Shown piece by piece: positions 1 to 64,000 of a DNA stretch of 64,000 nt. Every line of letters starts with the position of its first letter. Position 1 is the first letter of the stretch. Under the pieces are notes generated by a model that worked only from the letters and a program-made list of their open reading frames with translations, had not been told where the DNA came from and searched no databases. The DNA lies in the NCBI RefSeq assembly GCF_003326015.1, contig NZ_CP023860.1, forward strand, positions 930,001-994,000, read 5' to 3'. The position numbers and the translations under genes were made by a program. This DNA is from Candidatus Thioglobus sp. NP1 (lineage in GTDB: Bacteria > Pseudomonadota > Gammaproteobacteria > PS1 > Pseudothioglobaceae).

Positions 1-2610
1 CTTCTTAGCGCAGGCTTTTATTACAAAACCTTTATGTGGCCAAAGGCATTCTGGGAGAGGCTATATGAGCCAGTTATTCGAAATGCAGCGGGACTTGGAT
101 CGCTCTCTGGTGAATCTGATCCAGATACCTATGATAAGGGTTTTCGCTATTGTGACATCCTAATCATTGGGGCAGGTGCTTCAGGATTATCCGCAGCATT
201 AACTGCAGCTAAATCTGGAGCAAAGATAATCCTTGCTGATGAAGATTTTTTGATGGGTGGACGTCTGAACAATGAAACTAATAAGATTGATGGTGTTTTA
301 GGAAGTAAATGGGCAGCTGATATTGTTGCTAAGTTGAGTGAAATGCAAAACGTCACTTTAATGGCTGATACAACTATTTTTGGTGTTTATGATCATGGTA
401 TATATGGTGCGCTAGAAAATAAATCATCTGAAGCAAGAGAAAATCACGATAAACCGCGTCAAGTGAATTGGCGAATCTATGCGAAACGAGCCATTTTAGC
501 TTCTGGCGCAATAGAGAGAGCTATTGCTTTTGGTAATAATGATCGTCCAGGAATCATGATGGCCAGTGCTGTTCGAACTTATGTAAACCGGTTTGCAGTT
601 ACTCCAGGTCAAAACATTACAGTTTTTACAAACAATGATGATGGATGGCAGACTGCAAGAGATTTGTTATTAAAAAATATTAAGGTTGCAGCTGTTATTG
701 ATTCTCGACCGATTAAGCCTGTGCTAAGAATAGCAGGAGCTGAGATTTTTATGGGCGTAGATGTTATTGATACCAAAGGAAGAAAGGGCCTTAAATCAAT
801 TAAACTGTCAAATGGTAAGACAATTGAAACAGATACTCTTGCAGTTTCGGGTGGTTGGAATCCTAATCTTCATTTAACTTGCCATCATCGAGGTATTCCT
901 AAATGGAATGAGGAGATTGCCTCATTTATTCCTGATGAGTCTGTTCCTCCAGGAATGATAGTTGCTGGACGTGCAAAGGGCACAATGGTTCTTGCTGATG
1001 CTATTATTGAGGCTCATAATATGGGGTCTTTAGTAGCTAAAGAGCTTGGTTTTAAAGCTGCTAAATTAGCACATGCCTCAACTCCAGAAGTAGCGTACAA
1101 GGTTTCAGCTCACTGGGGAGTTGAAAGTGGCTCAAAGCGTGCCTGGGTTGATTTTCAAAATGATGTAACGGCTAAAGATATAAAGCTTGCAAATCAAGAG
1201 GGGTTTAAGTCTGTAGAGCATGTAAAACGATATACCACTTTGGGTATGGCAACGGATCAAGGAAAAACAGCTAACGTTCTTGGTATAGGAATCATGGCTC
1301 AGAATATGGACCAAACTATTGAAGAAACTGGAACAACTATATTTAGACCTCCTTATTCTCCAATCTCTATTGGTGCATTTGCTGGAAGAAGACGTGGAAT
1401 GGAGTTTTATCCAACACGATATACACCTAGTCATAAATGGTCAGAAGAGCAAAATGCTGTTTTTGTAGAGGTTGGAATGTGGTATCGCTCCCAATGGTTT
1501 CCGCAACCAGGTGAAACTCATTGGCGTCAATCTGTAGATCGTGAAGTGATGCAAACTAGAGCATCAGTAGGTATTTGTGATGTTACAACTTTAGGAAAGA
1601 TAGATATCAAGGGTGCAGATGTATCTGAATTTTTAAATAAAATTTATGTTAACGCATTTGCAAAATTGCCTGTTGGAAAAACTCGATATGGTCTAATGCT
1701 TAGAGAAGATGGTATGGTTATGGATGATGGAACAACAGCAAGATTGGCGGAGGATCATTTTGTGATGACCACCACCACTGCAAATGCTGTTAGTGTCTAT
1801 CGCCACTTACAGTTTTGTCATCAAGTTTTGTGGCCTAATCTGGATGTCCACATGATTTCGGTGACTGAGCAGTTTGCTCAATATGCCGTTGCAGGACCAA
1901 ATTCACGTAAGTTACTTGAAAAAATCATTGATTCTGAGCATGACATTTCAAATGAAGCATTCCCATTTATGGCTGCAGGTCAAATAACAGTTTGTGGTGG
2001 TGTGCCAGCTAGACTATTTAGAATATCATTTTCTGGCGAACTTGCTTATGAAATTGCTGTTCCAACAAGATATGGTGACTCCTTAATGAGAGCTATGATG
2101 GAAGCAGGAGAAGAGTTTAATGTTATTCCATATGGTACTGAGGCATTAGGTGTGATGAGAATTGAAAAAGGTCACGCGGCTGGACCAGAATTGAATGGTC
2201 AGACAAGTGCCTATGACTTAGGTATGGGTGGTATGGTTTCAGGTAAAAAAGATTTTATTGGTTATAAGTTAGGTCTAAGAGAAGATTTACAGCGTGAAGA
2301 TCGAATGCAAATGGTTGGTTTTAAGCCAGTTAATAAAAATGATTTAGTTGAAAAAGGCTTCTCTATGGCTGGAGCTCATTTACTTGGTTTACGTGATCAA
2401 GCAACTACTGAGAATGATCAAGGTTGGATTTCGTCATCTATCTATTCTCCAATGTTAGGTTGTTATATAGGTCTTGGATTTATAAAGAATGGATTAAAAA
2501 GAAAAGGGGAGTTTGTTAGGGCTGTTGATTTAGTTCGAGGTAGTGATATAGAGGTTGAGATTTGTAGTCCACACTTTTATGATCCAGAAGGAGAGCGTTT
2601 ACGTGTCTGA
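1..2610 (+). CDS. soxA: Sarcosine oxidase alpha subunit (5' end outside window)
   Basis: Large subunit of heterotetrameric sarcosine oxidase, which demethylates sarcosine to glycine and passes the one-carbon unit to tetrahydrofolate. The frame is open from base 1 (LLSAGFYYKTFMWPKAFW), a stretch typical of the interior of SoxA, so the ATG at 34 is internal and the gene starts upstream; about 869 codons are visible against roughly 1000 in the family. A dinucleotide-binding motif (GAGASG) lies early in the visible part. The C-terminal half, from about residue 480 after the ATG at 34, is a GcvT-like aminomethyltransferase domain. It overlaps soxG by 8 bp, as in soxBDAG operons. Identification is firm, although a dimethylglycine-type substrate cannot be excluded by eye. 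Confidence 0.93.
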   Translation, partial: LLSAGFYYKTFMWPKAFWERLYEPVIRNAAGLGSLSGESDPDTYDKGFRYCDILIIGAGASGLSAALTAAKSGAKIILADEDFLMGGRLNNETNKIDGVLGSKWAADIVAKLSEMQNVTLMADTTIFGVYDHGIYGALENKSSEARENHDKPRQVNWRIYAKRAILASGAIERAIAFGNNDRPGIMMASAVRTYVNRFAVTPGQNITVFTNNDDGWQTARDLLLKNIKVAAVIDSRPIKPVLRIAGAEIFMGVDVIDTKGRKGLKSIKLSNGKTIETDTLAVSGGWNPNLHLTCHHRGIPKWNEEIASFIPDESVPPGMIVAGRAKGTMVLADAIIEAHNMGSLVAKELGFKAAKLAHASTPEVAYKVSAHWGVESGSKRAWVDFQNDVTAKDIKLANQEGFKSVEHVKRYTTLGMATDQGKTANVLGIGIMAQNMDQTIEETGTTIFRPPYSPISIGAFAGRRRGMEFYPTRYTPSHKWSEEQNAVFVEVGMWYRSQWFPQPGETHWRQSVDREVMQTRASVGICDVTTLGKIDIKGADVSEFLNKIYVNAFAKLPVGKTRYGLMLREDGMVMDDGTTARLAEDHFVMTTTTANAVSVYRHLQFCHQVLWPNLDVHMISVTEQFAQYAVAGPNSRKLLEKIIDSEHDISNEAFPFMAAGQITVCGGVPARLFRISFSGELAYEIAVPTRYGDSLMRAMMEAGEEFNVIPYGTEALGVMRIEKGHAAGPELNGQTSAYDLGMGGMVSGKKDFIGYKLGLREDLQREDRMQMVGFKPVNKNDLVEKGFSMAGAHLLGLRDQATTENDQGWISSSIYSPMLGCYIGLGFIKNGLKRKGEFVRAVDLVRGSDIEVEICSPHFYDPEGERLRV

Positions 2611-3172
2611 TTATATTCTAGAAAAACTTTCAGCCCTTGAAGGGGTTGAGTATGAATTTGATGGTGTAGCGGTTTCTGAGGTAACAGATATGTCTCTTGT
2701 AATGGCCGCTATTCCAAAAGGAACACTAGCTAATGTTGAATCTGCAATAAAAAAATCATGTGGATTATCAATACCAGAAATACAAAAATCTAGCGAATCT
2801 TCTGATTCCTCTATTACCTTTTGGAGGCTTCAAAATAACCAAGTTTTGGTTTTTTTTGCTTACGAAGGTAATGATGCAGAGTCATATCTAAAGAGCAAAC
2901 TTAATGCACCTGTTTATTTAACGGATCAATCTGACACATGGGCTATGATAAGGGTTAAAGGTCCCAGATCTAGAGATATTCTTGAGCGTATATGCCCAAT
3001 TAATATTGACAAAGATGTTTTTACAGTTGGAAGTGTATCAAGGACAGTAATGGAGCACATAGGAACAATCATTTATAGAGACGAGGATGATTCTTACATT
3101 CTCTTAACAATGCGCTCATTTGGGCGCTCTATGATTCATGCAATAGAAGTCTCGGTGAACAACGTTCTTTAA
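2603..3172 (+). CDS. soxG: Sarcosine oxidase gamma subunit
   Basis: Small GcvT-like subunit that completes the SoxBDAG complex, about 189 aa and of normal family length. I chose the GTG at 2603 because a strong Shine-Dalgarno (AGAAGGAG, 2586-2593) lies 9 nt upstream and the start overlaps the soxA stop, as expected for coupled subunits. An upstream in-frame ATG at 2555 would add 16 residues that overlap soxA deeply and has no such ribosome site. Conserved SoxG features include the central WAMIRVKGP segment and the C-terminal FGRSMIHAIE. The next gene is convergent, 6 bp away. Confidence 0.88.
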   Translation: MSDYILEKLSALEGVEYEFDGVAVSEVTDMSLVMAAIPKGTLANVESAIKKSCGLSIPEIQKSSESSDSSITFWRLQNNQVLVFFAYEGNDAESYLKSKLNAPVYLTDQSDTWAMIRVKGPRSRDILERICPINIDKDVFTVGSVSRTVMEHIGTIIYRDEDDSYILLTMRSFGRSMIHAIEVSVNNVL

Positions 3173-3178
3173 AAATAA

Positions 3179-3883
3179 CTAGTTTTTCTTGTATTGTGTC
3201 ATATAATTAACGCTTACATCATCACCTAATTTATATCTTTTTGTAATTGGGTTATAACTCATTCCAATAATTGAACTTATTGATAATTTAGATGTTCTAG
3301 CCCATTCATCTATCTCACTAGGACGAATAAACTTTTGATAATGATGAGTTCCTTTAGGTAATAAATTAAGGATGTACTCTGCTCCAACAATTGCAAAAAC
3401 ATAAGATTTTGGGTTTCTATTTATAGTTGAGAAAAAAACTCTTCCACCTGGCTTAACTAATGAAGAGCAAGCGTCAATCACAAGTGACGGGTCTGGAACA
3501 TGTTCTAACATTTCAAGACAGGCTATTACATCAAAAGACTCAGACTCAGTTTTAGTTAAATCTTCAGCAGATATTGATAGATAATCAATATCAAGACCTG
3601 ACTCTAAAAGATGAAGTTTAGCAACTTCTAAACCAGCTTCAGCAAGATCAATTCCAACCACTGTTGCACCTTCAAGAGCAAGAGACTCACTCAAGATGCC
3701 TCCACCACATCCCACATCAAGAATACGCTTACCTTTGAGTGAACCACCACATTGTTCTTTTATATAGTTTAGGCGAAGTGGATTTATATCATGAAGAGGC
3801 TTAAACTCAGAATTTTTATCCCACCAGCGCGACGCTAGCGCTGCAAATTTATTTACCTCTTCATGATCAACATTTGAATTCAT
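3179..3883 (-). CDS. ubiG: Ubiquinone biosynthesis O-methyltransferase
   Basis: SAM-dependent methyltransferase that performs both O-methylations of the ubiquinone head group. The 234-aa protein shows the Rossmann motif I ILDVGCGGGILSESLA at about residues 54-69, the post-I acidic residue in VVGIDLAEAG, and the UbiG C-terminal pattern GTHHYQKFIRPSE with WARTSKL. Length matches E. coli UbiG (about 240 aa). Its ATG overlaps the stop of the upstream bcp-like gene by 4 bp, so the two are probably co-transcribed and translationally coupled. The cell therefore makes ubiquinone for aerobic respiration. Confidence 0.93.
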   Translation of the reverse strand: MNSNVDHEEVNKFAALASRWWDKNSEFKPLHDINPLRLNYIKEQCGGSLKGKRILDVGCGGGILSESLALEGATVVGIDLAEAGLEVAKLHLLESGLDIDYLSISAEDLTKTESESFDVIACLEMLEHVPDPSLVIDACSSLVKPGGRVFFSTINRNPKSYVFAIVGAEYILNLLPKGTHHYQKFIRPSEIDEWARTSKLSISSIIGMSYNPITKRYKLGDDVSVNYMTQYKKN

Positions 3884-4329
3884 AGTGCCTTTATAAAGTC
3901 TAGTACTTCCTGTGCATGACCTTCAACCTTAACTTTGTCCCATTGATTAAGGATCTCTCCATCTGGGCTAATAACAAAAGTAGATCTAACGATTCCAATA
4001 TGCTCTTTGCCATACATTTTCTTCAGCTTTAAAACATCAAATTGCTTACACAAAGACTCGTCCTCGTCTGAGATTAGGTCAATTGTGTAGTTGAATTTAT
4101 TGATAAATTTATCATGCGATGAAATGGAGTCTCTAGAGACGCCATAGATCACTGAGTTATTTGCAGCAAAGTCATTATTGAGGCTTGTAAAATCATTACC
4201 CTCAATGGTGCACCCAGGGGTGTCATCCTTCGGATAAAAGTAGAGAACAATATTTCTTCCTTGGTCATCAGGAATGTTTACATTTAGATCACTTGTTGCG
4301 ACACATGTAGTAGGATTTACTTTATTCAT
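3880..4329 (-). CDS. bcp: Peroxiredoxin, BCP/PrxQ type
   Basis: Thiol peroxidase of the bacterioferritin comigratory protein family, 149 aa, expected to reduce H2O2 and organic hydroperoxides in the cytoplasm. The peroxidatic cysteine is in the block YPKDDTPGCTIEGNDF. The usual resolving cysteine five residues later (as in CTVQAC) is replaced by asparagine here, so this should be a 1-Cys-type PrxQ or use another thiol for recycling; one other Cys is visible in LCKQFDV. The C-terminal SPDGEILNQWDKVKVEGHA is typical of the family. It is the first gene of a two-gene unit with ubiG. Confidence 0.88.
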   Translation of the reverse strand: MNKVNPTTCVATSDLNVNIPDDQGRNIVLYFYPKDDTPGCTIEGNDFTSLNNDFAANNSVIYGVSRDSISSHDKFINKFNYTIDLISDEDESLCKQFDVLKLKKMYGKEHIGIVRSTFVISPDGEILNQWDKVKVEGHAQEVLDFIKAL

Positions 4330-4379
4330 ATACGATATAATCTCATGGTTTTAATAAAAGCAGTCATTTTATCATTGAT

Positions 4380-6167
4380 ATGCAAAATATCCGAAATTTT
4401 TCCATAATTGCACATATAGATCATGGCAAGTCTACAATTGCTGACAGGTTCATCCAATATTGTGGAGGACTTAGTGATCGAGAGATGTCCTCACAAGTTC
4501 TTGATTCAATGGACATTGAAAAAGAACGTGGTATTACAATCAAGTCTCAAAGTGTCTCCTTAAATTATGATTCTAAAGATGGCCAAACCTATCAATTAAA
4601 TCTTATTGATACCCCTGGGCATGTTGATTTTTCTTATGAAGTTTCACGCTCACTATCTGCTTGTGAGGGAGCATTATTAATTGTTGATGCCTCTCAAGGG
4701 GTCGAGGCTCAGACTGTTGCTAACTGCTACACAGCTCTGGATCAAGGTTTAGAGGTTTTATCTGTTCTTAATAAGATTGACTTATCTGCGGCTGAGCCAG
4801 AAAGAGTTGTTGATGAAATTGAAGATGTTATAGGTATAGAGGCTCATGATGCTGTTCATGCCAGTGCAAAATCAGGAATAGGAATAGAAGATATCCTTGA
4901 ACAAATTGTGGAAAGAATTCCAGCACCTGAAGGAGATATAAATGGCTCTATCAAGGCGCTTATTATTGATTCTTGGTTTGACAATTATTTAGGAGTTGTC
5001 TCATTAATTAGAGTTATAGACGGAGAAATAAAGCCAAAATCAAAAATCAAAATATTTTCTAATGGTAATGAGCACCTTGTAGATGAGGTTGGTATCTTCA
5101 CTCCTAAAAGAACCAAGACTGATAGTTTAAAGGCTGGAGAAGTTGGCTATTTGATTGCTAGTATTAAAAATATTGATGGTGCTCCAGTAGGTGATACTAT
5201 TACTGGAAGTAAAGATCCAGTTAAGGTTCCATTGGAGGGTTTTAAGCCAGTACAACCAAGAGTTTTTGCAGGTTTATTTCCAACCTCTGGAGAAGATTAT
5301 GAGAAATTTAGAGATGCACTTGCAAAGTTACGTTTAAACGATGCTGCCTTACAGTATGAGCCTGAAAACTCAGATGCACTTGGGTTTGGTTTTAGGATTG
5401 GATTTCTTGGTCTTCTTCATATGGAAATTGTTCAAGAACGTTTGGAGAGAGAATACGATTTAGATTTAATAACAACAGCCCCAACTGTAATTTTTGAAGT
5501 TTTAGATACTAAGGGAAATGTAACTAAAATTGATAGCCCATCAAAACTTCCTATCGTTCAATCTATTGTTGAGTTTAGAGAGCCAATTATTACTGCTAAC
5601 ATTTTAGTAACTAACGAATATGTTGGGCCAGTTATTAGCTTGTGTGTTGAAAAAAGGGGTGTGCAAAAAAACATCAACTATATGGGAAGACAAGTTTCTA
5701 TAGTTTATGAACTTCCACTCAACGAAGTAGTACTTGATTTTTTTGACAAACTCAAGTCAGTTTCAAGAGGTTTTGCATCTATGGATTATCAGTTTGAACG
5801 CTATCAAACTGCAGATCTTGTCCGTCTAGATATTCTTATTAATAATGAGGGTGTTGATGCTCTTGCGTTAATAATTCATCGTGATAACTCTACTCATAAA
5901 GGCCGAGAAATTGCTGTGAAAATGAAAGAGCTGATACCAAGACAAATGTTTGATGTAGCAATTCAAGCTTGCATTGGATCGAAGATTATTTCCAGAACAA
6001 ATGTTAAGGCGCTCAGAAAAAATGTAACCGCTAAGTGTTATGGTGGTGATATAACAAGAAAGAGGAAGCTCCTCGAAAAGCAAAAGAAGGGTAAGAAAAG
6101 AATGCGCTCAATAGGCCGGGTTGATATTCCTCAAGAGGCTTTTCTTGCTGTCCTTCATATTGATTAA
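4380..6167 (+). CDS. lepA: Elongation factor 4 (ribosomal back-translocase)
   Basis: Translational GTPase LepA/EF4, which acts on stalled or mistranslocated ribosomes. All G motifs are present: G1 AHIDHGKS, the G2 segment [10 protein letters not shown]3 [10 protein letters not shown]4 NKIDL and G5 SAKSG. The LepA-specific C-terminal domain ends with [17 protein letters not shown] and AFLAVLHID. Length 595 aa matches the family (about 599). It is divergent from bcp with about 50 bp between start codons. Its last four bases overlap the end of the convergent GFA-family gene. lepB, its usual downstream partner, is not here. Confidence 0.97.
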
Positions 6168-6553
6168 ATTATCTCATCTAACCTAGTAAACCAGTCAGTA
6201 TGATCCTCAGGGCAAACTAAGGTAGGTTTTATATTGGGGGATTTGATAGAGCTTCCCAGAGGAAGTAACATCCATCCGCGTGAAGTCTGTCTTGGAACTC
6301 GTGAACCACAATTATGACAAAACGCATTGCCAAAGGTATTTGGAGAAGGTAAGGCGAACTCTCCTCTATTATTCTCTCCTGAAAGCCATACGAATTGTTC
6401 AGGCTTTACAAAAAGATTTGTTGCAAAGGCTGCTCCAGTAACTTTGCGACACCTTGAGCACTGGCACATTCCAAAAAACTCATAGGGACCATTCATTTTC
6501 CATGATACTTCTCCACAAAGGCATTCACCATTTAAAGTTTTTTCAGTTTGCAT
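6164..6553 (-). CDS. GFA/CENP-V family zinc protein
   Basis: 129-aa protein of the GFA (glutathione-dependent formaldehyde-activating enzyme / CENP-V) fold, a small beta-rich zinc-binding domain. The zinc ligand cysteines are visible in order: CLCGE near residue 11, [11 protein letters not shown] near residues 30-40, and FCHNCGSR near residue 80. Members are usually annotated as formaldehyde-glutathione adduct forming, but that activity is doubtful for many and cannot be assigned here. It would fit a cell that demethylates sarcosine, although the two genes are not in one operon. Confidence 0.78.
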
Positions 6554-6580
6554 AATTAAGTAATTTTTTTATTAATTTTA

Positions 6581-7369
6581 TTACATTGCTAGTATTTCTA
6601 TAAAAAACTTTGTTCCAAAGTAGGATAGAACTAAAACGGCAAAAGCAATTTGTGTTGATCTTGATACAAGCTTTCCTCTCCATCCAAAAAACTTATGACC
6701 AAGAACTATACCCACAAAACCAATCCATGCAATTATTGATAGGATTGTCTTATAGGTAAGCTTCTGAGTAAAAAAATCATCAATATAGTAATATCCTGAT
6801 ATTAAAGAAAAAGTCAATAATAGTGAACCCATCTTTAAAGTTTGATAAAGAAAATCTTCCATTGTTTGGAATGCAGGAAGCTTATCTACAAATGTATTAA
6901 TATTATGCTCATGTAAAAATTTCTCTTGAATACTTAATAGTATTGATTGAGCCACAGCAAGAGCTAAAAGTGCATATGCACCAATTGAAAGAAAGACATG
7001 AATTGCAATTGAAGTTGAAAGAAGCTTTCCCTGGGTTCCAGGAAAAAATAACGCCAGCATTACTAAAATTGCACTTAGAGGGTAAACCAGAATTCCTAAA
7101 GAATGAATAGGGCGACTGAATGAAGTTATGAATAGGAGCGTTGCTATAACCCAGGCAACAAAGGACATGCTTATTGTTAGACCAAAAAAAATCCCATTTT
7201 GTTGCCAGACATCAAACAATATAAAGCCATGAGAGCTGCTAGCAATTAGAAGTATTAAATTAACAATTGTTCTATGCTGATTTGTAACTTTATCAAGAAC
7301 AAAATATCTTGTTAAAAATAAACCAGCTATAAGATAAGCAACAAAGGGTAGGGTATGAAGTAAGGGCAT
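6581..7369 (-). CDS. ypjD: CcsA/HemX-like inner membrane protein YpjD
   Basis: 262-aa integral membrane protein with about eight predicted helices, of the cytochrome c assembly (CcsA/HemX) superfamily. It matches the YpjD type by its small size, N-terminal hydrophobic run (HTLPFVAYLIAGLFLTRYF) and the segment LSIGAYALLALAVAQSILL. In many gammaproteobacteria ypjD is divergent from ffh, exactly as seen here, which supports the name. The molecular role of YpjD is not settled; heme handling or membrane-protein homeostasis are proposals for the family, not visible in this sequence. Confidence 0.82.
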   Translation of the reverse strand: MPLLHTLPFVAYLIAGLFLTRYFVLDKVTNQHRTIVNLILLIASSSHGFILFDVWQQNGIFFGLTISMSFVAWVIATLLFITSFSRPIHSLGILVYPLSAILVMLALFFPGTQGKLLSTSIAIHVFLSIGAYALLALAVAQSILLSIQEKFLHEHNINTFVDKLPAFQTMEDFLYQTLKMGSLLLTFSLISGYYYIDDFFTQKLTYKTILSIIAWIGFVGIVLGHKFFGWRGKLVSRSTQIAFAVLVLSYFGTKFFIEILAM

Positions 7370-7428
7370 CTCTAGCTTTGTAAGAGTAAAAGATTATATA
7401 ATGGAATATTACACTTTATTTGAATCAA

Positions 7429-8832
7429 ATGTTTGACAATTTAACTGATCGTTTATCTAATAGTTTTAAAGCTATACAAGGTAAAAATAAACTTTCTGAA
7501 AATAATATTAAGGAGGCTTTAAGAGAGGTCAGAAGGTCTCTTTTGGAGGCTGATGTCGCGCTTGATGTCATTAAGTTTTTTCTAGATCAGGTTCAAACAA
7601 AATCGATTGGTCTTAAGGTTGGTGAAGGCCTGAGTCCATCTCAATCATTTATAAAGCTCGTTGAAAGTGAATTAACTGAAATTATAGGTGGTCAAAATGA
7701 ATCATTAAATCTTGCGACTCAACCACCAGCTGTAGTAATGGTTGCTGGACTTCAGGGTTCAGGAAAGACTACTTCAATTGCAAAACTTGCTCGTTATCTG
7801 AAAGAGGAACAAAAAAAGAAAGTGCTTGTTGTTAGTGCTGACGTTTATAGACCTGCAGCTATAGAGCAGTTGAAAGTTCTTGCTGAACAAGTTGGTGTTG
7901 ATTTTTTCCCATCAACAGTCGATGAGAAACCAGAAAAAATAGTTTCTGATGCAAAAAAACAAGCTCAGTCGCAGTTTCATGATGTTCTTCTTGTTGATAC
8001 TGCAGGGCGTCTTCATGTTGATGAACAAATGATGTCTGAAATTCAAGTGCTTCAAAAGCAGGTTAACCCAATAGAGACCTTGTTCGTTGTAGACTCAATG
8101 ACAGGACAGGATGCTGCACATACTGCAAAAACATTCTCTGATATGCTTCCATTGACTGGTGTTATTCTAACCAAAACTGACGGTGATGCAAGAGGTGGAG
8201 CTGCTCTTTCAGTTAGGCATATTACTGGAAAGCCAATTAAATTTATGGGTGTTGGTGAAAAAACTGATGCTTTAGAGCCGTTTTATCCAGATAGATTAGT
8301 TTCTCGTATTCTTGGAATGGGAGATGTACTTTCTTTAGTTGAGGAAATTTCAAAAAAAGTTGATCATAAAAAAGCTCAAAAAAATGTCCAAAAAATGGTC
8401 AAGGGTAGATTTGATCTTGATGATATGCGAGACCAACTTGAGCAAATGCAGCAAATGGGTGGAATGGGAGCTTTAATGGATAAACTTCCTGGAATGGCAA
8501 AAATGCCCCAAAGTGTAAAAAATCAAGTCATTGGAGATAGTGATAGTTCTAGAATGATTGCCATTATAAATTCTATGACACCTAAAGAAAGAACCCACGT
8601 TAATCTTATCAAAGGCTCTCGCAAAAAAAGAATTGCTGATGGTTCTGGTACAGATGTTCAAAATGTCAATAAGTTGTTAAAGCAGTTTGAAAAAATGCAA
8701 AAAACTATGAAAAAAATGAAAGGTGGAAAAATGAAGAAAATGATGCAACAGATGGGAGATATGCAAGGTGATGGAGGTATGCCAGATCTTTCTCAAATGC
8801 CAGGGCTGGGTAATAAAAAATTTCCTTTTTAA
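7429..8832 (+). CDS. ffh: Signal recognition particle protein Ffh
   Basis: SRP54 homologue that binds 4.5S RNA and signal sequences and targets ribosomes to FtsY. The N domain begins MFDNLTDRLS, the usual Ffh start, so I prefer the ATG at 7429 over the in-frame TTG at 7420. GTPase motifs are GLQGSGKTTS (P-loop), DTAGRLHVD and TKTDGDARGG. The C-terminal M domain is methionine-rich (QMQQMGGMGALMDKLPGM and several KKMM runs). About 467 aa. A TATAAT box at 7397-7402 sits about 27 nt upstream of the start and may be its -10 element, but no good -35 is visible. Confidence 0.97.
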   Translation: MFDNLTDRLSNSFKAIQGKNKLSENNIKEALREVRRSLLEADVALDVIKFFLDQVQTKSIGLKVGEGLSPSQSFIKLVESELTEIIGGQNESLNLATQPPAVVMVAGLQGSGKTTSIAKLARYLKEEQKKKVLVVSADVYRPAAIEQLKVLAEQVGVDFFPSTVDEKPEKIVSDAKKQAQSQFHDVLLVDTAGRLHVDEQMMSEIQVLQKQVNPIETLFVVDSMTGQDAAHTAKTFSDMLPLTGVILTKTDGDARGGAALSVRHITGKPIKFMGVGEKTDALEPFYPDRLVSRILGMGDVLSLVEEISKKVDHKKAQKNVQKMVKGRFDLDDMRDQLEQMQQMGGMGALMDKLPGMAKMPQSVKNQVIGDSDSSRMIAIINSMTPKERTHVNLIKGSRKKRIADGSGTDVQNVNKLLKQFEKMQKTMKKMKGGKMKKMMQQMGDMQGDGGMPDLSQMPGLGNKKFPF

Positions 8833-8900
8833 AATTGTCTATTGCAGTTTATTTTTTTTGATATAAAATTCTTCGATTAATTAATACTTAATAATAAAAA

Positions 8901-9275
8901 ATGAAACTAAATTTAAAAATATTTGCAGTTTTTTTGTTTAGTTGTTTTTTACTTCAGCCAGGATTATCCCTTGCAGATAATCATGTTGAGACTATTCAAC
9001 TTTCCTTGGTTATTTCTTCAGCTGATGAAATTAATCTGACTGCAGTAAAGCAAGTAGAAAAAGGATTAAATTCTTTTGAGGCAATTAGTCAACTAGTTAT
9101 TGTTGGTTCAAAGGATACTAGTTATGGTCCACAAATTATGTCTTTAGGTGGAATAGAGGCTATTGGTAATACTTATTGGGCATTATACGTTGATGGCAAA
9201 ATGTCAATGGTTGGAGCTCAGGATGTTATTCTTATGAGTGACACATTTATACGCTTGAATATGGAAGCTTTTTAA
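8901..9275 (+). CDS. Secreted DUF4430 / transcobalamin-C-like protein
   Basis: 124-aa exported protein. Residues 1-25 form a signal peptide (basic MKLNLK, hydrophobic core, LSLADNH after the likely ALA-type cleavage site). The mature part resembles the DUF4430 fold, the same beta-grasp seen in the C-terminal half of transcobalamin and intrinsic factor: an early segment SFEAIS, then NTYWALYVDGKMSMVGAQDV, matching the family pattern of YW, a short Asn/Asp-Gly turn, and a final Gly before the last strand. Bacterial DUF4430 proteins often sit beside vitamin transporters; the next gene, 33 bp downstream, is an ECF-S-like membrane protein. Ligand unknown. Confidence 0.62.
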   Translation: MKLNLKIFAVFLFSCFLLQPGLSLADNHVETIQLSLVISSADEINLTAVKQVEKGLNSFEAISQLVIVGSKDTSYGPQIMSLGGIEAIGNTYWALYVDGKMSMVGAQDVILMSDTFIRLNMEAF

Positions 9276-9308
9276 TATATTATTAGACACAAAAAAAGGA
9301 GATCTAAT

Positions 9309-9896
9309 ATGAGTAATCAAGATCAAAAACTTAATTCGAGTTTTAGTTACTTAGTAATTTTAGCCGTCTTGATTGTTCTCGGTGTTGCTGGTAGGTTATT
9401 ACCTCACCCACCTAACTTTACTCCAATGGCAGCTATTGCACTATTTGCTGGATTTATATTTATAAAAAGATATATGTCGATTATTGCTGTTGTTGCAACA
9501 ATGCTTCTATGCGACTATTTTGCTTTTGGCTCACTTTCAGCTAGTTGGTTTGGTTCAAAATCAATGTTTGTTGTTTATCTTGCGTTGTTATTTCCAATAG
9601 TTTTTAAGAATTTCTTACAAAAGAAACTTGGTTTACTTAGACTTACTGGCGCAGCACTTGCAAGTTCAACAGTTTTTTTCCTTTCAACTAATTTTGCAGT
9701 TTGGGCATTTTCACCAATGTATGAAAAAACATTTGAAGGATTTATTCTTTGTTACACGATGGCTATTCCATTTTTCCATAATACAATCGCAGGTGATTTG
9801 GTTTGGACAGGCTTAATATTTGGAACCTATTTAGCTTTACGTAATTATTCCAACTTGCAAATTTTTAAGCAAAAAAATACTCTTATCTTTAATTAA
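9309..9896 (+). CDS. DUF6580 / ECF S-component-like membrane protein
   Basis: 195-aa protein with about six hydrophobic helices. The motif RLLPHPPNFTPMAAIALFAG near residues 28-47 is the hallmark of the DUF6580 family, which resembles substrate-binding (S) components of energy-coupling-factor vitamin transporters. The start at 9309 is supported by AAGGAG a few bases upstream. It follows the secreted DUF4430 gene and is probably in the same operon. No EcfT or EcfAA' genes are in the window, so it either borrows a shared energising module elsewhere or works alone. The substrate is not predictable from sequence. Confidence 0.68.
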   Translation: MSNQDQKLNSSFSYLVILAVLIVLGVAGRLLPHPPNFTPMAAIALFAGFIFIKRYMSIIAVVATMLLCDYFAFGSLSASWFGSKSMFVVYLALLFPIVFKNFLQKKLGLLRLTGAALASSTVFFLSTNFAVWAFSPMYEKTFEGFILCYTMAIPFFHNTIAGDLVWTGLIFGTYLALRNYSNLQIFKQKNTLIFN

Positions 9897-9913
9897 AGCT
9901 AGTAGCTTTTTTT
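9895..9913 (+). terminator. Weak intrinsic terminator
   Basis: A short stem AAAGC/GCTTT with a 5-nt loop overlaps the stop codon of the DUF6580 gene and runs into a T tract. The stem is only 5 bp, so it may be partial. Confidence 0.35.
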
Positions 9914-9966
9914 GGTTTATGATTCAGTCATAAAAATAACCTTTCTTCAATGAAATAAGGCTCTAG

Positions 9967-10848
9967 ATGACAACACACTTAAAAGGACTTTTAATGACTG
10001 TTTTTGCGGTTATTATTTTGAGTCCTGACTCAGTTCTTATTAGACTTGTTGAAGATGCTTCTCCTGAGGTTGATAGTTGGACTGTTTTATTCTGGAGAGG
10101 TCTGTTGTATGCAGTTGGTGTCTCCTTGCTTGTTTTTATCAAATATCGGTCAAAAACTATCAAGGAATTTCAAAATATTGGCAAGGGTGGTCTATTAATT
10201 GGTTTCTTTTCTGGAATTAGTACTGGAACCTTTGTTTTTGCTATTGTCTACACTTCAATTGCTAATGCGCTAGTTATTATTAGCACTGGACCAATAATGA
10301 TCGCTATTGTGTCATGGTTTTTATTAAAAGAAAAATCTAGTCTAATTACCTGGGCCTCTATGATTATTGTTTTTATTGGGATTTATATCGTAATGAGTGG
10401 TAATTTTGGGGGAGATAAGTTAGTTGGTGACTTATTTGCATTAGCAACAGCTGTTATGATGGGCTTTACATTTACCTTGACTCGAAAATATAAAACAATA
10501 AATATGGTTCCAGTGAATGCAATTGGTGGCGTTATTGCAGCTTTCATTGCTTTTATAATGGCTAATAAAATTGCGGTTCCAATTGAAGTTTTTAAATATG
10601 TACTTGCAATGGGGACTATCCTTTCAATATCATTTAGTTTGATTACAATTGCTCCAAGATATATGCCAGCAGCAGAAGTTGGGATGATTATGCCCCTAGA
10701 GACTGTTCTTGGAACGCTAATCGCTTGGTATGTAATTAACGAAGAGCCAACAGCAAATGCACTTATTGGCGGCTCTATAGTCATTGTTACCTTGTTTTTG
10801 CATTCATGGTACAGTAGCAATCTAGCCCGTAAGATTGAAAAAATCTAG
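9967..10848 (+). CDS. EamA/DMT-family transporter (copy 1)
   Basis: 293-aa inner membrane protein with the ten-helix, two-repeat EamA architecture of drug/metabolite exporters. The first repeat carries SPDSVLIRL and the family GIYIVMSG end; the second ends with AAEVGMIMPLETVLGTLIAW and NEEPTANALIGG, close to the consensus of the DMT second repeat. It is about half identical by eye to the next gene, so the two arose by tandem duplication. Substrates of this family (amino acids, purines, other metabolites) cannot be told from sequence. Confidence 0.85.
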   Translation: MTTHLKGLLMTVFAVIILSPDSVLIRLVEDASPEVDSWTVLFWRGLLYAVGVSLLVFIKYRSKTIKEFQNIGKGGLLIGFFSGISTGTFVFAIVYTSIANALVIISTGPIMIAIVSWFLLKEKSSLITWASMIIVFIGIYIVMSGNFGGDKLVGDLFALATAVMMGFTFTLTRKYKTINMVPVNAIGGVIAAFIAFIMANKIAVPIEVFKYVLAMGTILSISFSLITIAPRYMPAAEVGMIMPLETVLGTLIAWYVINEEPTANALIGGSIVIVTLFLHSWYSSNLARKIEKI

Positions 10849-10858
10849 GAGAAATTAA

Positions 10859-11713
10859 GTGTCAAACCATCTTAAAGGTATGTTGATGGCATTTTTTGGT
10901 GTTTTTATATTAAGTCCTGATGCTGTTTTAATAAGACTAGCAGATGCAGATAGTTGGTCAATTCTTTTATGGAGAGGTATTTTTTACGCTCTTGGAATTC
11001 TAATTATTTTATTAATAACTCATCGATCCAAAGCTCTAAACGAAGTAAAAAAAATTGGTAAAGATGGTGTATTAATTGGAATCCTAACTGGGCTTGGAAG
11101 TGTTACTTTTGTATTTGCAGTTCAACTCACTTCAATTGCAAGTGCTCTTGTCATAATTAGTATCATGCCAATGATGACCGCTATCATTTCCTGGCTTATA
11201 CTTAAAGAGAAGTCAGGAATTTTCACCTGGTTCTCTATGGTGCTTGTGTTCATTGGAATCTATATTGTAATGGATGGTGAACCCAAAGGCTCAAGCTTAA
11301 TAGGAAATCTATTTGCATTAGCCTCAGTAACATTTGGAGCCACTGGCTTTACGCTTATTAGAAAAAATAAAAGTATTAATATGATTCCTGCAATGGGTGT
11401 TAACGCAATTGTATCTGCTCTCATTGCAGCTATTTTTGTAGAAACAGTTATATTGCCACTTGACTCTATGCTCTATATTTTTGTTATGGGTTTAATGGTT
11501 TCTTTATCTTTCAGCCTACTTACATCTTCAGGAAGATATATACCTGCAACTGAAGTTGGGATGTTTATGCCATTAGGAGCTGTATTTGGAACTTTAGCAG
11601 GTTGGCTAATAATTAATGAGCAACCCTCTAGTGGAGCCTTAATTGGTGGTTTTATTGTCCTGCTAACTATGTTTGTCCATTCTTGGCATAGCAATAAAAT
11701 TGCAAAAGATTAA
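10859..11713 (+). CDS. EamA/DMT-family transporter (copy 2, tandem paralogue)
   Basis: 284-aa ten-helix transporter, paralogue of the preceding gene: both share HLKG at the N terminus, then SPDxVLIRL, DSW, LWRG, ALVIIS, LLKEKS-type segments, VFIGIYIVM and EVGMxMPL. Translation starts at GTG 10859, supported by AGGAG at 10847-10851. The two genes are 10 bp apart and surely co-transcribed. Small-multidrug-type pairs can act as heterodimers, but EamA ten-helix proteins normally act alone, so two related substrates is the simpler guess. Confidence 0.85.
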   Translation: MSNHLKGMLMAFFGVFILSPDAVLIRLADADSWSILLWRGIFYALGILIILLITHRSKALNEVKKIGKDGVLIGILTGLGSVTFVFAVQLTSIASALVIISIMPMMTAIISWLILKEKSGIFTWFSMVLVFIGIYIVMDGEPKGSSLIGNLFALASVTFGATGFTLIRKNKSINMIPAMGVNAIVSALIAAIFVETVILPLDSMLYIFVMGLMVSLSFSLLTSSGRYIPATEVGMFMPLGAVFGTLAGWLIINEQPSSGALIGGFIVLLTMFVHSWHSNKIAKD

Positions 11714-11791
11714 CAACAAATTAAATTAAAGGTAATTTATTTATGACTAAAATAGTTGCCTATTCGATATTCAATATTTTGACTCAAGTTA

Positions 11792-12694
11792 ATGATAAAA
11801 AATAAAGCAATTAGAGCTGATTTAATAATGCTAATAACGGCCGCTATTTGGGGTTTTGCATTTGTTGCTCAGCGGGAAGGGATGGAGACTATGGGACCTT
11901 TCCTTTTTAATGGCTCTAGATTTTTTATCGGCGTTGCTGTTTTGTCTCCATTAGTCTGGTATTTATCAAAAAAGAAAAAAACATCAAATAAAGAAGAAGT
12001 ATCAACTAAAAAGTTACTATTAGCTGGAACGGTAGCGGGATTATTTTTGTTTGCAGCATGTAGCTTTCAACAGGTAGGGTTGCAATATACAACAGCTGGT
12101 AAGTCTGGCTTTATTACTGGTTTATATATATTTTTTGTTCCTTTAATCGGTTTATTTTTTGGACAGAAAACAGGTTCTGGCACATGGATTGGAGCTTCAG
12201 TTGCTCTCATAGGTCTTTATCTTCTGAGCATCAAGGATGACTTTAGTTTTGCTGAGGGTGATTTGTTTCAACTAATCTGTGCTGTATTTTTTGCTGCACA
12301 TGTTCTAGTAATTGGCTATCTTGCAAAACGAATGGACCCTTTAAAACTCTCTCTAATTCAGTATGTGGTATCTGCTGTCTTAAGTTTTATTATTGCAATG
12401 GCAATTGAGGATATTCGTTGGGATATGATCGTTGATACAGCAATTCCTTTACTTTATGCTGGTGGAATGTCAATAGGTGTTGGCTATACTCTTCAGGTGG
12501 TAGCGCAACAGCATGCTAAATCTTCCCATGCGGCAATTATTTTAGGGCTTGAAGGTGCTTTTGCGGTATTAGGTGGCTGGTTGCTCCTAGACGAGCATCT
12601 ATCAACTAGAGGGCTTATTGGTTGTGTATTAATGTTGACTGGGATGCTTTTATCTCAATTAATACCTAAATTTAACTTAAAAAAGTTGAGCTAG
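11792..12694 (+). CDS. EamA/DMT-family transporter (third, divergent)
   Basis: 300-aa DMT-family exporter with the classical N-terminal signature ADLIMLITAAIWGFAFVAQR and the second-repeat signature AAIILGLEGAFAVLGGWLLLDE. Ten helices. It is only distantly related to the two DMT genes upstream and belongs to the RhaT/YicL-like branch with LTGMLLSQLIP at the end. A tiny 20-codon frame (11743-11805) overlaps its start but has no coding support. Substrate unknown. Confidence 0.86.
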   Translation: MIKNKAIRADLIMLITAAIWGFAFVAQREGMETMGPFLFNGSRFFIGVAVLSPLVWYLSKKKKTSNKEEVSTKKLLLAGTVAGLFLFAACSFQQVGLQYTTAGKSGFITGLYIFFVPLIGLFFGQKTGSGTWIGASVALIGLYLLSIKDDFSFAEGDLFQLICAVFFAAHVLVIGYLAKRMDPLKLSLIQYVVSAVLSFIIAMAIEDIRWDMIVDTAIPLLYAGGMSIGVGYTLQVVAQQHAKSSHAAIILGLEGAFAVLGGWLLLDEHLSTRGLIGCVLMLTGMLLSQLIPKFNLKKLS

Positions 12695-12757
12695 TGATCC
12701 AATTATTATTTTTGGCGTGGTATCATAATTTTACACCTGTTGCTAAGAAATAAAATC

Positions 12758-13540
12758 GTGAAAAACATCATTGAACTTCAAAATATATCTGTATTTCAAC
12801 AAAGAAATAAAGTCTTTGATGAGTTATCTTTAATAATCAATGAAAGTCAAAATACAGTCATTTTAGGTCCTAATGGCTCAGGGAAAACTACCTTATTAAA
12901 GCTTCTAAATCGTGAGCTTTACATTGTCCAAGATAATAAAAGTTATATAAAAATTTTTGATAAAGAGCGTTGGAATATTCAGGAGCTTAGAACTCAGTTG
13001 GGAGTTATTTCACAACATCTCCAATATAACTATTCTAATAGTGCTATTGGCCTTTATGTTGTTTTATCTGGCTATTATGCAAGTGATGGTATCTGGCAGC
13101 ATCAAGTTTTTGATTCTGAAAAATTAGACCGTGCCCATGAGGTTATGGATTTATTAGGATTACTAGAATTAAAGGATCGCCCATTTTTTTCAATGTCAAC
13201 AGGAGAGCAGCGAAAGTTTCTTTTAGCAAGAGCTCTAGTCCATGACCCTGAAGTACTTGTTTTTGATGAGCCAACAAGTGGACTTGATTTGCGTGCCTGT
13301 TTTCAATACCTTGAAATTATTCAAGAGCTTATGAAAAATGGAAAAAAAGTTGTTCTTGTGACTCATCATATTCATGAAATACCTCCTGAAATCACCAGAG
13401 TGATCATGATAAAGAAAGGCCAGTTAGTGGATGATGGTAAGAAAGAGGAGATTCTTACAAATAGCAAATTAACCAGTTTATTTGATTGGCCTATAAAGGT
13501 TATAAAAGAAAATGGTTATTATCAGGCAATACCTGGCTAA
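12758..13540 (+). CDS. ABC transporter ATP-binding protein
   Basis: Stand-alone ABC ATPase of about 260 aa. Motifs: Walker A GPNGSGKTT, Q-loop in GVISQHLQ, signature MSTGEQRK (a variant of LSGGQ, as in ModF/YlmA-type ATPases), Walker B VLVFDEPTSGLD, and the H-loop VTHHIHE. Start chosen at GTG 12758, where the usual beta-strand (IIELQNISVF) begins six codons later; an in-frame TTG at 12740 is also possible. No permease is adjacent, so its partner and substrate are unknown. It converges on hisD with no spacer. Confidence 0.8.
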   Translation: MKNIIELQNISVFQQRNKVFDELSLIINESQNTVILGPNGSGKTTLLKLLNRELYIVQDNKSYIKIFDKERWNIQELRTQLGVISQHLQYNYSNSAIGLYVVLSGYYASDGIWQHQVFDSEKLDRAHEVMDLLGLLELKDRPFFSMSTGEQRKFLLARALVHDPEVLVFDEPTSGLDLRACFQYLEIIQELMKNGKKVVLVTHHIHEIPPEITRVIMIKKGQLVDDGKKEEILTNSKLTSLFDWPIKVIKENGYYQAIPG

Positions 13541-14839
13541 TTATTTGTTTTTTGTTCTAAAGAGTGCAGATCTTGCATGGGCCTCTAAACTTTCCCCATC
13601 AGCTATAGTAGCCGCAATTTGACCTAAAGTATTTGCCCCTTCTGGTGAAGCCATTATGATACTAGATTTTTTTTGAAAGTCATATACTCCCAGAGGGGAT
13701 GAAAATCTTGAAGTGCCTGCAGTTGGCAGCACATGATTTGGTCCTGCACAATAATCTCCTAAAGCTTCGGAAGAGAATTTACCCATAAATATTGCACCAG
13801 CATGTTTAATATCATCTAACAATGATTCTGGTTCTTCTACTGAAAGCTCTAAATGTTCAGGAGCTATTCTATTAGATATTTCTATTGCTTCATTAATATC
13901 TTTGGTTAAGATAAGAGCACCTCTATTTTTAAGCGCCTTTGAAATAATATTAACTCTTTTCATAGTAGGAAGAAGTTTTTTAATGCTATTTTCAACCTGG
14001 CTTATGAAATCTTTATCTGGACAAAGAAGAATAGATTGAGCATCTTCATCATGCTCTGCTTGGGAGAATAAGTCCATTGCAATCCAATCAGGGTCTGTAG
14101 ACCCATCACAAATTACTAAAATTTCAGAGGGGCCTGCAATCATATCAATACCAACTGAGCCAAATACTTGACGTTTAGCAGTTGCAACGTATATATTGCC
14201 AGGACCGACTATTTTATCTACTTTTGGAATACTCCCAGTTCCATAAGCAAGAGCTGCAATTGCTTGAGCACCTCCTATGGTAAATACTGAATCAACTTCA
14301 GCAATATAAGCTGCTGCTAGAACTAAGTCATTACAAATACCATTAGGCGTAGGAACAACCATAATAAGTTCTTCAACACCAGCCACTCTAGCTGGAATTG
14401 AATTCATTAGGACTGAAGAAGGATAGGCAGCTTTTCCACCAGGAACATATAAACCAACACGATCTAAAGGAGTAATTTTTTGACCTAATACAGTTCCATC
14501 ATTTTCAGTATAAGTCCAAGTTTTGCTAATCTGTTTTTGATGATAACTTTTGATTCTATCCGCAGCAGTTTTGAGAGCATTTTTTTGGTCATTAGATAGA
14601 TTATCAAATGATTTTTTAAGTCTATCTTTAGATATAGTTAACTCAGCCATTGATGAAACATCAAGAGAATCAAATTTAGCTGTGAGACTAATAAGTGCCT
14701 GGTCACCTCTTGTTTGAACATCAGAAATAATTTTTTTAACTACTTCATATATTTCGTCATTAGAGTCATTATCAAATGATAGTAAGGATGATAATTCAGA
14801 ATCAAAATTTTTACTTTTTGAAGAAAGTTTACGAATCAT
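13541..14839 (-). CDS. hisD: Histidinol dehydrogenase
   Basis: Zinc enzyme that performs the last two steps of histidine synthesis (histidinol to histidine, NAD+). The protein begins [13 protein letters not shown], the normal HisD start, at 14839; this ATG overlaps the hisG stop as ATGA, so I prefer it over an in-frame start nine codons upstream. Signatures: [14 protein letters not shown], the zinc/histidine site [10 protein letters not shown], and [20 protein letters not shown] near the C terminus. About 432 aa. Downstream of hisG in one operon; other his genes are not in the window. Confidence 0.95.
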
Positions 14840-15453
14840 AAGCTTTTTTCTATCTTTTTTAGCCAAACATTGATTTCTTTATGTTTTGTGTTGAATGAGG
14901 CAGAATTAATAATTAATCTTGAGCTAATATTTCTTACTAATTCTCTAGCAACTAAATTATTTGCTTTAAGAGTGTCACCTGTATCTACAAGGTCAACAAT
15001 ACAATCAGATAGTCCCACTATTGGAGCAAGTTCCATAGCACCAGAAAGTTTTATAATCTCAACTTGTTTTCCTTTTGCATGAAAAAATTCTTTAGTAGAA
15101 TTTACATATTTCGTTGCCACCTTTAAAGAATTTAAATTAAGATCTTGTTTTTCATTAGAGGCAACCATAAGGCGACATTTAGAAATACCTAAATCTAATA
15201 ATTCAAATACTCCTGATGATCCATGCTCCAACAAAACATCTTTACCAGCTATACCAATATCTGCAGCTCCGTGCTGAACAAAAACTGGAACATCACTAGC
15301 TCTAAGAATAATAACTTTAATATTTTCAATATTAGTATTAAGTATTAACTTTCTACTTTGCAGTTCATCAGGCGCAACAAAGAGACCAGCCTTTTTAAGT
15401 AGGGGTAGGCTTTGTTCTAATATTCGACCTTTTGAAAGTGCAATTGTAAGCAT
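14836..15453 (-). CDS. hisG: ATP phosphoribosyltransferase, short form
   Basis: First enzyme of histidine synthesis, joining ATP and PRPP. At 205 aa it is the short HisG form, which lacks the C-terminal regulatory domain and in characterised systems needs HisZ for activity. Visible signatures: [10 protein letters not shown] at the N terminus, [13 protein letters not shown], and the PRPP loop [16 protein letters not shown]. hisZ is not in this window, so allosteric control by histidine should depend on a gene elsewhere. Coupled to hisD by an ATGA overlap and 20 bp downstream of murA, which is commonly next to hisG in gammaproteobacteria. Confidence 0.95.
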
Positions 15454-15473
15454 TTATTTTTTTTATAATAAGT

Positions 15474-16733
15474 TTAGTGCTGAACTCGTTCAATGTCAGC
15501 ACCAAGCATTTTAAATTTTTCTTCAATCATTTCATAACCACGATCCAGATGATAGACGCGCTCTATTGAAGTTAACCCATTAGCAGCAAGTCCAGCTAAT
15601 ACAAGACTAGCAGAAGCTCTCAAGTCAGTTGCCATCAGATTTGCTCCAGTAAGTAATTTTACCCCTTTACAAACTACAGTATTGCCTTCAAGATTAAGAT
15701 TTGCACCCATTCGACTGAGTTCTGGGACATGCATGAAACGATTTTCAAAGATAGTTTCCGTAATAGTGCTACTTCCATCCGCAATAGAGTTTAACGCCAT
15801 AAATTGAGCTTGCATATCAGTTGGAAAATTTGGGTACGCACTGGTACGAATATTAACTGGTTTTGGACGTTTACCTTTCATATCAAGTTTAATAGAATTT
15901 TGATCAGTTTGAATATCAGCTCCTGTTTCAATTAGCTTTCCAATTACAGCCCTCATAGAGTCAGGCTCTATATTATTAACAGTTATCTTGCCACCTGTAA
16001 TTGCTGCAGCAACAAGATAAGTGCCAGCTTCTATTCTGTCTGGACAAATACTATAATTAACACCATCAAGGCTATCTACTCCTTCAATAATTAATGTAGA
16101 AGTATTTTGACCTGAAATTTTAGCACCCATTTTCTTTAAACAAGAAATTAAGTCAGTAACTTCAGGTTCTTGAGCAGCATTATTAATTGTAGTTATTCCC
16201 TTAGCAAGGGTCGCTGCCATCAAAATATTTTCTGTTGCAGTAACAGAAATCATATCAAAATTAATTTGTGTCCCAATAAGCTCTTTAGCTTCTGCAAAAA
16301 TATATCCGTTTTTTACTTCAATCTTAGCACCCATTTTCTCAAGTGCTTCTAGATGAAGATTTACAGGCCGAGTCCCAATTGCACACCCTCCAGGTAGAGA
16401 AATTTTAGCTTTTTTGTATTTTGAAAGCATCGGGCCAAGGGTAAGTATTGAAGCCCTCATAGTTTTGACTAATGAATATTCTGCTACAAGATTTGTCAAA
16501 TTAGAGGAGTCAATATAAATTGAACCATCCTCCTCAAGTACAAAGTTCGCACCCATATCCATTAATAGACGGAGCGTGGTTGATACATCACTTAATTGGG
16601 GAGTGTTAGATAGTTTGAGCGGCCCATTAGCAAGAATTGATGCAAAAAAAATAGGTAAAGTAGCATTTTTAGAGCCAGAGGTTTTAATGCTTCCATTTAA
16701 CGGTAGCCCCCCATTGATAACTAATTTATACAT
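15474..16733 (-). CDS. murA: UDP-N-acetylglucosamine 1-carboxyvinyltransferase
   Basis: First committed step of peptidoglycan synthesis: transfer of enolpyruvate from PEP to UDP-GlcNAc. 419 aa, exactly the family size. The N terminus GGLPLNGSIKTSGSKNA includes the conserved Lys-Asn pair, and the catalytic cysteine is in LPGGCAIGTRPVNLH (about residue 115), so the enzyme should be fosfomycin-sensitive. The C terminus HLDRGYEMIEEKF is typical. The order mlaC-murA-hisG-hisD is a common gammaproteobacterial arrangement. Confidence 0.97.
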   Translation of the reverse strand: MYKLVINGGLPLNGSIKTSGSKNATLPIFFASILANGPLKLSNTPQLSDVSTTLRLLMDMGANFVLEEDGSIYIDSSNLTNLVAEYSLVKTMRASILTLGPMLSKYKKAKISLPGGCAIGTRPVNLHLEALEKMGAKIEVKNGYIFAEAKELIGTQINFDMISVTATENILMAATLAKGITTINNAAQEPEVTDLISCLKKMGAKISGQNTSTLIIEGVDSLDGVNYSICPDRIEAGTYLVAAAITGGKITVNNIEPDSMRAVIGKLIETGADIQTDQNSIKLDMKGKRPKPVNIRTSAYPNFPTDMQAQFMALNSIADGSSTITETIFENRFMHVPELSRMGANLNLEGNTVVCKGVKLLTGANLMATDLRASASLVLAGLAANGLTSIERVYHLDRGYEMIEEKFKMLGADIERVQH

Positions 16734-16738
16734 TTATA

Positions 16739-17374
16739 TTAGGATCTACTGAGCATTTTTTCTATAAGACCATCAATTCCTTGACGTTTTATTTTAGAGT
16801 CATATCCAACCTTTTCGATATCAACGATACTTATTGTTTGATATACTAAATCATATATTTTCCATCGATTTTTACGAATTAATCGAAGTGTAACTTTAGC
16901 ACTTGAGCTTTCATTTTTTAAGGAAACCAAGACTTTAACATTTGCAATATTATCAGTTTGAGAATATTGATTATCAACAGATACATTAATATCTTTCCAA
17001 TCTTTCATATCAGCTAGGATACTTACATAATCTTTAATTAAAGAATTCTTAACGTCTCTTTCAAATATTTTTCTTTGTCTTGTATCAAGGTCCTTCCAAT
17101 AATCACCTAAAGCAAGTTTGGTACTATGCTCTAAATCCATATATGGAATAATTTTCTTTTTGGTTAAATTTAAAGTGTTTTGTAATGTTCCATTACTTTC
17201 AGAATGAAGTGCAATGAATGAGCAAATTACATCATTGACAATTGCCTCAACTTGTTCAGTGGGATTATCAGCAGCCATTTTTGGAGAAATTGATGGACAA
17301 TCAGCTGCTGAAGCAATTCCGATAAAGCAAAAACTGAATAAGAAAGCCTTTAAAATATTAAGTATAAATTTCAT
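16739..17374 (-). CDS. mlaC: Phospholipid-binding protein MlaC (Ttg2D)
   Basis: Periplasmic carrier that shuttles phospholipid between the outer membrane and the inner-membrane Mla ABC complex. About 211 aa. I chose the ATG at 17374 because it begins a clean signal peptide (MKFILNILKAFLFSFCF, then ASAAD) and leaves a 39-bp divergent spacer to uvrC; a longer TTG-initiated frame would overlap uvrC. Family features: LGDYWKDLDTRQRKIFERD and the WKIYDLV-type segment near the end. MlaD/E/F are not next to it. It probably shares a transcript with murA (5-bp spacer). Confidence 0.85.
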   Translation of the reverse strand: MKFILNILKAFLFSFCFIGIASAADCPSISPKMAADNPTEQVEAIVNDVICSFIALHSESNGTLQNTLNLTKKKIIPYMDLEHSTKLALGDYWKDLDTRQRKIFERDVKNSLIKDYVSILADMKDWKDINVSVDNQYSQTDNIANVKVLVSLKNESSSAKVTLRLIRKNRWKIYDLVYQTISIVDIEKVGYDSKIKRQGIDGLIEKMLSRS

Positions 17375-17413
17375 GAAAGCTATTGTACTATATCTACAAA
17401 AAAAATTACTGAA

Positions 17414-19207
17414 ATGAAAAGTCAAAATATTAAATTAAGACTGAAAAATCTTTCTAAAGAATCTGGGGTTTATAAGATGCTTGATAAGAAAGGTTCCGTA
17501 ATCTATGTTGGCAAAGCCAAAAATCTTAAAAATCGAGTTTCAAGTTATTTTAAAAAATCATCAGGAGATGAAAAATTAAAACAACTTCAAGCAAGAATAT
17601 CTGATTTTGAGGTATTTATTACTAAAACTGAAATCCAAGCTCTTATATTAGAGAATGATTTAATAAAGCAATATAACCCTAAATACAACATTCTTTTAAA
17701 AGATGCTAAAAGTTATCCATATTTATACATTAGTGACGACAAGCATCCAAGATTAGGTTTCTTTAGAGGTAAAAAGAATAAAAATTATAAATATTTTGGA
17801 CCATACCCATCTAAATATGTAGCAAGAGATGCTCTAGTACTATTGAAAAAAATTTTTAAAGTTAGGCAGTGTAGTAATAGTTTTTACAGGGCTCGCTCAA
17901 GACCATGTTTAGAATATCAAATAGGCCTTTGCAGTGCACCATGTGTTGGAAAGATTTCAGATGAAAAATATGTTCAAGATGTTAATATGGTCTCTCTATT
18001 CTTAAATGGTAAGGCAGGAAAGGTTCTTAATCAAGTGTCTCAGAAAATGGAGAGCGCTTCTATTGAGTTGGATTATGAAGCCGCTGCTGATTATAGAGAT
18101 CAATTAATTATTCTTAGAAAAATTCAAGAACGTCATGGCTCTCAATTTGAATCGGATATGGATGTAATAAGTGTATCAACAAGTTCAGGTGTCCATTGCG
18201 TTGTTATTGTATTTGTTCGCTCAGGAAAACAAGTAGGTAATGAAAAATTTTTCCCAAAGAATGCTAAAGATGAATCTAGTGAAGGAGTCTTAAAAGCTTT
18301 TTTGCCACTTTACTATTTGGGAAAAAATATACCTAGAATGATTTTAGTTAGTCATAAATTACAAGATAAAGCTATTTTGGAATTAGCTTTGAAAACTAAA
18401 ATAATTCAATCTCCTAAATCTGATAAAAAGCATTTTCTTGAAATTGCAAAGCTTAACGCTGATGACCATTTAAAGCAGCATCTAGAGTCAACTTTTACAA
18501 AAAATAATCAACTTATTAGTATTCAAAAAGTTTTAGCGTTACCAAGTAAGCCAAATTATATGGAATGTTTTGATATCAGCCATACCATGGGTGAAGCTAC
18601 AACAGCATCATGTGTGGTTTTTGAAAATGGATTACCAAAGACTAGTAAATATAGGCAGTTTAATATTAATGATATTACACCTGGGGATGATTATGCTGCA
18701 ATGAATCAAGTTATTTTTCGTCGATACTCAAAACTTCAAAAGCAAAAAAAACAAATGCCAGATATAATTTTTATTGATGGAGGTTTAGGTCAATTGAATC
18801 AGGCGATTATGGTAATGGATTCTATTGGGATCGATTCACCTGTTCTTGTTGGAATTGCAAAAGGGGAGGGAAGAAAGGCTGGACTTGAAACTCTTATAAT
18901 AGTTGAAAATGAAAAAGTTAAGAAAATTAACCTACCACCATTTGATCCAGCTCTTCTTCTCATAAATCATATTAGAGATGAATCACATAGATTTGCAATT
19001 AAGAATCATCGAAAAAAACGAGCAAAAAGTCGAACCCAGTCCTCTCTTGAGTCAATTAAAGGTGTTGGTTCCCTCAAAAGAAGCGCTCTGTTAAATCATT
19101 TTGGAGGTCTTCAAGAAATTGAGAATGCTAGTGTTGATGAACTTCAAAAAGTTGTTGGCATTAATAATAAATTAGCGTCTAAAATACGAGAGTCATTAAA
19201 AAAATAA
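17414..19207 (+). CDS. uvrC: Excinuclease ABC subunit C
   Basis: Dual-incision nuclease of nucleotide excision repair. Domain order: GIY-YIG nuclease at residues 1-95 (SGVYKMLDKKGSVIYVGKAK), a cysteine cluster RQCSNSFYRARSRPCLEYQIGLC cut into the family pattern, UVR motif around LDYEAAADYRDQL, RNase H-like domain with the catalytic aspartates in CFDISHTMGE and FIDGGLGQL, and a C-terminal helix-hairpin-helix pair (SIKGVGSLKRSALLNHFGG). 597 aa, family about 610. A small membrane protein gene follows after 7 bp. Confidence 0.96.
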   Translation: MKSQNIKLRLKNLSKESGVYKMLDKKGSVIYVGKAKNLKNRVSSYFKKSSGDEKLKQLQARISDFEVFITKTEIQALILENDLIKQYNPKYNILLKDAKSYPYLYISDDKHPRLGFFRGKKNKNYKYFGPYPSKYVARDALVLLKKIFKVRQCSNSFYRARSRPCLEYQIGLCSAPCVGKISDEKYVQDVNMVSLFLNGKAGKVLNQVSQKMESASIELDYEAAADYRDQLIILRKIQERHGSQFESDMDVISVSTSSGVHCVVIVFVRSGKQVGNEKFFPKNAKDESSEGVLKAFLPLYYLGKNIPRMILVSHKLQDKAILELALKTKIIQSPKSDKKHFLEIAKLNADDHLKQHLESTFTKNNQLISIQKVLALPSKPNYMECFDISHTMGEATTASCVVFENGLPKTSKYRQFNINDITPGDDYAAMNQVIFRRYSKLQKQKKQMPDIIFIDGGLGQLNQAIMVMDSIGIDSPVLVGIAKGEGRKAGLETLIIVENEKVKKINLPPFDPALLLINHIRDESHRFAIKNHRKKRAKSRTQSSLESIKGVGSLKRSALLNHFGGLQEIENASVDELQKVVGINNKLASKIRESLKK

Positions 19208-19214
19208 AATTAAT

Positions 19215-19400
19215 ATGTTTATACTTAGATTGTTCATTGTTGCAGGTGTAGTTAGCTACGTAATTTGGCTTTTTTATACCCGAATTTTAAAAAAAGATAT
19301 TGCTCTTACCATGGTCATTTCATGGGTTCTAGTAGCAACATTTTTGATTTATCTTGTGCTTGGTAGTATATCTTTTTTAGTTGAAGGCTCTATCCCTTAG
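19215..19400 (+). CDS. Small two-helix membrane protein
   Basis: 61-aa frame 7 bp after uvrC. It is almost entirely two hydrophobic helices (FIVAGVVSYVIWLFY and WVLVATFLIYLVLGSISFL) joined by a basic loop RILKKDIA, so the topology should place the loop in the cytoplasm. I do not recognise it. The close spacing to uvrC and the clean membrane-protein composition argue for a real gene. It overlaps the end of the convergent HAD gene by 11 bp, and no strong ribosome site is visible. Confidence 0.5.
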   Translation: MFILRLFIVAGVVSYVIWLFYTRILKKDIALTMVISWVLVATFLIYLVLGSISFLVEGSIP

Positions 19401-19935
19401 AAGAAATTACTAGGGTATTTAGATGATTTGTATTAGTAATAATTCGGTTTGTGGCATTAACTATTATCGATAAATTAGAGACCTCCCAAACTGGTATATC
19501 TCGCATATGATCTCCCATATAGTCAAAGTTTTTTTCACCATAACGTTTCACTAAGGTTTCTGCCTTATTATGACTTGACAAATTAAAGTCTTTATTACTA
19601 GCCATAACATCATCAAAAATTTTAAGATGCTTTGCTACTGCAAATGCATAATTTTTATGTGAAGCTGTTGCAAGTACTATTTGACTCCCTTGTTTTTTTC
19701 TTTGCATAATAAAGCTAATAACATCTTCATTATATGGCAGCTCAGATATATTAATTTCAAATCGCCTTACTAATTGGTCTTTAAGAAAGCCCTTGCCTTT
19801 CCAAAGCCAAAATAAATAATGGAAAATTAACCATGGTCTTTTAGATAAAACACCCAGAGAAGATAAAAATAACAAATCAGTATCAATAAGAGTGTGGTCC
19901 AAGTCAACAATTAAAGGAATTAAATTTTTATCCAT
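19390..19935 (-). CDS. HAD-superfamily phosphatase
   Basis: 181-aa haloacid dehalogenase-type hydrolase. Motif I is DLDHTLIDTD with the nucleophile aspartate near residue 11, motif II the Thr in VLATASHKNY, and motif III GDHMRDIPVWE. The cap insert (LFWLWKGKGFLKDQLVRR) resembles the HAD domain found at the N terminus of some UbiA-family prenyltransferases; here it stands alone. Its start overlaps the end of the ABC-F gene by 8 bp, so the two are coupled. Substrate unknown. Confidence 0.75.
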   Translation of the reverse strand: MDKNLIPLIVDLDHTLIDTDLLFLSSLGVLSKRPWLIFHYLFWLWKGKGFLKDQLVRRFEINISELPYNEDVISFIMQRKKQGSQIVLATASHKNYAFAVAKHLKIFDDVMASNKDFNLSSHNKAETLVKRYGEKNFDYMGDHMRDIPVWEVSNLSIIVNATNRIITNTNHLNTLVISSKG

Positions 19936-21778
19936 TATCTAATTTACTCCATTGTTCATAAAGTGATTCTAATTTTTTTTCCATCTCATATAATTTGATA
20001 TTTAAATTGTGAGCATCTGGATTTTGATAGAAATCTGGATCAGAAAGTGATTTTTGAGCAACAAAAATTTCATTTTCTAGATTTTCAATATCACCAGGTA
20101 TGGATTTTAATAGTTGTTGATCATTATATGAAAGCTTTTGCTTTGGTTTTTCTAGCCTAGCTTTTAAATTGTTACCCTTATTAGAAATTATATTTTTTTT
20201 ATCTTTAACTTGGGCAATATAATCATCATATCCTCCTGAATACTGCTCAATAACAGCATTTCCCTCCATTACTATGGTTGAGCTAACAATATTGTTTAAA
20301 AATGTTCTATCATGAGAGATTAGAATTACTGTTCCTGAATAATCAATTAACATTTCTTCTAATAATTCAAGAGTTTCAACATCTAGATCATTAGTAGGCT
20401 CATCAAGTACTAAAAGATTCGCAGGTTGAGATAAGATTTTTGCAAGCATTAGTCGATTTTTCTCACCACCTGAAAACATTTTTATTGGAGCCATTGCTTG
20501 TTTACCTGTAAATAAAAATTGTCTTAAATATCCAATTACATGCTTATTTTTGCCATTTATATCTATGTAATCTTTGCCTCCAGACACAAAGTCCATAGCC
20601 TTCATATTTGGCTCTAGAGTCTCTCTCATCTGATCATAGTATGCTAGTTGGATTGTCTTCGATCGTCGAATAGAGCCTAAATCAGGAATTAATTGACCAA
20701 GAAGAAGCCGAATTAAGGTAGATTTTCCAGAACCATTACCTCCAATAATGCCTATTTTTTCTCCCTTTAAAACTAATAGAGAAAATAATTTAACAAGCTC
20801 AAGTTGATTAATTTTATAGCTAATATTTTTTACTTCAAAAACAATTTTAGAGACTCGTTTTTCATCTTCTAAAGCATGAATTTTTACTTGACCTTGTTGC
20901 TTACGTTTATTAGTAAACTGTCTACGCATTTCTTCAAGTGCTCTAACGCGGCCTTCATTTCGGGTTCGTCTAGCCTTAATACCCTGTCGAATCCATGTTT
21001 CCTCCTGAGCAAGTTTTTTGTTAAATCTTGCATTTTCAAGCTCTTCACTATTAAGTAAATTTTCTTTTCTTTTTAAATAATCTTGATAGCCACAATCAAA
21101 TATTGATAATTTTCCACGATCAAGATCAAAAATTTTATTAACAATTCCTCTTACAAAAGAACGATCATGGCTAATAAGAATAAGTGTTCCATGATAATCT
21201 TTTAACATTTTTTCTAAATCAAGGATTGCTGTAATATCCATATGGTTTGTTGGCTCGTCAAGCAAAAGAAGATCTGGTTCTTGAACAATTGCTTTTGCTA
21301 GCATTACTCTCCTTTTCCAGCCGCCAGATAGGGTTGAGAGTCTTGCGTTAGCATCTAACTTAAATCGATTTAAAATAGTTTCAATTTGATGTAAATAGTG
21401 CCATAAATCCCTACTTTCAATTTCTTCTTGTAGTTGAGAGTTTTTTTTATTATCACCATTTTGTAATGACTCATGATAACTTGCAAGAAGATCTCCAACT
21501 TCTCCTAGGCCTTGAGCTACAATACTGAATAGAAAATAATCATTATCTTCAGGTGGTTGTTGCTCTAGATAACTTATTCTAGTGTTATTTTTGACTTTTA
21601 AATTGCCATCATCTGCATTAATATATCCAGCTAAAACTTTCAGAAAGCTTGATTTCCCCTCACCATTTCTTCCAATCAAGCCTATCTTGTCACCTTTTAA
21701 GATTGTTGCATTGATTTCATCTAGAATTATTTTTTCAGAAAATCTTAATGAAATATTGTCTAAGGTTATTAGTGGCAT
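19928..21778 (-). CDS. uup: ABC-F family ATPase, Uup type
   Basis: Cytoplasmic twin-ABC ATPase of 616 aa without membrane segments, expected to act on ribosomes or branched DNA as for E. coli Uup. Two cassettes: Walker A GRNGEGKSSF and GGNGSGKST, signatures LSGGWKRR and FSGGEKNR, Walker B LLLLDEPTNHMD and LLVLDEPTNDLD. The linker contains the charged EEMRRQFTNKRKQQGQ helix, and a C-terminal coiled coil (ENLENEIFVAQKSL to EKKLESLYEQW) matches the Uup DNA-binding extension. It is divergent from ccmH. Confidence 0.9.
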   Translation of the reverse strand: MPLITLDNISLRFSEKIILDEINATILKGDKIGLIGRNGEGKSSFLKVLAGYINADDGNLKVKNNTRISYLEQQPPEDNDYFLFSIVAQGLGEVGDLLASYHESLQNGDNKKNSQLQEEIESRDLWHYLHQIETILNRFKLDANARLSTLSGGWKRRVMLAKAIVQEPDLLLLDEPTNHMDITAILDLEKMLKDYHGTLILISHDRSFVRGIVNKIFDLDRGKLSIFDCGYQDYLKRKENLLNSEELENARFNKKLAQEETWIRQGIKARRTRNEGRVRALEEMRRQFTNKRKQQGQVKIHALEDEKRVSKIVFEVKNISYKINQLELVKLFSLLVLKGEKIGIIGGNGSGKSTLIRLLLGQLIPDLGSIRRSKTIQLAYYDQMRETLEPNMKAMDFVSGGKDYIDINGKNKHVIGYLRQFLFTGKQAMAPIKMFSGGEKNRLMLAKILSQPANLLVLDEPTNDLDVETLELLEEMLIDYSGTVILISHDRTFLNNIVSSTIVMEGNAVIEQYSGGYDDYIAQVKDKKNIISNKGNNLKARLEKPKQKLSYNDQQLLKSIPGDIENLENEIFVAQKSLSDPDFYQNPDAHNLNIKLYEMEKKLESLYEQWSKLDNG

Positions 21779-21815
21779 ACGTTAAAATTTATATTTTTAA
21801 ATAACAGCTATTTGA

Positions 21816-22259
21816 ATGCGTTATTTTATTCAATTTATAGTCTTACTTATACTTATTCAAGGTACTTATGCTGAAAGTATAGAGGCCAATGATTTTAACA
21901 ATGTTGTTCAAGAAGAAAGATATACTGAGCTAATCAATAATATTAGGTGTCCAGTTTGTCAAGGCCAAAGTATTGGTGGATCCAATTCAGGTCTTGCAAA
22001 AGATCTTCGTAAGCAAGTTCAAGATATGATTCTTAGTGGTGACTCTGATAAAGATATTTATTCATATATGATTCAACGATATGGAGACTTTGTTGTTTTT
22101 AAGCCACCAATTAACTATACAACTTATTTTCTCTGGTTTGCACCTTTAATATTTTTAGTTCTTTGTTTTATTTATTTATTTAAAGCCACACGAAATAAAA
22201 ACAATTCAGACAATAAAACACCCAATGAAATTGAAAGAGCTAAAAATTTATTGAAATGA
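21816..22259 (+). CDS. ccmH: Cytochrome c maturation protein CcmH
   Basis: Membrane-anchored thiol oxidoreductase that keeps apocytochrome c cysteines reduced for heme attachment. N-terminal signal peptide (residues 1-20), then the redox motif RCPVCQGQSI near residue 44, the helix-bundle segment ADLRK-like KDLRKQVQDMILSG, YMIQRYGDFVVFKPP, and a single transmembrane helix (FLWFAPLIFLVLCFIYLF) near residue 110. 147 aa is the usual size for the short CcmH. It overlaps the next TPR gene by an ATGA junction; other ccm genes are not here. Confidence 0.92.
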   Translation: MRYFIQFIVLLILIQGTYAESIEANDFNNVVQEERYTELINNIRCPVCQGQSIGGSNSGLAKDLRKQVQDMILSGDSDKDIYSYMIQRYGDFVVFKPPINYTTYFLWFAPLIFLVLCFIYLFKATRNKNNSDNKTPNEIERAKNLLK

Positions 22260-22927
22260 TAAATATGAATACTAATAATGAAATAAGTGATTTAGTAGTT
22301 GAGGCATATAAGCATCAAAAAAATGGAGATTTGTCTCTTGCAATTCAGGGTTGGAATGCGCTAATTAATCATAGCTCAACGGATAAAGAATTAATATCAA
22401 ATGCATTTTTGAATCTTGGAAACCTTCATTTACAACAAGGTAATGGAGATCTTGCTTATGAAAGTATGGCTAAAGCTATTTCAGCTAATCCAAATAGTTC
22501 TGAGGCATTTTTTTGTATGGCCTACATGGAGCAGGAAAAGGAAAACTTTAATGAGGCAATAAATTTTTTTGAAGCTGCATTAAAACTTAAACCAAAAGAT
22601 GTTGGTGCAATAAATAACTTAGGTAACTGTTATGACCGATTAAATGCTGCTGATAAAGCAATAAATACTTATTCAAAAGCAATATTGATAGATTCTAAAT
22701 ATATTGCAGCTTATTATAATCGAGGAAACGCATACTCTAAAATAGCAAAGGATGAATTAGCGCTTAAAGATTTTAATAAGGCTATTGAATTAGATAATAA
22801 TTTTTATCAAGCATATTATAATCGAGGCTCTGTTCTTGAAAGACTTGGAAAGAAAAAGATGGCAGAAAGTGACTTTAAAAATGCTAAAAAAATAGCTGAG
22901 GATGAAATTGAAAAATCAAAAAAATGA
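22256..22927 (+). CDS. TPR protein (CcmI/NrfG-like position)
   Basis: 223-aa protein made of consecutive tetratricopeptide repeats: about five units with A-x-x-N-P/LKP-type caps, for example [35 protein letters not shown] and [17 protein letters not shown]. No signal peptide or membrane anchor is visible, so it is probably cytoplasmic. The ATGA overlap with ccmH suggests a role analogous to the TPR part of CcmI, which chaperones apocytochrome, but CcmI's TPR is periplasmic and this protein lacks an export signal. Function therefore open. Confidence 0.75.
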
Positions 22928-24431
22928 TGAGACTAATGTGAATTATCAAGAAGAGAATAAATTAGTTGCTGAAAGAAAATCAAAATTAGCCTCCTTAAGA
23001 GAAGCTGGTAATCCATTTATTAATGATTTTAAACCTGAAAACTTAGCCAAATCTCTTCATGAGGAATTTGACGAGTTTTCCAATGATCAGCTTCAAGAAA
23101 GTAAAAATAAAGTCTCTATTGCTGGAAGAATAATGCTTAAAAGAGTTATGGGAAAGGCAAGTTTTGTTCAGCTCCAAGATACCTCAGATCAAATACAGCT
23201 TTTTGTCACAAGGGATGAGCTTGATGATGGTTTTTATAATGAGCAATTTAAGAAATGGGACATTGGAGATATTGTTGGCGCTAAAGGAGTCCTTTTTAAG
23301 ACACAAACTGGTGAACTTTCAGTTAGAGTTAGTGAAATCAAATTGCTTACAAAATCACTGCGACCTTTGCCTGAAAAGTTTCATGGCTTATCTGACCAAG
23401 AAACAATATATAGACAGCGATATGTCGATTTAATAATGAATGAAGAATCCCGTAAAGTTTTTCAAAGGCGATCAGAAATTATTGCTTATATTAGGCAATT
23501 TTTTATTACTAATCAATATTTGGAAGTAGAGACTCCAATGATGCAAGTTATTCCTGGAGGTGCAGTAGCAAAACCATTTATTACTCATCATAATGCATTA
23601 GATATGGATTTATATTTAAGAATCGCTCCAGAGCTTTATCTCAAGCGCCTTGTTGTTGGTGGATTTGATCGAGTTTTTGAGATTAATCGTAACTTTAGGA
23701 ATGAAGGCCTCTCTACAAGACATAATCCTGAATTTACGATGATTGAGTTTTATCAGGCTTATGCTACATATCATGATTTTATGGATCTTACTGAGAGTTT
23801 AATTAAGGGGATTGCCTTAGATGTTTGTAAAGCTTCTAAAATTAAGTATCAGGAAAATGAGTTTGATTTTTCAAAACCATTTGATCGTTTAAGTGTATTT
23901 GATTCAATTTTAAAATACAATCCAAAATTAAATGCCAGTGACCTATCAGAAGAAAATGCTATGAAAACTGCAAAGAATTTAGATATTCATATTAAGGATA
24001 GTTGGGGTCTTGGTAAGATTCAAATTGAAATTTTCGAAGCAACTGTTGAAGAAAAGCTAATTCATCCAACATTTGTTACTGAATATCCAACTGAAGTGTC
24101 TCCTTTGGCAAGGAAAAATGATAATAATCCATTTATAACTGATCGATTTGAATTATTTATTGGTGGTCGGGAAATTGCAAATGGATTTTCAGAGCTTAAT
24201 GACTCTGAAGATCAGGCACAAAGGTTTCAAGATCAGGTTGCTGAAAAAGATGCTGGAGATGATGAGGCAATGCATTACGATGCGGACTATATAAGAGCTC
24301 TTGAATATGGTATGCCTCCAACTGCAGGAGAAGGTATTGGTATTGATCGTTTAATTATGTTATTCACAAATGCTGCATCAATACGTGATGTTTTGCTTTT
24401 TCCTCATATGAGACCAGAATTTGAAAAATAA
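22902..24431 (+). CDS. lysS: Lysyl-tRNA synthetase (class II)
   Basis: Charges tRNA-Lys. 509 aa: N-terminal OB-fold anticodon domain ([24 protein letters not shown]) and class II core with motif 1 ([18 protein letters not shown]), motif 2 ([23 protein letters not shown]) and motif 3 ([11 protein letters not shown]). The ATG at 22902 lies 26 bp inside the TPR gene with a poor ribosome site; a GTG at 22938, just past the TPR stop, is a reasonable alternative start that loses 12 non-conserved residues. A tRNA-Lys gene lies about 2.8 kb downstream. Confidence 0.96.
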
Positions 24432-24448
24432 TTTTAATTTTCCTTAAT

Positions 24449-25114
24449 ATGATTCCAGTCTTAACTATTGATGGACCTAGTGGAGTTGGAAAGGGGACTG
24501 TTGCTAGCGTTATTGCTAATAATTTGAACTGGCATATTTTAGACTCTGGTGCAATTTATCGATCTTTAGCATTGGCAGTAACTATTAAAAATATTTCATT
24601 AGATAATTTAGATAAGTTGTTAGAATTATCATCTGAACTTGATCTGAGATTCGAAACTAATAATAAGACAAAGCATCTTAATATATATCTTGATAATGTT
24701 GAGGTTTCAGCCCAACTGAGAACTGAGAAAATTGCTGCTATTGCTTCAAAACTTGCCATGATTGGGCCTCTTAGAGACTCATTACTAATTAGACAAAAAA
24801 AATTTAAAATGTTGCCAGGATTAGTTGCTGATGGAAGAGATATGGGCACAGTTGTATTCTCAGATGCTCCATTTAAAGTTTTTTTAACTGCAAATGTAGA
24901 GGAGAGAGCAAAAAGAAGGTTAAAACAGTTGCATGAACAAGGCATTACTGGTAACATTTCGCAAACTTTGGATGAGGTAAAGAAAAGGGATGAAAGGGAC
25001 GTAAGTCGAAAGCATTCCCCCTTAAAACCTGCTAAAGATGCATTAATAATCGATACATCTGATTTAGATATTAATGAAGTCATTGCGAAAGTAATGGCGC
25101 TAGTTAAGGCTTAA
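24449..25114 (+). CDS. cmk: Cytidylate kinase
   Basis: Phosphorylates CMP and dCMP. 221 aa with P-loop DGPSGVGKGTVA, the substrate segment LDSGAIYRSLALA, VADGRDMGTVVF, and the lid region RRLKQLHEQGITG with RDERDVSRKHSPLKPA. The cmk-rpsA-ihfB order found here is the classical gammaproteobacterial arrangement, which supports all three names. It also feeds the pyrimidine salvage suggested by the cdd and deoA genes later in the window. Confidence 0.95.
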   Translation: MIPVLTIDGPSGVGKGTVASVIANNLNWHILDSGAIYRSLALAVTIKNISLDNLDKLLELSSELDLRFETNNKTKHLNIYLDNVEVSAQLRTEKIAAIASKLAMIGPLRDSLLIRQKKFKMLPGLVADGRDMGTVVFSDAPFKVFLTANVEERAKRRLKQLHEQGITGNISQTLDEVKKRDERDVSRKHSPLKPAKDALIIDTSDLDINEVIAKVMALVKA

Positions 25115-25203
25115 GCGGTTAAGTCTTTTATTTTTAACTAACCCGATAAGAATTAAGCAAAAACCGATATAGCTTAATAATTAGCGGCAAACATCGAGAT
25201 TAT

Positions 25204-26877
25204 ATGTCAGAATCATTTTCCGAGCTATTTGAAAATAGCGAAATACAACAAAACGTAAAACCTGGAGCCCTACTAATGGGAACAGTTGTCAGCATGAATC
25301 GTGAAAAAGCGATTATTAATGTTGGTCTTAAATCTGAAGGTTTTATTTCATTAAACGAATTTAAAGATCCTAAGGGCGTTCTTGAAATCACAGAAGGTGA
25401 TGTAGTAGAAGTTGCACTTGAGTCTATTGATGATGGTTTAGGCCATACATTATTGTCCCGTGAAAAAGCTAAACGTATTAAGATGTGGCAAGAGCTGGAA
25501 GCTGCTATGAACTCTAAAGAGGTTGTAAAAGGTATTGTTACAGGTTCAGTGAAGGGTGGAATGACAGTTGATATTGGTGTTATCAAGGCATTCTTACCTG
25601 GCTCATTAGTTGATGTTAGACCTGTTAAAGATTTTGATTTTCTCTTAGGTCAAGAAATTGAAGCCATTGTTATCAAAATGGATGAAGTAAGGAATAATAT
25701 TGTTATTTCTAGAAAAGCAGTCATGCAAGAAGTTAATTCAGCAGACAGAGAAGCACTAATTGAAAATCTAGATACTGGTAAAGAAGTTGAAGGAATTGTT
25801 AAAAATCTTGCTGACTATGGTGCTTTTGTTGACCTTGGTGGTGTAGATGGACTTCTTCACATTACAGATATTTCTTGGCAGCGTGTTAATCACCCATCTG
25901 AGAAATTAGCAATAGGTGATAAGATTACAGTTAAGATTCTAAATTATGACAAAGAAAAAATGAGAGTCTCATTAGGACTTAAGCAGTTAACTCCAAGTCC
26001 TTGGGATAATATTTCTGAACGCTTGCCAATGGGTAAAAAAGTCTCTGGTGTTGTTTCTAATCTAACAGATTATGGCGCGTTTGTTCGAATTGAAGAGGGT
26101 GTTGAAGGCCTTGTGCATGTTAGCGAAATGGACTGGACCAACGCAAATGCAAGACCTTCTAAGTTTGTAAAACTAGGCCAGGAAGTTGATGTTGTTATTC
26201 TAGATGTTCAAGAATCAAAGCATAGAATTTCATTAAGCATGAAGCAAGCAAAAGAAAATCCATGGGAGGCTTTTGAAGGCTCTCATAATAAGAATGATAC
26301 AATAAACGTAACGATTAAATCCATTACCGATTTTGGACTTTTTGTTGGACTTCCAGGTGGAATAGATGGGCTTATTCATTTAGCTGATATTTCTTGGGAA
26401 AAGCAATCTCCTGATCAAATCGTGTCAACCTTTTCAAAGGGACAAGAGCTTGATGTAGTTATTCTTAATATTGATGCTGAAAAAGAACGTATTTCATTAG
26501 GTATTAAACAACTTACATCAGATAATTTCTCTCAATATGCAACATCGAATCCTAAAGGATCAGTGGTAAAAGGAACTATTCATGAAGTTGATGCAAGAGG
26601 AGCAGTTATTGAACTTGCTGAAGGGATAACGGGTTATCTTAAATCATCTGAAATCTCTCAAGATAGAGTAGAGGATGCATCAACAGTTTTAAAGCAAGGT
26701 GCAGAGGTTGAAGTTGCTATTATTCTAATAGATAAAAGAACAAGAAAGGTTTCTCTAAGTATGAAAGCCAAAGATTCAGTTGAAGAAAAAGCAGCAATGG
26801 AAGATTATAATAATCAATCTTCACAATCTGCAGGGTCTACTCTTGGTGATCTTTTAAAAGAAGCAAAAGATAAATAA
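25204..26877 (+). CDS. rpsA: 30S ribosomal protein S1
   Basis: RNA-binding ribosomal protein that recruits mRNA, with six S1 (OB-fold) repeats. The length, 557 aa, equals that of E. coli S1. Repeats are recognisable from the recurring pattern V-x-G-x-V-x2-ITDYGAFV with DGL-HIxDISW: e.g. NLADYGAFVDLGGVDGLLHI, NLTDYGAFVRIEEGVEGLVH and SITDFGLFVGLPGGIDGLIH. The 89-bp leader from cmk contains no obvious S1 autoregulatory hairpin that I could fold by eye. Confidence 0.97.
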   Translation: MSESFSELFENSEIQQNVKPGALLMGTVVSMNREKAIINVGLKSEGFISLNEFKDPKGVLEITEGDVVEVALESIDDGLGHTLLSREKAKRIKMWQELEAAMNSKEVVKGIVTGSVKGGMTVDIGVIKAFLPGSLVDVRPVKDFDFLLGQEIEAIVIKMDEVRNNIVISRKAVMQEVNSADREALIENLDTGKEVEGIVKNLADYGAFVDLGGVDGLLHITDISWQRVNHPSEKLAIGDKITVKILNYDKEKMRVSLGLKQLTPSPWDNISERLPMGKKVSGVVSNLTDYGAFVRIEEGVEGLVHVSEMDWTNANARPSKFVKLGQEVDVVILDVQESKHRISLSMKQAKENPWEAFEGSHNKNDTINVTIKSITDFGLFVGLPGGIDGLIHLADISWEKQSPDQIVSTFSKGQELDVVILNIDAEKERISLGIKQLTSDNFSQYATSNPKGSVVKGTIHEVDARGAVIELAEGITGYLKSSEISQDRVEDASTVLKQGAEVEVAIILIDKRTRKVSLSMKAKDSVEEKAAMEDYNNQSSQSAGSTLGDLLKEAKDK

Positions 26878-26920
26878 ACCTTAATTTTGTTTCTATGCTT
26901 AATTGCGTTAGTCTTTTTTT

Positions 26921-27199
26921 ATGAAAAAAACAGAACTTATTGAAGAAATCTCAAAGGCAACTAGCATTTCTAGATCTGATGCTAAAAACTCAATTGATAT
27001 TATTCTTGAAGAAATAAGTAAAGCAATAATCTCAGGAAAAGGTGTCGAGATTCGTGGTTTTGGTGGCTTCAAAAAAAGACATCGTAAAGGCAGGATTGGT
27101 ATAAATCCAAAAACTGGTCAAAAGACTGAGGTATTAGAAAAATCTGTGCCGTTTTTTAAGCCTGGAAAAACTTTAAAAGAGTCTGTAAATAAAGATTAG
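26921..27199 (+). CDS. ihfB: Integration host factor beta subunit
   Basis: DNA-bending protein of the HU/IHF family, 92 aa. The N-terminal MKKTELIEEISKATSISRSDAK, the flank EIRGFGGFKKRHRKGRIGINPKTG, and the tip proline (GINP) that intercalates into DNA are conserved. The position after rpsA fits IhfB rather than IhfA or HU. IHF is often needed by tyrosine integrases, and the element integrated in the adjacent tRNA begins about 80 bp downstream. Confidence 0.93.
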   Translation: MKKTELIEEISKATSISRSDAKNSIDIILEEISKAIISGKGVEIRGFGGFKKRHRKGRIGINPKTGQKTEVLEKSVPFFKPGKTLKESVNKD

Positions 27200-27207
27200 T
27201 TTTACGA

Positions 27208-27236
27208 TTGATTAATACATTTGAGTTCAGTATAAT
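27208..27236 (+). promoter_or_regulatory. Promoter of tRNA-Lys
   Basis: TTGATT (27208-27213) and TATAAT (27231-27236) are separated by exactly 17 bp, a near-consensus sigma-70 promoter. The expected start, about 27243, lies 9 bp before the mature tRNA 5' end. In the integrated state this transcription points toward the integrase gene, with one terminator in between. Confidence 0.75.
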
Positions 27237-27251
27237 TTCTCGTTTTTATAT

Positions 27252-27327
27252 GGGGCGTTAGCTCAGTTGGTAGAGCATCGGACTTTTAATCCGCTGGTCG
27301 AGCGTTCAAGTCGCTCACGCCCCACCA
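27252..27327 (+). tRNA. tRNA-Lys (UUU)
   Basis: 76-nt cloverleaf with encoded CCA. Acceptor GGGGCGT pairs with ACGCCCC; D arm GCTC...GAGC; anticodon loop CTTTTAA gives anticodon UUU for lysine; T stem GAGCG/CGCTC with loop TTCAAGT. The anticodon stem has four good pairs closed by a U-C mismatch at its outer end. The 3' half is the attachment site of the 15.9-kb element; integration regenerates an intact tRNA because the element carries an identical 3' end. Confidence 0.97.
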
Positions 27328-27336
27328 TATACATAA
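27278..27336 (+). repeat. Left attachment-site repeat (59 bp)
   Basis: The 59 bp from the tRNA anticodon stem through the CCA end and 9 bp beyond recur without mismatch at 43156-43214. This is the direct repeat expected from site-specific integration into a tRNA gene. Sequence diverges right after 27336 (G here, A in the other copy). Confidence 0.93.
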
Positions 27337-27364
27337 GGGTTTCTAGTCAAGGAAGCCCTTTTTT
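27337..27364 (+). terminator. Terminator after tRNA-Lys
   Basis: GGGTTTC (27337-27343) pairs with GAAGCCC (27352-27358, one G-U pair) and is followed by six T. It begins at the first base after the attachment repeat, so it belongs to the element, and would shield the integrase from tRNA transcription. Confidence 0.75.
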
Positions 27365-27375
27365 GTAACATAAAT

Positions 27376-27404
27376 CTTAGCATTTCGTGCAAATTTCGTG
27401 CACT
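27376..27404 (+). repeat. Terminal 29-bp repeat with two TTTCGTGCA boxes (left)
   Basis: Exact copy of 42995-43023. Inside it TTTCGTGCA occurs twice, at 27383-27391 and 27394-27402, 11 bp apart (one helical turn). Short direct repeats flanking the crossover core, between attachment site and integrase, are the usual layout of integrase arm-type binding sites; binding itself is inferred. Confidence 0.75.
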
Positions 27405-27420
27405 TAAGTGGAGGTTTACC

Positions 27421-28431
27421 GTGGCAACTATACAAAAGATTCTCAATACAAACAATTCGTCCTATCGTGTGTTTATTCGTAAGCAAGGACTCAAGACATT
27501 AACCAAAACATTTCCAACGAAAAAGTTAGCTAAAGAGTTTGCTTTAAGGATGGAAAGTGATGTCTCAGCTATGCATTCAATGCAAGGCAAGAGTAGTGTT
27601 ACTTTGTTCAAGGACTTGGTAGCAGAATACCTATATAAGGAGTATAGGGGTTCGAGGCTAAAAGAGCAGGGTAGGAAGCTAGGATATTGGTCAGAAATGC
27701 TAGGTGAGAAGCTCATTATTGATATTACCAAAAATGATATTTATGATGGATTACAACAACTACCCAATCATTTTTCTAATGCAACTATTAATCGCTATAA
27801 GGCAGCTATTAGTGTTGTATTTAGTTATGCTTGCAGAGCCTTTGATTTACCCACAAACCCTGTCCGTAAAATCCCTTCATTACCTGAGAATAATGAGCGA
27901 ATTAGGTTCTTATCAGAAGCTGAAAGAATGCGTCTATTTACCTCTTGTAGAGACTCTCATTGGGATAAATTGTACCTAATAGTAATGCTTGCCATAACGA
28001 CTGGAGCACGCAAGGGAGAACTCACTCAACTAAGGTGGAATGATATTGATTTTGATAGGAGAACCGCTTATGTCTCAACCACTAAAAACGGTCAGCCTAA
28101 AGTTCTGCCTTTGACTGATTCTGTAATTAAAGAACTACAACTATTTAATAAAAATGAGAGTCATTTAATCTTCGAATCTAAAGTTAAAGAGAATGTTGCT
28201 TATTGCTTTACTAAGCCTTGGAAGAGGGCACTCGAGGATGCTGATATTGAGGACTTTAGATTCCACGACCTTCGTCATTCCTGTGCTTCCTATTTAGCTC
28301 AATCAGGGGCATCTCTCTTAGAGATAGCAGATGTTCTTGGGCATAAACAGATTAGTGTGACTAAACGCTATGCTCATCTATGTATAGAGCATAAGTCAAG
28401 TCTAATTAACAGGGTGATGGGTTATATTTGA
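27421..28431 (+). CDS. Tyrosine recombinase / integrase
   Basis: 336-aa phage-type integrase. Catalytic residues by motif: Arg197 in TTGARKGELTQLRW, Lys222 in the TTKNGQPK hairpin, His282-Arg285 in FHDLRHSCASYLAQ, His308 in VLGHKQ and nucleophile Tyr317 in TKRYAHL. The N-terminal 60 residues look like the arm-binding/AP2-like region, residues 60-150 like the SAM-like core-binding domain. Start GTG 27421 is supported by GGAGG at 27410-27414. Complete, so probably functional. The last ~58 codons are duplicated as remnants at 32434 and 43331. Confidence 0.95.
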   Translation: MATIQKILNTNNSSYRVFIRKQGLKTLTKTFPTKKLAKEFALRMESDVSAMHSMQGKSSVTLFKDLVAEYLYKEYRGSRLKEQGRKLGYWSEMLGEKLIIDITKNDIYDGLQQLPNHFSNATINRYKAAISVVFSYACRAFDLPTNPVRKIPSLPENNERIRFLSEAERMRLFTSCRDSHWDKLYLIVMLAITTGARKGELTQLRWNDIDFDRRTAYVSTTKNGQPKVLPLTDSVIKELQLFNKNESHLIFESKVKENVAYCFTKPWKRALEDADIEDFRFHDLRHSCASYLAQSGASLLEIADVLGHKQISVTKRYAHLCIEHKSSLINRVMGYI

Positions 28432-28445
28432 ATTATAATCCTATT

Positions 28446-29204
28446 ATGAAAAAACTACTCTTAATTTTACTTTTAACATTAAGTTTTCAAGTATTCACTG
28501 CTCAAAATACAAATTATTACGAAATAGATTTTACTTTAAGTGAGTTCTGTGACGATGACCCAAAAGTTCAGTATAGGAATAATTATTCTCAAATATTTTT
28601 ACCCAATCAAGAAAAAGGTATTTCTGCAACAAGTATATGCGTATTTAAAGATGGATATGGGCAGTATAGTTCAAAGGGTGATTACCTTGATGGCAAGAAG
28701 GTTGGAAGGCACATCGCTTGGTGGAGGAATGGACAAAAATCTTTTGAAGCTAACTTCATTGATGGAAAGCCCGAAGGTAAATGGCTAAATTGGTATGAGA
28801 ATGGAAAGAAGCGATTTGAATACAATCATAAAGATGGCAAAACGGAGGGCAAAAGTTTTGCTTGGGGCTTAAAGGGCGAAATACTTAAAGAACACTTTTA
28901 TGAGAACGGGCTAAAAGAAGGCAGAGCATTTTTACGTTCTCCAGGCTCTACCGTTGAAGGGAATTATAAAGCAGGGATGCCAGATGGTAATTGGACTTGG
29001 TTTGCTGGAGGAAGTATATGGAAAGAGGCTATTTTTTCTAAGGGAAAACTTTTGGGAGAGTGTAATATTTTGCTTACTGAGGACAGGTCAGATAACGTAA
29101 GCCTTTTGACTTTTAGTATTTTTAAAAATGATAGCTCTGGATGTGACATTGAATCAATTAAAGTTAACACCCCCTTCCGAACGAATGATGGTAGATGGCT
29201 ATGA
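28446..29204 (+). CDS. Secreted MORN/YwqK-repeat protein
   Basis: 252-aa exported protein. Residues 1-19 are a signal peptide (MKKLLLILLLTLSFQVFTA). From about residue 75 there are about six repeats of the YwqK/MORN-variant type, e.g. GRHIAWWRNGQKSFEANF, GKWLNWYENGKKRFEYNH and GNWTWFAGGSIWKEA. Domain databases often label these 'toxin-antitoxin system YwqK family antitoxin', but no toxin is adjacent and a structural or binding role is as likely. I chose ATG 28446: a TATAAT box ends 6 nt before it, so the transcript may be leaderless. The next gene starts inside its stop codon (ATGA). Confidence 0.75.
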   Translation: MKKLLLILLLTLSFQVFTAQNTNYYEIDFTLSEFCDDDPKVQYRNNYSQIFLPNQEKGISATSICVFKDGYGQYSSKGDYLDGKKVGRHIAWWRNGQKSFEANFIDGKPEGKWLNWYENGKKRFEYNHKDGKTEGKSFAWGLKGEILKEHFYENGLKEGRAFLRSPGSTVEGNYKAGMPDGNWTWFAGGSIWKEAIFSKGKLLGECNILLTEDRSDNVSLLTFSIFKNDSSGCDIESIKVNTPFRTNDGRWL

Positions 29205-29602
29205 AAAAAATAATTCAAATTCTTATTTTATCGATTCTTCCTTTTAGTTCATATGCAACCTATCTAATTTGTGATGCTGGTCCTCAGCAATGGATTGGAG
29301 AGGCAGATTCTGGAGAAAGTATTGGAGATGCTTTTGAAGTTCAATTATTTGAAAACAATCGGGCTACACTGGATGGACTTCCATTCTGTATGGCAACTCC
29401 AATTAGTTACTACACAACAGATACTCATGTGCATATGATTTGTAATGAAGTTGATAGAAAGAGTGTTTACAAGGGCTCTGTATCGATATCAAGAATATCT
29501 GGCTTATATTCCTATGATTTTAAAATTACGTATGATGGAACAATTATTGCATGGTGGTTACAAAAGGCAAAATGCTCTGTAGCAGAAAAAAAACTATTCT
29601 AA
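29201..29602 (+). CDS. Secreted hypothetical protein
   Basis: 133-aa protein of unknown function, translationally coupled to the secreted YwqK gene through an ATGA overlap. Residues 1-19 form a signal peptide (MKKIIQILILSILPFSSYA). The mature part has four cysteines (LICDAG, PFCMAT, MICNEV, AKCSV), an even number consistent with two disulfides in the periplasm, and a beta-rich look (SVSISRISGLYSYDFKITYDG). An alternative ATG two codons upstream (29195) is possible. The operon suggests it acts with the secreted YwqK protein. Confidence 0.68.
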   Translation: MKKIIQILILSILPFSSYATYLICDAGPQQWIGEADSGESIGDAFEVQLFENNRATLDGLPFCMATPISYYTTDTHVHMICNEVDRKSVYKGSVSISRISGLYSYDFKITYDGTIIAWWLQKAKCSVAEKKLF

Positions 29603-29638
29603 TGAAAGAACCAAAGTATTTAATTAAAAATTATGAAA

Positions 29639-29812
29639 CTAATCTTTTGATTCGTCGTTTTTCTTAATTAGCTTTTCAACGTATTCTTTAATGTTTTTAT
29701 GACGCATTTCTTGATATTCAATAGATGGTGGCGGGGCACCACATGTAATATTTTCTAAGAACTTTATGGCTTCCTCTACTTGAATAATAAGCTCTTTATC
29801 AAATTTAGTCAT
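29639..29812 (-). CDS. Small hypothetical protein (minus strand)
   Basis: 57-aa frame, the only one pointing left in this part of the element. It is highly charged and helical (FDKELIIQVEEAIKFLENI, then RHKNIKEYVEKLIKKNDE), a composition more like a real small protein than noise. ATG 29812 chosen; a TTG four codons upstream is possible. No clear ribosome site, and no recognised family. It sits between two rightward units, so it could be an antisense-strand regulator, but nothing shows that. Confidence 0.35.
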   Translation of the reverse strand: MTKFDKELIIQVEEAIKFLENITCGAPPPSIEYQEMRHKNIKEYVEKLIKKNDESKD

Positions 29813-29918
29813 AAACAAACACAAATCAATTGAACTAATCTAATTGTAACACTAAAATAATCATATGTTATAAAGTCAGTAAAAAGCCTATTCTAGAGGG
29901 CTTTAATAGCTATAGGGC

Positions 29919-29947
29919 TTGACTTTTAAGTCAAAATGTTGTATAAT
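29919..29947 (+). promoter_or_regulatory. Consensus sigma-70 promoter with palindrome over -35
   Basis: TTGACT (29919-29924), 17-bp spacer, TATAAT (29942-29947): the best promoter in the element. The -35 box is the left arm of the palindrome TTGACTT-TT-AAGTCAA (29919-29934), a two-fold symmetric site well placed for a repressor that would block RNA polymerase. Expected transcription start is near 29954, giving a leader of about 150 nt before the gene at 30105. Confidence 0.8.
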
Positions 29948-29953
29948 GTCACC

Positions 29954-30104
29954 CCTCAGAAACGCACAAAATAATCCCTTCAAAAATGAATCGGGAATCG
30001 GCATGCTAAGCCACTAAATCAGTTTCTGTTGTCACACAAAAAGCTTTGGTTTCTACGACCAATAAATCATTTAACTACACCACTAGTTATCGGAGGAGAA
30101 CTGT
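29954..30104 (+). promoter_or_regulatory. Long 5' leader with pairing potential
   Basis: About 150 nt of untranslated RNA precede the cytoplasmic YwqK gene, unusually long for this compact genome. CAGAAAC (29957-29963) can pair with GTTTCTG (30022-30028), a GAATCGG direct repeat and a GGC/GCC mini-stem lie between them, and the leader ends with the strong ribosome site GGAGGAG (30092-30098). It matches no riboswitch class I know. It could be structured regulation or a small RNA; this is suggestive only. Confidence 0.4.
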
Positions 30105-30728
30105 ATGCAAGCATATCTAACGGATGGAACATTACCTACCTATTTTGACAATGGTAAGAAATCGGGAGAAGTAACTTATAAAAATAGTCAGCGCCATGGA
30201 CTATGGACGAAGTGGTACGAGAGTGGGCAATTAAAGTCAGAAAAAAGGTTTAAAAATGGTGAGCGTCATGGAAAGCACATTTCTTGGCATGAGAATGGTC
30301 TCTTGAATAGAGAGCAATTCTTCAAGGATGGTCAGACAGATGGTAAGGATTCTTTATGGAGTGAGGATGGCACGCCTATTGATTTAATAACATGGAAAGA
30401 TGGAGAAATGCATGGTGAGTATATAAATTGGTACTCAAACGGACATAAGAGATGTGAACATCACTACGAGGATGGAAAGCCTCATGGAGTTTGTATAACT
30501 TGGCATGAGAACGGTCAAAAGGAGACTCACTCCAATTATGAATATGGAAGACGAGAGGGTAAGACTATGGGTTGGTATGAAAACGGTCAAATACAATATG
30601 AGGACAATTATGAGGATGGTCTTCTAGATGGGTACAGCGTTACTTATCGTGAGAATGGTAGCAAGAAAAAAGAAGAGAACTACAAGCATGGCTTTTGCTG
30701 GACTAGAACAAACCACGTGGAGGGTTAA
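30105..30728 (+). CDS. Cytoplasmic MORN/YwqK-repeat protein
   Basis: 207 aa built almost wholly from about eight 22-24-residue YwqK-type repeats with the pattern G-x4-WYENGQ-x3-E-x2-Y-x-DG-x2-HG; examples are GLWTKWYESGQLKSEKRF, GKHISWHENGLLNREQFF and GKTMGWYENGQIQYEDNY. Unlike its relative at 28446 it has no signal peptide. Start supported by GGAGGAG seven bases upstream. It is followed after one base by the GRAL-motif gene, so both are under the palindrome-covered promoter. YwqK proteins are often filed as antitoxins; whether this one neutralises anything is unknown. Confidence 0.75.
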   Translation: MQAYLTDGTLPTYFDNGKKSGEVTYKNSQRHGLWTKWYESGQLKSEKRFKNGERHGKHISWHENGLLNREQFFKDGQTDGKDSLWSEDGTPIDLITWKDGEMHGEYINWYSNGHKRCEHHYEDGKPHGVCITWHENGQKETHSNYEYGRREGKTMGWYENGQIQYEDNYEDGLLDGYSVTYRENGSKKKEENYKHGFCWTRTNHVEG

Positions 30729-30729
30729 T

Positions 30730-31341
30730 ATGAATACATTTAATTTAAATGAAATAGCTAATCTAAAAGATGCAGATTACTCAAAAATCAGCTCAAGAGT
30801 CAAGGCTTTTTGCTCTACATACGAGACTGCCCAAATACTCACTGAAATTGTTAAGGACGAGGTAGGTCATGTAATTTTTAAGGCGCATGCTGTGGTCGAT
30901 GGCACGATTAGAGGTACAGCTCATGCTCACGAAGTTGAAGGCTCGAGCAACATAAATAATTCATCTCATTATGAGGCCTGTGAGACCATTGCTGTAGGTC
31001 GCGCATTGGCCTTTATAGGCTACTCAAAAGCTGATAGCTTGGCTTCATATGAGGAGATTGAAAGCTCTAAATTACAGGAGTTTAAAGTCGCTTTGCACAA
31101 GGAGACTTTAAAAGTTGCAACAACTTACATGTCTTTAGCATTTAAAAATGCAATTGATGAGGAAAATGAAGAGAAAATAGTAGAGTGTCAAAAAGATATG
31201 CGAGGTAATGACCCATTACGTTCAGCAGTTAATGCTTCACTTAGTGATGAGCAAAAAGAATTTCTGATTGAACGTCAGAAACAAATGACAGCAGATAGAA
31301 AAGCTAAATCTGAACAAAAAAATGCACTATGGAAAAACTAA
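30730..31341 (+). CDS. Phage-type GRAL-motif protein, function unknown
   Basis: 203-aa soluble protein. The segment GTAHAHEVEGSSNIN (residues 62-76) followed by YEACETIAVGRALAFIG (81-97) is a motif pair I associate with phage proteins encoded near ssDNA-annealing or recombination genes; I cannot assign a biochemical function from it. The C-terminal third is charged and helical (KEFLIERQKQMTADRKAK). ATG 30730 chosen because GGAGGG at 30719-30724 precedes it and homology-like features begin after it; the longer open frame upstream is inside the YwqK gene. Second gene of a two-gene operon ended by an inverted repeat at 31370. Confidence 0.65.
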   Translation: MNTFNLNEIANLKDADYSKISSRVKAFCSTYETAQILTEIVKDEVGHVIFKAHAVVDGTIRGTAHAHEVEGSSNINNSSHYEACETIAVGRALAFIGYSKADSLASYEEIESSKLQEFKVALHKETLKVATTYMSLAFKNAIDEENEEKIVECQKDMRGNDPLRSAVNASLSDEQKEFLIERQKQMTADRKAKSEQKNALWKN

Positions 31342-31369
31342 ATGGCTAATAATTAATATATCTAATATG

Positions 31370-31394
31370 AGGCGCTAGTTAGATGCTAGCGCCT
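31370..31394 (+). terminator. Strong inverted repeat, terminator-like
   Basis: AGGCGCTAG (31370-31378) and CTAGCGCCT (31386-31394) form a perfect 9-bp GC-rich stem with a 7-nt loop. The following TTAATATTT is only a weak U tract, so it may terminate partially or stabilise the mRNA end. It closes the YwqK/GRAL-motif unit. Confidence 0.6.
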
Positions 31395-31476
31395 TAATAT
31401 TTAGAAATTTATTCATAGCTCCATAAAGTAGCAGAAATGATGGATAACTGTTAATCACTTTGACTGTATTTAATGC

Positions 31477-31485
31477 TGATATAAT
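31477..31485 (+). promoter_or_regulatory. Extended -10 promoter of the two-gene cassette
   Basis: TGATATAAT is an extended -10 element (TGn plus TATAAT at 31480-31485). A TTGACT lies upstream at 31460-31465, but with only 14 bp of spacing. Start near 31492 gives a leader of about 90 nt before the gene at 31582. Confidence 0.55.
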
Positions 31486-31581
31486 TTAATAGTTGAAGGC
31501 TTAGTTCCCCTTAAGAACCAGGTATTTGTTCCATATTGTGTACCTTAGGATTTCCCTTAAAACACTAAAAAGGAGGTAGGT

Positions 31582-32091
31582 ATGTCATACCAAAACCAAT
31601 CTAATAAAGACCACTTAGATATCATCATAGGACCACCCGGACAGGAAGAGCTTATTGATTCAGTTCATTGCTATGCAGAAAAGCACAATATGAACATTGA
31701 TGAGGCTTGGTCTGAGTGCATACGAAACACAGCTGATAACCTTATGAAGCCAAATGAAAATGGCTTTAATAGCTTTACCAATCTATTCACTGATGTTCTA
31801 GGTGAGGAGGTGTATGTGGAGGATTACTTCTTAAGCCACTACTTTGGAGCTTTTTCCACTAATGGAATGCTAATGGCTAGAATCAAAAACCCTGAGGAAA
31901 GACATAAGTACACTGCACCCGCTTTAAACTTTCAATCCAAGAATTTACTTGATGGAGAACGCAATCCCATTGATATTAGAAGATTTGACTCTACTAAGAG
32001 ACAACAAATCCAATATCTAATCACTTATTTATTGGATGTGAGCTGGATTCATGTCACAATTTCATATGGTTTCGTTACAATGAAAAATTAG
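31582..32091 (+). CDS. Hypothetical soluble protein, cassette gene 1
   Basis: 169-aa protein that I do not recognise. No signal peptide or membrane segment. The N-terminal half is acidic (DSVHCYAEKHNMNIDEAWSE, GEEVYVEDYFLSHYFGAFS), with a central basic loop (RIKNPEERHKYTAP) and a C-terminal hydrophobic helix-strand (YLITYLLDVSWIHVTISYG). It has one of the best ribosome sites in the window, AGGAGGT (31571-31577) four bases before ATG, so strong expression is expected. First gene of an isolated two-gene unit with its own promoter and terminator. Confidence 0.7.
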   Translation: MSYQNQSNKDHLDIIIGPPGQEELIDSVHCYAEKHNMNIDEAWSECIRNTADNLMKPNENGFNSFTNLFTDVLGEEVYVEDYFLSHYFGAFSTNGMLMARIKNPEERHKYTAPALNFQSKNLLDGERNPIDIRRFDSTKRQQIQYLITYLLDVSWIHVTISYGFVTMKN

Positions 32092-32100
32092 GGTTAAATA

Positions 32101-32367
32101 ATGCAAATCGATAAAAACACACAAGCAGATTTTTATTTTTATTTAGACATGGTTAAAGATAGTCCTGATTCACGTCCACGTGGTGCAGAAGCTGAATGGT
32201 TTTGTAATCTTTCGGAAGCTGACAGACAAGTAGAAATTCAAAGACACATCGACAGCGTTAACGAGATGACTGAGTTTCTAGAAGCTGAACATAAAGCTGA
32301 CGTTAAATACTTACAATCGTTTGGAGACTTTACTGAAAAGCAATTATCTTATTGGGATTGTATTTAA
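32101..32367 (+). CDS. Small hypothetical protein, cassette gene 2
   Basis: 88-aa acidic, helical protein (AEWFCNLSEADRQVEIQRHIDSVNEMTEFLEAEHKADVKYL) 9 bp downstream of the preceding gene and upstream of a strong terminator. No signal peptide, no recognised family. Small acidic proteins next to a larger unknown protein on mobile elements are often inhibitors or antitoxin-like partners or DNA mimics, but nothing in the sequence proves any of these. Confidence 0.65.
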   Translation: MQIDKNTQADFYFYLDMVKDSPDSRPRGAEAEWFCNLSEADRQVEIQRHIDSVNEMTEFLEAEHKADVKYLQSFGDFTEKQLSYWDCI

Positions 32368-32385
32368 TTAAACACTAACTTACTG

Positions 32386-32410
32386 GGGAGGCACTAGCCT
32401 CCCTTTTTTT
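32386..32410 (+). terminator. Intrinsic terminator
   Basis: GGGAGGC (32386-32392), ACTA loop, GCCTCCC (32397-32403), then seven T. A textbook rho-independent terminator ending the two-gene cassette. Confidence 0.92.
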
Positions 32411-32433
32411 AATCATCCCATTGAACATTGCAT

Positions 32434-32538
32434 GCAGATGTTCTAGGGCATAAACAAATAAGTGTTACTAAACGTTATGCTCATCTATGTATTGAACATG
32501 AATCAAGTCCTATTAATCGGGTGATGGGTAGTATTTAG
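32434..32538 (+). pseudogene. Integrase C-terminal fragment (internal remnant)
   Basis: 35 codons including the stop that match integrase residues 303-336: ADVLGHKQISVTKRYAHLC and then INRVMGSI. No start and no upstream homology, so it is a broken 3' end. Both its last residues (GSI, where the intact integrase has GYI) and the roughly 20 bp after the stop (TCAGAATAAACTACAAT) match the remnant at 43331 rather than the intact gene. It marks a junction where an older element was joined or deleted. Confidence 0.85.
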
Positions 32539-32564
32539 TTTCAGAATAAACTACAATACTTTTT

Positions 32565-33044
32565 ATGAGAAGTATATATGACACAGCACTAGGAGTTATT
32601 AATGAAATACTCCTAGAAGAGCTAAATGAGATTCATCAAAACATATCATTTATACAAAAGGAACTGCCTGAAATTGATTTATCAGACGATAGTGCAGATA
32701 TAAAAAAACTTAAACAATTCATAGAAGATTCTTTAACTAGGTTTAATAAAAAAGTTTTCTGGAATATTAAACCTGAATTAGAGCTTATCCTTAGTATGAT
32801 AGAAAAAGATGAAAGCATTGAAACCCATGTTATTCAAAAAAAGATTGCAGCTACTGTGATTAGAATGAAGAGTGAATTTCTAGTTATGGATGCAATAGCC
32901 AAAAAACTAATAGATTCACCTGATGATAGTATTTCAGATAACTGTAAACTATTAAGAACTCTTTATATCGAATCACTTACAAATATGCATAACTGTAATC
33001 ATGCAATATTTGATGCGATTGATAAATTAACTGATGCTAGCTAA
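32565..33044 (+). CDS. Helical hypothetical protein upstream of restriction enzyme
   Basis: 159-aa, nearly all-helical soluble protein (LGVINEILLEELNEIHQNIS, KLKQFIEDSLTRFNKKVF, ESLTNMHNCNHAIFDAIDKL). No DNA-binding motif or nuclease motif that I can see. Its end overlaps the restriction endonuclease start by 11 bp, so translation is coupled and it should belong to the restriction-modification module, perhaps as a specificity, stability or control partner. No ribosome site precedes the ATG; a TACAAT box ends 7 nt upstream, which would fit a leaderless transcript arising from the tail of the integrase remnant. Confidence 0.62.
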   Translation: MRSIYDTALGVINEILLEELNEIHQNISFIQKELPEIDLSDDSADIKKLKQFIEDSLTRFNKKVFWNIKPELELILSMIEKDESIETHVIQKKIAATVIRMKSEFLVMDAIAKKLIDSPDDSISDNCKLLRTLYIESLTNMHNCNHAIFDAIDKLTDAS

Positions 33045-34221
33045 TTCAGACACTAATATTGAAGATGTTGCATCTATTATTTTGGGCCATAACTATGATG
33101 TAGCCTTTCTAGTTCCAACTGAAACCGGTTTGAAAAAATCAATTCTTGATGCACATCAATCTATTAAGGCTCTATTTCAAAGAGAACAGTTTCATGATTA
33201 TGAAAACCAAAGACAAGGGGATATTTATAAGGCAACCGCTCATTACATTACCAGTAATGAAATCTTTGATAAAACTGTTAGCTTGTATAGACCAAATACC
33301 AAAAAAGGTGACCCTCGAATATGGATATCTGGACTTAATAGGCTTGCAAAAGCAGGTAATTTAATTGCTCTTGTTATAGCTAATCAAGACTTATATATCA
33401 TTAACTGTTCAGATAAAAAAAGTCTTAATTACGCTCTTGAGACAGGGTTACCTAAAGTTAAATTAGATACAAGTGAAGTGGCTAATGAACTTCTAAATAA
33501 GCTTATAAAAGTGTCACACAAAGGCTTTATTAGAACTATTAAGGCTGGAGATACTGGCATTGGAATGACTATTGAGTCTGAACTCGGAATTATTGCAAAT
33601 GCCAGCAAAAAACCAGATTACAAGGGAATTGAACTTAAATCTACTCGTGTAGGTCAAAAACTTTCTCAAAAGAATAGAAGTACTCTCTTTTCTTGCGTTC
33701 CAGAGTGGTCTTTAAGTCCATCAGCACCTAAAGAAAACCTTTTACAAAAGCGAGGATATTTTGACTCAGATGGGCTATTAGCACTTAGACACACAATAAG
33801 TGGTTTGAAGCCTAATTCGCTTGGTTTATTTTTTGATTTAGATTATGTCAATGGTTATCTAAGACAAATGTTTAAAGATGTTAATTTAAATGACTTTAAT
33901 GCGGAGCATGATACTACTTGGCTAATTTCAGAGCTTAAGAAGCGTCTTCTAGATAAACATAAAGAAACCTTTTGGATTAAAGCAGTTTGTCAAGGAGATG
34001 GTATAAATGAAGAGTTTCATTACGTTGAAGCTGAGCACACTATGAATCCATATATATCTAAATTTGAAACTCTAATAGAAACAGGCATTATTACGATGGA
34101 TTATACGATGCATATCAAAGAATCAGGAAAGTGGAGGGACCATGGTTTTTTATTTAAACTTAAACCTAATCAATTGCCTGCATTATTTCCAGAGGCAATA
34201 AAGCACGACCTTAGGTATTAA
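33034..34221 (+). CDS. MvaI/BcnI-family type II restriction endonuclease
   Basis: 395-aa endonuclease. The family block is clear: GDTGIGMTIESELGI at residues 172-186 and then PDYKGIELKSTR at 194-205, with the metal site Asp195, Glu200 and Lys202 (PD-ExK type). Characterised members cut CCWGG (MvaI) or CCSGG (BcnI); the exact site here is not predictable. MvaI and BcnI are near 240 aa, so this protein has an extra N-terminal domain of about 165 residues. It converges with the methyltransferase gene (3-bp spacer), forming a compact restriction-modification system carried by the element. Confidence 0.87.
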   Translation: MLANSDTNIEDVASIILGHNYDVAFLVPTETGLKKSILDAHQSIKALFQREQFHDYENQRQGDIYKATAHYITSNEIFDKTVSLYRPNTKKGDPRIWISGLNRLAKAGNLIALVIANQDLYIINCSDKKSLNYALETGLPKVKLDTSEVANELLNKLIKVSHKGFIRTIKAGDTGIGMTIESELGIIANASKKPDYKGIELKSTRVGQKLSQKNRSTLFSCVPEWSLSPSAPKENLLQKRGYFDSDGLLALRHTISGLKPNSLGLFFDLDYVNGYLRQMFKDVNLNDFNAEHDTTWLISELKKRLLDKHKETFWIKAVCQGDGINEEFHYVEAEHTMNPYISKFETLIETGIITMDYTMHIKESGKWRDHGFLFKLKPNQLPALFPEAIKHDLRY

Positions 34222-34224
34222 GCT

Positions 34225-35499
34225 CTACTTAGTAAGTAATTGATTGAAGTGCTTGCCGACCTCAAAAGCAAGCTTTACAGGAACTGCATTTCCGATTTGA
34301 GTGTACTTAGGAACTTCTCTTTCAAAGTTTGATTCACGAGGGTTACCAGCTCTTCTGATGCCTCCTGTAGTTCTTTTCCCAGCAAACTCATACCAATCAG
34401 GGAACGCTTGCAATCTTGCCCATTCTCGCACTGTAGGACAGCGAGCCTGTGAATAGTGAACAAAATCATCAGGTAAAGAAGTTACAGTAATCGTTGGACC
34501 TTTTTTACCCCATTTTCTGGGTAGTAAACGCTGTGCAAATTTCTTAGTCTTTAGATGCTCAGGTATTTGCCCCTTGTTCTTAATCATATGGCTGAATCTT
34601 TCAACGACTTTATCTGAATGCTTGCTGTATTCCTGCTCAGTCAATACATGCCCTTTTTTCATTAATAAGCCCGAATGGTTGTTTGTACGATAATCTTCTT
34701 GAAGGTTATTAGATGGTTTCTTAGAATAGGCAACTGATTCCCCACCATATTCAAAGCCCTCATCAATTAAGTCCGACAAGATATCTTCGAGATTAGGGTA
34801 ATCATTAGTAGGCTCTGGCAGAAACCCTCCTTCTAATGCATCCATTGTTGAATTTGATTTAACTTTGATATCTTTCCTAATGCCAACCACCAGAACTCTA
34901 GGTCTATTTTGAGCAACACCATAATCCTTAGCCTTTACCAGTTTAAACTTAACTGTATAGTTTTTAAGATTCTGAAAGGTTTTTAAAACATCCTTAAAGA
35001 TTTCTCCTTGTTGACCTTCCTTTGTCCATCTTGCAGTCAATAACCCTTCAACATTCTCAAAGAGAAACATCTTGGGTTTAACTTGATTAACTACAAAAGC
35101 CATATCTTCATAAAGATGATTCGAAGGCAATTGTTTTTTATCAACAGAATAAGACCTTCTTATGCCTATTCCAGAGAAGCCTTGACAAGGAGGACCTCCA
35201 GCAACTAGGTCAACAGAGTTTTCTCTAAAATCACGCTTAAAATCCTTTTGAAAGCTATCCAAAAGATTCTTAAAGTAGTTTTCCTCTAGAACAACTTTTT
35301 TAATATCAGATGAATTGTATTTCTTACGTAAATGTGGATACTCTTGGTCCCTGTTGATTAGGTAAGTTTCTAATGCATCTGAGTTTAATTCATTAACGTA
35401 AAGAGGATAAAAGCCAGATTGCTCTAAACCTAATGAAAGCCCACCACATCCAGCAAATAAATCAATAAAAGTTAGTTTATTATCGAGATTTTCATTCAT
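34225..35499 (-). CDS. DNA (cytosine-5) methyltransferase
   Basis: 424-aa C5 methylase that should protect the element and host from the convergent endonuclease. Ordered motifs: I FIDLFAGCGGLSLG (residues 11-24), IV GGPPCQGFSG with catalytic Cys105, VI ENV (148-150), VIII QNRPR (197-201), a target-recognition region after about residue 210, IX CPTVREWARLQAF, and X QIGNAVPVKLA. MvaI and BcnI themselves are paired with N4-type enzymes, so pairing with a C5 enzyme (as in EcoRII/Dcm) is of note. All motifs are intact. Confidence 0.93.
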   Translation of the reverse strand: MNENLDNKLTFIDLFAGCGGLSLGLEQSGFYPLYVNELNSDALETYLINRDQEYPHLRKKYNSSDIKKVVLEENYFKNLLDSFQKDFKRDFRENSVDLVAGGPPCQGFSGIGIRRSYSVDKKQLPSNHLYEDMAFVVNQVKPKMFLFENVEGLLTARWTKEGQQGEIFKDVLKTFQNLKNYTVKFKLVKAKDYGVAQNRPRVLVVGIRKDIKVKSNSTMDALEGGFLPEPTNDYPNLEDILSDLIDEGFEYGGESVAYSKKPSNNLQEDYRTNNHSGLLMKKGHVLTEQEYSKHSDKVVERFSHMIKNKGQIPEHLKTKKFAQRLLPRKWGKKGPTITVTSLPDDFVHYSQARCPTVREWARLQAFPDWYEFAGKRTTGGIRRAGNPRESNFEREVPKYTQIGNAVPVKLAFEVGKHFNQLLTK

Positions 35500-35659
35500 T
35501 ATTTAGTGAGATTTTTAACTAGGTTTCAATACATTATAGTTTTACCATATCCCAATGATATTTAATATTTATAAGTGTAGGCAATATGTTTTCTTAATGA
35601 AGTTATGGTGTAGATTAAACCATACTAATTAAAAGTATATATACTCGGCTCTAAGTTAA

Positions 35660-35902
35660 TTTTGTTGGGAATCTGCAATTCCAAATATAGACTTAATAAT
35701 ATTTATAGTTTGGTCCATCTTCCTTTTCGCAGGCTTTATTCTTGTTTGGGGTCCAAAGTATCGTAAGCTTGCAATTTTCCTTCTAATTATAGGTCTAGCT
35801 CCATACATTAACTTGGGTTATGTACTCTATTCAATCATAGATGCGTGTGAATTTGAAGTGTGGGAATATTGTTTTCAAGATATTCTCTGGGATACCCCTT
35901 GA
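35660..35902 (+). pseudogene. Small membrane protein, no standard start codon (RKLG family)
   Basis: An 80-codon open stretch with clear coding character but no in-frame ATG, GTG or TTG near its 5' end. It reads IDLIIFIVWSIFLFAGF, then PKYRKLAIFLLIIGLAP, a second helix, and ends WDTP. It is a paralogue of the next gene and of the one at 39417 (shared RKL-x4-LII-x2-x-P). It either starts at a rare codon such as ATT 35678 or lost its start. Its stop overlaps the TTG of the next gene. The 160 bp upstream, to the methyltransferase, holds only a TATGGT/ACCATA inverted pair. Confidence 0.45.
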
Positions 35903-36123
35903 TTAACTTTCTCAATTCAATTCCGCTATATCCAGGATGGTTATTTCTATTCTTTTTTGGACTATTTTTCATAAAGCTTACAAAGCATCGTAAGCTAGGT
36001 AAAGCCATCCTTATCATATTCTCTATCCCTATTTTGTTTATCATCGCCTCAATGTTTTTTGGGATATGGTTAATGGAGACTAACCCAGGAGTTTTTCCAG
36101 GTGGGGAGGCTTATACACCTTGA
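35899..36123 (+). CDS. Small membrane protein, RKLG-LIIFSIP family
   Basis: About 74 aa with two hydrophobic helices (PGWLFLFFFGLFFIKL and ILIIFSIPILFIIASMFFGIWL) flanking the conserved basic turn TKHRKLGKA. I place the start at TTG 35899, inside the previous stop (TTGA), because the same TTGATTAA junction recurs at the next gene; a GTG at 35860 would add 13 residues. The tail ETNPGVFPGGEAYTP is likely periplasmic or cytoplasmic and non-conserved. Function unknown. Confidence 0.5.
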   Translation: MINFLNSIPLYPGWLFLFFFGLFFIKLTKHRKLGKAILIIFSIPILFIIASMFFGIWLMETNPGVFPGGEAYTP

Positions 36124-36290
36124 TTAATTCATTATTATTTTTAGGCTTTATATGGCTTGCAGTGCCTCAAGAAAATAAGAGGGTAGCTGATAATCAATAT
36201 CTTTTAATAATCATATTATTTGTCTTACTAATCTTGTTAAGCATCTTTATGAGTTTTAATTTAGCTAATTGTGGTGGAGACTGCTTATGA
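36120..36290 (+). CDS. Tiny membrane protein, TTG start
   Basis: 56 codons starting at TTG 36120, which overlaps the previous stop. The start is supported by GGGGAGG (36103-36109) ten bases upstream. Two hydrophobic helices (SLLFLGFIWLAVP and YLLIIILFVLLILLSIFMSF) are joined by the polar PQENKRVADNQ; the tail NCGGDCL has two cysteines. The stop overlaps the ATG of the next gene (ATGA). Not recognised. Confidence 0.5.
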   Translation: MINSLLFLGFIWLAVPQENKRVADNQYLLIIILFVLLILLSIFMSFNLANCGGDCL

Positions 36291-36907
36291 AAAAAATACT
36301 ATTAATTATTACAATTCTACTTACCTCATTGTCTTATGCTAAAGATGATAGTTATCTAATAGATGATAGCCTTGCAATGGCTCGACAGGGTGAATTTGTC
36401 CGTGCATCAAACCTAATAGTTGATTTAGCTAATAATGGCAATCCCAAAGCACAGTATGTGCTTTCAATGTACTTCAGAGACCCTAACGCTCTGAATATTC
36501 CAGAAGTAGGAGAAATGTGGTTAATGAGAGCCGCTGAAAATAACAATGCCAAAGCTCAATATGACTTAGGTTGGCGACTAGCTGCTGGTTGGAAGAATGA
36601 CTCAGTAGAAGATATTGTGGAGATGATATATTGGTTTGAAAGGGCAACCTTTAATGGAAGCGAAGATGCTTATGCGAACTTGGCAACATTGTATGAGAAC
36701 GAATTCAGAGATGTATTGGCGGAAATGGAAGTTGCTGCTAATGATGGCAATGCTATGGCTCAGTTTAATTTAGGGTGGATAAATGCTAGAGGGCTTTATA
36801 GTTCAGATGGATTAATGCAAGATATAGATGTTGCTAAAGATTGGTTTGAAAAGTCTGCAAAGCTAGGATTCAAAGATGCAGTAGAAGTGCTCGAGAAGAA
36901 CTTTTAA
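36287..36907 (+). CDS. Secreted Sel1-repeat protein
   Basis: 206-aa exported protein of the Sel1-like (TPR-related) repeat type. Signal peptide MKKILLIITILLTSLSYA, then repeats with the family spacing: ANNGNPKAQYVLSMYF (residues 49-63), AENNNAKAQYDLGWRLAAG (83-101), NGSEDAYANLATLYE and ANDGNAMAQFNLGWINARG, ending with AKDWFEKSAKLGFKDA. ATG 36287 overlaps the preceding stop. Sel1 proteins typically mediate protein-protein contacts in the periplasm; the partner may be one of the small membrane proteins around it. Confidence 0.78.
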   Translation: MKKILLIITILLTSLSYAKDDSYLIDDSLAMARQGEFVRASNLIVDLANNGNPKAQYVLSMYFRDPNALNIPEVGEMWLMRAAENNNAKAQYDLGWRLAAGWKNDSVEDIVEMIYWFERATFNGSEDAYANLATLYENEFRDVLAEMEVAANDGNAMAQFNLGWINARGLYSSDGLMQDIDVAKDWFEKSAKLGFKDAVEVLEKNF

Positions 36908-36910
36908 ATA

Positions 36911-37624
36911 ATGAATGCTTCAGAAAAAAATGCAATTGAAAAAAAATACTGGGTTACCTGGGGGCTTACTGCCGGACTAGGAATTTTTATTCTTTTGATA
37001 CAGCTAGGTATTTACAATTACCGCCCAATATGCTCACCAGTGGTTGGCTGTGGTTATGAAGTTCCGTTAGGTTTAACAATTCTTATTTCAATCTTATTAA
37101 TAATTACTCGAGTATTTAGAAAGAATAAGTTAAAACTAATAACGCCTTTAATGCTCGTGGTCTTTTCAGTTCTTATTCTTATCTTTACTTTTTCTTCAGA
37201 AAAGAGGTTTAATGAAAGTATGACTGCACTTGCTAAAAACATTCAAGAGTTATGTATTACAAATGAACAGTGTCCAATAAAATTATCTACCGCCTTTGAT
37301 GATGTAAGGCTAGTTAAAGCTGACACCATATTTACTCTAAAAGGCGAAGAAGATGAAATTATAGAAAATAGAACTAACGTTATTGCCGCAGGATATATTA
37401 GCTCAAGTTCTTATAGATATAAGTTAAAGCCTTACTATGGCTTTATGTCCTTTGACTATAAAGCAACTGGAAGTAACTTTAAACTTGAGTGGGTATCAGG
37501 TGAGGCAAAGGTTATAAGAGCTAGAGTTACTAATGATGAGAGCCCCAAACTTCTTTTAGAGAACTACTGTGACCCTGGCGGGGAGACTTGCTATGAAAAT
37601 GAAATTGGAACATCCTATTTATAA
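36911..37624 (+). CDS. Hypothetical membrane protein with periplasmic-type domain
   Basis: 237 aa. Three hydrophobic helices in the first 95 residues (WGLTAGLGIFILLIQLGIY, VPLGLTILISILLIITRVF, LITPLMLVVFSVLILIFTF), then a soluble domain of about 140 residues with cysteine pairs (ELCITNEQCP and YCDPGGETCYE) that would suit an oxidising compartment. Unrecognised family. It follows the Sel1 gene after 3 bp, in the same apparent operon. Confidence 0.6.
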   Translation: MNASEKNAIEKKYWVTWGLTAGLGIFILLIQLGIYNYRPICSPVVGCGYEVPLGLTILISILLIITRVFRKNKLKLITPLMLVVFSVLILIFTFSSEKRFNESMTALAKNIQELCITNEQCPIKLSTAFDDVRLVKADTIFTLKGEEDEIIENRTNVIAAGYISSSSYRYKLKPYYGFMSFDYKATGSNFKLEWVSGEAKVIRARVTNDESPKLLLENYCDPGGETCYENEIGTSYL

Positions 37625-37637
37625 GAAAGGGCTTTAA

Positions 37638-37877
37638 ATGAAAAAAATACTTAAAGTCATATTTATTATCCTCTTAGGACTTTTTGCTCTGCAATGGATA
37701 GTAATGAGTATATTTGCAAATGCAGAGTTAGAGGAATTAATAAGGCAGGGTTACCTAGAAGAGGATTACACCAAACAAGATGTAGTAAAACTGTGCAATC
37801 CTCAAACTGATATTGAAAGAGAGTTTAGTAAAGGAGCTAATGCTATGTTTAGTTGTGTGACAAAGGGAAACTGGTAA
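37638..37877 (+). CDS. Small anchored protein, GY-T-KD-C family (copy 1)
   Basis: 79 aa: an N-terminal membrane helix (ILKVIFIILLGLFALQWIVM) followed by a soluble tail LIRQGYLEEDYTKQDVVKLC and a second Cys near the end (MFSCVTKGNW). The tail pattern LI-x2-GY-x4-[YF]T-x2-D-x2-K-x-C recurs in the next gene, so they are tandem paralogues. Its stop directly abuts the next ATG. Function unknown. Confidence 0.6.
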   Translation: MKKILKVIFIILLGLFALQWIVMSIFANAELEELIRQGYLEEDYTKQDVVKLCNPQTDIEREFSKGANAMFSCVTKGNW

Positions 37878-38135
37878 ATGTCTATTTGGTTTTTCTCAAT
37901 AGCTGATTCCATCATTAACGTAGTTGTTAGCTTCTTTGCTTTAATAATTATGCTCTGGACTTTTACTATGGCTGGTATATCGCAAAATGAGACTTATAAG
38001 TTACAAACTCAGTATTTAATTGATGAAGGTTATATTAATACTAACTTCACTGATAAGGACTTAGCTAAAGCTTGTCATTATTACTATAACGACTTTGAAA
38101 AAGACCTTACAGATGTTTGTTTTTGGTATCTGTAA
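37878..38135 (+). CDS. Small anchored protein, GY-T-KD-C family (copy 2)
   Basis: 85 aa with one or two hydrophobic segments (SIINVVVSFFALIIMLWTFTM) and then the tail LIDEGYINTNFTDKDLAKAC, ending DVCFWYL. Two cysteines line up with those of copy 1, suggesting a conserved disulfide. It begins at the base after the stop of copy 1. Unknown function; the duplication suggests the tail is the functional part. Confidence 0.6.
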   Translation: MSIWFFSIADSIINVVVSFFALIIMLWTFTMAGISQNETYKLQTQYLIDEGYINTNFTDKDLAKACHYYYNDFEKDLTDVCFWYL

Positions 38136-38176
38136 TAAAGAATTCTTATTAGTTCAAATTGAAATATAATAAAGTT

Positions 38177-38548
38177 ATGAAAAAAATAATATTACTATCA
38201 ATTACGTTATTAATTTCTTACTCAGCTTCAATTCAAGCAGAAGCTATGAAATGCTATACAAAAAATGAAGTTGGTGAAATGTCATATGGTGAGGATTACA
38301 TATTTGAAAGAACTAATAAGCTAGACAAATCAAAACCTTCAATACTTGACTTTGATGAGTTGAAGATAATAAATGCAGATACTGGCAAGTTTTATAGTAT
38401 GACTAAAGAAAGCAATAACCATTTCAAGTCTGGCAACTATCACTACCTGACAAATAAGAGAAGGTCTGTTGTAGTTGAAATAAGTTTTAATGAAGCCACT
38501 AAAGATGACCTTGTCTTTAGCAAAATATTATTGTGCGAATCCTTTTAA
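38177..38548 (+). CDS. Secreted hypothetical protein
   Basis: 123-aa protein with a signal peptide (MKKIILLSITLLISYSASIQA) and a mature, polar, beta-looking domain with two cysteines (AMKCYTKNEV near the N terminus and ILLCESF at the end). ATG 38177 chosen; TATAAT at 38165-38170 ends 6 nt before it, the same geometry as three other genes of the element, so a leaderless transcript is likely. No family recognised. Confidence 0.58.
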   Translation: MKKIILLSITLLISYSASIQAEAMKCYTKNEVGEMSYGEDYIFERTNKLDKSKPSILDFDELKIINADTGKFYSMTKESNNHFKSGNYHYLTNKRRSVVVEISFNEATKDDLVFSKILLCESF

Positions 38549-38561
38549 AGCTCCCTAAATA

Positions 38562-39401
38562 ATGATTTTTTCAATCGTCATAGCACTTCTAATTTTCTGG
38601 TTTATTATTAATTTCCCTGACATTATTGGGAATCTAGTTATTATATTTCTTACTGGTGTTGGAATAATTATTGCCATTGGTGTCGTAGTTCTTGTTTTTG
38701 TATATTCAGACCTAGAGTTTTCTGATTTAACTGAGTTTTTTAAAATTGTTATTTTTGGTGCTATTTGCCTTCTAATAATTGGATTTATTTTTAATGGACT
38801 GAATAGAATCCTTACTAGAATTACTGGTCTTTGGAGGAAGTTTTATGACATTAAGACAATTCTTAAATTCCTTATATTGCAATTTATCATTCCAGGGATA
38901 ACTGATAAGCAAAAGATAAAAAAAATAAAAAAAATAAATAGGTTAGTTGCTTATGGAGATGAAAAAAAACAATTAGATAACGAAAAAAAATACAAGAAAA
39001 AAATAGAAGAAGAGGAAAAGAAATTAGAAGAAGAAAATATAAGATTAGATAATTTATATTTGAAGTGCGGTAAGAATTTTTATGAGTTGTCTAATTTAAT
39101 AGATAAGGAATTGTCAGTTTATATTGATTCTGATTATATTAATTTAGAATATATAGAGCCAACTAGAGAAAATATAAATGGATATATTCATATAAATACT
39201 AAAATAAAAAAATCTATTATCAAAGTTATTTGCAGGGCTCGTTTATCTAAATATAATGATTCTTTTAGAACTTATAAAATCATTTCTAGTCAAGGGAAGA
39301 ATGGTGGCTTCGAAGCAGATAGCATATCATCAGCATCAAAAGGTACTAAAAAAATCCTCTTAAATTATTTTAAATTACATCCAGAAGAGATTGGTCAATA
39401 A
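38562..39401 (+). CDS. Membrane protein with cytoplasmic coiled coil
   Basis: 279 aa. Four hydrophobic helices in the first 115 residues, then a strongly charged coiled coil (EKKQLDNEKKYKKKIEEEEKKLEEENIRL cut around residues 134-162) and a C-terminal globular domain of about 110 residues (YINLEYIEPTRENINGYIHI, KVICRARLSKYNDSF). The architecture suggests a membrane anchor holding a coiled-coil sensor or scaffold. Not recognised. It follows the secreted gene after 13 bp. The poly-A runs coding the Lys stretch are frameshift-prone but the frame is intact. Confidence 0.58.
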   Translation: MIFSIVIALLIFWFIINFPDIIGNLVIIFLTGVGIIIAIGVVVLVFVYSDLEFSDLTEFFKIVIFGAICLLIIGFIFNGLNRILTRITGLWRKFYDIKTILKFLILQFIIPGITDKQKIKKIKKINRLVAYGDEKKQLDNEKKYKKKIEEEEKKLEEENIRLDNLYLKCGKNFYELSNLIDKELSVYIDSDYINLEYIEPTRENINGYIHINTKIKKSIIKVICRARLSKYNDSFRTYKIISSQGKNGGFEADSISSASKGTKKILLNYFKLHPEEIGQ

Positions 39402-39416
39402 ATCAATGGTAAATAA

Positions 39417-39626
39417 GTGCTTTTAATAATCTTCATAGCCCTTTGGGCATTCAGCCTCTTTTACGGCATCAGCTTAATACGCACTGACCGACGTAAGCTA
39501 GGTATTAGGTACTTAATCATTTTCTCAATACCATTAGGTATATTTGCTTTAGCATTTTGGTTAATGGACTATGAGTACCTTAACTGTATGCTTAATGGCT
39601 CATCAGAGATGATGGAGAACTGTTAA
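39417..39626 (+). CDS. Small membrane protein, RKLG-LIIFSIP family (third copy)
   Basis: 69 aa, GTG start. Two helices (LLIIFIALWAFSLFYGISLI and YLIIFSIPLGIFALAFWLM) bracket the turn RTDRRKLGIR, matching the proteins at 35660 and 35899 in order and spacing. Ends in a short polar tail with two cysteines (NCMLNGSSEMMENC). The recurrence of this family on both sides of the Sel1/GY genes suggests duplication within the cluster. Confidence 0.55.
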   Translation: MLLIIFIALWAFSLFYGISLIRTDRRKLGIRYLIIFSIPLGIFALAFWLMDYEYLNCMLNGSSEMMENC

Positions 39627-39631
39627 ATATT

Positions 39632-40288
39632 ATGAAAAAATATATCTATCTGTGTGCATTTTTATTCTCAATTAATTCTAGTATGGCGGGATGCAAAATC
39701 GATAAAGATGGTATTAATCGCTGCACTGATAATTGGCTAGAATCTTTTTTTAATAGCCCTAGCAAAAATAATTCTAACAGTAGCGAGTGTAAGATTGACC
39801 AATATGGAATTAATCGATGCTCTAGTGAATCTTACAACGATACACAAAATTCATTCGTCCAATCCTCTGAAGCATTGCTTACTAAAGGATACAATAAAGC
39901 ACTTGCTGGAAACTATGGAGAAGCATACAGAATACTTGAGCCATTAGCCTCACAGGGCTATGCTGAAGCACAATTTAACTTAGGTATGATGTTTCAAAAT
40001 GGAGGAAGTGGACTTCAAAAGAACAATGCTAGCTCGGCATATTGGTTTAACTTAGCTGCAAATCAAGGTGACCAGAGTTCACAATTTGAATTAGCAGGCA
40101 TTTATTACAGAGGACTAGGGGTAAAAAAAGACTTAAAAATAGCAAAGTATTGGGCTAAATTAGCTTCACAGGGAAGCAATCCAATAATTGCGAGTCGCTC
40201 AAGAGAGTTTTTAAAGAATCAGATGTCCTGGTGGGAAAAACAAAAGCTAGGAGCCTCTTCAATCTTTGGTATCTTTAGTGGAAATTAG
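39632..40288 (+). CDS. Secreted Sel1-repeat protein with duplicated CKID-GINRC motif
   Basis: 218 aa. Signal peptide MKKYIYLCAFLFSINSSMAG; the following Cys could be read as a weak lipobox (MAGC). The mature N terminus carries the motif CKIDKDGINRC twice (second copy CKIDQYGINRC) separated by a Ser/Asn-rich linker, then Sel1 repeats YGEAYRILEPLASQGYAEAQFNLG and ANQGDQSSQFELAGIYYRGLG with AKYWAKLASQG. Because both Cys of the motif are repeated, a small disulfide-closed loop is more likely than lipidation. Second Sel1 protein in the element. Confidence 0.75.
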   Translation: MKKYIYLCAFLFSINSSMAGCKIDKDGINRCTDNWLESFFNSPSKNNSNSSECKIDQYGINRCSSESYNDTQNSFVQSSEALLTKGYNKALAGNYGEAYRILEPLASQGYAEAQFNLGMMFQNGGSGLQKNNASSAYWFNLAANQGDQSSQFELAGIYYRGLGVKKDLKIAKYWAKLASQGSNPIIASRSREFLKNQMSWWEKQKLGASSIFGIFSGN

Positions 40289-40901
40289 TATGAAAAAACT
40301 ACTCCTATACCAAGTAATATATTCTTAGGTCGAAATAAAAGAATCTCTTATGGTCGATGACCATACGATTGTTTAACTAAGACTCACTATGATTAACTTA
40401 GAATTGGCTACTATTAATATTAAACTTTAAGTTAACTAAGCTGCTATACCTAGAACCACTCAGATAAAGATACATTGAACCAATATATAGTAGTATATAT
40501 AAATGATAATCAGTAACTTTGTATATATTCTAGGAATTAAATATTCATTTTTAGATATGAATTCTTAGAATATTCTAAAGATTATTTTTATGTATTTATA
40601 AACTATAAATTATTCAACTTTAGAGTGCTTCTAAGAGCGTCTAAAAGATATTCATATTATACCATATATTAGTGCTTTTGTCCATGGAGAATTGGTGTTT
40701 TTTACTAATAAATATTACTTAAATAGTTTTAATATTAGTATTAAAATCAATGACTTATATTATCACTAGAATTAGCCATATTTATAGCCTCTCAGAGCTC
40801 CAAATTCACCATCCTAGAGTACTTAAAATACTTAGAAAGTAATGAACTTATTTAGTACTAAAAGTGGGTCAAATTAACTGATAGTAAGGTATAGTTCAAT
40901 A
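40289..40901. other. 613-bp gene-free stretch
   Basis: I see no coding frame here. It is very AT-rich with many short CTTAG/TTAGA motifs. The first bases (40290-40328) repeat the beginning of a signal-peptide gene, MKKLLL, then stop after 12 codons, so this looks like a decayed copy of a secreted-protein gene. A 17-bp palindrome TATGGTC-GAT-GACCATA lies at 40349-40365. The 3' end provides a TATAGT box for the next gene. Confidence 0.5.
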
Positions 40902-41291
40902 ATGGGATTTATTAGAATAATTTGTAATATTGGTGCATTATTAATTAATGGGTATTTTTTATATTTTTACTTTTTTGATAATATAAACCTTGAGGGTTTT
41001 GTATTTTATTTAGTGGCATTTTTATTTCTTATATTTCCCTGGATAGCTATTCATTTATTCTTTAAATTCATTGAATTTTTGAAGCCTAAAGTTCAAAGTC
41101 AGATTCAAGATGTCCAGCACTCTAAGTCAGTTAAAGATAAAAACTACTTAGTAGCCTTTTCTGAGGTAGAAGAAAACAATGTGCAAAATAAGGAGCTTTG
41201 GGCAAAAGCTTTTGCTCAATGTGAAGGTGATAGAGAAAAGCAAAAATCAATCTATGTTGAATTGAGAACAAAAGAGCTTTCTAAAAGGTAA
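40902..41291 (+). CDS. Hypothetical membrane protein
   Basis: 129 aa with two membrane helices (IICNIGALLINGYFLYFYFF and FVFYLVAFLFLIFPWIAIHLFF) and a cytoplasmic C-terminal half that is helical and charged (ELWAKAFAQCEGDREKQKS). Upstream, TATAGT (40890-40895) ends 6 nt before the ATG, so the mRNA is probably leaderless. Its last base is the first base of the next ATG, so the two are coupled. Unknown family. Confidence 0.6.
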   Translation: MGFIRIICNIGALLINGYFLYFYFFDNINLEGFVFYLVAFLFLIFPWIAIHLFFKFIEFLKPKVQSQIQDVQHSKSVKDKNYLVAFSEVEENNVQNKELWAKAFAQCEGDREKQKSIYVELRTKELSKR

Positions 41292-42334
41292 TGTTTGGTC
41301 CTTTAGAAATAATTATCATAATTGCTCTTCCAATTCTAATTGTTATATCCCTTGCCTCAAGAGCTGAAAAAGAATATAAAGTATTTAAACATCATACAGA
41401 TGGATATAAAGCTGTTAAAGTTGGCTTAGCTTGGGTTGCTGGTACTATTTTTATGCCTATATGGTTTCTATTTAGGGGCTTATGGTCATATTTCTTCTTG
41501 TACTTGGTTTTGCTAGTAATTGCTGTTTTAGTAGAAAATGAGCTATATGGTGAATTTGGCTCGATTGATTTCAATAATGCTTCAGATACTGAGTGGATTT
41601 GGTTAGGTATTCAAATTATAGTTGCCTTCATACCATTATTTAAAGGCAATGACTGGACAGCTAAAAATCTAATTAAGAAAGGTTATTTATTCCAAGATTC
41701 AGTTCATGCAGTTAGTAAAAAGAATGCTATTGCAATAGTTCTAGAAAATAAAATTGATTCTAGTTACAACAAAAATGATACTCAGATAAGGCCATCAAAA
41801 AGGATGATTAGAAAGAAAGTAGTCGTCAAATCAAAGTCATCTAAGAAATTAAAGAGGAATGATAAAGCAGCAAAAGAATTTGTTATGCAAACTATTCGAG
41901 ACCTTGATTATGTAGTCATAAGAGAGTCACTAAATATATATATTAAGTCAGAAGAAAATGCTAAAAACCTTTATGCATTCCTCTATGGCTTGGCTTTATT
42001 TACTTGGAGTATCCATAAAGTTAAATTGAAGTATGAGGATTTTGAGACTGTTTTTGATATAGTTGATAGTGGACTAAATGACTCTGGAATAGACATCCCA
42101 AGGCATCTTGACCTTGATGAAGATTATGATGAAATTAGTTCAGGATTTGTTGATATTTATACTGAAAGTATCGGATGGGATAAAATTAATTCTGAAGAGG
42201 ATTTAATAAATTCAGTAAACAAAGATTTTCAGTCAATTGGAATATATTACGCTAGAGCCTATAGCAGAGATGAAAATGATTTAAAAAAACTGTATTTTGT
42301 AAAACTTGTAAATACTATTTCAGAAAATACATAG
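41291..42334 (+). CDS. DUF2628-like membrane protein with C-terminal domain
   Basis: 347 aa. Residues 40-66 (KAVKVGLAWVAGTIFMPIWFLFRGLW) and 118-132 (FKGNDWTAKNLIKKGY) match the general plan of DUF2628 proteins: an amphipathic VKxGxxW segment, two or three helices, and a GNxW...KxGY turn. An unrelated soluble domain of about 200 residues follows (basic linker SKKLKRNDKAAKEF, then acidic LDLDEDYDEISSGFVDI). The upstream gene ends in its start codon. A shorter DUF2628-like protein occurs just past the right attachment site (43567). Role unknown. Confidence 0.58.
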   Translation: MFGPLEIIIIIALPILIVISLASRAEKEYKVFKHHTDGYKAVKVGLAWVAGTIFMPIWFLFRGLWSYFFLYLVLLVIAVLVENELYGEFGSIDFNNASDTEWIWLGIQIIVAFIPLFKGNDWTAKNLIKKGYLFQDSVHAVSKKNAIAIVLENKIDSSYNKNDTQIRPSKRMIRKKVVVKSKSSKKLKRNDKAAKEFVMQTIRDLDYVVIRESLNIYIKSEENAKNLYAFLYGLALFTWSIHKVKLKYEDFETVFDIVDSGLNDSGIDIPRHLDLDEDYDEISSGFVDIYTESIGWDKINSEEDLINSVNKDFQSIGIYYARAYSRDENDLKKLYFVKLVNTISENT

Positions 42335-42343
42335 GAGTAATTA

Positions 42344-42505
42344 ATGGAAATCACTAATATATTCGCAGGATTAATTATAGGAGTTTCTTTTATGTGTTTT
42401 TGTTCTGCTTTTTTTGATAAAAAAGATAATAGGATGAGTATGTTATGGGGTGGATTATTTAGTCTAACGATTATTGTTATGGCAATAGAAAATATTGGTG
42501 CATAG
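42344..42505 (+). CDS. Tiny two-helix membrane protein
   Basis: 53-aa frame: MEITNIFAGLIIGVSFMCF, a polar turn FDKKDNRMS, then LWGGLFSLTIIVMAIENIG. ATG 42344 has AGGAG (42333-42337) six bases upstream, overlapping the end of the previous gene, which is good support for such a short gene. Unknown function. Confidence 0.5.
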   Translation: MEITNIFAGLIIGVSFMCFCSAFFDKKDNRMSMLWGGLFSLTIIVMAIENIGA

Positions 42506-42568
42506 TATAGCTTTTAAGTTATCTCTTTTAACAAAGTACAGAAGCTCAAAATGAAATATAATAAGCCT

Positions 42569-42901
42569 ATGAAATTATCACTTAAATTAATAATACTACC
42601 CATTTTTTTCCTCTTGCAGAGTTGCAGTCATCCAGTTGGAAGTGCAATGTGGCACAAAAAAGCTCCTAATGCAGATATAACCAATTACTATAAAGAAATG
42701 TGTCTAGGTTTTGGGTATAAAACTGAAACTCCTGAATTGATACAATGCATACAAACTGAAATTGGAAATGGAATGGATAGGGCTGATGCTCAAGTAAGTC
42801 AAATGATTAAATCGTTACAGAATATAGACCGACCAAGAAATAAAGTTAAAACAAATTGTACAACTTGGGGTAATGATATTAATTGTACATCCACATATTA
42901 G
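42569..42901 (+). CDS. Putative lipoprotein
   Basis: 110 aa. Lipoprotein signal MKLSLKLIILPIFFLLQSC with lipobox LQSC at residues 16-19, so the mature protein should be lipid-anchored at Cys19. The rest has four more cysteines (EMCLGFG, LIQCIQ, TNCTTW, INCTST), giving two possible disulfides. TATAAT (42557-42562) ends 6 nt before ATG 42569. Last gene before the right end of the element. Unknown family. Confidence 0.65.
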   Translation: MKLSLKLIILPIFFLLQSCSHPVGSAMWHKKAPNADITNYYKEMCLGFGYKTETPELIQCIQTEIGNGMDRADAQVSQMIKSLQNIDRPRNKVKTNCTTWGNDINCTSTY

Positions 42902-42994
42902 TTAATTTCAAAATTTCATATCTAACCCGGTTTTCTCGATTAACTAGTCATACGAAAGGGGTGGGGTAGGGGTCTATTTTGAGTCAATTTTGGC

Positions 42995-43023
42995 CTTAGC
43001 ATTTCGTGCAAATTTCGTGCACT
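42995..43023 (+). repeat. Terminal 29-bp repeat with two TTTCGTGCA boxes (right)
   Basis: Identical to 27376-27404, with the same two TTTCGTGCA boxes 11 bp apart, in the same orientation. It lies 132 bp inside the right attachment repeat. Together with the left copy it would flank the core on both sides in an excised circle, as integrase arm sites do. Confidence 0.75.
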
Positions 43024-43057
43024 AATCGTGGAATTTTGGTGGAATTAGCCTCTTTTA

Positions 43058-43066
43058 TGCTATAAT
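43058..43066 (+). promoter_or_regulatory. Extended -10 promoter facing the right attachment site
   Basis: TGCTATAAT (TATAAT at 43061-43066) is an extended -10 box with a weak TTGGTG upstream. In the chromosome it points across the attachment repeat into the integrase remnant. In the excised circle it would point across the joined site to the intact integrase. Confidence 0.5.
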
Positions 43067-43119
43067 TACATTCTGTATAAAATGCCAATATTGTTGTTGC
43101 TTTGGGAAGTGTAGAGCGT

Positions 43120-43143
43120 TACATCTCTACTTGTTGAGATGTA
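43120..43143. repeat. Inverted repeat beside the attachment core
   Basis: TACATCTC (43120-43127) and GAGATGTA (43136-43143) are perfect 8-bp arms with an 8-nt spacer, 12 bp before the 59-bp repeat. Possible site for an excisionase or accessory protein, or an RNA hairpin. Confidence 0.5.
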
Positions 43144-43155
43144 TGGCGAAAGCCG

Positions 43156-43214
43156 TCGGACTTTTAATCCGCTGGTCGAGCGTTCAAGTCGCTCACGCCC
43201 CACCATATACATAA
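43156..43214 (+). repeat. Right attachment-site repeat (tRNA-Lys 3' end)
   Basis: Exact 59-bp copy of 27278-27336 including the 3' half of tRNA-Lys with CCA. The sequence before it is not a tRNA 5' half, so this is not a second tRNA gene but the far end of the element. Confidence 0.93.
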
Positions 43215-43243
43215 AGGCCTACATTGATTGTAGGTCTTTTTTT
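43215..43243 (+). terminator. Terminator after right attachment site
   Basis: AGGCCTACA (43215-43223) pairs with TGTAGGTCT (43229-43237, one G-U) and runs into seven T. It starts on the first base after the repeat but differs in sequence from the terminator at 27337, so it belongs to the older occupant or to the original tRNA locus. Confidence 0.75.
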
Positions 43244-43261
43244 CGTCTGCTAAAAAATATC

Positions 43262-43280
43262 GGGGTCATACAGGGGTCAT
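43262..43280 (+). repeat. Paired GGGGTCAT repeats, 11 bp apart
   Basis: GGGGTCAT occurs at 43262-43269 and 43273-43280, the same 11-bp period as the TTTCGTGCA pair and in the same place relative to attachment repeat and integrase (here a remnant). Probable arm site of an older, different-specificity integrase. Confidence 0.5.
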
Positions 43281-43330
43281 GTTTTGCTAGAATGGATTAA
43301 CCGCTCCCTCACACATCAAAAAATTTGTAC

Positions 43331-43507
43331 TTTAGATCCCACGACCTTCGTCATTCCTGTGCATCTTATTTGGCTCAATCTGGAGCATCTCTCTTGGAGA
43401 TAGCAGATGTTCTAGGGCATAAACAGATTAGTGTGACTAAGCGTTATGCCCACCTCTGCATCGGACATAAATCAAATCTTATTAATCGAGTGATGGGTAG
43501 TATTTAG
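43331..43507 (+). pseudogene. Integrase C-terminal remnant (older element)
   Basis: 58 codons plus stop matching integrase residues 279-336, including the His-x-x-Arg motif HDLRHSCASYLAQSG, the VLGHKQ His and nucleophile Tyr in TKRYAHLC. The homology to the intact gene begins abruptly at about 43329, and most nucleotide differences are silent, so the ancestor was under selection before truncation. Too little is left to be a recombinase. It lies just outside the current element, where the integrase of a previous occupant of the tRNA site would be. Confidence 0.88.
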
Positions 43508-43566
43508 TCTCAGAATAAACTACAATCATTAATATTAAGTGAATAAGCATTTGAAGAGAAAATACT

Positions 43567-43821
43567 TTGGCAATATTTCAAATATACGATAAAGAAGATT
43601 CAGGGCCAGTAGCTGTTAAGCAAGGGTTTAATTTCAATGCTTTTGTTGCTATATTTATTTGGGCTTTGTTTAAAAGACTCTGGTTAGTAGGAATTACAGG
43701 AGCTATTTTATGGATTACTTATCAAAGTTATCAAGCTCAATTCAGCATTTTTATTTCCAGCCTATTAAACAATTTATTACATCATGAGAGAAGAATCTAT
43801 GGCAAACAAAAATTCGATTAA
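43567..43821 (+). CDS. Small DUF2628-like membrane protein
   Basis: 84 aa, TTG start with GAAGAGA about 7 nt upstream. Residues 16-39 (AVKQGFNFNAFVAIFIWALFKRLW) match the DUF2628 core, followed by a second hydrophobic segment (LVGITGAILWITYQSY). A related segment is in the 347-aa protein at 41291 inside the element. Its end overlaps the next gene. It lies between the integrase remnant and the methyltransferase, probably as cargo of an older element. Confidence 0.6.
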   Translation: MAIFQIYDKEDSGPVAVKQGFNFNAFVAIFIWALFKRLWLVGITGAILWITYQSYQAQFSIFISSLLNNLLHHERRIYGKQKFD

Positions 43822-44695
43822 AACAAAAGGTGCTGCAAAAACCGGAGATCAGCCTACTATTAATGTAGCTATTGAACAAAATTTTCCTAAAGAACAGCGA
43901 ATTATCGAAGATAATCTTGCCGCACAACTTTATTCTGGTATGAATCGATTTTGGATTAATATTACAAAGATCGCCATACTGAGGAACTGGATAGTGAATA
44001 TGACAGAAAAATTTTTACCAGGAGGTTGGAGCTGCTTTTTAGTTCGTAAGCGTTATATTGACGAACGACTTATTGAATCTATTACCGAGAATAAGATTAA
44101 AACCCTAGTAAACCTAGGTGCTGGGGCTGACACACGTCTTTATCGTCTTTCCGAAGCTCAGAACATCTCTGCATGGGAAGTTGATCAGGCTGTAAACATT
44201 GATGCTAAACGAAAGGCAATTGAAAAAGCATTAGGGTCATTCCCCAGTAATGTGAAACAAGTAAGCATAAACTTCATTAACGAGGAGATTGAAGACGTGC
44301 TAAAACGACATGGGTATCTGGGAAATGAAAAAACCTTCTTCATCTGGGAAGCAGTTTCACAGTACATAAACGAAGCTGCAGTTCAAAAGACTTTTGATTT
44401 TTTTTCAAAAGCCCCAGTTGGAAGTCGATTAGTGTTTACCTATGTACTAAAAGATTTTATTAAAGGTGAAAATCTTTACGGACAGGAATGGGGTTATGAA
44501 AAATTCGTCTTAAAAGATAAAATTTGGCATTTTGGATTTGATCCTAATCAAATAGAAGCTTACCTGAACAAAAATGGATGGAAATTAATTGAAGATATTG
44601 ATTATGCTGAATTAGGTGATCGTTATGTAAAACCAACAGGGAGAAGCTTAGGTGTGCTGGATATTGAGCGGATGGTATATGCTGAGAAAATATAA
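43799..44695 (+). CDS. Class I SAM methyltransferase (Ppm1/Tcmp family)
   Basis: About 298 aa, of the leucine carboxyl methyltransferase-like group that includes actinobacterial O-methyltransferases. Motif I is LVNLGAGADTRLYRL, followed by the acidic residue in AWEVDQ, the catalytic-loop segment FFIWEAVSQYINEAAV, and the C-terminal GDRYVKPTGRSLGVLDIERM. Start ATG 43799 has GAGAG eight bases upstream; ATG 43784 is an alternative. These enzymes methylate carboxyl or hydroxyl groups of small metabolites; the substrate is unknown. Confidence 0.78.
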   Translation: MANKNSIKTKGAAKTGDQPTINVAIEQNFPKEQRIIEDNLAAQLYSGMNRFWINITKIAILRNWIVNMTEKFLPGGWSCFLVRKRYIDERLIESITENKIKTLVNLGAGADTRLYRLSEAQNISAWEVDQAVNIDAKRKAIEKALGSFPSNVKQVSINFINEEIEDVLKRHGYLGNEKTFFIWEAVSQYINEAAVQKTFDFFSKAPVGSRLVFTYVLKDFIKGENLYGQEWGYEKFVLKDKIWHFGFDPNQIEAYLNKNGWKLIEDIDYAELGDRYVKPTGRSLGVLDIERMVYAEKI

Positions 44696-44738
44696 TTTCA
44701 TATTTTCATTATCAATCTTAATTTTTTAATTAATTCAA

Positions 44739-45119
44739 ATGAGTCAGTTAGTTTTTATTAGTATTTGTTTTTTCATGGTTTGTATATCAATTATCTTATG
44801 GATTAATTGGAGAAAAATTGGCTATCCATTGATTATTCTTATTATTATCTCTTTGGCTGTGATTTCTTTTGGATCTGGAAAATTATTAAACGAATCAATA
44901 AAATTTAATTTACCTGCTTTTAATAGTAGTTTATCTATATCAAGTTTAGATGATGATTCACAATTTCTGAGTAGAGGCAAAAAAATACTTAATTCACTTC
45001 GTGGTTGGAGTAAACAAATTAGAGGTAAGAAACCTATTTATTCTAATGATAATGGCTCTCAAATTATAGTTGACTCAATTGGTGAAGAAAAATCAATAAA
45101 AATTATTAAAAATTTTTAA
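44739..45119 (+). CDS. Hypothetical small membrane protein
   Basis: 126 aa with two membrane helices at the N terminus (LVFISICFFMVCISIILWI and YPLIILIIISLAVISFGSG) separated by the short basic NWRKIG, then a soluble tail of about 75 residues with Ser/Asn-rich and basic stretches (KKILNSLRGWSKQIRGKK). Not recognised. It is followed by a 121-bp intergenic region before the peptide transporter. Confidence 0.55.
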   Translation: MSQLVFISICFFMVCISIILWINWRKIGYPLIILIIISLAVISFGSGKLLNESIKFNLPAFNSSLSISSLDDDSQFLSRGKKILNSLRGWSKQIRGKKPIYSNDNGSQIIVDSIGEEKSIKIIKNF

Positions 45120-45240
45120 TAAAAACAAACAAGTGCTTAAAAAAAAATCACAATATTAATCCAAAAAAGTATAAACTTTAGTAAGTCCTCATTTAAATTT
45201 GATGGATTTATAATTTTTTTTAAATATTAAGGAGAGAAAT

Positions 45241-46866
45241 ATGAATTATTTGCCAAAATCTTTGGCTACAGGTTTCGTATTGGTTATGTTTGCTTCAACA
45301 TCTGTATTTGCAGCAACTCATCCAGTAACCGGCGAAACTCTGGCTGATGATCAGACATTTACATACAGTTTGTTGGATGAATTTACTTCAGTAGATCCAC
45401 AGATTGTTGAGGATGTATCTGGATCTGATATTGTTCGCGACCTTTTTGAAGGTCTTATGAATCAAGATGCTGATGGTAATCTTGTTCCTGGTGTTGCAAC
45501 TGGTTTTACTACTAATGATGCTAAAGATGTCTATACTTTTACACTTAGAGATGACGCAAAGTGGTCTGATGGGAACGCAGTTACAGCGCATGATTTTGTC
45601 TATGCATGGCAGCGTCTTGCTGATCCTGCTACTGCTTCACCTTATTCATGGTTTGCTGAAATTATGGCCCTTGAAAATGTTGGAGCTGTAATGTCTGGAG
45701 ATGCTTCACCAGATACATTGGGTGTTACTGCGATTGACAATCATACTTTAGAGGTTAGACTGACTTCATCATTGCCGTATTTTGCTGCAATGACAACTCA
45801 TGCTTCTACGTATCCTGCTCCTGAATGGAGTGTAAGTGTTTGGGGTAATGATTGGACTAAGCCAGAAAACATCATTTCTAATGGTGCTTATGTTCTTACA
45901 GAGCATATTCCTAATGAGCGTTCAGTTCGTGAGCGTAACCCTATGTATTGGAATAATGATGCTACAATCCTAGAAAAGGTAGTTGCCTTAGTAATTAATG
46001 ATGAGAACGTTGACTTTACTCGTTATTTAGCTGGTGAGTTAGATAAGGGAACTGTTCCTTCAGGACAATTTATTCGCCTGAAGCAGGACTATCCCAATCA
46101 AGCAACATCTTTCCCAAGGCTTTGTAACTACTATATGACATTTAACTTGTCTGATAGTGGTCCTGAAGCATTTAAGGATGTAAGAGTTCGTCAAGCGCTT
46201 GCTTACGCTATAGATCGTTCAGTAATAACTGAAAAGATTTTACAAGCTGGACAAATTAATGCCTTTACCTTTACTCCAGGTGCTACAGCAGGCTTTGAAG
46301 TGCCACCAGTTGCATTTGGTCAAATGTCTCAAGATGAGCGTGAAGCTAAAGCAAAAGGCCTTCTAGCTGATGCGGGTTATGGACCAAGTAATCCACTAAG
46401 TTTTGAGTACATTTACAATACTTCTGAAGGTCATAAGAAGATTGCGATTGCAGCTCAGCAAATGTGGAAAGAGACTCTTGGGGCTAAGGTTACACTTGCC
46501 AATCAGGAATGGAAAACATTCTTGAAGACTCGTGGTGCTCAAGGTTTTGAGCTTGCACGTGGTGCTTGGTGTGGTGACTACAATGAGGCTTCAACGTTCT
46601 TAGACTTACTTACTTCACCGTCTGGTTATAACGATGGTAAGTTTAATAATTCTGAGGTAGATAGTTTAATGTTAGATGCTAGAACTTTAGATGATGCATC
46701 AGCAAACTACACACGTGTTGAAGAGATCTTGGCAAATGAAATGCCAGTGATTCCTATTTATCACTACGCTGGTGTATTTATGCTTAAGACTAACGTCAAA
46801 GGCTGGCCTTATGACAATGTAGAACAGAACTGGTATTCTCGTAACTTATATAAAGTTGCTAATTAA
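45241..46866 (+). CDS. oppA: Oligopeptide ABC transporter substrate-binding protein
   Basis: 541-aa periplasmic binding protein of the SBP_bac_5 family (OppA/MppA type). Signal peptide in the first 24 residues (ending SVFAATHP). Family landmarks: DPQIVEDVSGSDIVRDLFEGL, the solute-binding signature WSDGNAVTAHDFVYAWQRL, VRVRQALAYAIDR-like FKDVRVRQALAYAID, and VIPIYHYAGVFM. AAGGAG (45229-45234) precedes ATG and TATAAT (45209-45214) may be the -10. A strong terminator separates it from the permeases, as usual when binding protein is made in excess. Confidence 0.93.
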   Translation: MNYLPKSLATGFVLVMFASTSVFAATHPVTGETLADDQTFTYSLLDEFTSVDPQIVEDVSGSDIVRDLFEGLMNQDADGNLVPGVATGFTTNDAKDVYTFTLRDDAKWSDGNAVTAHDFVYAWQRLADPATASPYSWFAEIMALENVGAVMSGDASPDTLGVTAIDNHTLEVRLTSSLPYFAAMTTHASTYPAPEWSVSVWGNDWTKPENIISNGAYVLTEHIPNERSVRERNPMYWNNDATILEKVVALVINDENVDFTRYLAGELDKGTVPSGQFIRLKQDYPNQATSFPRLCNYYMTFNLSDSGPEAFKDVRVRQALAYAIDRSVITEKILQAGQINAFTFTPGATAGFEVPPVAFGQMSQDEREAKAKGLLADAGYGPSNPLSFEYIYNTSEGHKKIAIAAQQMWKETLGAKVTLANQEWKTFLKTRGAQGFELARGAWCGDYNEASTFLDLLTSPSGYNDGKFNNSEVDSLMLDARTLDDASANYTRVEEILANEMPVIPIYHYAGVFMLKTNVKGWPYDNVEQNWYSRNLYKVAN

Positions 46867-46884
46867 TATATAGTTCTTCAAGAA

Positions 46885-46917
46885 AGCACCGTACAAGATA
46901 TTGTGCGGTGCTTTTTT
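46885..46917 (+). terminator. Terminator/attenuator between oppA and oppB
   Basis: AGCACCGTACA pairs with TGTGCGGTGCT (11 bp, one U-G) around the loop AGATAT, followed by six T. Expected to let only part of transcription reach oppBCDF. Confidence 0.88.
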
Positions 46918-46967
46918 ATTTGTGGGGTAAAATTATTCTATAAATTCCTGGCCGGTCAATTTCGGAT

Positions 46968-47891
46968 ATGATCAACTACATAATTAAGCGAATTGGTATA
47001 GCAATTCCAACATTACTTATTCTAATAGCAGTAAGTTTTTATTTGATGCATGCTGCTCCTGGTGGTCCGTTTACATCAGAAAGACCACTCCCACCTCAAG
47101 TCCTTGCCAATATTGAAGCTAAGTATGGCTTAGATCAACCAATTTGGCGCCAGATGTTTAATTATTTATGGGGCGTAATTACTGAATTTGATTTTGGACC
47201 CTCGTATAAATACCATGATAGATCTGTCAATGAAATTATTGGACAGGGCTTTCCTATAACCTTAAAGTACGGTTTTTGGTCATTTATTGCGGCCATTGGG
47301 GTAGGAATTCCTCTTGGTGCAATAGCTGCAATTAAGAAAAATACTTGGATTGATTATTTAGCAGTTGGTGTTTCAATTGGTGCACAAGTACTACCAAATT
47401 TTGTAATGGCACCGTTACTTATTATTATCTTTACTTTATGGCTTGGTTGGCTTCCTGGTGGGGGTTGGAATGGCGGTGCTTGGCAATACTTAATCATGCC
47501 TGTAATCGCTCTTTCAACTAGCTATATGGCATCAATTGCTCGTATTACTCGCTCATCAATGCTTGAGGTTTTAAATACAAACTATATTAGAACAGCAAAA
47601 TCAAAGGGATTACCCACAAAAACTATCTTCTTTCGCCATGTTTTTAAACCATCACTTCTTCCAGTAATATCTTATTTAGGACCAGCATTTGTTGGATTAA
47701 TTACTGGCTCAGTTCTCATAGATATATATTTTTCAACAGGAGGTATGGGATATTATTTTGTTAATGCTGCATTTAATCGTGACTATTCAGTAATGATGGG
47801 AATAACAATTGTTGTAGGTGGTCTTACAATCTTATTTAGTTTGATAGTTGATCTTCTTTATGCATGGGTTGATCCAAAAATTAGATATTAA
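46968..47891 (+). CDS. oppB: Peptide ABC transporter permease
   Basis: 307-aa inner membrane permease of the DppB/OppB type, six helices. The EAA loop is visible as YIRTAKSKGLPTKTIFFRH, the contact site for the ATPases. The N-terminal IIKRIGIAIPTLLILIAVSF and periplasmic GLDQPIWRQMFNYLWG are typical. First gene after the oppA terminator, 2 bp before oppC. Confidence 0.93.
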   Translation: MINYIIKRIGIAIPTLLILIAVSFYLMHAAPGGPFTSERPLPPQVLANIEAKYGLDQPIWRQMFNYLWGVITEFDFGPSYKYHDRSVNEIIGQGFPITLKYGFWSFIAAIGVGIPLGAIAAIKKNTWIDYLAVGVSIGAQVLPNFVMAPLLIIIFTLWLGWLPGGGWNGGAWQYLIMPVIALSTSYMASIARITRSSMLEVLNTNYIRTAKSKGLPTKTIFFRHVFKPSLLPVISYLGPAFVGLITGSVLIDIYFSTGGMGYYFVNAAFNRDYSVMMGITIVVGGLTILFSLIVDLLYAWVDPKIRY

Positions 47892-47893
47892 AA

Positions 47894-48823
47894 ATGATTG
47901 TAGCAAATAAAAATAAAATAGTTGAAACGGCAAATAATATGTCTGAAATTAGTGGGACAGGCCGATCTCTTTGGAAGGATGCTAGAACTAGATTTATTCA
48001 TAATAAGGCTGCAACCATAAGTCTATTTCTATTATTAGCAATTGTTATTTTTTCATTTGTAGGTCCTTATTTTGCAGTTTGGAGTAATGAGCAAATTGAT
48101 TGGAATGCAATGGGATCAGCTGCTAAAGTTGGAATGCCTTCAATAACAAGTGGCCACTTTTTTGGTACAGATGATTTAGGACGTGATTTATATTCAAGAG
48201 TCATCCAAGGTACTCAAATTTCATTAATGGTTGGTGTTTTAGGAGCAACTGTTGCGGTTGTTGTTGGCACACTCTATGGAGCAACCTCAGGATATTTAGG
48301 TGGCCGTACAGATCAGATTATGATGCGAATTGTAGATATATTAATGTCAATACCATACATGTTTGTTTTAATTTTATTACTAGTTGTATTTGGTCGCTCA
48401 ATAGGTATGCTTTTTATAGGAATTGGACTACTTTCATGGTTAGATATGAGTCGAATTGTTAGAGGTCAAACTCTGAATCTAAAAAATAAAGAGTTTATTG
48501 AGGCTGCTAAAGTTACTGGTGTAAGTGATTTCAAAATTATTTTGCGCCATATCGTGCCAAATTTATTAGGAATTGTTGCTGTTTATGCAACCCTCTTGGT
48601 TCCAGGAATTATTCTAGCTGAGAGCTTTATTTCATTTTTAGGTTTAGGCGTTCAAGAGCCACTTACAAGTTGGGGGGCCTTGATTAATGAAGGTGCTAGA
48701 ACTATACAATATGATACTGAGTGGCAATTACTCTTCCCCCTCGCTTTTTTTGTTGCCAGTCTTTTCTGTTTTTATTTCATTGGTGACGGCCTTCGTGACG
48801 CGCTTGATCCAAAGGATCGTTAG
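47894..48823 (+). CDS. oppC: Peptide ABC transporter permease
   Basis: 309-aa permease of the DppC/OppC type. An N-terminal SLWKDARTRFIHNKAA precedes the first helix as in OppC, and the domain contains HFFGTDDLGRDLYSRVI and the EAA loop FIEAAKVTGVSDFKIILRH. It ends GDGLRDALDPKDR, the classical OppC terminus. ATG 47894 gives an unconserved lead of 16 residues; ATG 47942 (MSEISGT) is an alternative start. Confidence 0.93.
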   Translation: MIVANKNKIVETANNMSEISGTGRSLWKDARTRFIHNKAATISLFLLLAIVIFSFVGPYFAVWSNEQIDWNAMGSAAKVGMPSITSGHFFGTDDLGRDLYSRVIQGTQISLMVGVLGATVAVVVGTLYGATSGYLGGRTDQIMMRIVDILMSIPYMFVLILLLVVFGRSIGMLFIGIGLLSWLDMSRIVRGQTLNLKNKEFIEAAKVTGVSDFKIILRHIVPNLLGIVAVYATLLVPGIILAESFISFLGLGVQEPLTSWGALINEGARTIQYDTEWQLLFPLAFFVASLFCFYFIGDGLRDALDPKDR

Positions 48824-48828
48824 TAGAA

Positions 48829-49800
48829 ATGAGCTTACTAGAAGTAAATAATTTAGAAGTTAAGTTTGATACTCCTGATGGAGTTGTTAATGCGGTTAAT
48901 AATGTTAGCTTTTCATTGGATGAAGGAAAAGTTTTAGCTATTGTTGGAGAGTCTGGAAGTGGCAAAAGTCAAACTGTATTTGCAATGACAGGACTTCTTG
49001 ATCATAACGGCAAAGCTAGTGGAAGTGTTAAATTTAATGGCCAAGAGATTCTTAATCTGCCAAATAATGATTTAAATAGTATTAGGGCAGAAAAGATTGC
49101 AATGATCTTTCAAGATCCAATGACAAGTCTTAATCCATACGTTCGAGTATCAGATCAGATGGCTGAAGTTCTTATTCACCATAAGGGTATATCAAAAAGT
49201 GATGCTATCAAGCAATCTATAATTATGCTTGATGCTGTAAAGATTCCAGATGCTTCAAATCGAATTAGAATGTATCCTCATGAATTCTCTGGTGGTATGA
49301 GACAGCGCGTAATGATAGCAATGTCTCTATTGTGTCATCCAAAATTATTAATTGCTGATGAGCCTACTACAGCATTAGATGTTACAGTTCAGGCTCAAAT
49401 AATGCACTTAATGGCTGACATCCAAAAAGAATTTGGCATGTCAATTATCCTCATTACTCATGACCTTGGTGTAGTTGCTGGTAATAGTGATGAAATGTTA
49501 GTAATGTATGGTGGAGAGGTTATGGAGATTGGTCAAACTGATCGTCTTTATGAAAACCCGACGCATCCATATACTCAAGGCTTAATGAGTGCAGTTCCAA
49601 GGTTAGATGATTCATCTGAGAGGCTTATTACTATTCCTGGAAATCCTCCAAATATGATGTTAAAACCTATTGGATGTCCATTTTCACCTAGATGTCAATT
49701 CACACAAGAGAGTTGTTCTTCTCAAATGCCTGAACTACTGATGGTTGATAAAAATGTTCATTATAGAGCCTGTCATGTTGCTGTAAAGGAATTGACATGA
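48829..49800 (+). CDS. oppD: Peptide ABC transporter ATP-binding protein
   Basis: 323 aa. Walker A GESGSGKSQT, Q-loop IFQDPMTSLNP, signature FSGGMRQRV, Walker B LIADEPTTALDV, H-loop LITHDLGVVAG. The C-terminal oligopeptide-transporter extension includes a four-cysteine set (GCPFSPRC, ESCSSQ, RACH) that binds an iron-sulfur cluster in characterised relatives. Overlaps oppF by 4 bp. Confidence 0.94.
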   Translation: MSLLEVNNLEVKFDTPDGVVNAVNNVSFSLDEGKVLAIVGESGSGKSQTVFAMTGLLDHNGKASGSVKFNGQEILNLPNNDLNSIRAEKIAMIFQDPMTSLNPYVRVSDQMAEVLIHHKGISKSDAIKQSIIMLDAVKIPDASNRIRMYPHEFSGGMRQRVMIAMSLLCHPKLLIADEPTTALDVTVQAQIMHLMADIQKEFGMSIILITHDLGVVAGNSDEMLVMYGGEVMEIGQTDRLYENPTHPYTQGLMSAVPRLDDSSERLITIPGNPPNMMLKPIGCPFSPRCQFTQESCSSQMPELLMVDKNVHYRACHVAVKELT

Positions 49801-50780
49801 GTAATTCATTATTGCAGGTTGAAAATTTAAAGGTTAGCTTTGATGTTAGCTCTGAAGGCGATATGCCATGGACTAAACCAAAAAAACTTCAGGCAGTAAA
49901 TAATGTTTCTTTTAATTTAAGTTCAGGAGAAACTCTTGGGATAGTTGGAGAATCAGGATGTGGCAAGTCAACTCTTGCAAGAGCAATTGTGAAAATGGTT
50001 CCAACAGATTCAGGGAAAGTTTTATGGCTTGGTAATGATCTATTGAGTTTAAATAAATCTGAAATGAGAAAACATCGAAAGCAAATTCAAATGATCTTCC
50101 AAGATCCTTTGGCCAGCCTTAATCCTCGAATGAATATTGGTGAAATTATTGCTGAACCTTTGAGAACTCACTATCCTAAAACACCTGAGGCTGATGTCCA
50201 AGAAAGGGTAAGTGATGTTATGAAAAAGGTTGGACTATTGGGTAATCTTGTAAATCGATTTCCACACGAATTTTCAGGTGGACAATGTCAGCGTATTGGT
50301 ATTGCAAGGGCTTTAATTTTAAAGCCAAAACTTATTATTTGTGATGAGCCAGTATCAGCCCTTGACGTATCAATTCAAGCCCAAGTTGTTAATTTATTAA
50401 TGGATCTGCAAGAAGAGATGGGGCTAACCCTCATTTTTATAGCCCATGATTTAAGTATCGTAAAACATATAAGTACAAAAATTATGGTTCTGTACTTGGG
50501 TAATATGGTTGAGTTTGCAAATAGCAGATATATCTATGAAAATCCAAGACACCCTTACACTCAGGCATTAATTTCTGCAGTACCTATTCCAGATCCACGT
50601 ATAGAGAAAAACAAGAAATTAATACTAATTGAAGGTGATTTGCCTTCACCAGTAAATCCACCTTCTGGATGTGTTTTTAGAACTCGATGTCATAAGGCAA
50701 AAGAGATATGCTCAAACGAAAAACCTAAGTTTAAAGAGGCAGCAACCGACCATGAAGTGGCATGCCACTTTAACGATTAA
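49797..50780 (+). CDS. oppF: Peptide ABC transporter ATP-binding protein
   Basis: 327 aa, partner ATPase of OppD. Walker A GESGCGKSTLA, Q-loop IFQDPLASLNPRM, signature FSGGQCQRI, Walker B IICDEPVSALDV, H-loop FIAHDLSIV. C-terminal cysteines in SGCVFRTRC, KEICSN and ACHF match the OppDF cluster-binding extension. Starts in the oppD stop (ATGA). It ends 6 bp from the convergent phosphoribosyltransferase gene. Confidence 0.94.
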   Translation: MSNSLLQVENLKVSFDVSSEGDMPWTKPKKLQAVNNVSFNLSSGETLGIVGESGCGKSTLARAIVKMVPTDSGKVLWLGNDLLSLNKSEMRKHRKQIQMIFQDPLASLNPRMNIGEIIAEPLRTHYPKTPEADVQERVSDVMKKVGLLGNLVNRFPHEFSGGQCQRIGIARALILKPKLIICDEPVSALDVSIQAQVVNLLMDLQEEMGLTLIFIAHDLSIVKHISTKIMVLYLGNMVEFANSRYIYENPRHPYTQALISAVPIPDPRIEKNKKLILIEGDLPSPVNPPSGCVFRTRCHKAKEICSNEKPKFKEAATDHEVACHFND

Positions 50781-50786
50781 TATAAT

Positions 50787-51350
50787 TTACTTAACGCCAG
50801 ATAAGATTTCCTTCATATTTTTCTTATTTTCAAATATTTCTTTTTCAGTAAGTCCATCCATCTCATGAGGAAAAACTAACCACTCATCTGTTTCATGAAT
50901 GAAGTAATCTGGAACTACTTCAATAATATTTCTTTCAGGTTTGTACCATGGCATTGCCATACGAATATCATGAGGTAAATTTTTTCTCGATTTTTCCTTA
51001 AGTGTATCCAGAATAGCCTTGATGCTTCTTCCAGAATCAAATACATCATCAACGATAAGAAGTTTATCTTCAGCATTCATATTACTGATAAGGTAGTCAA
51101 TACCATGAACCCTAACCTCTTTTGATTGCTCATTTATTCCATAATATGATGAAGTTCGAATAGCAATATGATCAGAATCATTCCCAAGATATGCAAGGAT
51201 TTCTTGAATGGCAATGCCAACGGGAGTTCCACCTCTCCAAACGCCTACAATAAAGTCAGGTTTAAAGCCACTATTGTGGATCTGAACTCCAAGTTTAAAA
51301 GAGTCTAAAAGTAGCTCATCTGCAGTAATATATGTTTTTGCTATTGTCAT
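50787..51350 (-). CDS. Purine phosphoribosyltransferase (HPRT/XPRT-like)
   Basis: 187-aa type I phosphoribosyltransferase. The PRPP loop is LLIVDDVFDSGRSI (13-residue signature), preceded by the flexible-loop region RTSSYYGIN and the N-terminal IVGVWRGGTPVG. It should turn hypoxanthine, xanthine or guanine into the nucleotide, recovering the bases released by purine nucleoside phosphorylase and adenosine deaminase in the adjacent operon. Which base it prefers cannot be seen. Separated from add by a 93-bp spacer, so possibly a separate transcript. Confidence 0.82.
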   Translation of the reverse strand: MTIAKTYITADELLLDSFKLGVQIHNSGFKPDFIVGVWRGGTPVGIAIQEILAYLGNDSDHIAIRTSSYYGINEQSKEVRVHGIDYLISNMNAEDKLLIVDDVFDSGRSIKAILDTLKEKSRKNLPHDIRMAMPWYKPERNIIEVVPDYFIHETDEWLVFPHEMDGLTEKEIFENKKNMKEILSGVK

Positions 51351-51443
51351 TTTATTTTCCGATTAATAATATTTTAAATAAACTTTAAGTATAAATTTTA
51401 TAGAGTTTTAAATACTTAATTTATAAAAAAATCTGAATCAATA

Positions 51444-52436
51444 CTAGAATTTTAAAATTTTATCTATAAGTTTGCTTTTTGTCTCAGAATCTGCAAATGA
51501 AGCTTTCATAGCCATTAGTGAAATATTCTTAAGATCCTCAATGCTGAGTTTAAAGTTTTTTGCACTATTTTGATATTCTTGGCCAACACTAGTCTCAAAA
51601 AATGGTGGATCATCTGAATTTAGGCTGACACTTATTCCTTTAGTCATGATAAATTTGAAAGGATGAGAGCTCCAACTAGGGTAGATAGATAAAGCTAAAT
51701 TACTTCCGGGGCTGATTTCCAAATGAATATTACGTTTAATTAGTTCGCTTAAAAGCTTATCATCTTCAATGCTTCTAACACCATGACCAATTCGAGCTAT
51801 TGGTAGATAATTGATTGCATCCCAAACACTCTCTGGGCCAGAGATTTCCCCGGCATGAACCGTACATGGATAATTTGCATTAGCAGCAATATTAAATGCA
51901 GGTTCAAAATCCTTTAAGGTAAATGCTAATTCATCTCCTCCCATTCCAAAACCAACAATATAAGGATGAGGATTATCAACCATTTTTTGGGCTACATCAA
52001 TTCCTTTTTTTGGACCTAAATGTCTTACACAGGTTACAATAATGCGCCCAATAATACCAAAATCATCCTCTGCATCATCAATACCCTCAACGCATCCTAA
52101 GATCATATCATCATAACTTATTCCGCATTCAGCTGCATGATCTGGTGAAATAAATGTTTCCATATATATAACATTTTCAGAGGCACAGTCTTTAAGATAC
52201 TGATACATAATATCTCTATAGTCTTTTTTATTTTTTAGACAGGAGCTAGCCCCATCATAAGCAACTAAAAAACTAGGAAAGTCACTCCAAGCGTAACCCC
52301 CTTTATCATTAAAGAGGTTCTGGTCAAGTTCAATTCCATTTCGTTGAGCAATTTGATGAACTAAATGAGGCTTAATAGTTCCCTCGAGGTGGCTATGAAG
52401 CTCTACTTTTGGAAGTTTAAGTATATGTTCTCTCAT
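51444..52436 (-). CDS. add: Adenosine deaminase
   Basis: 330-aa TIM-barrel hydrolase converting (deoxy)adenosine to (deoxy)inosine. Zinc ligands and catalytic residues are in the usual order: HSHLEG near the N terminus, CTVHAGEISGPESVW, RIGHGVRS, LEISPGSNLAL, and VSLNSDDPPFF with the paired aspartates. Some relatives of this branch act on adenine rather than adenosine; the operon context with PNP and DeoABC favours the nucleoside. ATG 52436 chosen over a TTG one codon upstream. Confidence 0.88.
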   Translation of the reverse strand: MREHILKLPKVELHSHLEGTIKPHLVHQIAQRNGIELDQNLFNDKGGYAWSDFPSFLVAYDGASSCLKNKKDYRDIMYQYLKDCASENVIYMETFISPDHAAECGISYDDMILGCVEGIDDAEDDFGIIGRIIVTCVRHLGPKKGIDVAQKMVDNPHPYIVGFGMGGDELAFTLKDFEPAFNIAANANYPCTVHAGEISGPESVWDAINYLPIARIGHGVRSIEDDKLLSELIKRNIHLEISPGSNLALSIYPSWSSHPFKFIMTKGISVSLNSDDPPFFETSVGQEYQNSAKNFKLSIEDLKNISLMAMKASFADSETKSKLIDKILKF

Positions 52437-52453
52437 CAAAAGATTATAACTAA

Positions 52454-53668
52454 TTAATTTAAGTTACAAGCTTTACCATTATTAAGAGCTTTAATTCCTA
52501 AATGACTTGCAATTGTTTGACCCATATCAGCAAAACTATCTCTTTTGCCAAGATTATTATTTTTAATAGATTTACCATAGAAAATAACCGGAACATGCTC
52601 ACGTGTATGATCATTACCAGGCCAGGTTGGATCACATCCATGATCTGCAGTAATAAGAACAAGATCATCATTATCTAATCCTGATTCAATTTCAGGGATT
52701 CGCTTGTCAAATTGCTCAAGTGCCAATGCATATCCAGCCACATCACGACGATGACCAAATTTGGTATCAAAGTCAACTAGATTAACAAATATTAAGCCAT
52801 TTTTAAGCTTTATCATCTCCGAGAGTAATTGGTCGACAAGGCCCATATTATTTTTTGCTTTAACCGTATAGCTAACTCCTTGATTAGAAAAAATATCACC
52901 AATTTTTCCAACCGATACTACTTGACCATTAGCATCTTGAATATGATCAAGAAGCGTTAAATCATTTGGAGGTGTTGTAAGATCTTTACGATTAGCTGTT
53001 CTTTCAAAACCATCTTTAGAGTTTCCTGTAAATGGTCTCGCAATTACTCGAGTAATCTCCAGTGGATCGACCAGTTTTTTTGCAACTCTGCATAATTTAT
53101 AAAGCCTCTCAAGTCCAAAGTGTTCTTCATGGGCAGCAATCTGAAAAACTGAGTCTGCAGAAGTGTAGCAAATTGGAAAACCAGAGGCAATATGCTCTTC
53201 ACCAAATTCTTCGATAACTTGAGTACCTGATGCATGTTTATTAGCAAGTGTTCCTTCTATCTGACCCTGCTCCATTAGATCTTTAAGCAGAGAGGCTGGA
53301 AAGCAGTTGTCAATCACTGGAAAGGTTCCCCATTCAAAGGGAACAGGAAGACCACAAATTTCCCAATGTCCACTTGGAGTATCTTTTCCAGCACTAACTT
53401 CCTTTGCATAACCAAAAGCACCCTGTGGCTCAACTCTTGTAATTGGAAGTGGTTTATTACGACTAGCAATTGCTGCTTCTCCAAGACCCCAACGAATTAG
53501 GTTAGGAATTAAAAGAGGGCCACTTCGTTCGCTATTATCTGCGTTACTAGAATCACATTCTTCAATAATATGACCCAAAGTATCAGAGCCAGAATCTCCA
53601 TAAAGATGAGCATCTTCACTAGAACCAAGACCCAGAGAGTCTAAAACTAAAATAATCGCTCTTTTCAT
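52454..53668 (-). CDS. deoB: Phosphopentomutase
   Basis: Interconverts (deoxy)ribose-1-phosphate and -5-phosphate, linking the nucleoside phosphorylases to DeoC. 404 aa of the alkaline phosphatase superfamily. Metal ligands: LDSLGLGSSEDA at the N terminus, DFDTKFGHRRDV, and ITADHGCDPTWPGNDHTREHVP; the phosphorylatable Thr is in SAGKDTPSGHWE. Its ATG shares one base with the stop of deoA, so translation is coupled. Confidence 0.96.
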   Translation of the reverse strand: MKRAIILVLDSLGLGSSEDAHLYGDSGSDTLGHIIEECDSSNADNSERSGPLLIPNLIRWGLGEAAIASRNKPLPITRVEPQGAFGYAKEVSAGKDTPSGHWEICGLPVPFEWGTFPVIDNCFPASLLKDLMEQGQIEGTLANKHASGTQVIEEFGEEHIASGFPICYTSADSVFQIAAHEEHFGLERLYKLCRVAKKLVDPLEITRVIARPFTGNSKDGFERTANRKDLTTPPNDLTLLDHIQDANGQVVSVGKIGDIFSNQGVSYTVKAKNNMGLVDQLLSEMIKLKNGLIFVNLVDFDTKFGHRRDVAGYALALEQFDKRIPEIESGLDNDDLVLITADHGCDPTWPGNDHTREHVPVIFYGKSIKNNNLGKRDSFADMGQTIASHLGIKALNNGKACNLN

Positions 53669-55017
53669 TAATGACCTTCCTTTTTTGAACTAATTATTTC
53701 ATAAATTAAGCTCGGGGTTGCTGGCCTATCTTTAGTAAGATTAAAAACAGATGGAAGAGTTTCTTGTAAGTAACTAATCTGACTCTTATCCCTAACATGT
53801 CCCATAGCTAGGGGCTCTCCCTTATCAACCCACTGACCGATATTAACTATATTGCTTAAGCCTACCCCATGATCAATTGGATCAATTGATTTTGTTCTTC
53901 CAGCTTTAAGTTTAATCATGCTTAAGCCAATATCCCTTGCATTCATCTCAGAGATATATCCTGATGAATTTGATACTATTGGAGTGATAATAGGCATTGG
54001 TGCCAAATACTGATTAGTCTTGTCAAGAAGATCTTTAGGACCTCCAAGAGAATGAATCATTTTTTCAAATATAGAGGCAGCTTCTCCAGAAGATAAAGCC
54101 TCATTAGATTTTTTCCTGGCAGTTACTAGATCAGTTTCAATCCCACTAAGATGCAGCATATGCGCTGCTAATTCAATAGTAAGTTCCATCAGTTTATGAT
54201 TGGCGTTGTCAGGATTAACTAGAAAATCAATACATTCACTGACTTCAATTGCATTTCCCACGCTATGACCCAGTACCTGACTCATATCCGTAATAAGACA
54301 GTTTGTTGGAACACCAGAACCTGCAGCAACATCAGCAATACTTTGTGCAAGCTCTTTGGCCATTTCAGGCTTTGCTGCAAAAGCACCATTACCAGTCTTA
54401 ATATCCATTACTAAGGCATCAAGACCTGAGGCAAGTTTTTTAGATAATATAGATGCTGTAATCAAGTCAATTGATTCAACAGTAGCTGTTACATCACGAG
54501 TTGCATAAAAACGTTGATCAGCAGGAGCTAGTTTTGCAGTTTGACCTATTATTGCACAGCCAACCTCTTTCACTAATGATTGGAACTTTTTATTATCTGG
54601 CGTGCCATTATAGCCAGGGATACTCTCAAGTTTATCTAACGTCCCACCAGTATGTCCTAAACCTCTCCCAGAGATCATTGGAACATATCCACCACAGGCA
54701 GCAACAATAGGTGCAAGCATTAGACTAATTTTATCGCCTACTCCTCCAGTAGAATGTTTATCAACAACAGGCCCATCAAGCTCAAAATCATGCCATTTAA
54801 GGGTATCCCCAGAGTTCATCATATGAGTAGTTAGGCTAACACGCTCATCCATTGTCATCCCACACTGATATACAGCCATTGCAAATGCTCCAAGTTGGGC
54901 ATCTGTAAGGCTTTTATCACTAATTCCCTTAACTAAAAATCCAATCTCTGGATCAGACAGAACAAGACCATCTCGTTTTTTTCTAATTAGCTCTTGAGGG
55001 AGGAATAAATTATTCAT
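53668..55017 (-). CDS. deoA: Thymidine phosphorylase
   Basis: Phosphorolyses thymidine and deoxyuridine to the base plus deoxyribose-1-phosphate. About 449 aa. Signatures: VDKHSTGGVGDKIS for phosphate binding, SGRGLGHTGGTLDKLESIPG (the family PROSITE-type block), DIKTGNGAF and the C-terminal DHGVGLSNI. ATG 55017 (MNNLFLPQELIRKKRDG) is the usual DeoA start and avoids overlap with the preceding gene; a longer frame from 55050 is unlikely. Confidence 0.96.
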   Translation of the reverse strand: MNNLFLPQELIRKKRDGLVLSDPEIGFLVKGISDKSLTDAQLGAFAMAVYQCGMTMDERVSLTTHMMNSGDTLKWHDFELDGPVVDKHSTGGVGDKISLMLAPIVAACGGYVPMISGRGLGHTGGTLDKLESIPGYNGTPDNKKFQSLVKEVGCAIIGQTAKLAPADQRFYATRDVTATVESIDLITASILSKKLASGLDALVMDIKTGNGAFAAKPEMAKELAQSIADVAAGSGVPTNCLITDMSQVLGHSVGNAIEVSECIDFLVNPDNANHKLMELTIELAAHMLHLSGIETDLVTARKKSNEALSSGEAASIFEKMIHSLGGPKDLLDKTNQYLAPMPIITPIVSNSSGYISEMNARDIGLSMIKLKAGRTKSIDPIDHGVGLSNIVNIGQWVDKGEPLAMGHVRDKSQISYLQETLPSVFNLTKDRPATPSLIYEIISSKKEGH

Positions 55018-55028
55018 AAATAAAAGGA

Positions 55029-57389
55029 TTAGTCCCCGTATGGCGTCCAAATATTTTTAACTTCTGTTGCATTTCTTAAAAACTCTAGGCCCTCTCCTTG
55101 ATTAGAGTCAAGCCAATCTCGATCTCCATCAATATGAACCCATAGACGTTTTAGATCCATCGCACTAATAGTCTCAACTTTTGCAATATTATTACTATCA
55201 GACCAGCACCACACTCCATCAACCTCTACATGACCCACTAACTGATGAGATAGTTCACTCTTATTACCTGTAACAATATTAATCACTCCTGGAGGAATAT
55301 CTGAAGTCTCAAAGGTTTGAACTAACTCTAATGCCACACTTGGAAAGCTATCACTAGGAATTAAAATTACTCTATTTCCCATAGCTATCGCTGGTGCAAT
55401 TAAAGAAATTGTTGTAAGGAGTGGCTGATTCTCAGGAGCTACTTGAGCCAAAACTCCAATAGGCTCAGGAAGTGCCATTGTAACCCCCCTATAAGGGGCG
55501 CTATGAACTGCACCATCGTATTTGTCAGCCCAAGCAGCATAACTAAATATTCTACTTATGCTTTCATCAAATTCTGCTTTTGCATTCTCATTTGAGATCC
55601 CACATAATGTTTCTAAGCGCTCAATCCACTCAGACTCTCTAACAGCGAGGTTTTCTGCTAGGAAATAAAGAATCTGCGCTCGACCATGACCACTTTGAGA
55701 GCTCCAAGAGGTAGCTTTTACAGCAGCATTTACCGCATTTCGAATATCTTTACGATTACCTGAACCAACAACAGCAGCAAGAGTTCCATTAGCGTTGAAG
55801 GTTTCTATACTATGGCCACCATCTGGTCTGACCTGCTTACCACCAATATAAAACTTGAGAGTTCGATCAATTGACTGATTTTTATTACTATTAGTTTTTT
55901 TAGACCTTAAATTTTTTACTGGACTTAAATATTTGGGTTTTAAATATTCATACAGTCCTTCCTTACCTCCTTCTCTTCCAAATCCAGATTCTTTAACACC
56001 ACCAAAGCCACAAGAGGCATCAAATTGATTGTGACAATTAATCCATAAAACTCCAGCTTTAATTTTCGGAGCAACATCCATAGCACGATTTATATTTTCA
56101 CTCCAGACACTTGCTGCTAATCCATAGCGACTATTATTTGCTAATGCCACTGCCTCAGATTGAGTTCTAAAAGTCATGGAAACAAGCACTGGCCCAAAAA
56201 TTTCTTCTTGAGCTAACGGATGACTTGAGTCAATATCAGTAATAAGGGTAGGCGGATAAAGGTTTTTTTCGGCATCAATGTCACAAGCCTGAAAGGATTC
56301 ACCACCATGTTTAAGACCATCATTTACCATCTGGCTTACTCTTTCAAATTGTGTTTTACTAACTAAGCTTCCTAAATCAATTGATTTGTCTAAGGGTAAT
56401 CCCAAGCGCAGTTGTTTAATTCTAGCCTTAATTTTCAAGTGCAGCTTTTCAGCAACTTCCGCTTGAACTAATAATCTAGAACCCGCGCAGCATACTTCCC
56501 CTTGATTAAACCAAATAGAATCAACAAGGCCTTCAACAGCGGCATCTAGATCTGCATCCTCAAAAACTACAAATGCAGATTTTCCTCCTAGCTCTAGTGT
56601 TAATTTTTTACCTTGTCCTGCAGTACTTTTTCTAATGGACTGGCCAACTGCCGTTGATCCAGTAAAGGCAACCTTATCAATACCTTTATGGGCTGCTAAT
56701 GAGGCACCAACAACACCATCTCCATTAACCATATTGATAACACCTGATGGGATTCCAGCTTGCTGACATAGGTGTGCAAAATACATTGCTGTAATTGGCG
56801 TTTGCTCAGCTGCTTTGAATACAATGGTATTGCCCATTGCAAGGGCTGGAGCAATTTTCCATGACAACATTAATAGAGGAAAATTCCAAGGAACAATCTG
56901 AGCAACTACACCAATCGATTCGTAACTTTTAAACTCCTTTTCTTGAAGTTGTGCCCAGCCAGCATGATGATAAAAATGTCTTATTGCAAGAGGAATATCA
57001 ATATCCCTACTTTCGCGAATTGGCTTACCATTATCAAGAGTTTCAAGAACTGCAATTAGTCGAGCGTTTTTTTGTATCAATCTGGCTAAGGCATAAAGCA
57101 CTTTTGCTCTTCCGTGGCCACCAAGAGCCTGCCAATTAGGTTGTGCTTGTCGTGCCGCTTTCACTGCAGTATTTAATTGAGAATCAGAGGCAATCTCTAT
57201 ATTAGCTAGCAAATCTCCATTTGAAGGATCTAAGCTAGCGATTATTTCTGCATCTTTTTGGCTTATGAATTTGCCATTTATAAATTGCCCAAAACGACGA
57301 CCATTATCCTCAAGCCATTTTTGAGCCTCAGAGCTACTTTCTAAAGCTTCGCTATAATCAAGTTTGTCAAATGATTCTAATATTGTCAT
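55029..57389 (-). CDS. Two-domain aldehyde dehydrogenase, ALDH16 type
   Basis: 786 aa, about 1.6 times a normal ALDH. Domain 1 (residues 35-490) is a complete ALDH: VPWNFPLLM, FTGSTAVGQ for NAD, general base Glu266 in LELGGKS and nucleophile Cys300 in NQGEVCCAGSR. Domain 2 (about 515-786) is ALDH-like (APENQPLLT, GVINIVTGN) but has no catalytic Cys/Glu block and ends with ATEVKNIWTPYGD. This fused, half-silent layout defines the ALDH16 family, whose bacterial members keep the first active site. Placed between deoC and deoA, it probably oxidises acetaldehyde from DeoC to acetate. Confidence 0.88.
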   Translation of the reverse strand: MTILESFDKLDYSEALESSSEAQKWLEDNGRRFGQFINGKFISQKDAEIIASLDPSNGDLLANIEIASDSQLNTAVKAARQAQPNWQALGGHGRAKVLYALARLIQKNARLIAVLETLDNGKPIRESRDIDIPLAIRHFYHHAGWAQLQEKEFKSYESIGVVAQIVPWNFPLLMLSWKIAPALAMGNTIVFKAAEQTPITAMYFAHLCQQAGIPSGVINMVNGDGVVGASLAAHKGIDKVAFTGSTAVGQSIRKSTAGQGKKLTLELGGKSAFVVFEDADLDAAVEGLVDSIWFNQGEVCCAGSRLLVQAEVAEKLHLKIKARIKQLRLGLPLDKSIDLGSLVSKTQFERVSQMVNDGLKHGGESFQACDIDAEKNLYPPTLITDIDSSHPLAQEEIFGPVLVSMTFRTQSEAVALANNSRYGLAASVWSENINRAMDVAPKIKAGVLWINCHNQFDASCGFGGVKESGFGREGGKEGLYEYLKPKYLSPVKNLRSKKTNSNKNQSIDRTLKFYIGGKQVRPDGGHSIETFNANGTLAAVVGSGNRKDIRNAVNAAVKATSWSSQSGHGRAQILYFLAENLAVRESEWIERLETLCGISNENAKAEFDESISRIFSYAAWADKYDGAVHSAPYRGVTMALPEPIGVLAQVAPENQPLLTTISLIAPAIAMGNRVILIPSDSFPSVALELVQTFETSDIPPGVINIVTGNKSELSHQLVGHVEVDGVWCWSDSNNIAKVETISAMDLKRLWVHIDGDRDWLDSNQGEGLEFLRNATEVKNIWTPYGD

Positions 57390-57398
57390 AATATAATC

Positions 57399-58442
57399 CT
57401 ATCCTAAAGGGTGACGATAAGAGGCAGAATAATAGCCGCTAACAAAGTGATCCAGTTGGCGTTCAATATCACCAAGTAAGCTTGAGGCTCCAAAGCGAAA
57501 TAAATCTGGTTCGAGCCATCTTCTTCCAAGTTCTTCTTGAATCATTGTCATATAAGTTAATGCCGTCTTGGTATCACTTATTCCACCAGCCGCTTTAAAT
57601 CCAATGCGAATTCCAGTTTCATTATAGTAATCTCGTATCATTCGGACCATTACAAGACTAACGGGCAAAGTAGCATTAGTTGACTCTTTTCCAGTAGAAG
57701 TTTTAATAAAATCAGCGCCAGCCATCATGCAGATTTGAGAGGCTCTAGCAATATTACTAAGATTTCCAAGCTCCCCAGTTGCCAATATAGTTTTCATATG
57801 TGCGTCACCACATTTTTCACGAAACAATTTAACTTCATTATAAAGTTTTTGCCAATTGCCCTCTAATACATGACGACGACTAATTACTATATCAATTTCA
57901 TTAGCACCAGATGCAACTGAGTATTCAATTTCTTGAAGTCGCAATGGCAGGGGTGAAAGTCCTGCAGGAAAGCCAGTTGATACTGCTGCTAAGTTAATAT
58001 TTGATTTACCTAGATTTTTTTTAGCAGCTGCTAACATATCATGATAAACACATATTGCAGCAACATTTATATCTAGTGATTCAACACCTAGAATTGAACT
58101 TAAAGAGGAGTTTAAGGGTTTTTTTCCTTTACTACAAAGTCGTTGAACTCTCGCTTCAGTATCATCTCCAGAAAGTGTCGTTAGGTCTATTAATGTGATT
58201 GCCTTAAGTAACCATGCAGCTTGTTTGTCTTTTTTAATGCTTCGACGCACTCCATAATTTTTACAACGACGCTCTATTGCACTTCGATTAATTGAAATAT
58301 TAGAAATCTTGTCGAGTCGAAAATCCATTCCTGGATTTCTCTTAGCATCAGCATGATTTAAATTTTCACTCGTTATATAAGAAATAATCTTCTTATCTTC
58401 AAGAGGTTCATTATTATCAAAAGCTATATTTTTATTGCTCAT
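57399..58442 (-). CDS. deoC: Deoxyribose-phosphate aldolase
   Basis: Cleaves deoxyribose-5-phosphate to glyceraldehyde-3-phosphate and acetaldehyde. 347 aa, the longer form with an N-terminal extension of about 75 residues that E. coli DeoC lacks. The Schiff-base lysine is in FIKTSTGKE, the proton-relay lysine in GFKAAGGISD, and the substrate-binding aspartate region in ANEIDIVI. Ten bp upstream of the ALDH16 gene in the same operon. Confidence 0.94.
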   Translation of the reverse strand: MSNKNIAFDNNEPLEDKKIISYITSENLNHADAKRNPGMDFRLDKISNISINRSAIERRCKNYGVRRSIKKDKQAAWLLKAITLIDLTTLSGDDTEARVQRLCSKGKKPLNSSLSSILGVESLDINVAAICVYHDMLAAAKKNLGKSNINLAAVSTGFPAGLSPLPLRLQEIEYSVASGANEIDIVISRRHVLEGNWQKLYNEVKLFREKCGDAHMKTILATGELGNLSNIARASQICMMAGADFIKTSTGKESTNATLPVSLVMVRMIRDYYNETGIRIGFKAAGGISDTKTALTYMTMIQEELGRRWLEPDLFRFGASSLLGDIERQLDHFVSGYYSASYRHPLG

Positions 58443-58447
58443 ATAAA

Positions 58448-59254
58448 TTAAGATTGACCTTCAAGGTATGAAATTAATAAATGTTCGACAGTATCCGCTG
58501 CTTTGCTTGCAAAAGCAATTGTTTGCTCATGACTTAGAGCTGTTTCACTCATTCCAGCAGCATAATTAGTAATTACTGAAAGGGCGCACAAGGGTAGATC
58601 TTGATGACGAGCTAAAATGACTTCAGGAACTGTAGACATGCCAACAGCATGAGCGCCTAATATTTTTACAGCTTTTATTTCAGCAGGTGTTTCAAATTGA
58701 GGGCCACTAAACCAAGCATAGACTCCTTCATAAAGCTTAATTTCTTTTGATTTTGCTGCTTTACGCATAGACTCACTTTTTGAGAGATCATAGGCATTAC
58801 TCATATCAACAAAACGCTTATTACTTTTTGCACCAAACAGTGGTGAAACTCCAGTCATATTAATATGATCAGTAATAAGCATTACACTTCCTGGAGAGGC
58901 TTCTTTGACTAGACTTCCTGCGGCATTAGTTAATACAAGGCTATTACATCCTATCGCTTTTAGAGTTTGAATTGCAACAGCCATTACATCTGCCTTACCA
59001 TGCTCATAATAATGGGCTCTACCTTGCATTATAACTATATTCGTTTTACCTACATTCCCAAAAAGTAAGCGTCCTGCATGTCCTCCAACACCAGCTTCCG
59101 GAAAGCCAGGAAGTTGATTAAAATCAATACTCGCTTTAATTTCTACGTTATCACAGAATTGGCCTAATCCTGAGCCAAGGATAAGCCCAACCTCAGGCTT
59201 AAAGTCATCTATATTTTGATTGATTATATTAATACAATCATCAACTTGACTCAT
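58448..59254 (-). CDS. punA: Purine nucleoside phosphorylase (trimeric class)
   Basis: 268-aa PNP of the low-molecular-mass trimeric type (PunA/XapA/mammalian PNP) that splits inosine, guanosine and their deoxy forms. Visible: LILGSGLGQF phosphate loop, GHAGRLLFG, MQGRAHYYEHG, LTNAAGSL, the purine-site segment YAWFSGPQFETPAE with catalytic Glu, and VGMSTVPEVI. Overlaps cdd by one base. The exact paralogue name (punA or xapA) is by analogy. Confidence 0.92.
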   Translation of the reverse strand: MSQVDDCINIINQNIDDFKPEVGLILGSGLGQFCDNVEIKASIDFNQLPGFPEAGVGGHAGRLLFGNVGKTNIVIMQGRAHYYEHGKADVMAVAIQTLKAIGCNSLVLTNAAGSLVKEASPGSVMLITDHINMTGVSPLFGAKSNKRFVDMSNAYDLSKSESMRKAAKSKEIKLYEGVYAWFSGPQFETPAEIKAVKILGAHAVGMSTVPEVILARHQDLPLCALSVITNYAAGMSETALSHEQTIAFASKAADTVEHLLISYLEGQS

Positions 59255-59646
59255 TAGAGATGCTCCGGTCCAAATGAGTTAGGTAATAATTCAGCTAGAT
59301 TTAATTGGGTCTTTACACCATCTGGAGAGCACATCATAATTTCAGTATCTTCATCAGAAAACTCTCTAATTCTTTGTCTACAACCACCACAAGGAATACC
59401 ACCTTCGTCGTTTTTAGTCATAACATAAATCGTTTTAATTTTTCTCTCACCACCCATAACCATTGAGGCAATAGCAGAAGCCTCAGCACAGTTTCCAAGA
59501 GGGTAGCTTGCATTCTCAACATTACAACCTGAGTAGGTATTTCCTTTATCAGTAATTATCAAAACCCCAACTGGATACTTGGAGTAGGGCACATAAGCCT
59601 TACTCATAGCCTTTTTAGTAGCACTAATATAGCTATCCTCGTGCAT
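59254..59646 (-). CDS. cdd: Cytidine deaminase
   Basis: 130-aa homotetrameric-type deaminase converting (deoxy)cytidine to (deoxy)uridine. Zinc site: Cys and catalytic Glu in GNCAEASAI and the PCGGCRQ pair; substrate binding in GCNVENASYPLG. Feeds deoxyuridine to thymidine phosphorylase in the same operon. Two bp downstream of the permease gene. Confidence 0.95.
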   Translation of the reverse strand: MHEDSYISATKKAMSKAYVPYSKYPVGVLIITDKGNTYSGCNVENASYPLGNCAEASAIASMVMGGERKIKTIYVMTKNDEGGIPCGGCRQRIREFSDEDTEIMMCSPDGVKTQLNLAELLPNSFGPEHL

Positions 59647-59648
59647 AG

Positions 59649-60623
59649 TTATAACTCCTTAATATATGGTTGAGCTGAAGCCTTTGGAGGGACAGCTTTA
59701 CCAATGAAACCCGCTAACAAAATAATCGTTAAAATGTAAGGTGCTGCATCAATTAATTGCACTGGAATTTCTCCAATAAGTGGAATTTTTACCTCCTGAA
59801 GTCTAATTGATAGGGACTGTAAAAAGGCAAATAAGAAACATGCTGCTAGTACTCTATAAGGATGCCATTTTCCAAAAATTAAGGCAGCTAACGCAATAAA
59901 ACCAGCTCCAGCAGTCATTTCTTTAGTGAATTGCGCGGTATATGCAGTTGAAATATAAGCACCACCAATACCACACAAAATACCACCAACTAATAATGCT
60001 CTATAGCGAAGACCTTCAACTGATAAGCCTGCAGTATCAACTGCCTTAGGATTTTCACCAACCGCCCGAAGGCGAAGCCCAAATCGAGTCCGATAAACAA
60101 CCCACCATACTATTGGAACGATTACAAAGGCTAAATACACAAGGATATTATGACCACTAATTAATTCCCTGTAGATAACTCCAAGAATCGGAATATGATC
60201 AATAATATCAACACCAGGAAGAGTAATAGATAGAAATCTTTCGTCATTTTGAAGTGTTGGGGTAATACCACCTCTTTTAAACCAGGCTAAGGTTAGAATC
60301 ATCGTAAGTCCAGATGCTAAGATATTTATTGCAACACCACTAACAATCTGGTTGCCTTTATAGGTAATGGAGGCAAAACCATGAATCATTGCTAATACAG
60401 AGGAGGCAAGCATACCTGCAATTAAACCAAGCCAAGGCGATCCAAAAACACTTGCTGCACTGGCAGCAATGAAAGCCGACATTAGAAGTTTTCCTTCTAA
60501 GCCAATATCAACAACACCAGAACGTTCTGCAAATAAGCCAGCCATAGAAGCAAAAATAAGTGGAACACAAATTCTCACTGAAGCATCAAATGTCAATACA
60601 GTAGTTAAAAAGAAGTCACTCAT
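59649..60623 (-). CDS. Nucleoside ABC transporter permease 2
   Basis: 324-aa membrane permease of the BPD_transp_2 family, about nine helices, matching the shorter permease of BMP-type nucleoside importers (NupQ/BmpG-like). Typical segments are FAERSGVVDIGLEGKLL near the N terminus and the coupling-loop region LRAVGENPKAVDTAGLSVEGLRY. It starts inside the stop of the longer permease gene (4-bp overlap). Confidence 0.88.
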   Translation of the reverse strand: MSDFFLTTVLTFDASVRICVPLIFASMAGLFAERSGVVDIGLEGKLLMSAFIAASAASVFGSPWLGLIAGMLASSVLAMIHGFASITYKGNQIVSGVAINILASGLTMILTLAWFKRGGITPTLQNDERFLSITLPGVDIIDHIPILGVIYRELISGHNILVYLAFVIVPIVWWVVYRTRFGLRLRAVGENPKAVDTAGLSVEGLRYRALLVGGILCGIGGAYISTAYTAQFTKEMTAGAGFIALAALIFGKWHPYRVLAACFLFAFLQSLSIRLQEVKIPLIGEIPVQLIDAAPYILTIILLAGFIGKAVPPKASAQPYIKEL

Positions 60624-61720
60624 TCTGATGCCTCAACTGGCGCTAAATAGCGAATTAAAACGGGCCTATATAAATACTCTAAGCCACCACAAAATAAAAT
60701 AACGAGTCCTTGCATAACAACAACAATGTCCCTTGATACGTTTTGTAATTCAAAGTCTAATTCTGCACCACCCTGATAAAGTATTCCAAATAAAAATGCA
60801 GCAATCAGGATACCAACAGGATGATTTCTACCCATTAATGCCACCGCAATTCCACCAAAGCCATAACCGTAATTAAAATTTAAAAATAAACGATGCTGAA
60901 CTCCCATAAGTTCATTAATACCGACTAATCCAGCTAATGCACCAGATATACACATAGTTACAACGATAATTTTTTTTGGATTAATACCACTATATATAGC
61001 AGCTTCATTACTTTTACCTGCAGCACGAATTGCAAAACCCCATCGGGTATGCCATAGGAAAAACCAGACTACTACTGAAAAGAATAACGCAACAAATATC
61101 GACATATTAAGAGGTGACTTTGTAACTTCAAAGCCAAAATTTGCCAATACATCATGCATAAAAGGAATCCATGAGGCTTCAATAAAGTCTCCACTTTCTG
61201 GGGACATTTCACCCACCTCACGAAGCACATTAACCAAGATATAAACCATTAATGAGGAGGCTATAAAATTAAACATTATTGTTGTTATTACAATATGACT
61301 ACCTCGATAGGCCTGTAAATAGGCTGGAATAAGAGCCCATAAAGCTCCAAACAATAAGCCTCCTGAAATGGCTAATGGGATTACAATCCAAGCGCTCAAA
61401 GCTGGATTCATATATAACGCAACTAAGGCAGTTCCAAGACCACCAACATAAGCCTGACCTTCTCCACCAATATTGAAGAGACCTGCATGAAAAGCAACCG
61501 CTACCGCTAGTCCAGTAAATACAAAGTTTGTTGCATAGTAAAGAGTGTAGCCAAGGCCTTCATCATAGCCAAGAGCGCCATAGATTAATATCTTTGTAGC
61601 TTCAATTGGATCTACACCAATAAATATAAATACTATACCTGTAGCTATAAACGCAGTTAAAACATTAAATAGTGGCAGTAATAAGCCATTTATCCAAGAT
61701 AACTTTCTATCGCGTGTCAT
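60620..61720 (-). CDS. Nucleoside ABC transporter permease 1
   Basis: 366-aa permease (NupP/BmpF-like). Landmarks: FHAGLFNIGGEGQAYVGGLG and the coupling loop FAIRAAGKSNEAAIYSGINPKK, followed by GISGALAGL-type ISGALAGLVGINE. About ten helices. Overlaps the ATPase gene and the second permease gene by 4 bp each, so the three are tightly coupled. Confidence 0.88.
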   Translation of the reverse strand: MTRDRKLSWINGLLLPLFNVLTAFIATGIVFIFIGVDPIEATKILIYGALGYDEGLGYTLYYATNFVFTGLAVAVAFHAGLFNIGGEGQAYVGGLGTALVALYMNPALSAWIVIPLAISGGLLFGALWALIPAYLQAYRGSHIVITTIMFNFIASSLMVYILVNVLREVGEMSPESGDFIEASWIPFMHDVLANFGFEVTKSPLNMSIFVALFFSVVVWFFLWHTRWGFAIRAAGKSNEAAIYSGINPKKIIVVTMCISGALAGLVGINELMGVQHRLFLNFNYGYGFGGIAVALMGRNHPVGILIAAFLFGILYQGGAELDFELQNVSRDIVVVMQGLVILFCGGLEYLYRPVLIRYLAPVEASE

Positions 61721-63273
61721 GCTCGAGCTCCCTTTAATTCATCTTGAGATTCAAGAGCATTGGCCATCATCATTCCAAGGGTAGCTTCATCTGCATCTGC
61801 TCCATTAACAGTTCCAGTAATTTCGCCATCACACATCACTATGATTCTGTCACTAAGTGACATAATCTCCTCTAATTCAACAGAAATTAATACTATTGCC
61901 TTACCAGCATCGCGCATTTTAATAATACGTTTTCTGATAAATTCGATAGCACCAATATCAACGCCACGAGTAGGTTGACCAATAATTAAGACTTCAGGGT
62001 CACGTTCAAATTCTCTAGCTAAAATAAGTTTTTGTTGGTTTCCACCGGAAAAGTTTGAAGACATAAGATTTGGATTATTTGGACGAACATCAAACGCTTC
62101 CATTATTGATTCACAGTTGGCTTTAACTAATGATCTTTTGAGCCAGATTCCTTGATTAAGTTTTTTATCATTGTGATAACCCATTAGAGCAGTCTCGCTG
62201 GCACTAAAATCTGCAATCATGCCCATTTTTTGACGATCTTCAGGAACATGAGCTACACCAAGATTACGTAATTGCTCAGGGTTTAATTGACTTTTAGGGG
62301 TAATAGTTTCACCCATAATCTCAATAGAACCCTTTGATAATGGAAGTATTCCAGCTAAGGCTTTTAATAGTGTTCCCTGACCATTACCAGTTACCCCAGC
62401 AATTCCAAGAATCTCACCAGAGCGAGCCTCAAAGCTAACTTCTGAAACTCTCTTCAAACCCTGTTCGTTATGAATTTCAAGGTTGTTTGCAACCAGAAGT
62501 GGTTTACCAATCTTTGCACTTGACTTTTCAATATTCAATAATACTTTTCGGCCAATCATTAACTCAGCTAACTCTTCAGGATTTGTTTTACTTGTCTCAC
62601 GGTGAGCAACCATCTTTCCTGCACGCATTACCGATACATGATCTGTAATGTTCATGATTTCGCGCAGTTTATGAGTGATTAATATAATAGTAACACCTTC
62701 ATTTTTAAGGGCTTCAAATATTCGAAATAATTCATCAGACTCCTGAGGAGTTAGAACCCCTGTTGGCTCATCAAGTATTAATACTTTTGCGCCCTTATAA
62801 AGACCCTTTAATATTTCAACTCGCTGCTGCATTCCAACTGATAATTCTTCTACCGCAATATCAAGCTCAACTTCTAAACCATATTCTTTTGCAAGTCTCG
62901 TCAATTCAATTCGAGCATTTGCTAGGCTTTCAGTTATCAAAGCCCCACCTTCACTTCCCAAGATAACATTTTCAAGAACAGTAAAATTATCAACCAACAT
63001 GAAATGCTGATGAACCATGCCAATTCCAGCTTCAATTGATTGTTTAGAGCTGGTAGCTCTGAAATCTTTATTGAAGACTTTAATTTGCCCAGAATCAGCC
63101 TGATAAAAACCATATAAGATGCTCATTAAAGTAGATTTACCAGCACCATTCTCACCAACAATGCCATGAATTGATCCAGCTTCAACGCTCAGATTAACCT
63201 TATCATTTGCATGAACGGCACCAAAATGTTTATCAACATTTATAAGTTCAATAGCAATATTTGACTTAGCCAT
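61717..63273 (-). CDS. Nucleoside ABC transporter ATP-binding protein
   Basis: 518-aa double-cassette ATPase of the sugar/nucleoside type (NupO/BmpE/YufO-like). First cassette: GENGAGKSTLMS, LSVGMQQRVEI, VLILDEPTGVLTPQE. Second: GVTGNGQGTLLKA (degenerate Walker A, usual for this group), FSGGNQQKLILARE, and LIIGQPTRGVDIGA (Walker B with Gln in place of Glu). So one ATP site is catalytically weakened, as expected. Separated from the binding-protein gene by a 148-bp region with two hairpins. Confidence 0.92.
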   Translation of the reverse strand: MAKSNIAIELINVDKHFGAVHANDKVNLSVEAGSIHGIVGENGAGKSTLMSILYGFYQADSGQIKVFNKDFRATSSKQSIEAGIGMVHQHFMLVDNFTVLENVILGSEGGALITESLANARIELTRLAKEYGLEVELDIAVEELSVGMQQRVEILKGLYKGAKVLILDEPTGVLTPQESDELFRIFEALKNEGVTIILITHKLREIMNITDHVSVMRAGKMVAHRETSKTNPEELAELMIGRKVLLNIEKSSAKIGKPLLVANNLEIHNEQGLKRVSEVSFEARSGEILGIAGVTGNGQGTLLKALAGILPLSKGSIEIMGETITPKSQLNPEQLRNLGVAHVPEDRQKMGMIADFSASETALMGYHNDKKLNQGIWLKRSLVKANCESIMEAFDVRPNNPNLMSSNFSGGNQQKLILAREFERDPEVLIIGQPTRGVDIGAIEFIRKRIIKMRDAGKAIVLISVELEEIMSLSDRIIVMCDGEITGTVNGADADEATLGMMMANALESQDELKGARA

Positions 63274-63324
63274 AGAGAATATTAATATAAAAAATATGTA
63301 TTAATTATAGTTGTATGAATTTGT

Positions 63325-63366
63325 AACTTTAATATATAGTTTTATAAAAAACTCTATATTAAAGTT
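63325..63366. repeat. Long AT-rich hairpin upstream of ATPase gene
   Basis: AACTTTAATATA (63325-63336) and TATATTAAAGTT (63355-63366) are perfect 12-bp arms; the inner AGTTTT/AAAACT extends pairing to about 18 bp with one mismatch. On the minus strand it follows the GC-rich terminator, so it may be a second stop or processing structure, or an operator at the ATPase-gene promoter. Confidence 0.6.
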
Positions 63367-63369
63367 TAA

Positions 63370-63403
63370 AAAAAACATCCGACCCAAGAGCCGGATGTTT
63401 TTT
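63370..63403 (-). terminator. Terminator/attenuator after the binding-protein gene
   Basis: On the minus strand AACATCCG pairs with CGGATGTT around a 10-nt loop, flanked by A and T runs that extend the stem. It follows the binding-protein stop by about 20 bp, so most transcripts should end here, keeping the binding protein in excess of the transporter. Confidence 0.85.
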
Positions 63404-63421
63404 AAGAATAAAAACTACTTC

Positions 63422-64000
63422 TTATAAAGGACAGGTATTGTCACTCATGTAGTCATGAACTACAATAGAGCCATCAATAATTCCAGCTCTTGCAGCTTCT
63501 ACAGCAGCAAGCATATCAGCAGAAACTAGATCAGCATTGTACTCATCCATAGCAGCACCAACACCATCTTCAGCAACACCGTTTACTTTAAAGCCAGCTT
63601 CCCAAGTACCGTTCATAGCAGCTTCAAAGCTCTCATAAGCAGCTAATCCAACTTTCTTGTACATAGAAGTAAGCATTGTTCCTGGTTGAATGTAGTTTTG
63701 GTTTGAGTCAACACCAATTGCTAATACACCCATATCAGCAGCAGTTTGATAAACACCCATTCCAGTTCCACCTGCAGCAGCATAAACTACGTCAGCACCA
63801 TTTTCAACTTGGCTACGAGTAATTTCACCACCTTTAGTTGGGTTACCCCATGCAGCAGGAGTAGAACCAGTCATCTGAGCTAGAACATTCATAGAACTAT
63901 CGGCATGAGCAACACCTTGCTTATAACCACACTCGAAACGACTAATTAGTGGGATATCCATTCCACCTACAAATCCTACAGTACCAGAACTTGATGCCAT
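63422..64000 (-). CDS. BMP-family nucleoside-binding protein (5' end outside window)
   Basis: C-terminal 192 residues of a BMP/PnrA-type periplasmic substrate-binding protein; the frame is open to the window edge, so the N terminus and signal peptide lie beyond 64000. Typical elements: GTVGFVGGMDIPLISRFECGY, ENGADVVYAAAGGTGMGVYQ, and GVDSNQNYIQPG, where the Asp binds the nucleoside ribose in PnrA-like proteins. It should deliver nucleosides to the ATPase and permeases downstream, which in turn feed the Deo/Pun enzymes. Confidence 0.9.
   Translation of the reverse strand: MASSSGTVGFVGGMDIPLISRFECGYKQGVAHADSSMNVLAQMTGSTPAAWGNPTKGGEITRSQVENGADVVYAAAGGTGMGVYQTAADMGVLAIGVDSNQNYIQPGTMLTSMYKKVGLAAYESFEAAMNGTWEAGFKVNGVAEDGVGAAMDEYNADLVSADMLAAVEAARAGIIDGSIVVHDYMSDNTCPL

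Follow-up and report, generated by a model that had tools for sequence, protein, structure and literature searches.

What is a row of very small genes for envelope-type proteins doing on a mobile element of a streamlined marine bacterium? In Candidatus Thioglobus sp. NP1, the window, that is, the whole stretch of 64,000 nucleotides that was analyzed, contains 15 frames (g1-g15) at 35660-42901, all on the + strand. A first-pass annotation described about a dozen small one-strand genes over 7 kb, which agrees with these mostly small transmembrane (TM) or exported products, and read them as a single envelope complex. We consider that the array is probably a defence-type payload and not one machine. 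More fully, it would be the cargo of a tRNA-Lys element, composed of separately exchangeable envelope genes, each most likely a defence-type trait of its own; to this reading, whose functional part is inferred, we assign a probability of about 0.45.

The tRNA-Lys element

The genes g1-g15 are the cargo end of an integrative element in tRNA-Lys, with a repeat of the tRNA end, an internal tyrosine integrase and a site that is empty in relatives. Its features in the window are as follows.

27252-27327, +, tRNA-Lys(TTT), the integration site (ARAGORN, Rfam tRNA)
27278-27336, +, attL core, the same as attR in all 59 bp
27376-27404, +, left arm-type repeat, TTTCGTGCA twice, probably bound by the integrase
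27421-28431, +, tyrosine integrase (phrog_1 integrase, E 3e-65)
32434-32566, +, 3' remnant of a second integrase, upstream of the restriction-modification genes and the cluster
33034-34221, +, MvaI/BcnI-family restriction endonuclease (PF15515, E 3.5e-55; PADLOC REase_II)
34225-35499, -, cytosine-5 DNA methyltransferase (PADLOC MTase_II, E 1.7e-78)
42995-43023, +, right arm-type repeat
43156-43214, +, attR core, the 3' part of tRNA-Lys (including by Rfam)

The site is empty in loci L031, L037 and L047, where a relative of the flank gene 45241-46866 lies within 160 bp downstream of tRNA-Lys; in L030 and L032 an integrase element occupies it. The repeat TTTCGTGCA recurs at both ends of the L032 element (genome G026). 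Relatives of the integrase (57-89% identity) are located near several tRNA genes, its dN/dS is 0.09, and the viral contigs gave four distant matches to it, the best at 36% identity. The att repeat, the integrase, the nuclease and the C5 methylase bear out the earlier placement of the array on a mobile element beside a restriction-modification system. As a separate observation, a SAM-V riboswitch (31511-31578 in the window) is located upstream of an island gene in all four relatives examined.

The genes and their relatives

Two families recur within the array: F1, the two-TM hairpins (g1, g2 and g10), and F2, the TM anchors bearing a Cys pair (g6 and g7).

g1, 35660-35902, +, F1-family two-TM protein
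g2, 35860-36123, +, F1-family two-TM protein; 87-88% relative in L070
g3, 36120-36290, +, small TM protein, C-terminal NCGGDCL; relative in L105 (E 3e-14)
g4, 36287-36907, +, exported Sel1-repeat protein (PF08238 E 2e-7, 31.6 bits; phrog_8741 E 9e-18); 86% relatives in L070 and L104
g5, 36911-37624, +, three-TM protein, remainder cysteine-rich; 31% relative in G019 (L018/L099)
g6, 37638-37877, +, F2-family single-TM protein, Cys pair; relatives in L061 (E 3e-5) and, weakly, L109 (E 0.017)
g7, 37878-38135, +, F2-family TM protein, Cys pair; relative in L104 (E 6e-12)
g8, 38177-38548, +, exported protein, two Cys
g9, 38562-39401, +, multi-TM protein, long charged stretch
g10, 39417-39626, +, F1-family two-TM protein, Cys pair at C-terminus; relatives in L102 (87%), L104 (68%) and L061
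g11, 39632-40288, +, exported Sel1-repeat protein, cysteines N-terminal (PF08238 E 1.6e-14, 54.2 bits; phrog_8741 E 5e-16)
g12, 40902-41291, +, TM protein, short C-terminal tail common to other island proteins; relatives in L032 (E 3e-6) and L070 (E 2e-4)
g13, 41291-42334, +, N-terminal DUF2628-like domain and a different C-terminal domain
g14, 42344-42505, +, 53-aa two-TM protein
g15, 42569-42901, +, probable lipoprotein (LLQSC lipobox, by eye)

From g1 to g15, the gaps are -43, -4, -4, 3, 13, 0, 41, 13, 15, 5, 613, -1, 9 and 63 bp. The spacing of 0-15 bp given earlier for most of the length describes most gaps, and the gap of 613 bp splits the genes into two blocks between g11 and g12. A generic promoter scan gave 35 sites against 39.4 expected, that is, no excess, and terminator-like sites numbered 7 against 3.0 expected. 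TM-like segments occur in 12 of the 15 products by a simple hydropathy scan, the other three (g4, g8 and g11) having signal-peptide-like N-terminal stretches by eye, and 12 products contain at least two cysteines, in agreement with the membrane or exported, cysteine-bearing character noted at first.

It is important to note that composition alone is no proof of coding, because 10 of 39 shadow ORFs of core genes also have a TM-like segment and codon usage fails to set the array genes apart from shadow ORFs (array rank 0.62-0.95 of the null). The array is lifted above chance by homology and selection. Protein relatives outside the window were found for g1-g7 and g10-g13. No relative of g9 was found in 28 other genomes of the genus, many of them incomplete (29 searched, including its own copy), and none of g8, g14 or g15 in a comparison with the selected island loci. 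Strong purifying selection acts on g2 (dN/dS 0.10), g4 (0.10 and 0.09 against the relatives in L070 and L104) and g10 (0.11 against L102); constraint on g3 is weaker (0.35, 53 codons). Selection is thus purifying wherever measurable (0.09-0.35), and on these two lines of evidence the array genes are real.

Contrary to the earlier statement that no family is recognizable, g4 and g11 pass the curated cut-off of PF08238 (30.7 bits), confirming the two Sel1-repeat proteins that it had also named, and g13 begins with a DUF2628-like part (PF10947 E 0.004, under the cut-off; phrog_4915 E 1e-6). NCBIfam MerG was rejected as the identity of g4 and g11, its scores being far under the cut-off, and sub-threshold Pfam and PHROG matches to membrane families were put down to composition. 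N-terminal relatives of g13 occur in 14 of 29 genus genomes (its own counted), one of them chromosomal, and a C-terminal relative in G037; a search of the genome contigs gave no match to g13.

The sole full-length relative of g5, which conserves five of its six cysteines, stands between guaA and prepilin-like genes (families by eye), with the other array families absent; the only genome contig to which g5 aligns is CABXNH010000031.1, taken as the G019 contig. Weak matches of g5 to SLATT membrane-effector models appeared in two libraries (E 0.0012 and E 0.012). Seven weak matches to g5 over about 85 aa (E 3e-4 to 9e-4; six other genomes and a second in G019) were dropped and read as TM composition, since the frame matched in one of them, in L014, resembles a CDP-alcohol phosphotransferase (by eye). 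Predicted structures were poor, with mean pLDDT of 43 (g5) and 55 (g9).

The families of the array are shared, in shuffled form, by loci L061, L070, L102, L103, L104, L105 and L109. Genome G006 has a g4 relative with two F1 genes, G015 a g3 relative with one F1 gene, G026 relatives of g4, g7 and g10, and G028 the g10 and g6 types; the NP1 genome itself has an additional F1 gene at 536.9 kb, with no integrase match listed nearby. Two class-level F1 matches (E 4.5e-5 and 8e-4) were not counted as members. Relatives of g3, g4, g7 and g12 were sought solely in loci chosen for F1 genes, integrases and other matches, so their co-location is no unbiased count. Recombination between islands may generate the combinations. 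Since the array families recur together on other islands of the genus and their frames, where measurable, are under purifying selection, neither of the two outcomes named beforehand as counting against the annotation, genes never found together and frames free of selection, was obtained.

What the array may do

If the main reading holds, the array would be a set of small, separately exchangeable envelope-protein genes, i.e., F1 hairpins, F2 anchors, exported Sel1-repeat proteins (g4 and g11), a lipoprotein (g15) and others, and each gene or small group would act alone at the cell envelope and confer a defence-type trait that travels beside restriction-modification genes. Such proteins might hinder phage adsorption or DNA entry, or shield the envelope from a competitor's agent. 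In a survey of ten chosen ORFs at five loci, restriction-modification genes were found to adjoin three more F1-gene clusters (type I in L061 and L103, type II in L104), and a fourth, in L070, contains a candidate defence nuclease. This neighbourhood is weak evidence for defence, because islands collect restriction-modification genes and other cargo alike. PADLOC gave no convincing match among the eight products searched (g4, g5, g7, g8, g9, g11, g12 and g13), the best scores being those of g5 (E 0.0012), g8 (E 0.0014, methylase model) and g11 (E 0.011). Envelope-level defence is our best guess at the function. A streamlined ocean lineage seems to maintain, on its mobile islands, a private pool of small envelope proteins that is exchanged and repeatedly placed beside restriction systems, which makes the role of tiny island proteins testable with few genes.

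An unlikely alternative, although the best placed of the others, is a heterogeneous polyimmunity locus, in which every small protein would counter a single toxin that a competitor delivers. Polyimmunity loci consist of close, co-oriented, unrelated small genes in tandem, with no toxins between them, variable content and recombinases nearby (PMC3482391), and the array is similar in each respect: it has one orientation, gaps of -43 to 63 bp except for that of 613 bp, content that varies among relatives, a recombinase nearby and no toxin family in its 15 products (Pfam). Immunity proteins with two TM segments are listed in an excerpt of the same source (PMC3482391), and MORN_2 and Sel1 repeat proteins occur together on the tRNA-Lys element. 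However, the array differs from such loci in having no Imm, SUKH or SuFu family (Pfam for 15 of 15 products, NCBIfam for 8 of 15), and PAAR proteins were matched in none of the 29 genus genomes, 11 of which are at least 90% complete.

Somewhat less probable still is short-lived cargo without a consistent function, held by drift. The genes are patchy and lineage-restricted, four of them (g8, g9, g14 and g15) are without relatives, the 613-bp gap contains a truncated start, 'MKKLLLYQVIYS' (by eye), and g1 has no in-frame ATG, GTG or TTG and possibly uses ATT or ATA or is a decayed copy. For g2, g4 and g10, a dN/dS of about 0.1 across copies that have clearly diverged speaks against drift.

The reading proposed at first, one multi-subunit complex built from anchors, repeat proteins of the periplasm and a coiled coil in the membrane, is improbable. 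The tight spacing and overlaps of g1-g11 and the envelope-type products would suit it. However, relatives occur in differing subsets and orders, predicted promoters stand ahead of g8 and g15, the 613-bp break interrupts the row, and none of the other 28 genomes of the genus, many of them incomplete, matched g9, the proposed coiled coil. One obligate complex should be kept together as the same set, and L061, L070, L104 and L105 hold subsets, in a biased choice of loci. The array genes behave like exchangeable cassettes, which speaks against one envelope complex.

Equally improbable are functions that serve the element, for example in entry exclusion, transfer or helper-phage parasitism, to which phage-related genes on such elements might point (a protein of L032/L070 matching phrog_4756; 30724-31338 of the window matching phrog_11717 and a Pelagibacter phage protein), as might the matches of g4 and g11 to phrog_8741 and of g13 to phrog_4915, both PHROGs without assigned function, but tblastn gave no phage record for g5, g9 or g13 and the F1 gene at 536.9 kb stands apart from any listed integrase match. 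The product of 31582-32088 likewise had no match in phage records; the viral contigs contain no relatives of it, g5 or g13, and plasmid records no match to g9.

A repeat with a predicted promoter and the comparison with known systems

Throughout the genus there recurs a module, about 75 bp long, for which a leaderless promoter together with a start codon is predicted. The following related features are found in the window.

38148-38179, +, right half (TATAAT-N6-ATG) of the predicted g8 promoter module, fitting the 29-nt pattern with ATG at 0 mismatches
42543-42571, +, predicted g15 promoter module, diverged, 2 mismatches to the 29-nt pattern
43306-43333, +, module left half (exact 15-mer at 43306-43320, rest by eye), running into the integrase remnant
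43329-43505, integrase remnant, adjoining the module left half

The copies ahead of g8 and g15 are graded as diverged relative to the genus module, and a match as lax as that at 43306-43320 also arose in 13 of 100 shuffles. In the genus, the module pattern had 68 matches against 0 for a control pattern, a count that includes both the genomes of the selected loci, from which the pattern was derived, and the rest of the genus; matches within the selected loci are no independent test, because the pattern was drawn from them. Copies sit at joints where the flanks differ, and neighbouring copies are co-oriented in 35 of 35 cases. Genes behind the module are biased to the envelope: a hydrophobic N-terminus was found in 34 of 46, against 28 of 125 control genes, counts that are not independent because gene families recur. 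The pattern had no match in the viral contigs, nor Rfam in six module loci.

We tentatively suggest, as a possibility that we would not yet favour, that the genus has a gene-cassette system of its own without an integron, in which a repeat of about 30-75 bp in one-way arrays marks the joints of exchanged genes and, with its -35 and -10 boxes and a start codon six bases past the -10, supplies a ready-made leaderless promoter to mostly exported or small membrane proteins. The array would draw on the same pool and retain diverged copies upstream of g8 and g15. Were it a cassette joint, the module would offer a new route to gene capture and expression.

As in integron cassette arrays, the genes on either side of the module vary from relative to relative, and neighbouring copies point one way. 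The integrase matches listed for G000 comprise that of the element, two remnants and two further ones that resemble XerC/XerD. Unlike in integron arrays, some module-associated genes are large or on the opposite strand, and the module hairpin is not significant (z -1.56 in one variant, +0.70 in the other), so no attC-like claim is made. Among Sel1-repeat proteins, g4 and g11 are island copies, as opposed to the other Sel1 matches of the genome (381 kb and 1322 kb). A further likeness in anatomy and cargo is to the tRNA-bounded islands of streamlined aquatic bacteria (tycheposons), which, as described in an excerpt of PMC10872708, share the border tRNA, a tyrosine recombinase, tRNA-end repeats and much cargo without known function; the same excerpt reports an additive island of Methylophilaceae with tRNA-Lys end repeats as borders (PMC10872708). 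Compared with the islands described there, the present cluster has no recognizable metabolic genes and consists of small envelope proteins beside restriction-modification genes.

Composition, relatives and neighbourhoods of the small-protein cluster

Fifteen frames (g1-g15) lie on the + strand at 35660-42901, in a genome of 1,689,404 bases in a single contig. They are spaced by -43 to +63 bp, the sole exception being a 613-bp gap after g11. TM-like segments were found by a hydropathy scan in 12 of the 15 products, and inspection by eye suggests export for the remaining three. As 10 of 39 control shadow frames also contain a TM-like segment and codon usage does not distinguish the short cluster genes from shadow frames, composition alone is no proof of coding. 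The gap (40289-40901) begins with a truncated MKKLLLYQVIYS start, noted by eye, which may be what is left of a gene for an exported protein.

Selection was estimated as dN/dS by the Nei-Gojobori method. Values were 0.10 and 0.09 for g4 (against loci L070 and L104), 0.10 for g2 (L070), 0.11 for g10 (L102; synonymous sites are saturated against L104) and 0.35 over 53 codons for g3 (L105). For comparison, the other island genes at 31582-32088 and 32101-32364 gave 0.08 and 0.32, the integrase 0.09 and ihfB 0.16.

Both g4 and g11 match Sel1 (Pfam) and phrog_8741 (PHROGs), whereas g13 has a DUF2628-like N-terminal domain and matches phrog_4915. For the other products, a convincing family was absent from Pfam (15/15 products scanned), PADLOC (8/15), PHROGs (11/15) and NCBIfam (8/15). 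Among themselves, g1, g2 and g10 form a single two-TM family (F1), and g6 and g7 a separate TM family with a cysteine pair (F2). F1 is present in 9 of the 83 genomes of the taxonomic family, all within the genus (29 genomes), and in 3 of 369 class-drawn genomes, the other two weak; F2 is present in 3/83, one weak (own genome included in each count). No relative of g9 was found beyond itself (1/29 genus genomes), and g5 has a single full-length relative besides itself in 115 genomes searched, own included. The N-terminal part of g13 occurs in 14/29 genus genomes, own included; its C-terminal domain was found in 1/369 class genomes, namely itself, yet has a relative in another genus (G037). In one open collection, no description of the cluster or of the repeat module treated below was found, nor any paper on integrase-bearing genomic islands in Thioglobus.

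Cluster relatives in other genomes
L104 (G026): relatives of g4, g7 and g10 in the same order, two other membrane genes separating g7 and g10; then relatives of 31582-32088 and 32101-32364, followed by a MutH-like restriction gene and a C5 methylase
L061 (G028): Sel1, F1 gene, more small TM genes, F2, then type I restriction-modification (R-M) genes
L070 (G006): g4 and two F1 genes, a second Sel1, MORN proteins, a PDC-S02-like nuclease
L105 (G015): F1 and g3
L103 (G008): a pair of F1 genes, with type I R-M genes lying 0.4 kb from the first of them
L102 (G024): g10 relative at the end of a contig
L109 (G009): F2 relative without F1

Relatives of g3, g4, g7 and g12 were sought only within loci chosen for F1, F2, integrase or other matches, and PADLOC was applied to ten chosen neighbours from L061, L103, L104, L070 and L066. 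The first-pass annotation had treated the genes as one candidate system, with conserved neighbourhoods to be looked for in islands of marine gammaproteobacteria. The families do travel together, but the neighbourhoods differ across these loci and the set is therefore not fixed. Subunits of obligate complexes stay together, and the single envelope complex suggested earlier is not borne out, since the cluster genes are not kept as one set. They would instead be separately useful envelope proteins traded among islands.

The g4 relatives (L070 9483-10112; L104 10950-11579) have no ATG, GTG or TTG before the signal-like stretch; an ATT or coupled start, as for g1 of the window, is possible. The F1 loci L103, L104, L105 and L108 (four genomes) adjoin what resembles a sortase with its target gene (families assigned by eye), perhaps a second island hotspot.

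A repeat module with a predicted promoter

An upstream motif is common to g8, g15, the MORN gene at 28446 and unrelated island genes elsewhere. It is part of a repeat, roughly 75 bp long and dispersed in the genus, made up of a left half and a right half that carries the predicted promoter; copies occupy junctions whose neighbouring genes change from genome to genome.

Module copies in the window
38148-38179: g8
42543-42571: g15
28420-28448: MORN gene at 28446
43306-43333: further copy, left half

The pattern AGTTCAAnTTGAnnTATAATn6ATG, derived from the very loci that show the motif, had 18 matches at ≤3 mismatches in 726,101 bases (56 partly overlapping loci) and 0 in one randomised copy; g8 has 0 mismatches, g15 2 and 28446 3. 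Without the ATG and at ≤2 mismatches, the core gave 68 matches in 21/29 genus genomes (reversed control 0), including, among these three window copies, that of g8 alone. An ATG, absent from the search pattern, stands exactly six bases past the -10 box in 56 of 76 copies (≤3 mismatches), and conservation extends from about -32 to +50 relative to the core start, with background beyond (75 contexts).

Genes with the ATG at 5-7 bases number 58, including 12 stubs of <20 aa. With stubs excluded, a hydrophobic N-terminus was found in 34/46 module genes versus 28/125 control genes (from the core of the window and five loci), for which p = 1.5e-9 is too small, since gene families recur. The motif-bearing exported-like ORFs (25) fall into 9 families by their mature parts. 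Among 2211 copy pairs with both flanks testable, both flanks match in 5, upstream only in 49 and downstream only in 89, the last inflated by one recurrent exported family, and some flank matches are short. In the clearest pair, L126 (G016) and the own copy at 534,626, the upstream flanks agree over 859 bases at 95%, and the downstream flanks show no significant match. The left half (≤5 mismatches) has 99 copies in 1,021,838 bases (shuffle 0), of which 46 lack the promoter half. Neighbouring left halves are in the same orientation in 35/35 cases, although the loci overlap and are partly motif-selected, and co-directional genes would favour this too. The own locus at 527-547 kb, which contains an F1 gene, shows gene gain and loss relative to G006, G010 and G016.

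We read the module as a predicted-promoter-bearing joint between exchangeable genes; the alternative is a plain dispersed promoter repeat. Because the window copies have diverged, the link between module and cluster is partial.

The integrative element and a SAM-V riboswitch

Element features
27252-27327: tRNA-Lys(TTT), whose 3' part recurs at 43156-43214 (59 bp identical)
27383/27394 and 43002/43013: TTTCGTGCA double repeat, one pair per element end
32434-32566 and 43329-43505: two integrase 3' remnants

The remnants suggest that the island is layered. In the G026 element (L032), att occurs twice, each copy with 2 mismatches to the window core, and TTTCGTGCA stands at either end; L030 likewise carries att twice. 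Integrase relatives (57-89% identity) adjoin tRNA-Lys (L030, L032), tRNA-His (L062 with L074; L067), tRNA-Pro (L068), tRNA-Phe (L071), tRNA-Asn (L065, L069) and tRNA-Arg (L101). In the other genus genomes, rpsA is whole or nearly whole in 23/28 (the G009 copy is broken by stops), followed by tRNA-Lys in 22/23 loci, the exception, L049, stopping after 1,127 bases. Integrase elements occupy the tRNA-Lys site in L030 and L032; L031, L037 and L047 have an empty site, and many other contigs end too early to judge.

The window element carries an R-M pair, an MvaI/BcnI-family nuclease and a C5 methylase. MORN_2-type repeat proteins are recurrent cargo (window 28446-29204 and 30105-30728; L030, L032, L070). 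A phrog_4756-matching protein occurs at L032 8658-10139 and L070 7622-8917; for that of L032, 249 phage records contain distant relatives, most of them records of Rheinheimera and Vibrio phages.

A SAM-V riboswitch (31511-31578) lies directly 5' of 31582-32091, an uncharacterised 169-aa gene, and recurs at L104 9632-9699, L066 15512-15579 and L109 13301-13366, preceding that gene in 4/4 relatives examined. C5 DNA methylase genes are near the gene in the window, in L104 and, as judged from BLAST similarity, in L066, with none visible in L109. The arrangement is a candidate for SAM-sensing control of an island gene close to SAM-using methylases.

Possible function and comparison with polyimmunity loci

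Our best guess, whose functional part we hold lightly, is that the cluster may act in defence, because of its recurrent R-M company, its envelope location and a weak SLATT-like match of g5 in two libraries; no cluster member convincingly matched a defence model (PADLOC, 8/15 products). The main rival is immunity against competitors' toxins in a polyimmunity-type array. The array layout is as described for polyimmunity loci (PMC3482391), but a known immunity family was not found among the cluster products (Pfam, 15/15; NCBIfam, 8/15) and PAAR matches number 0/29 in the genus genomes.
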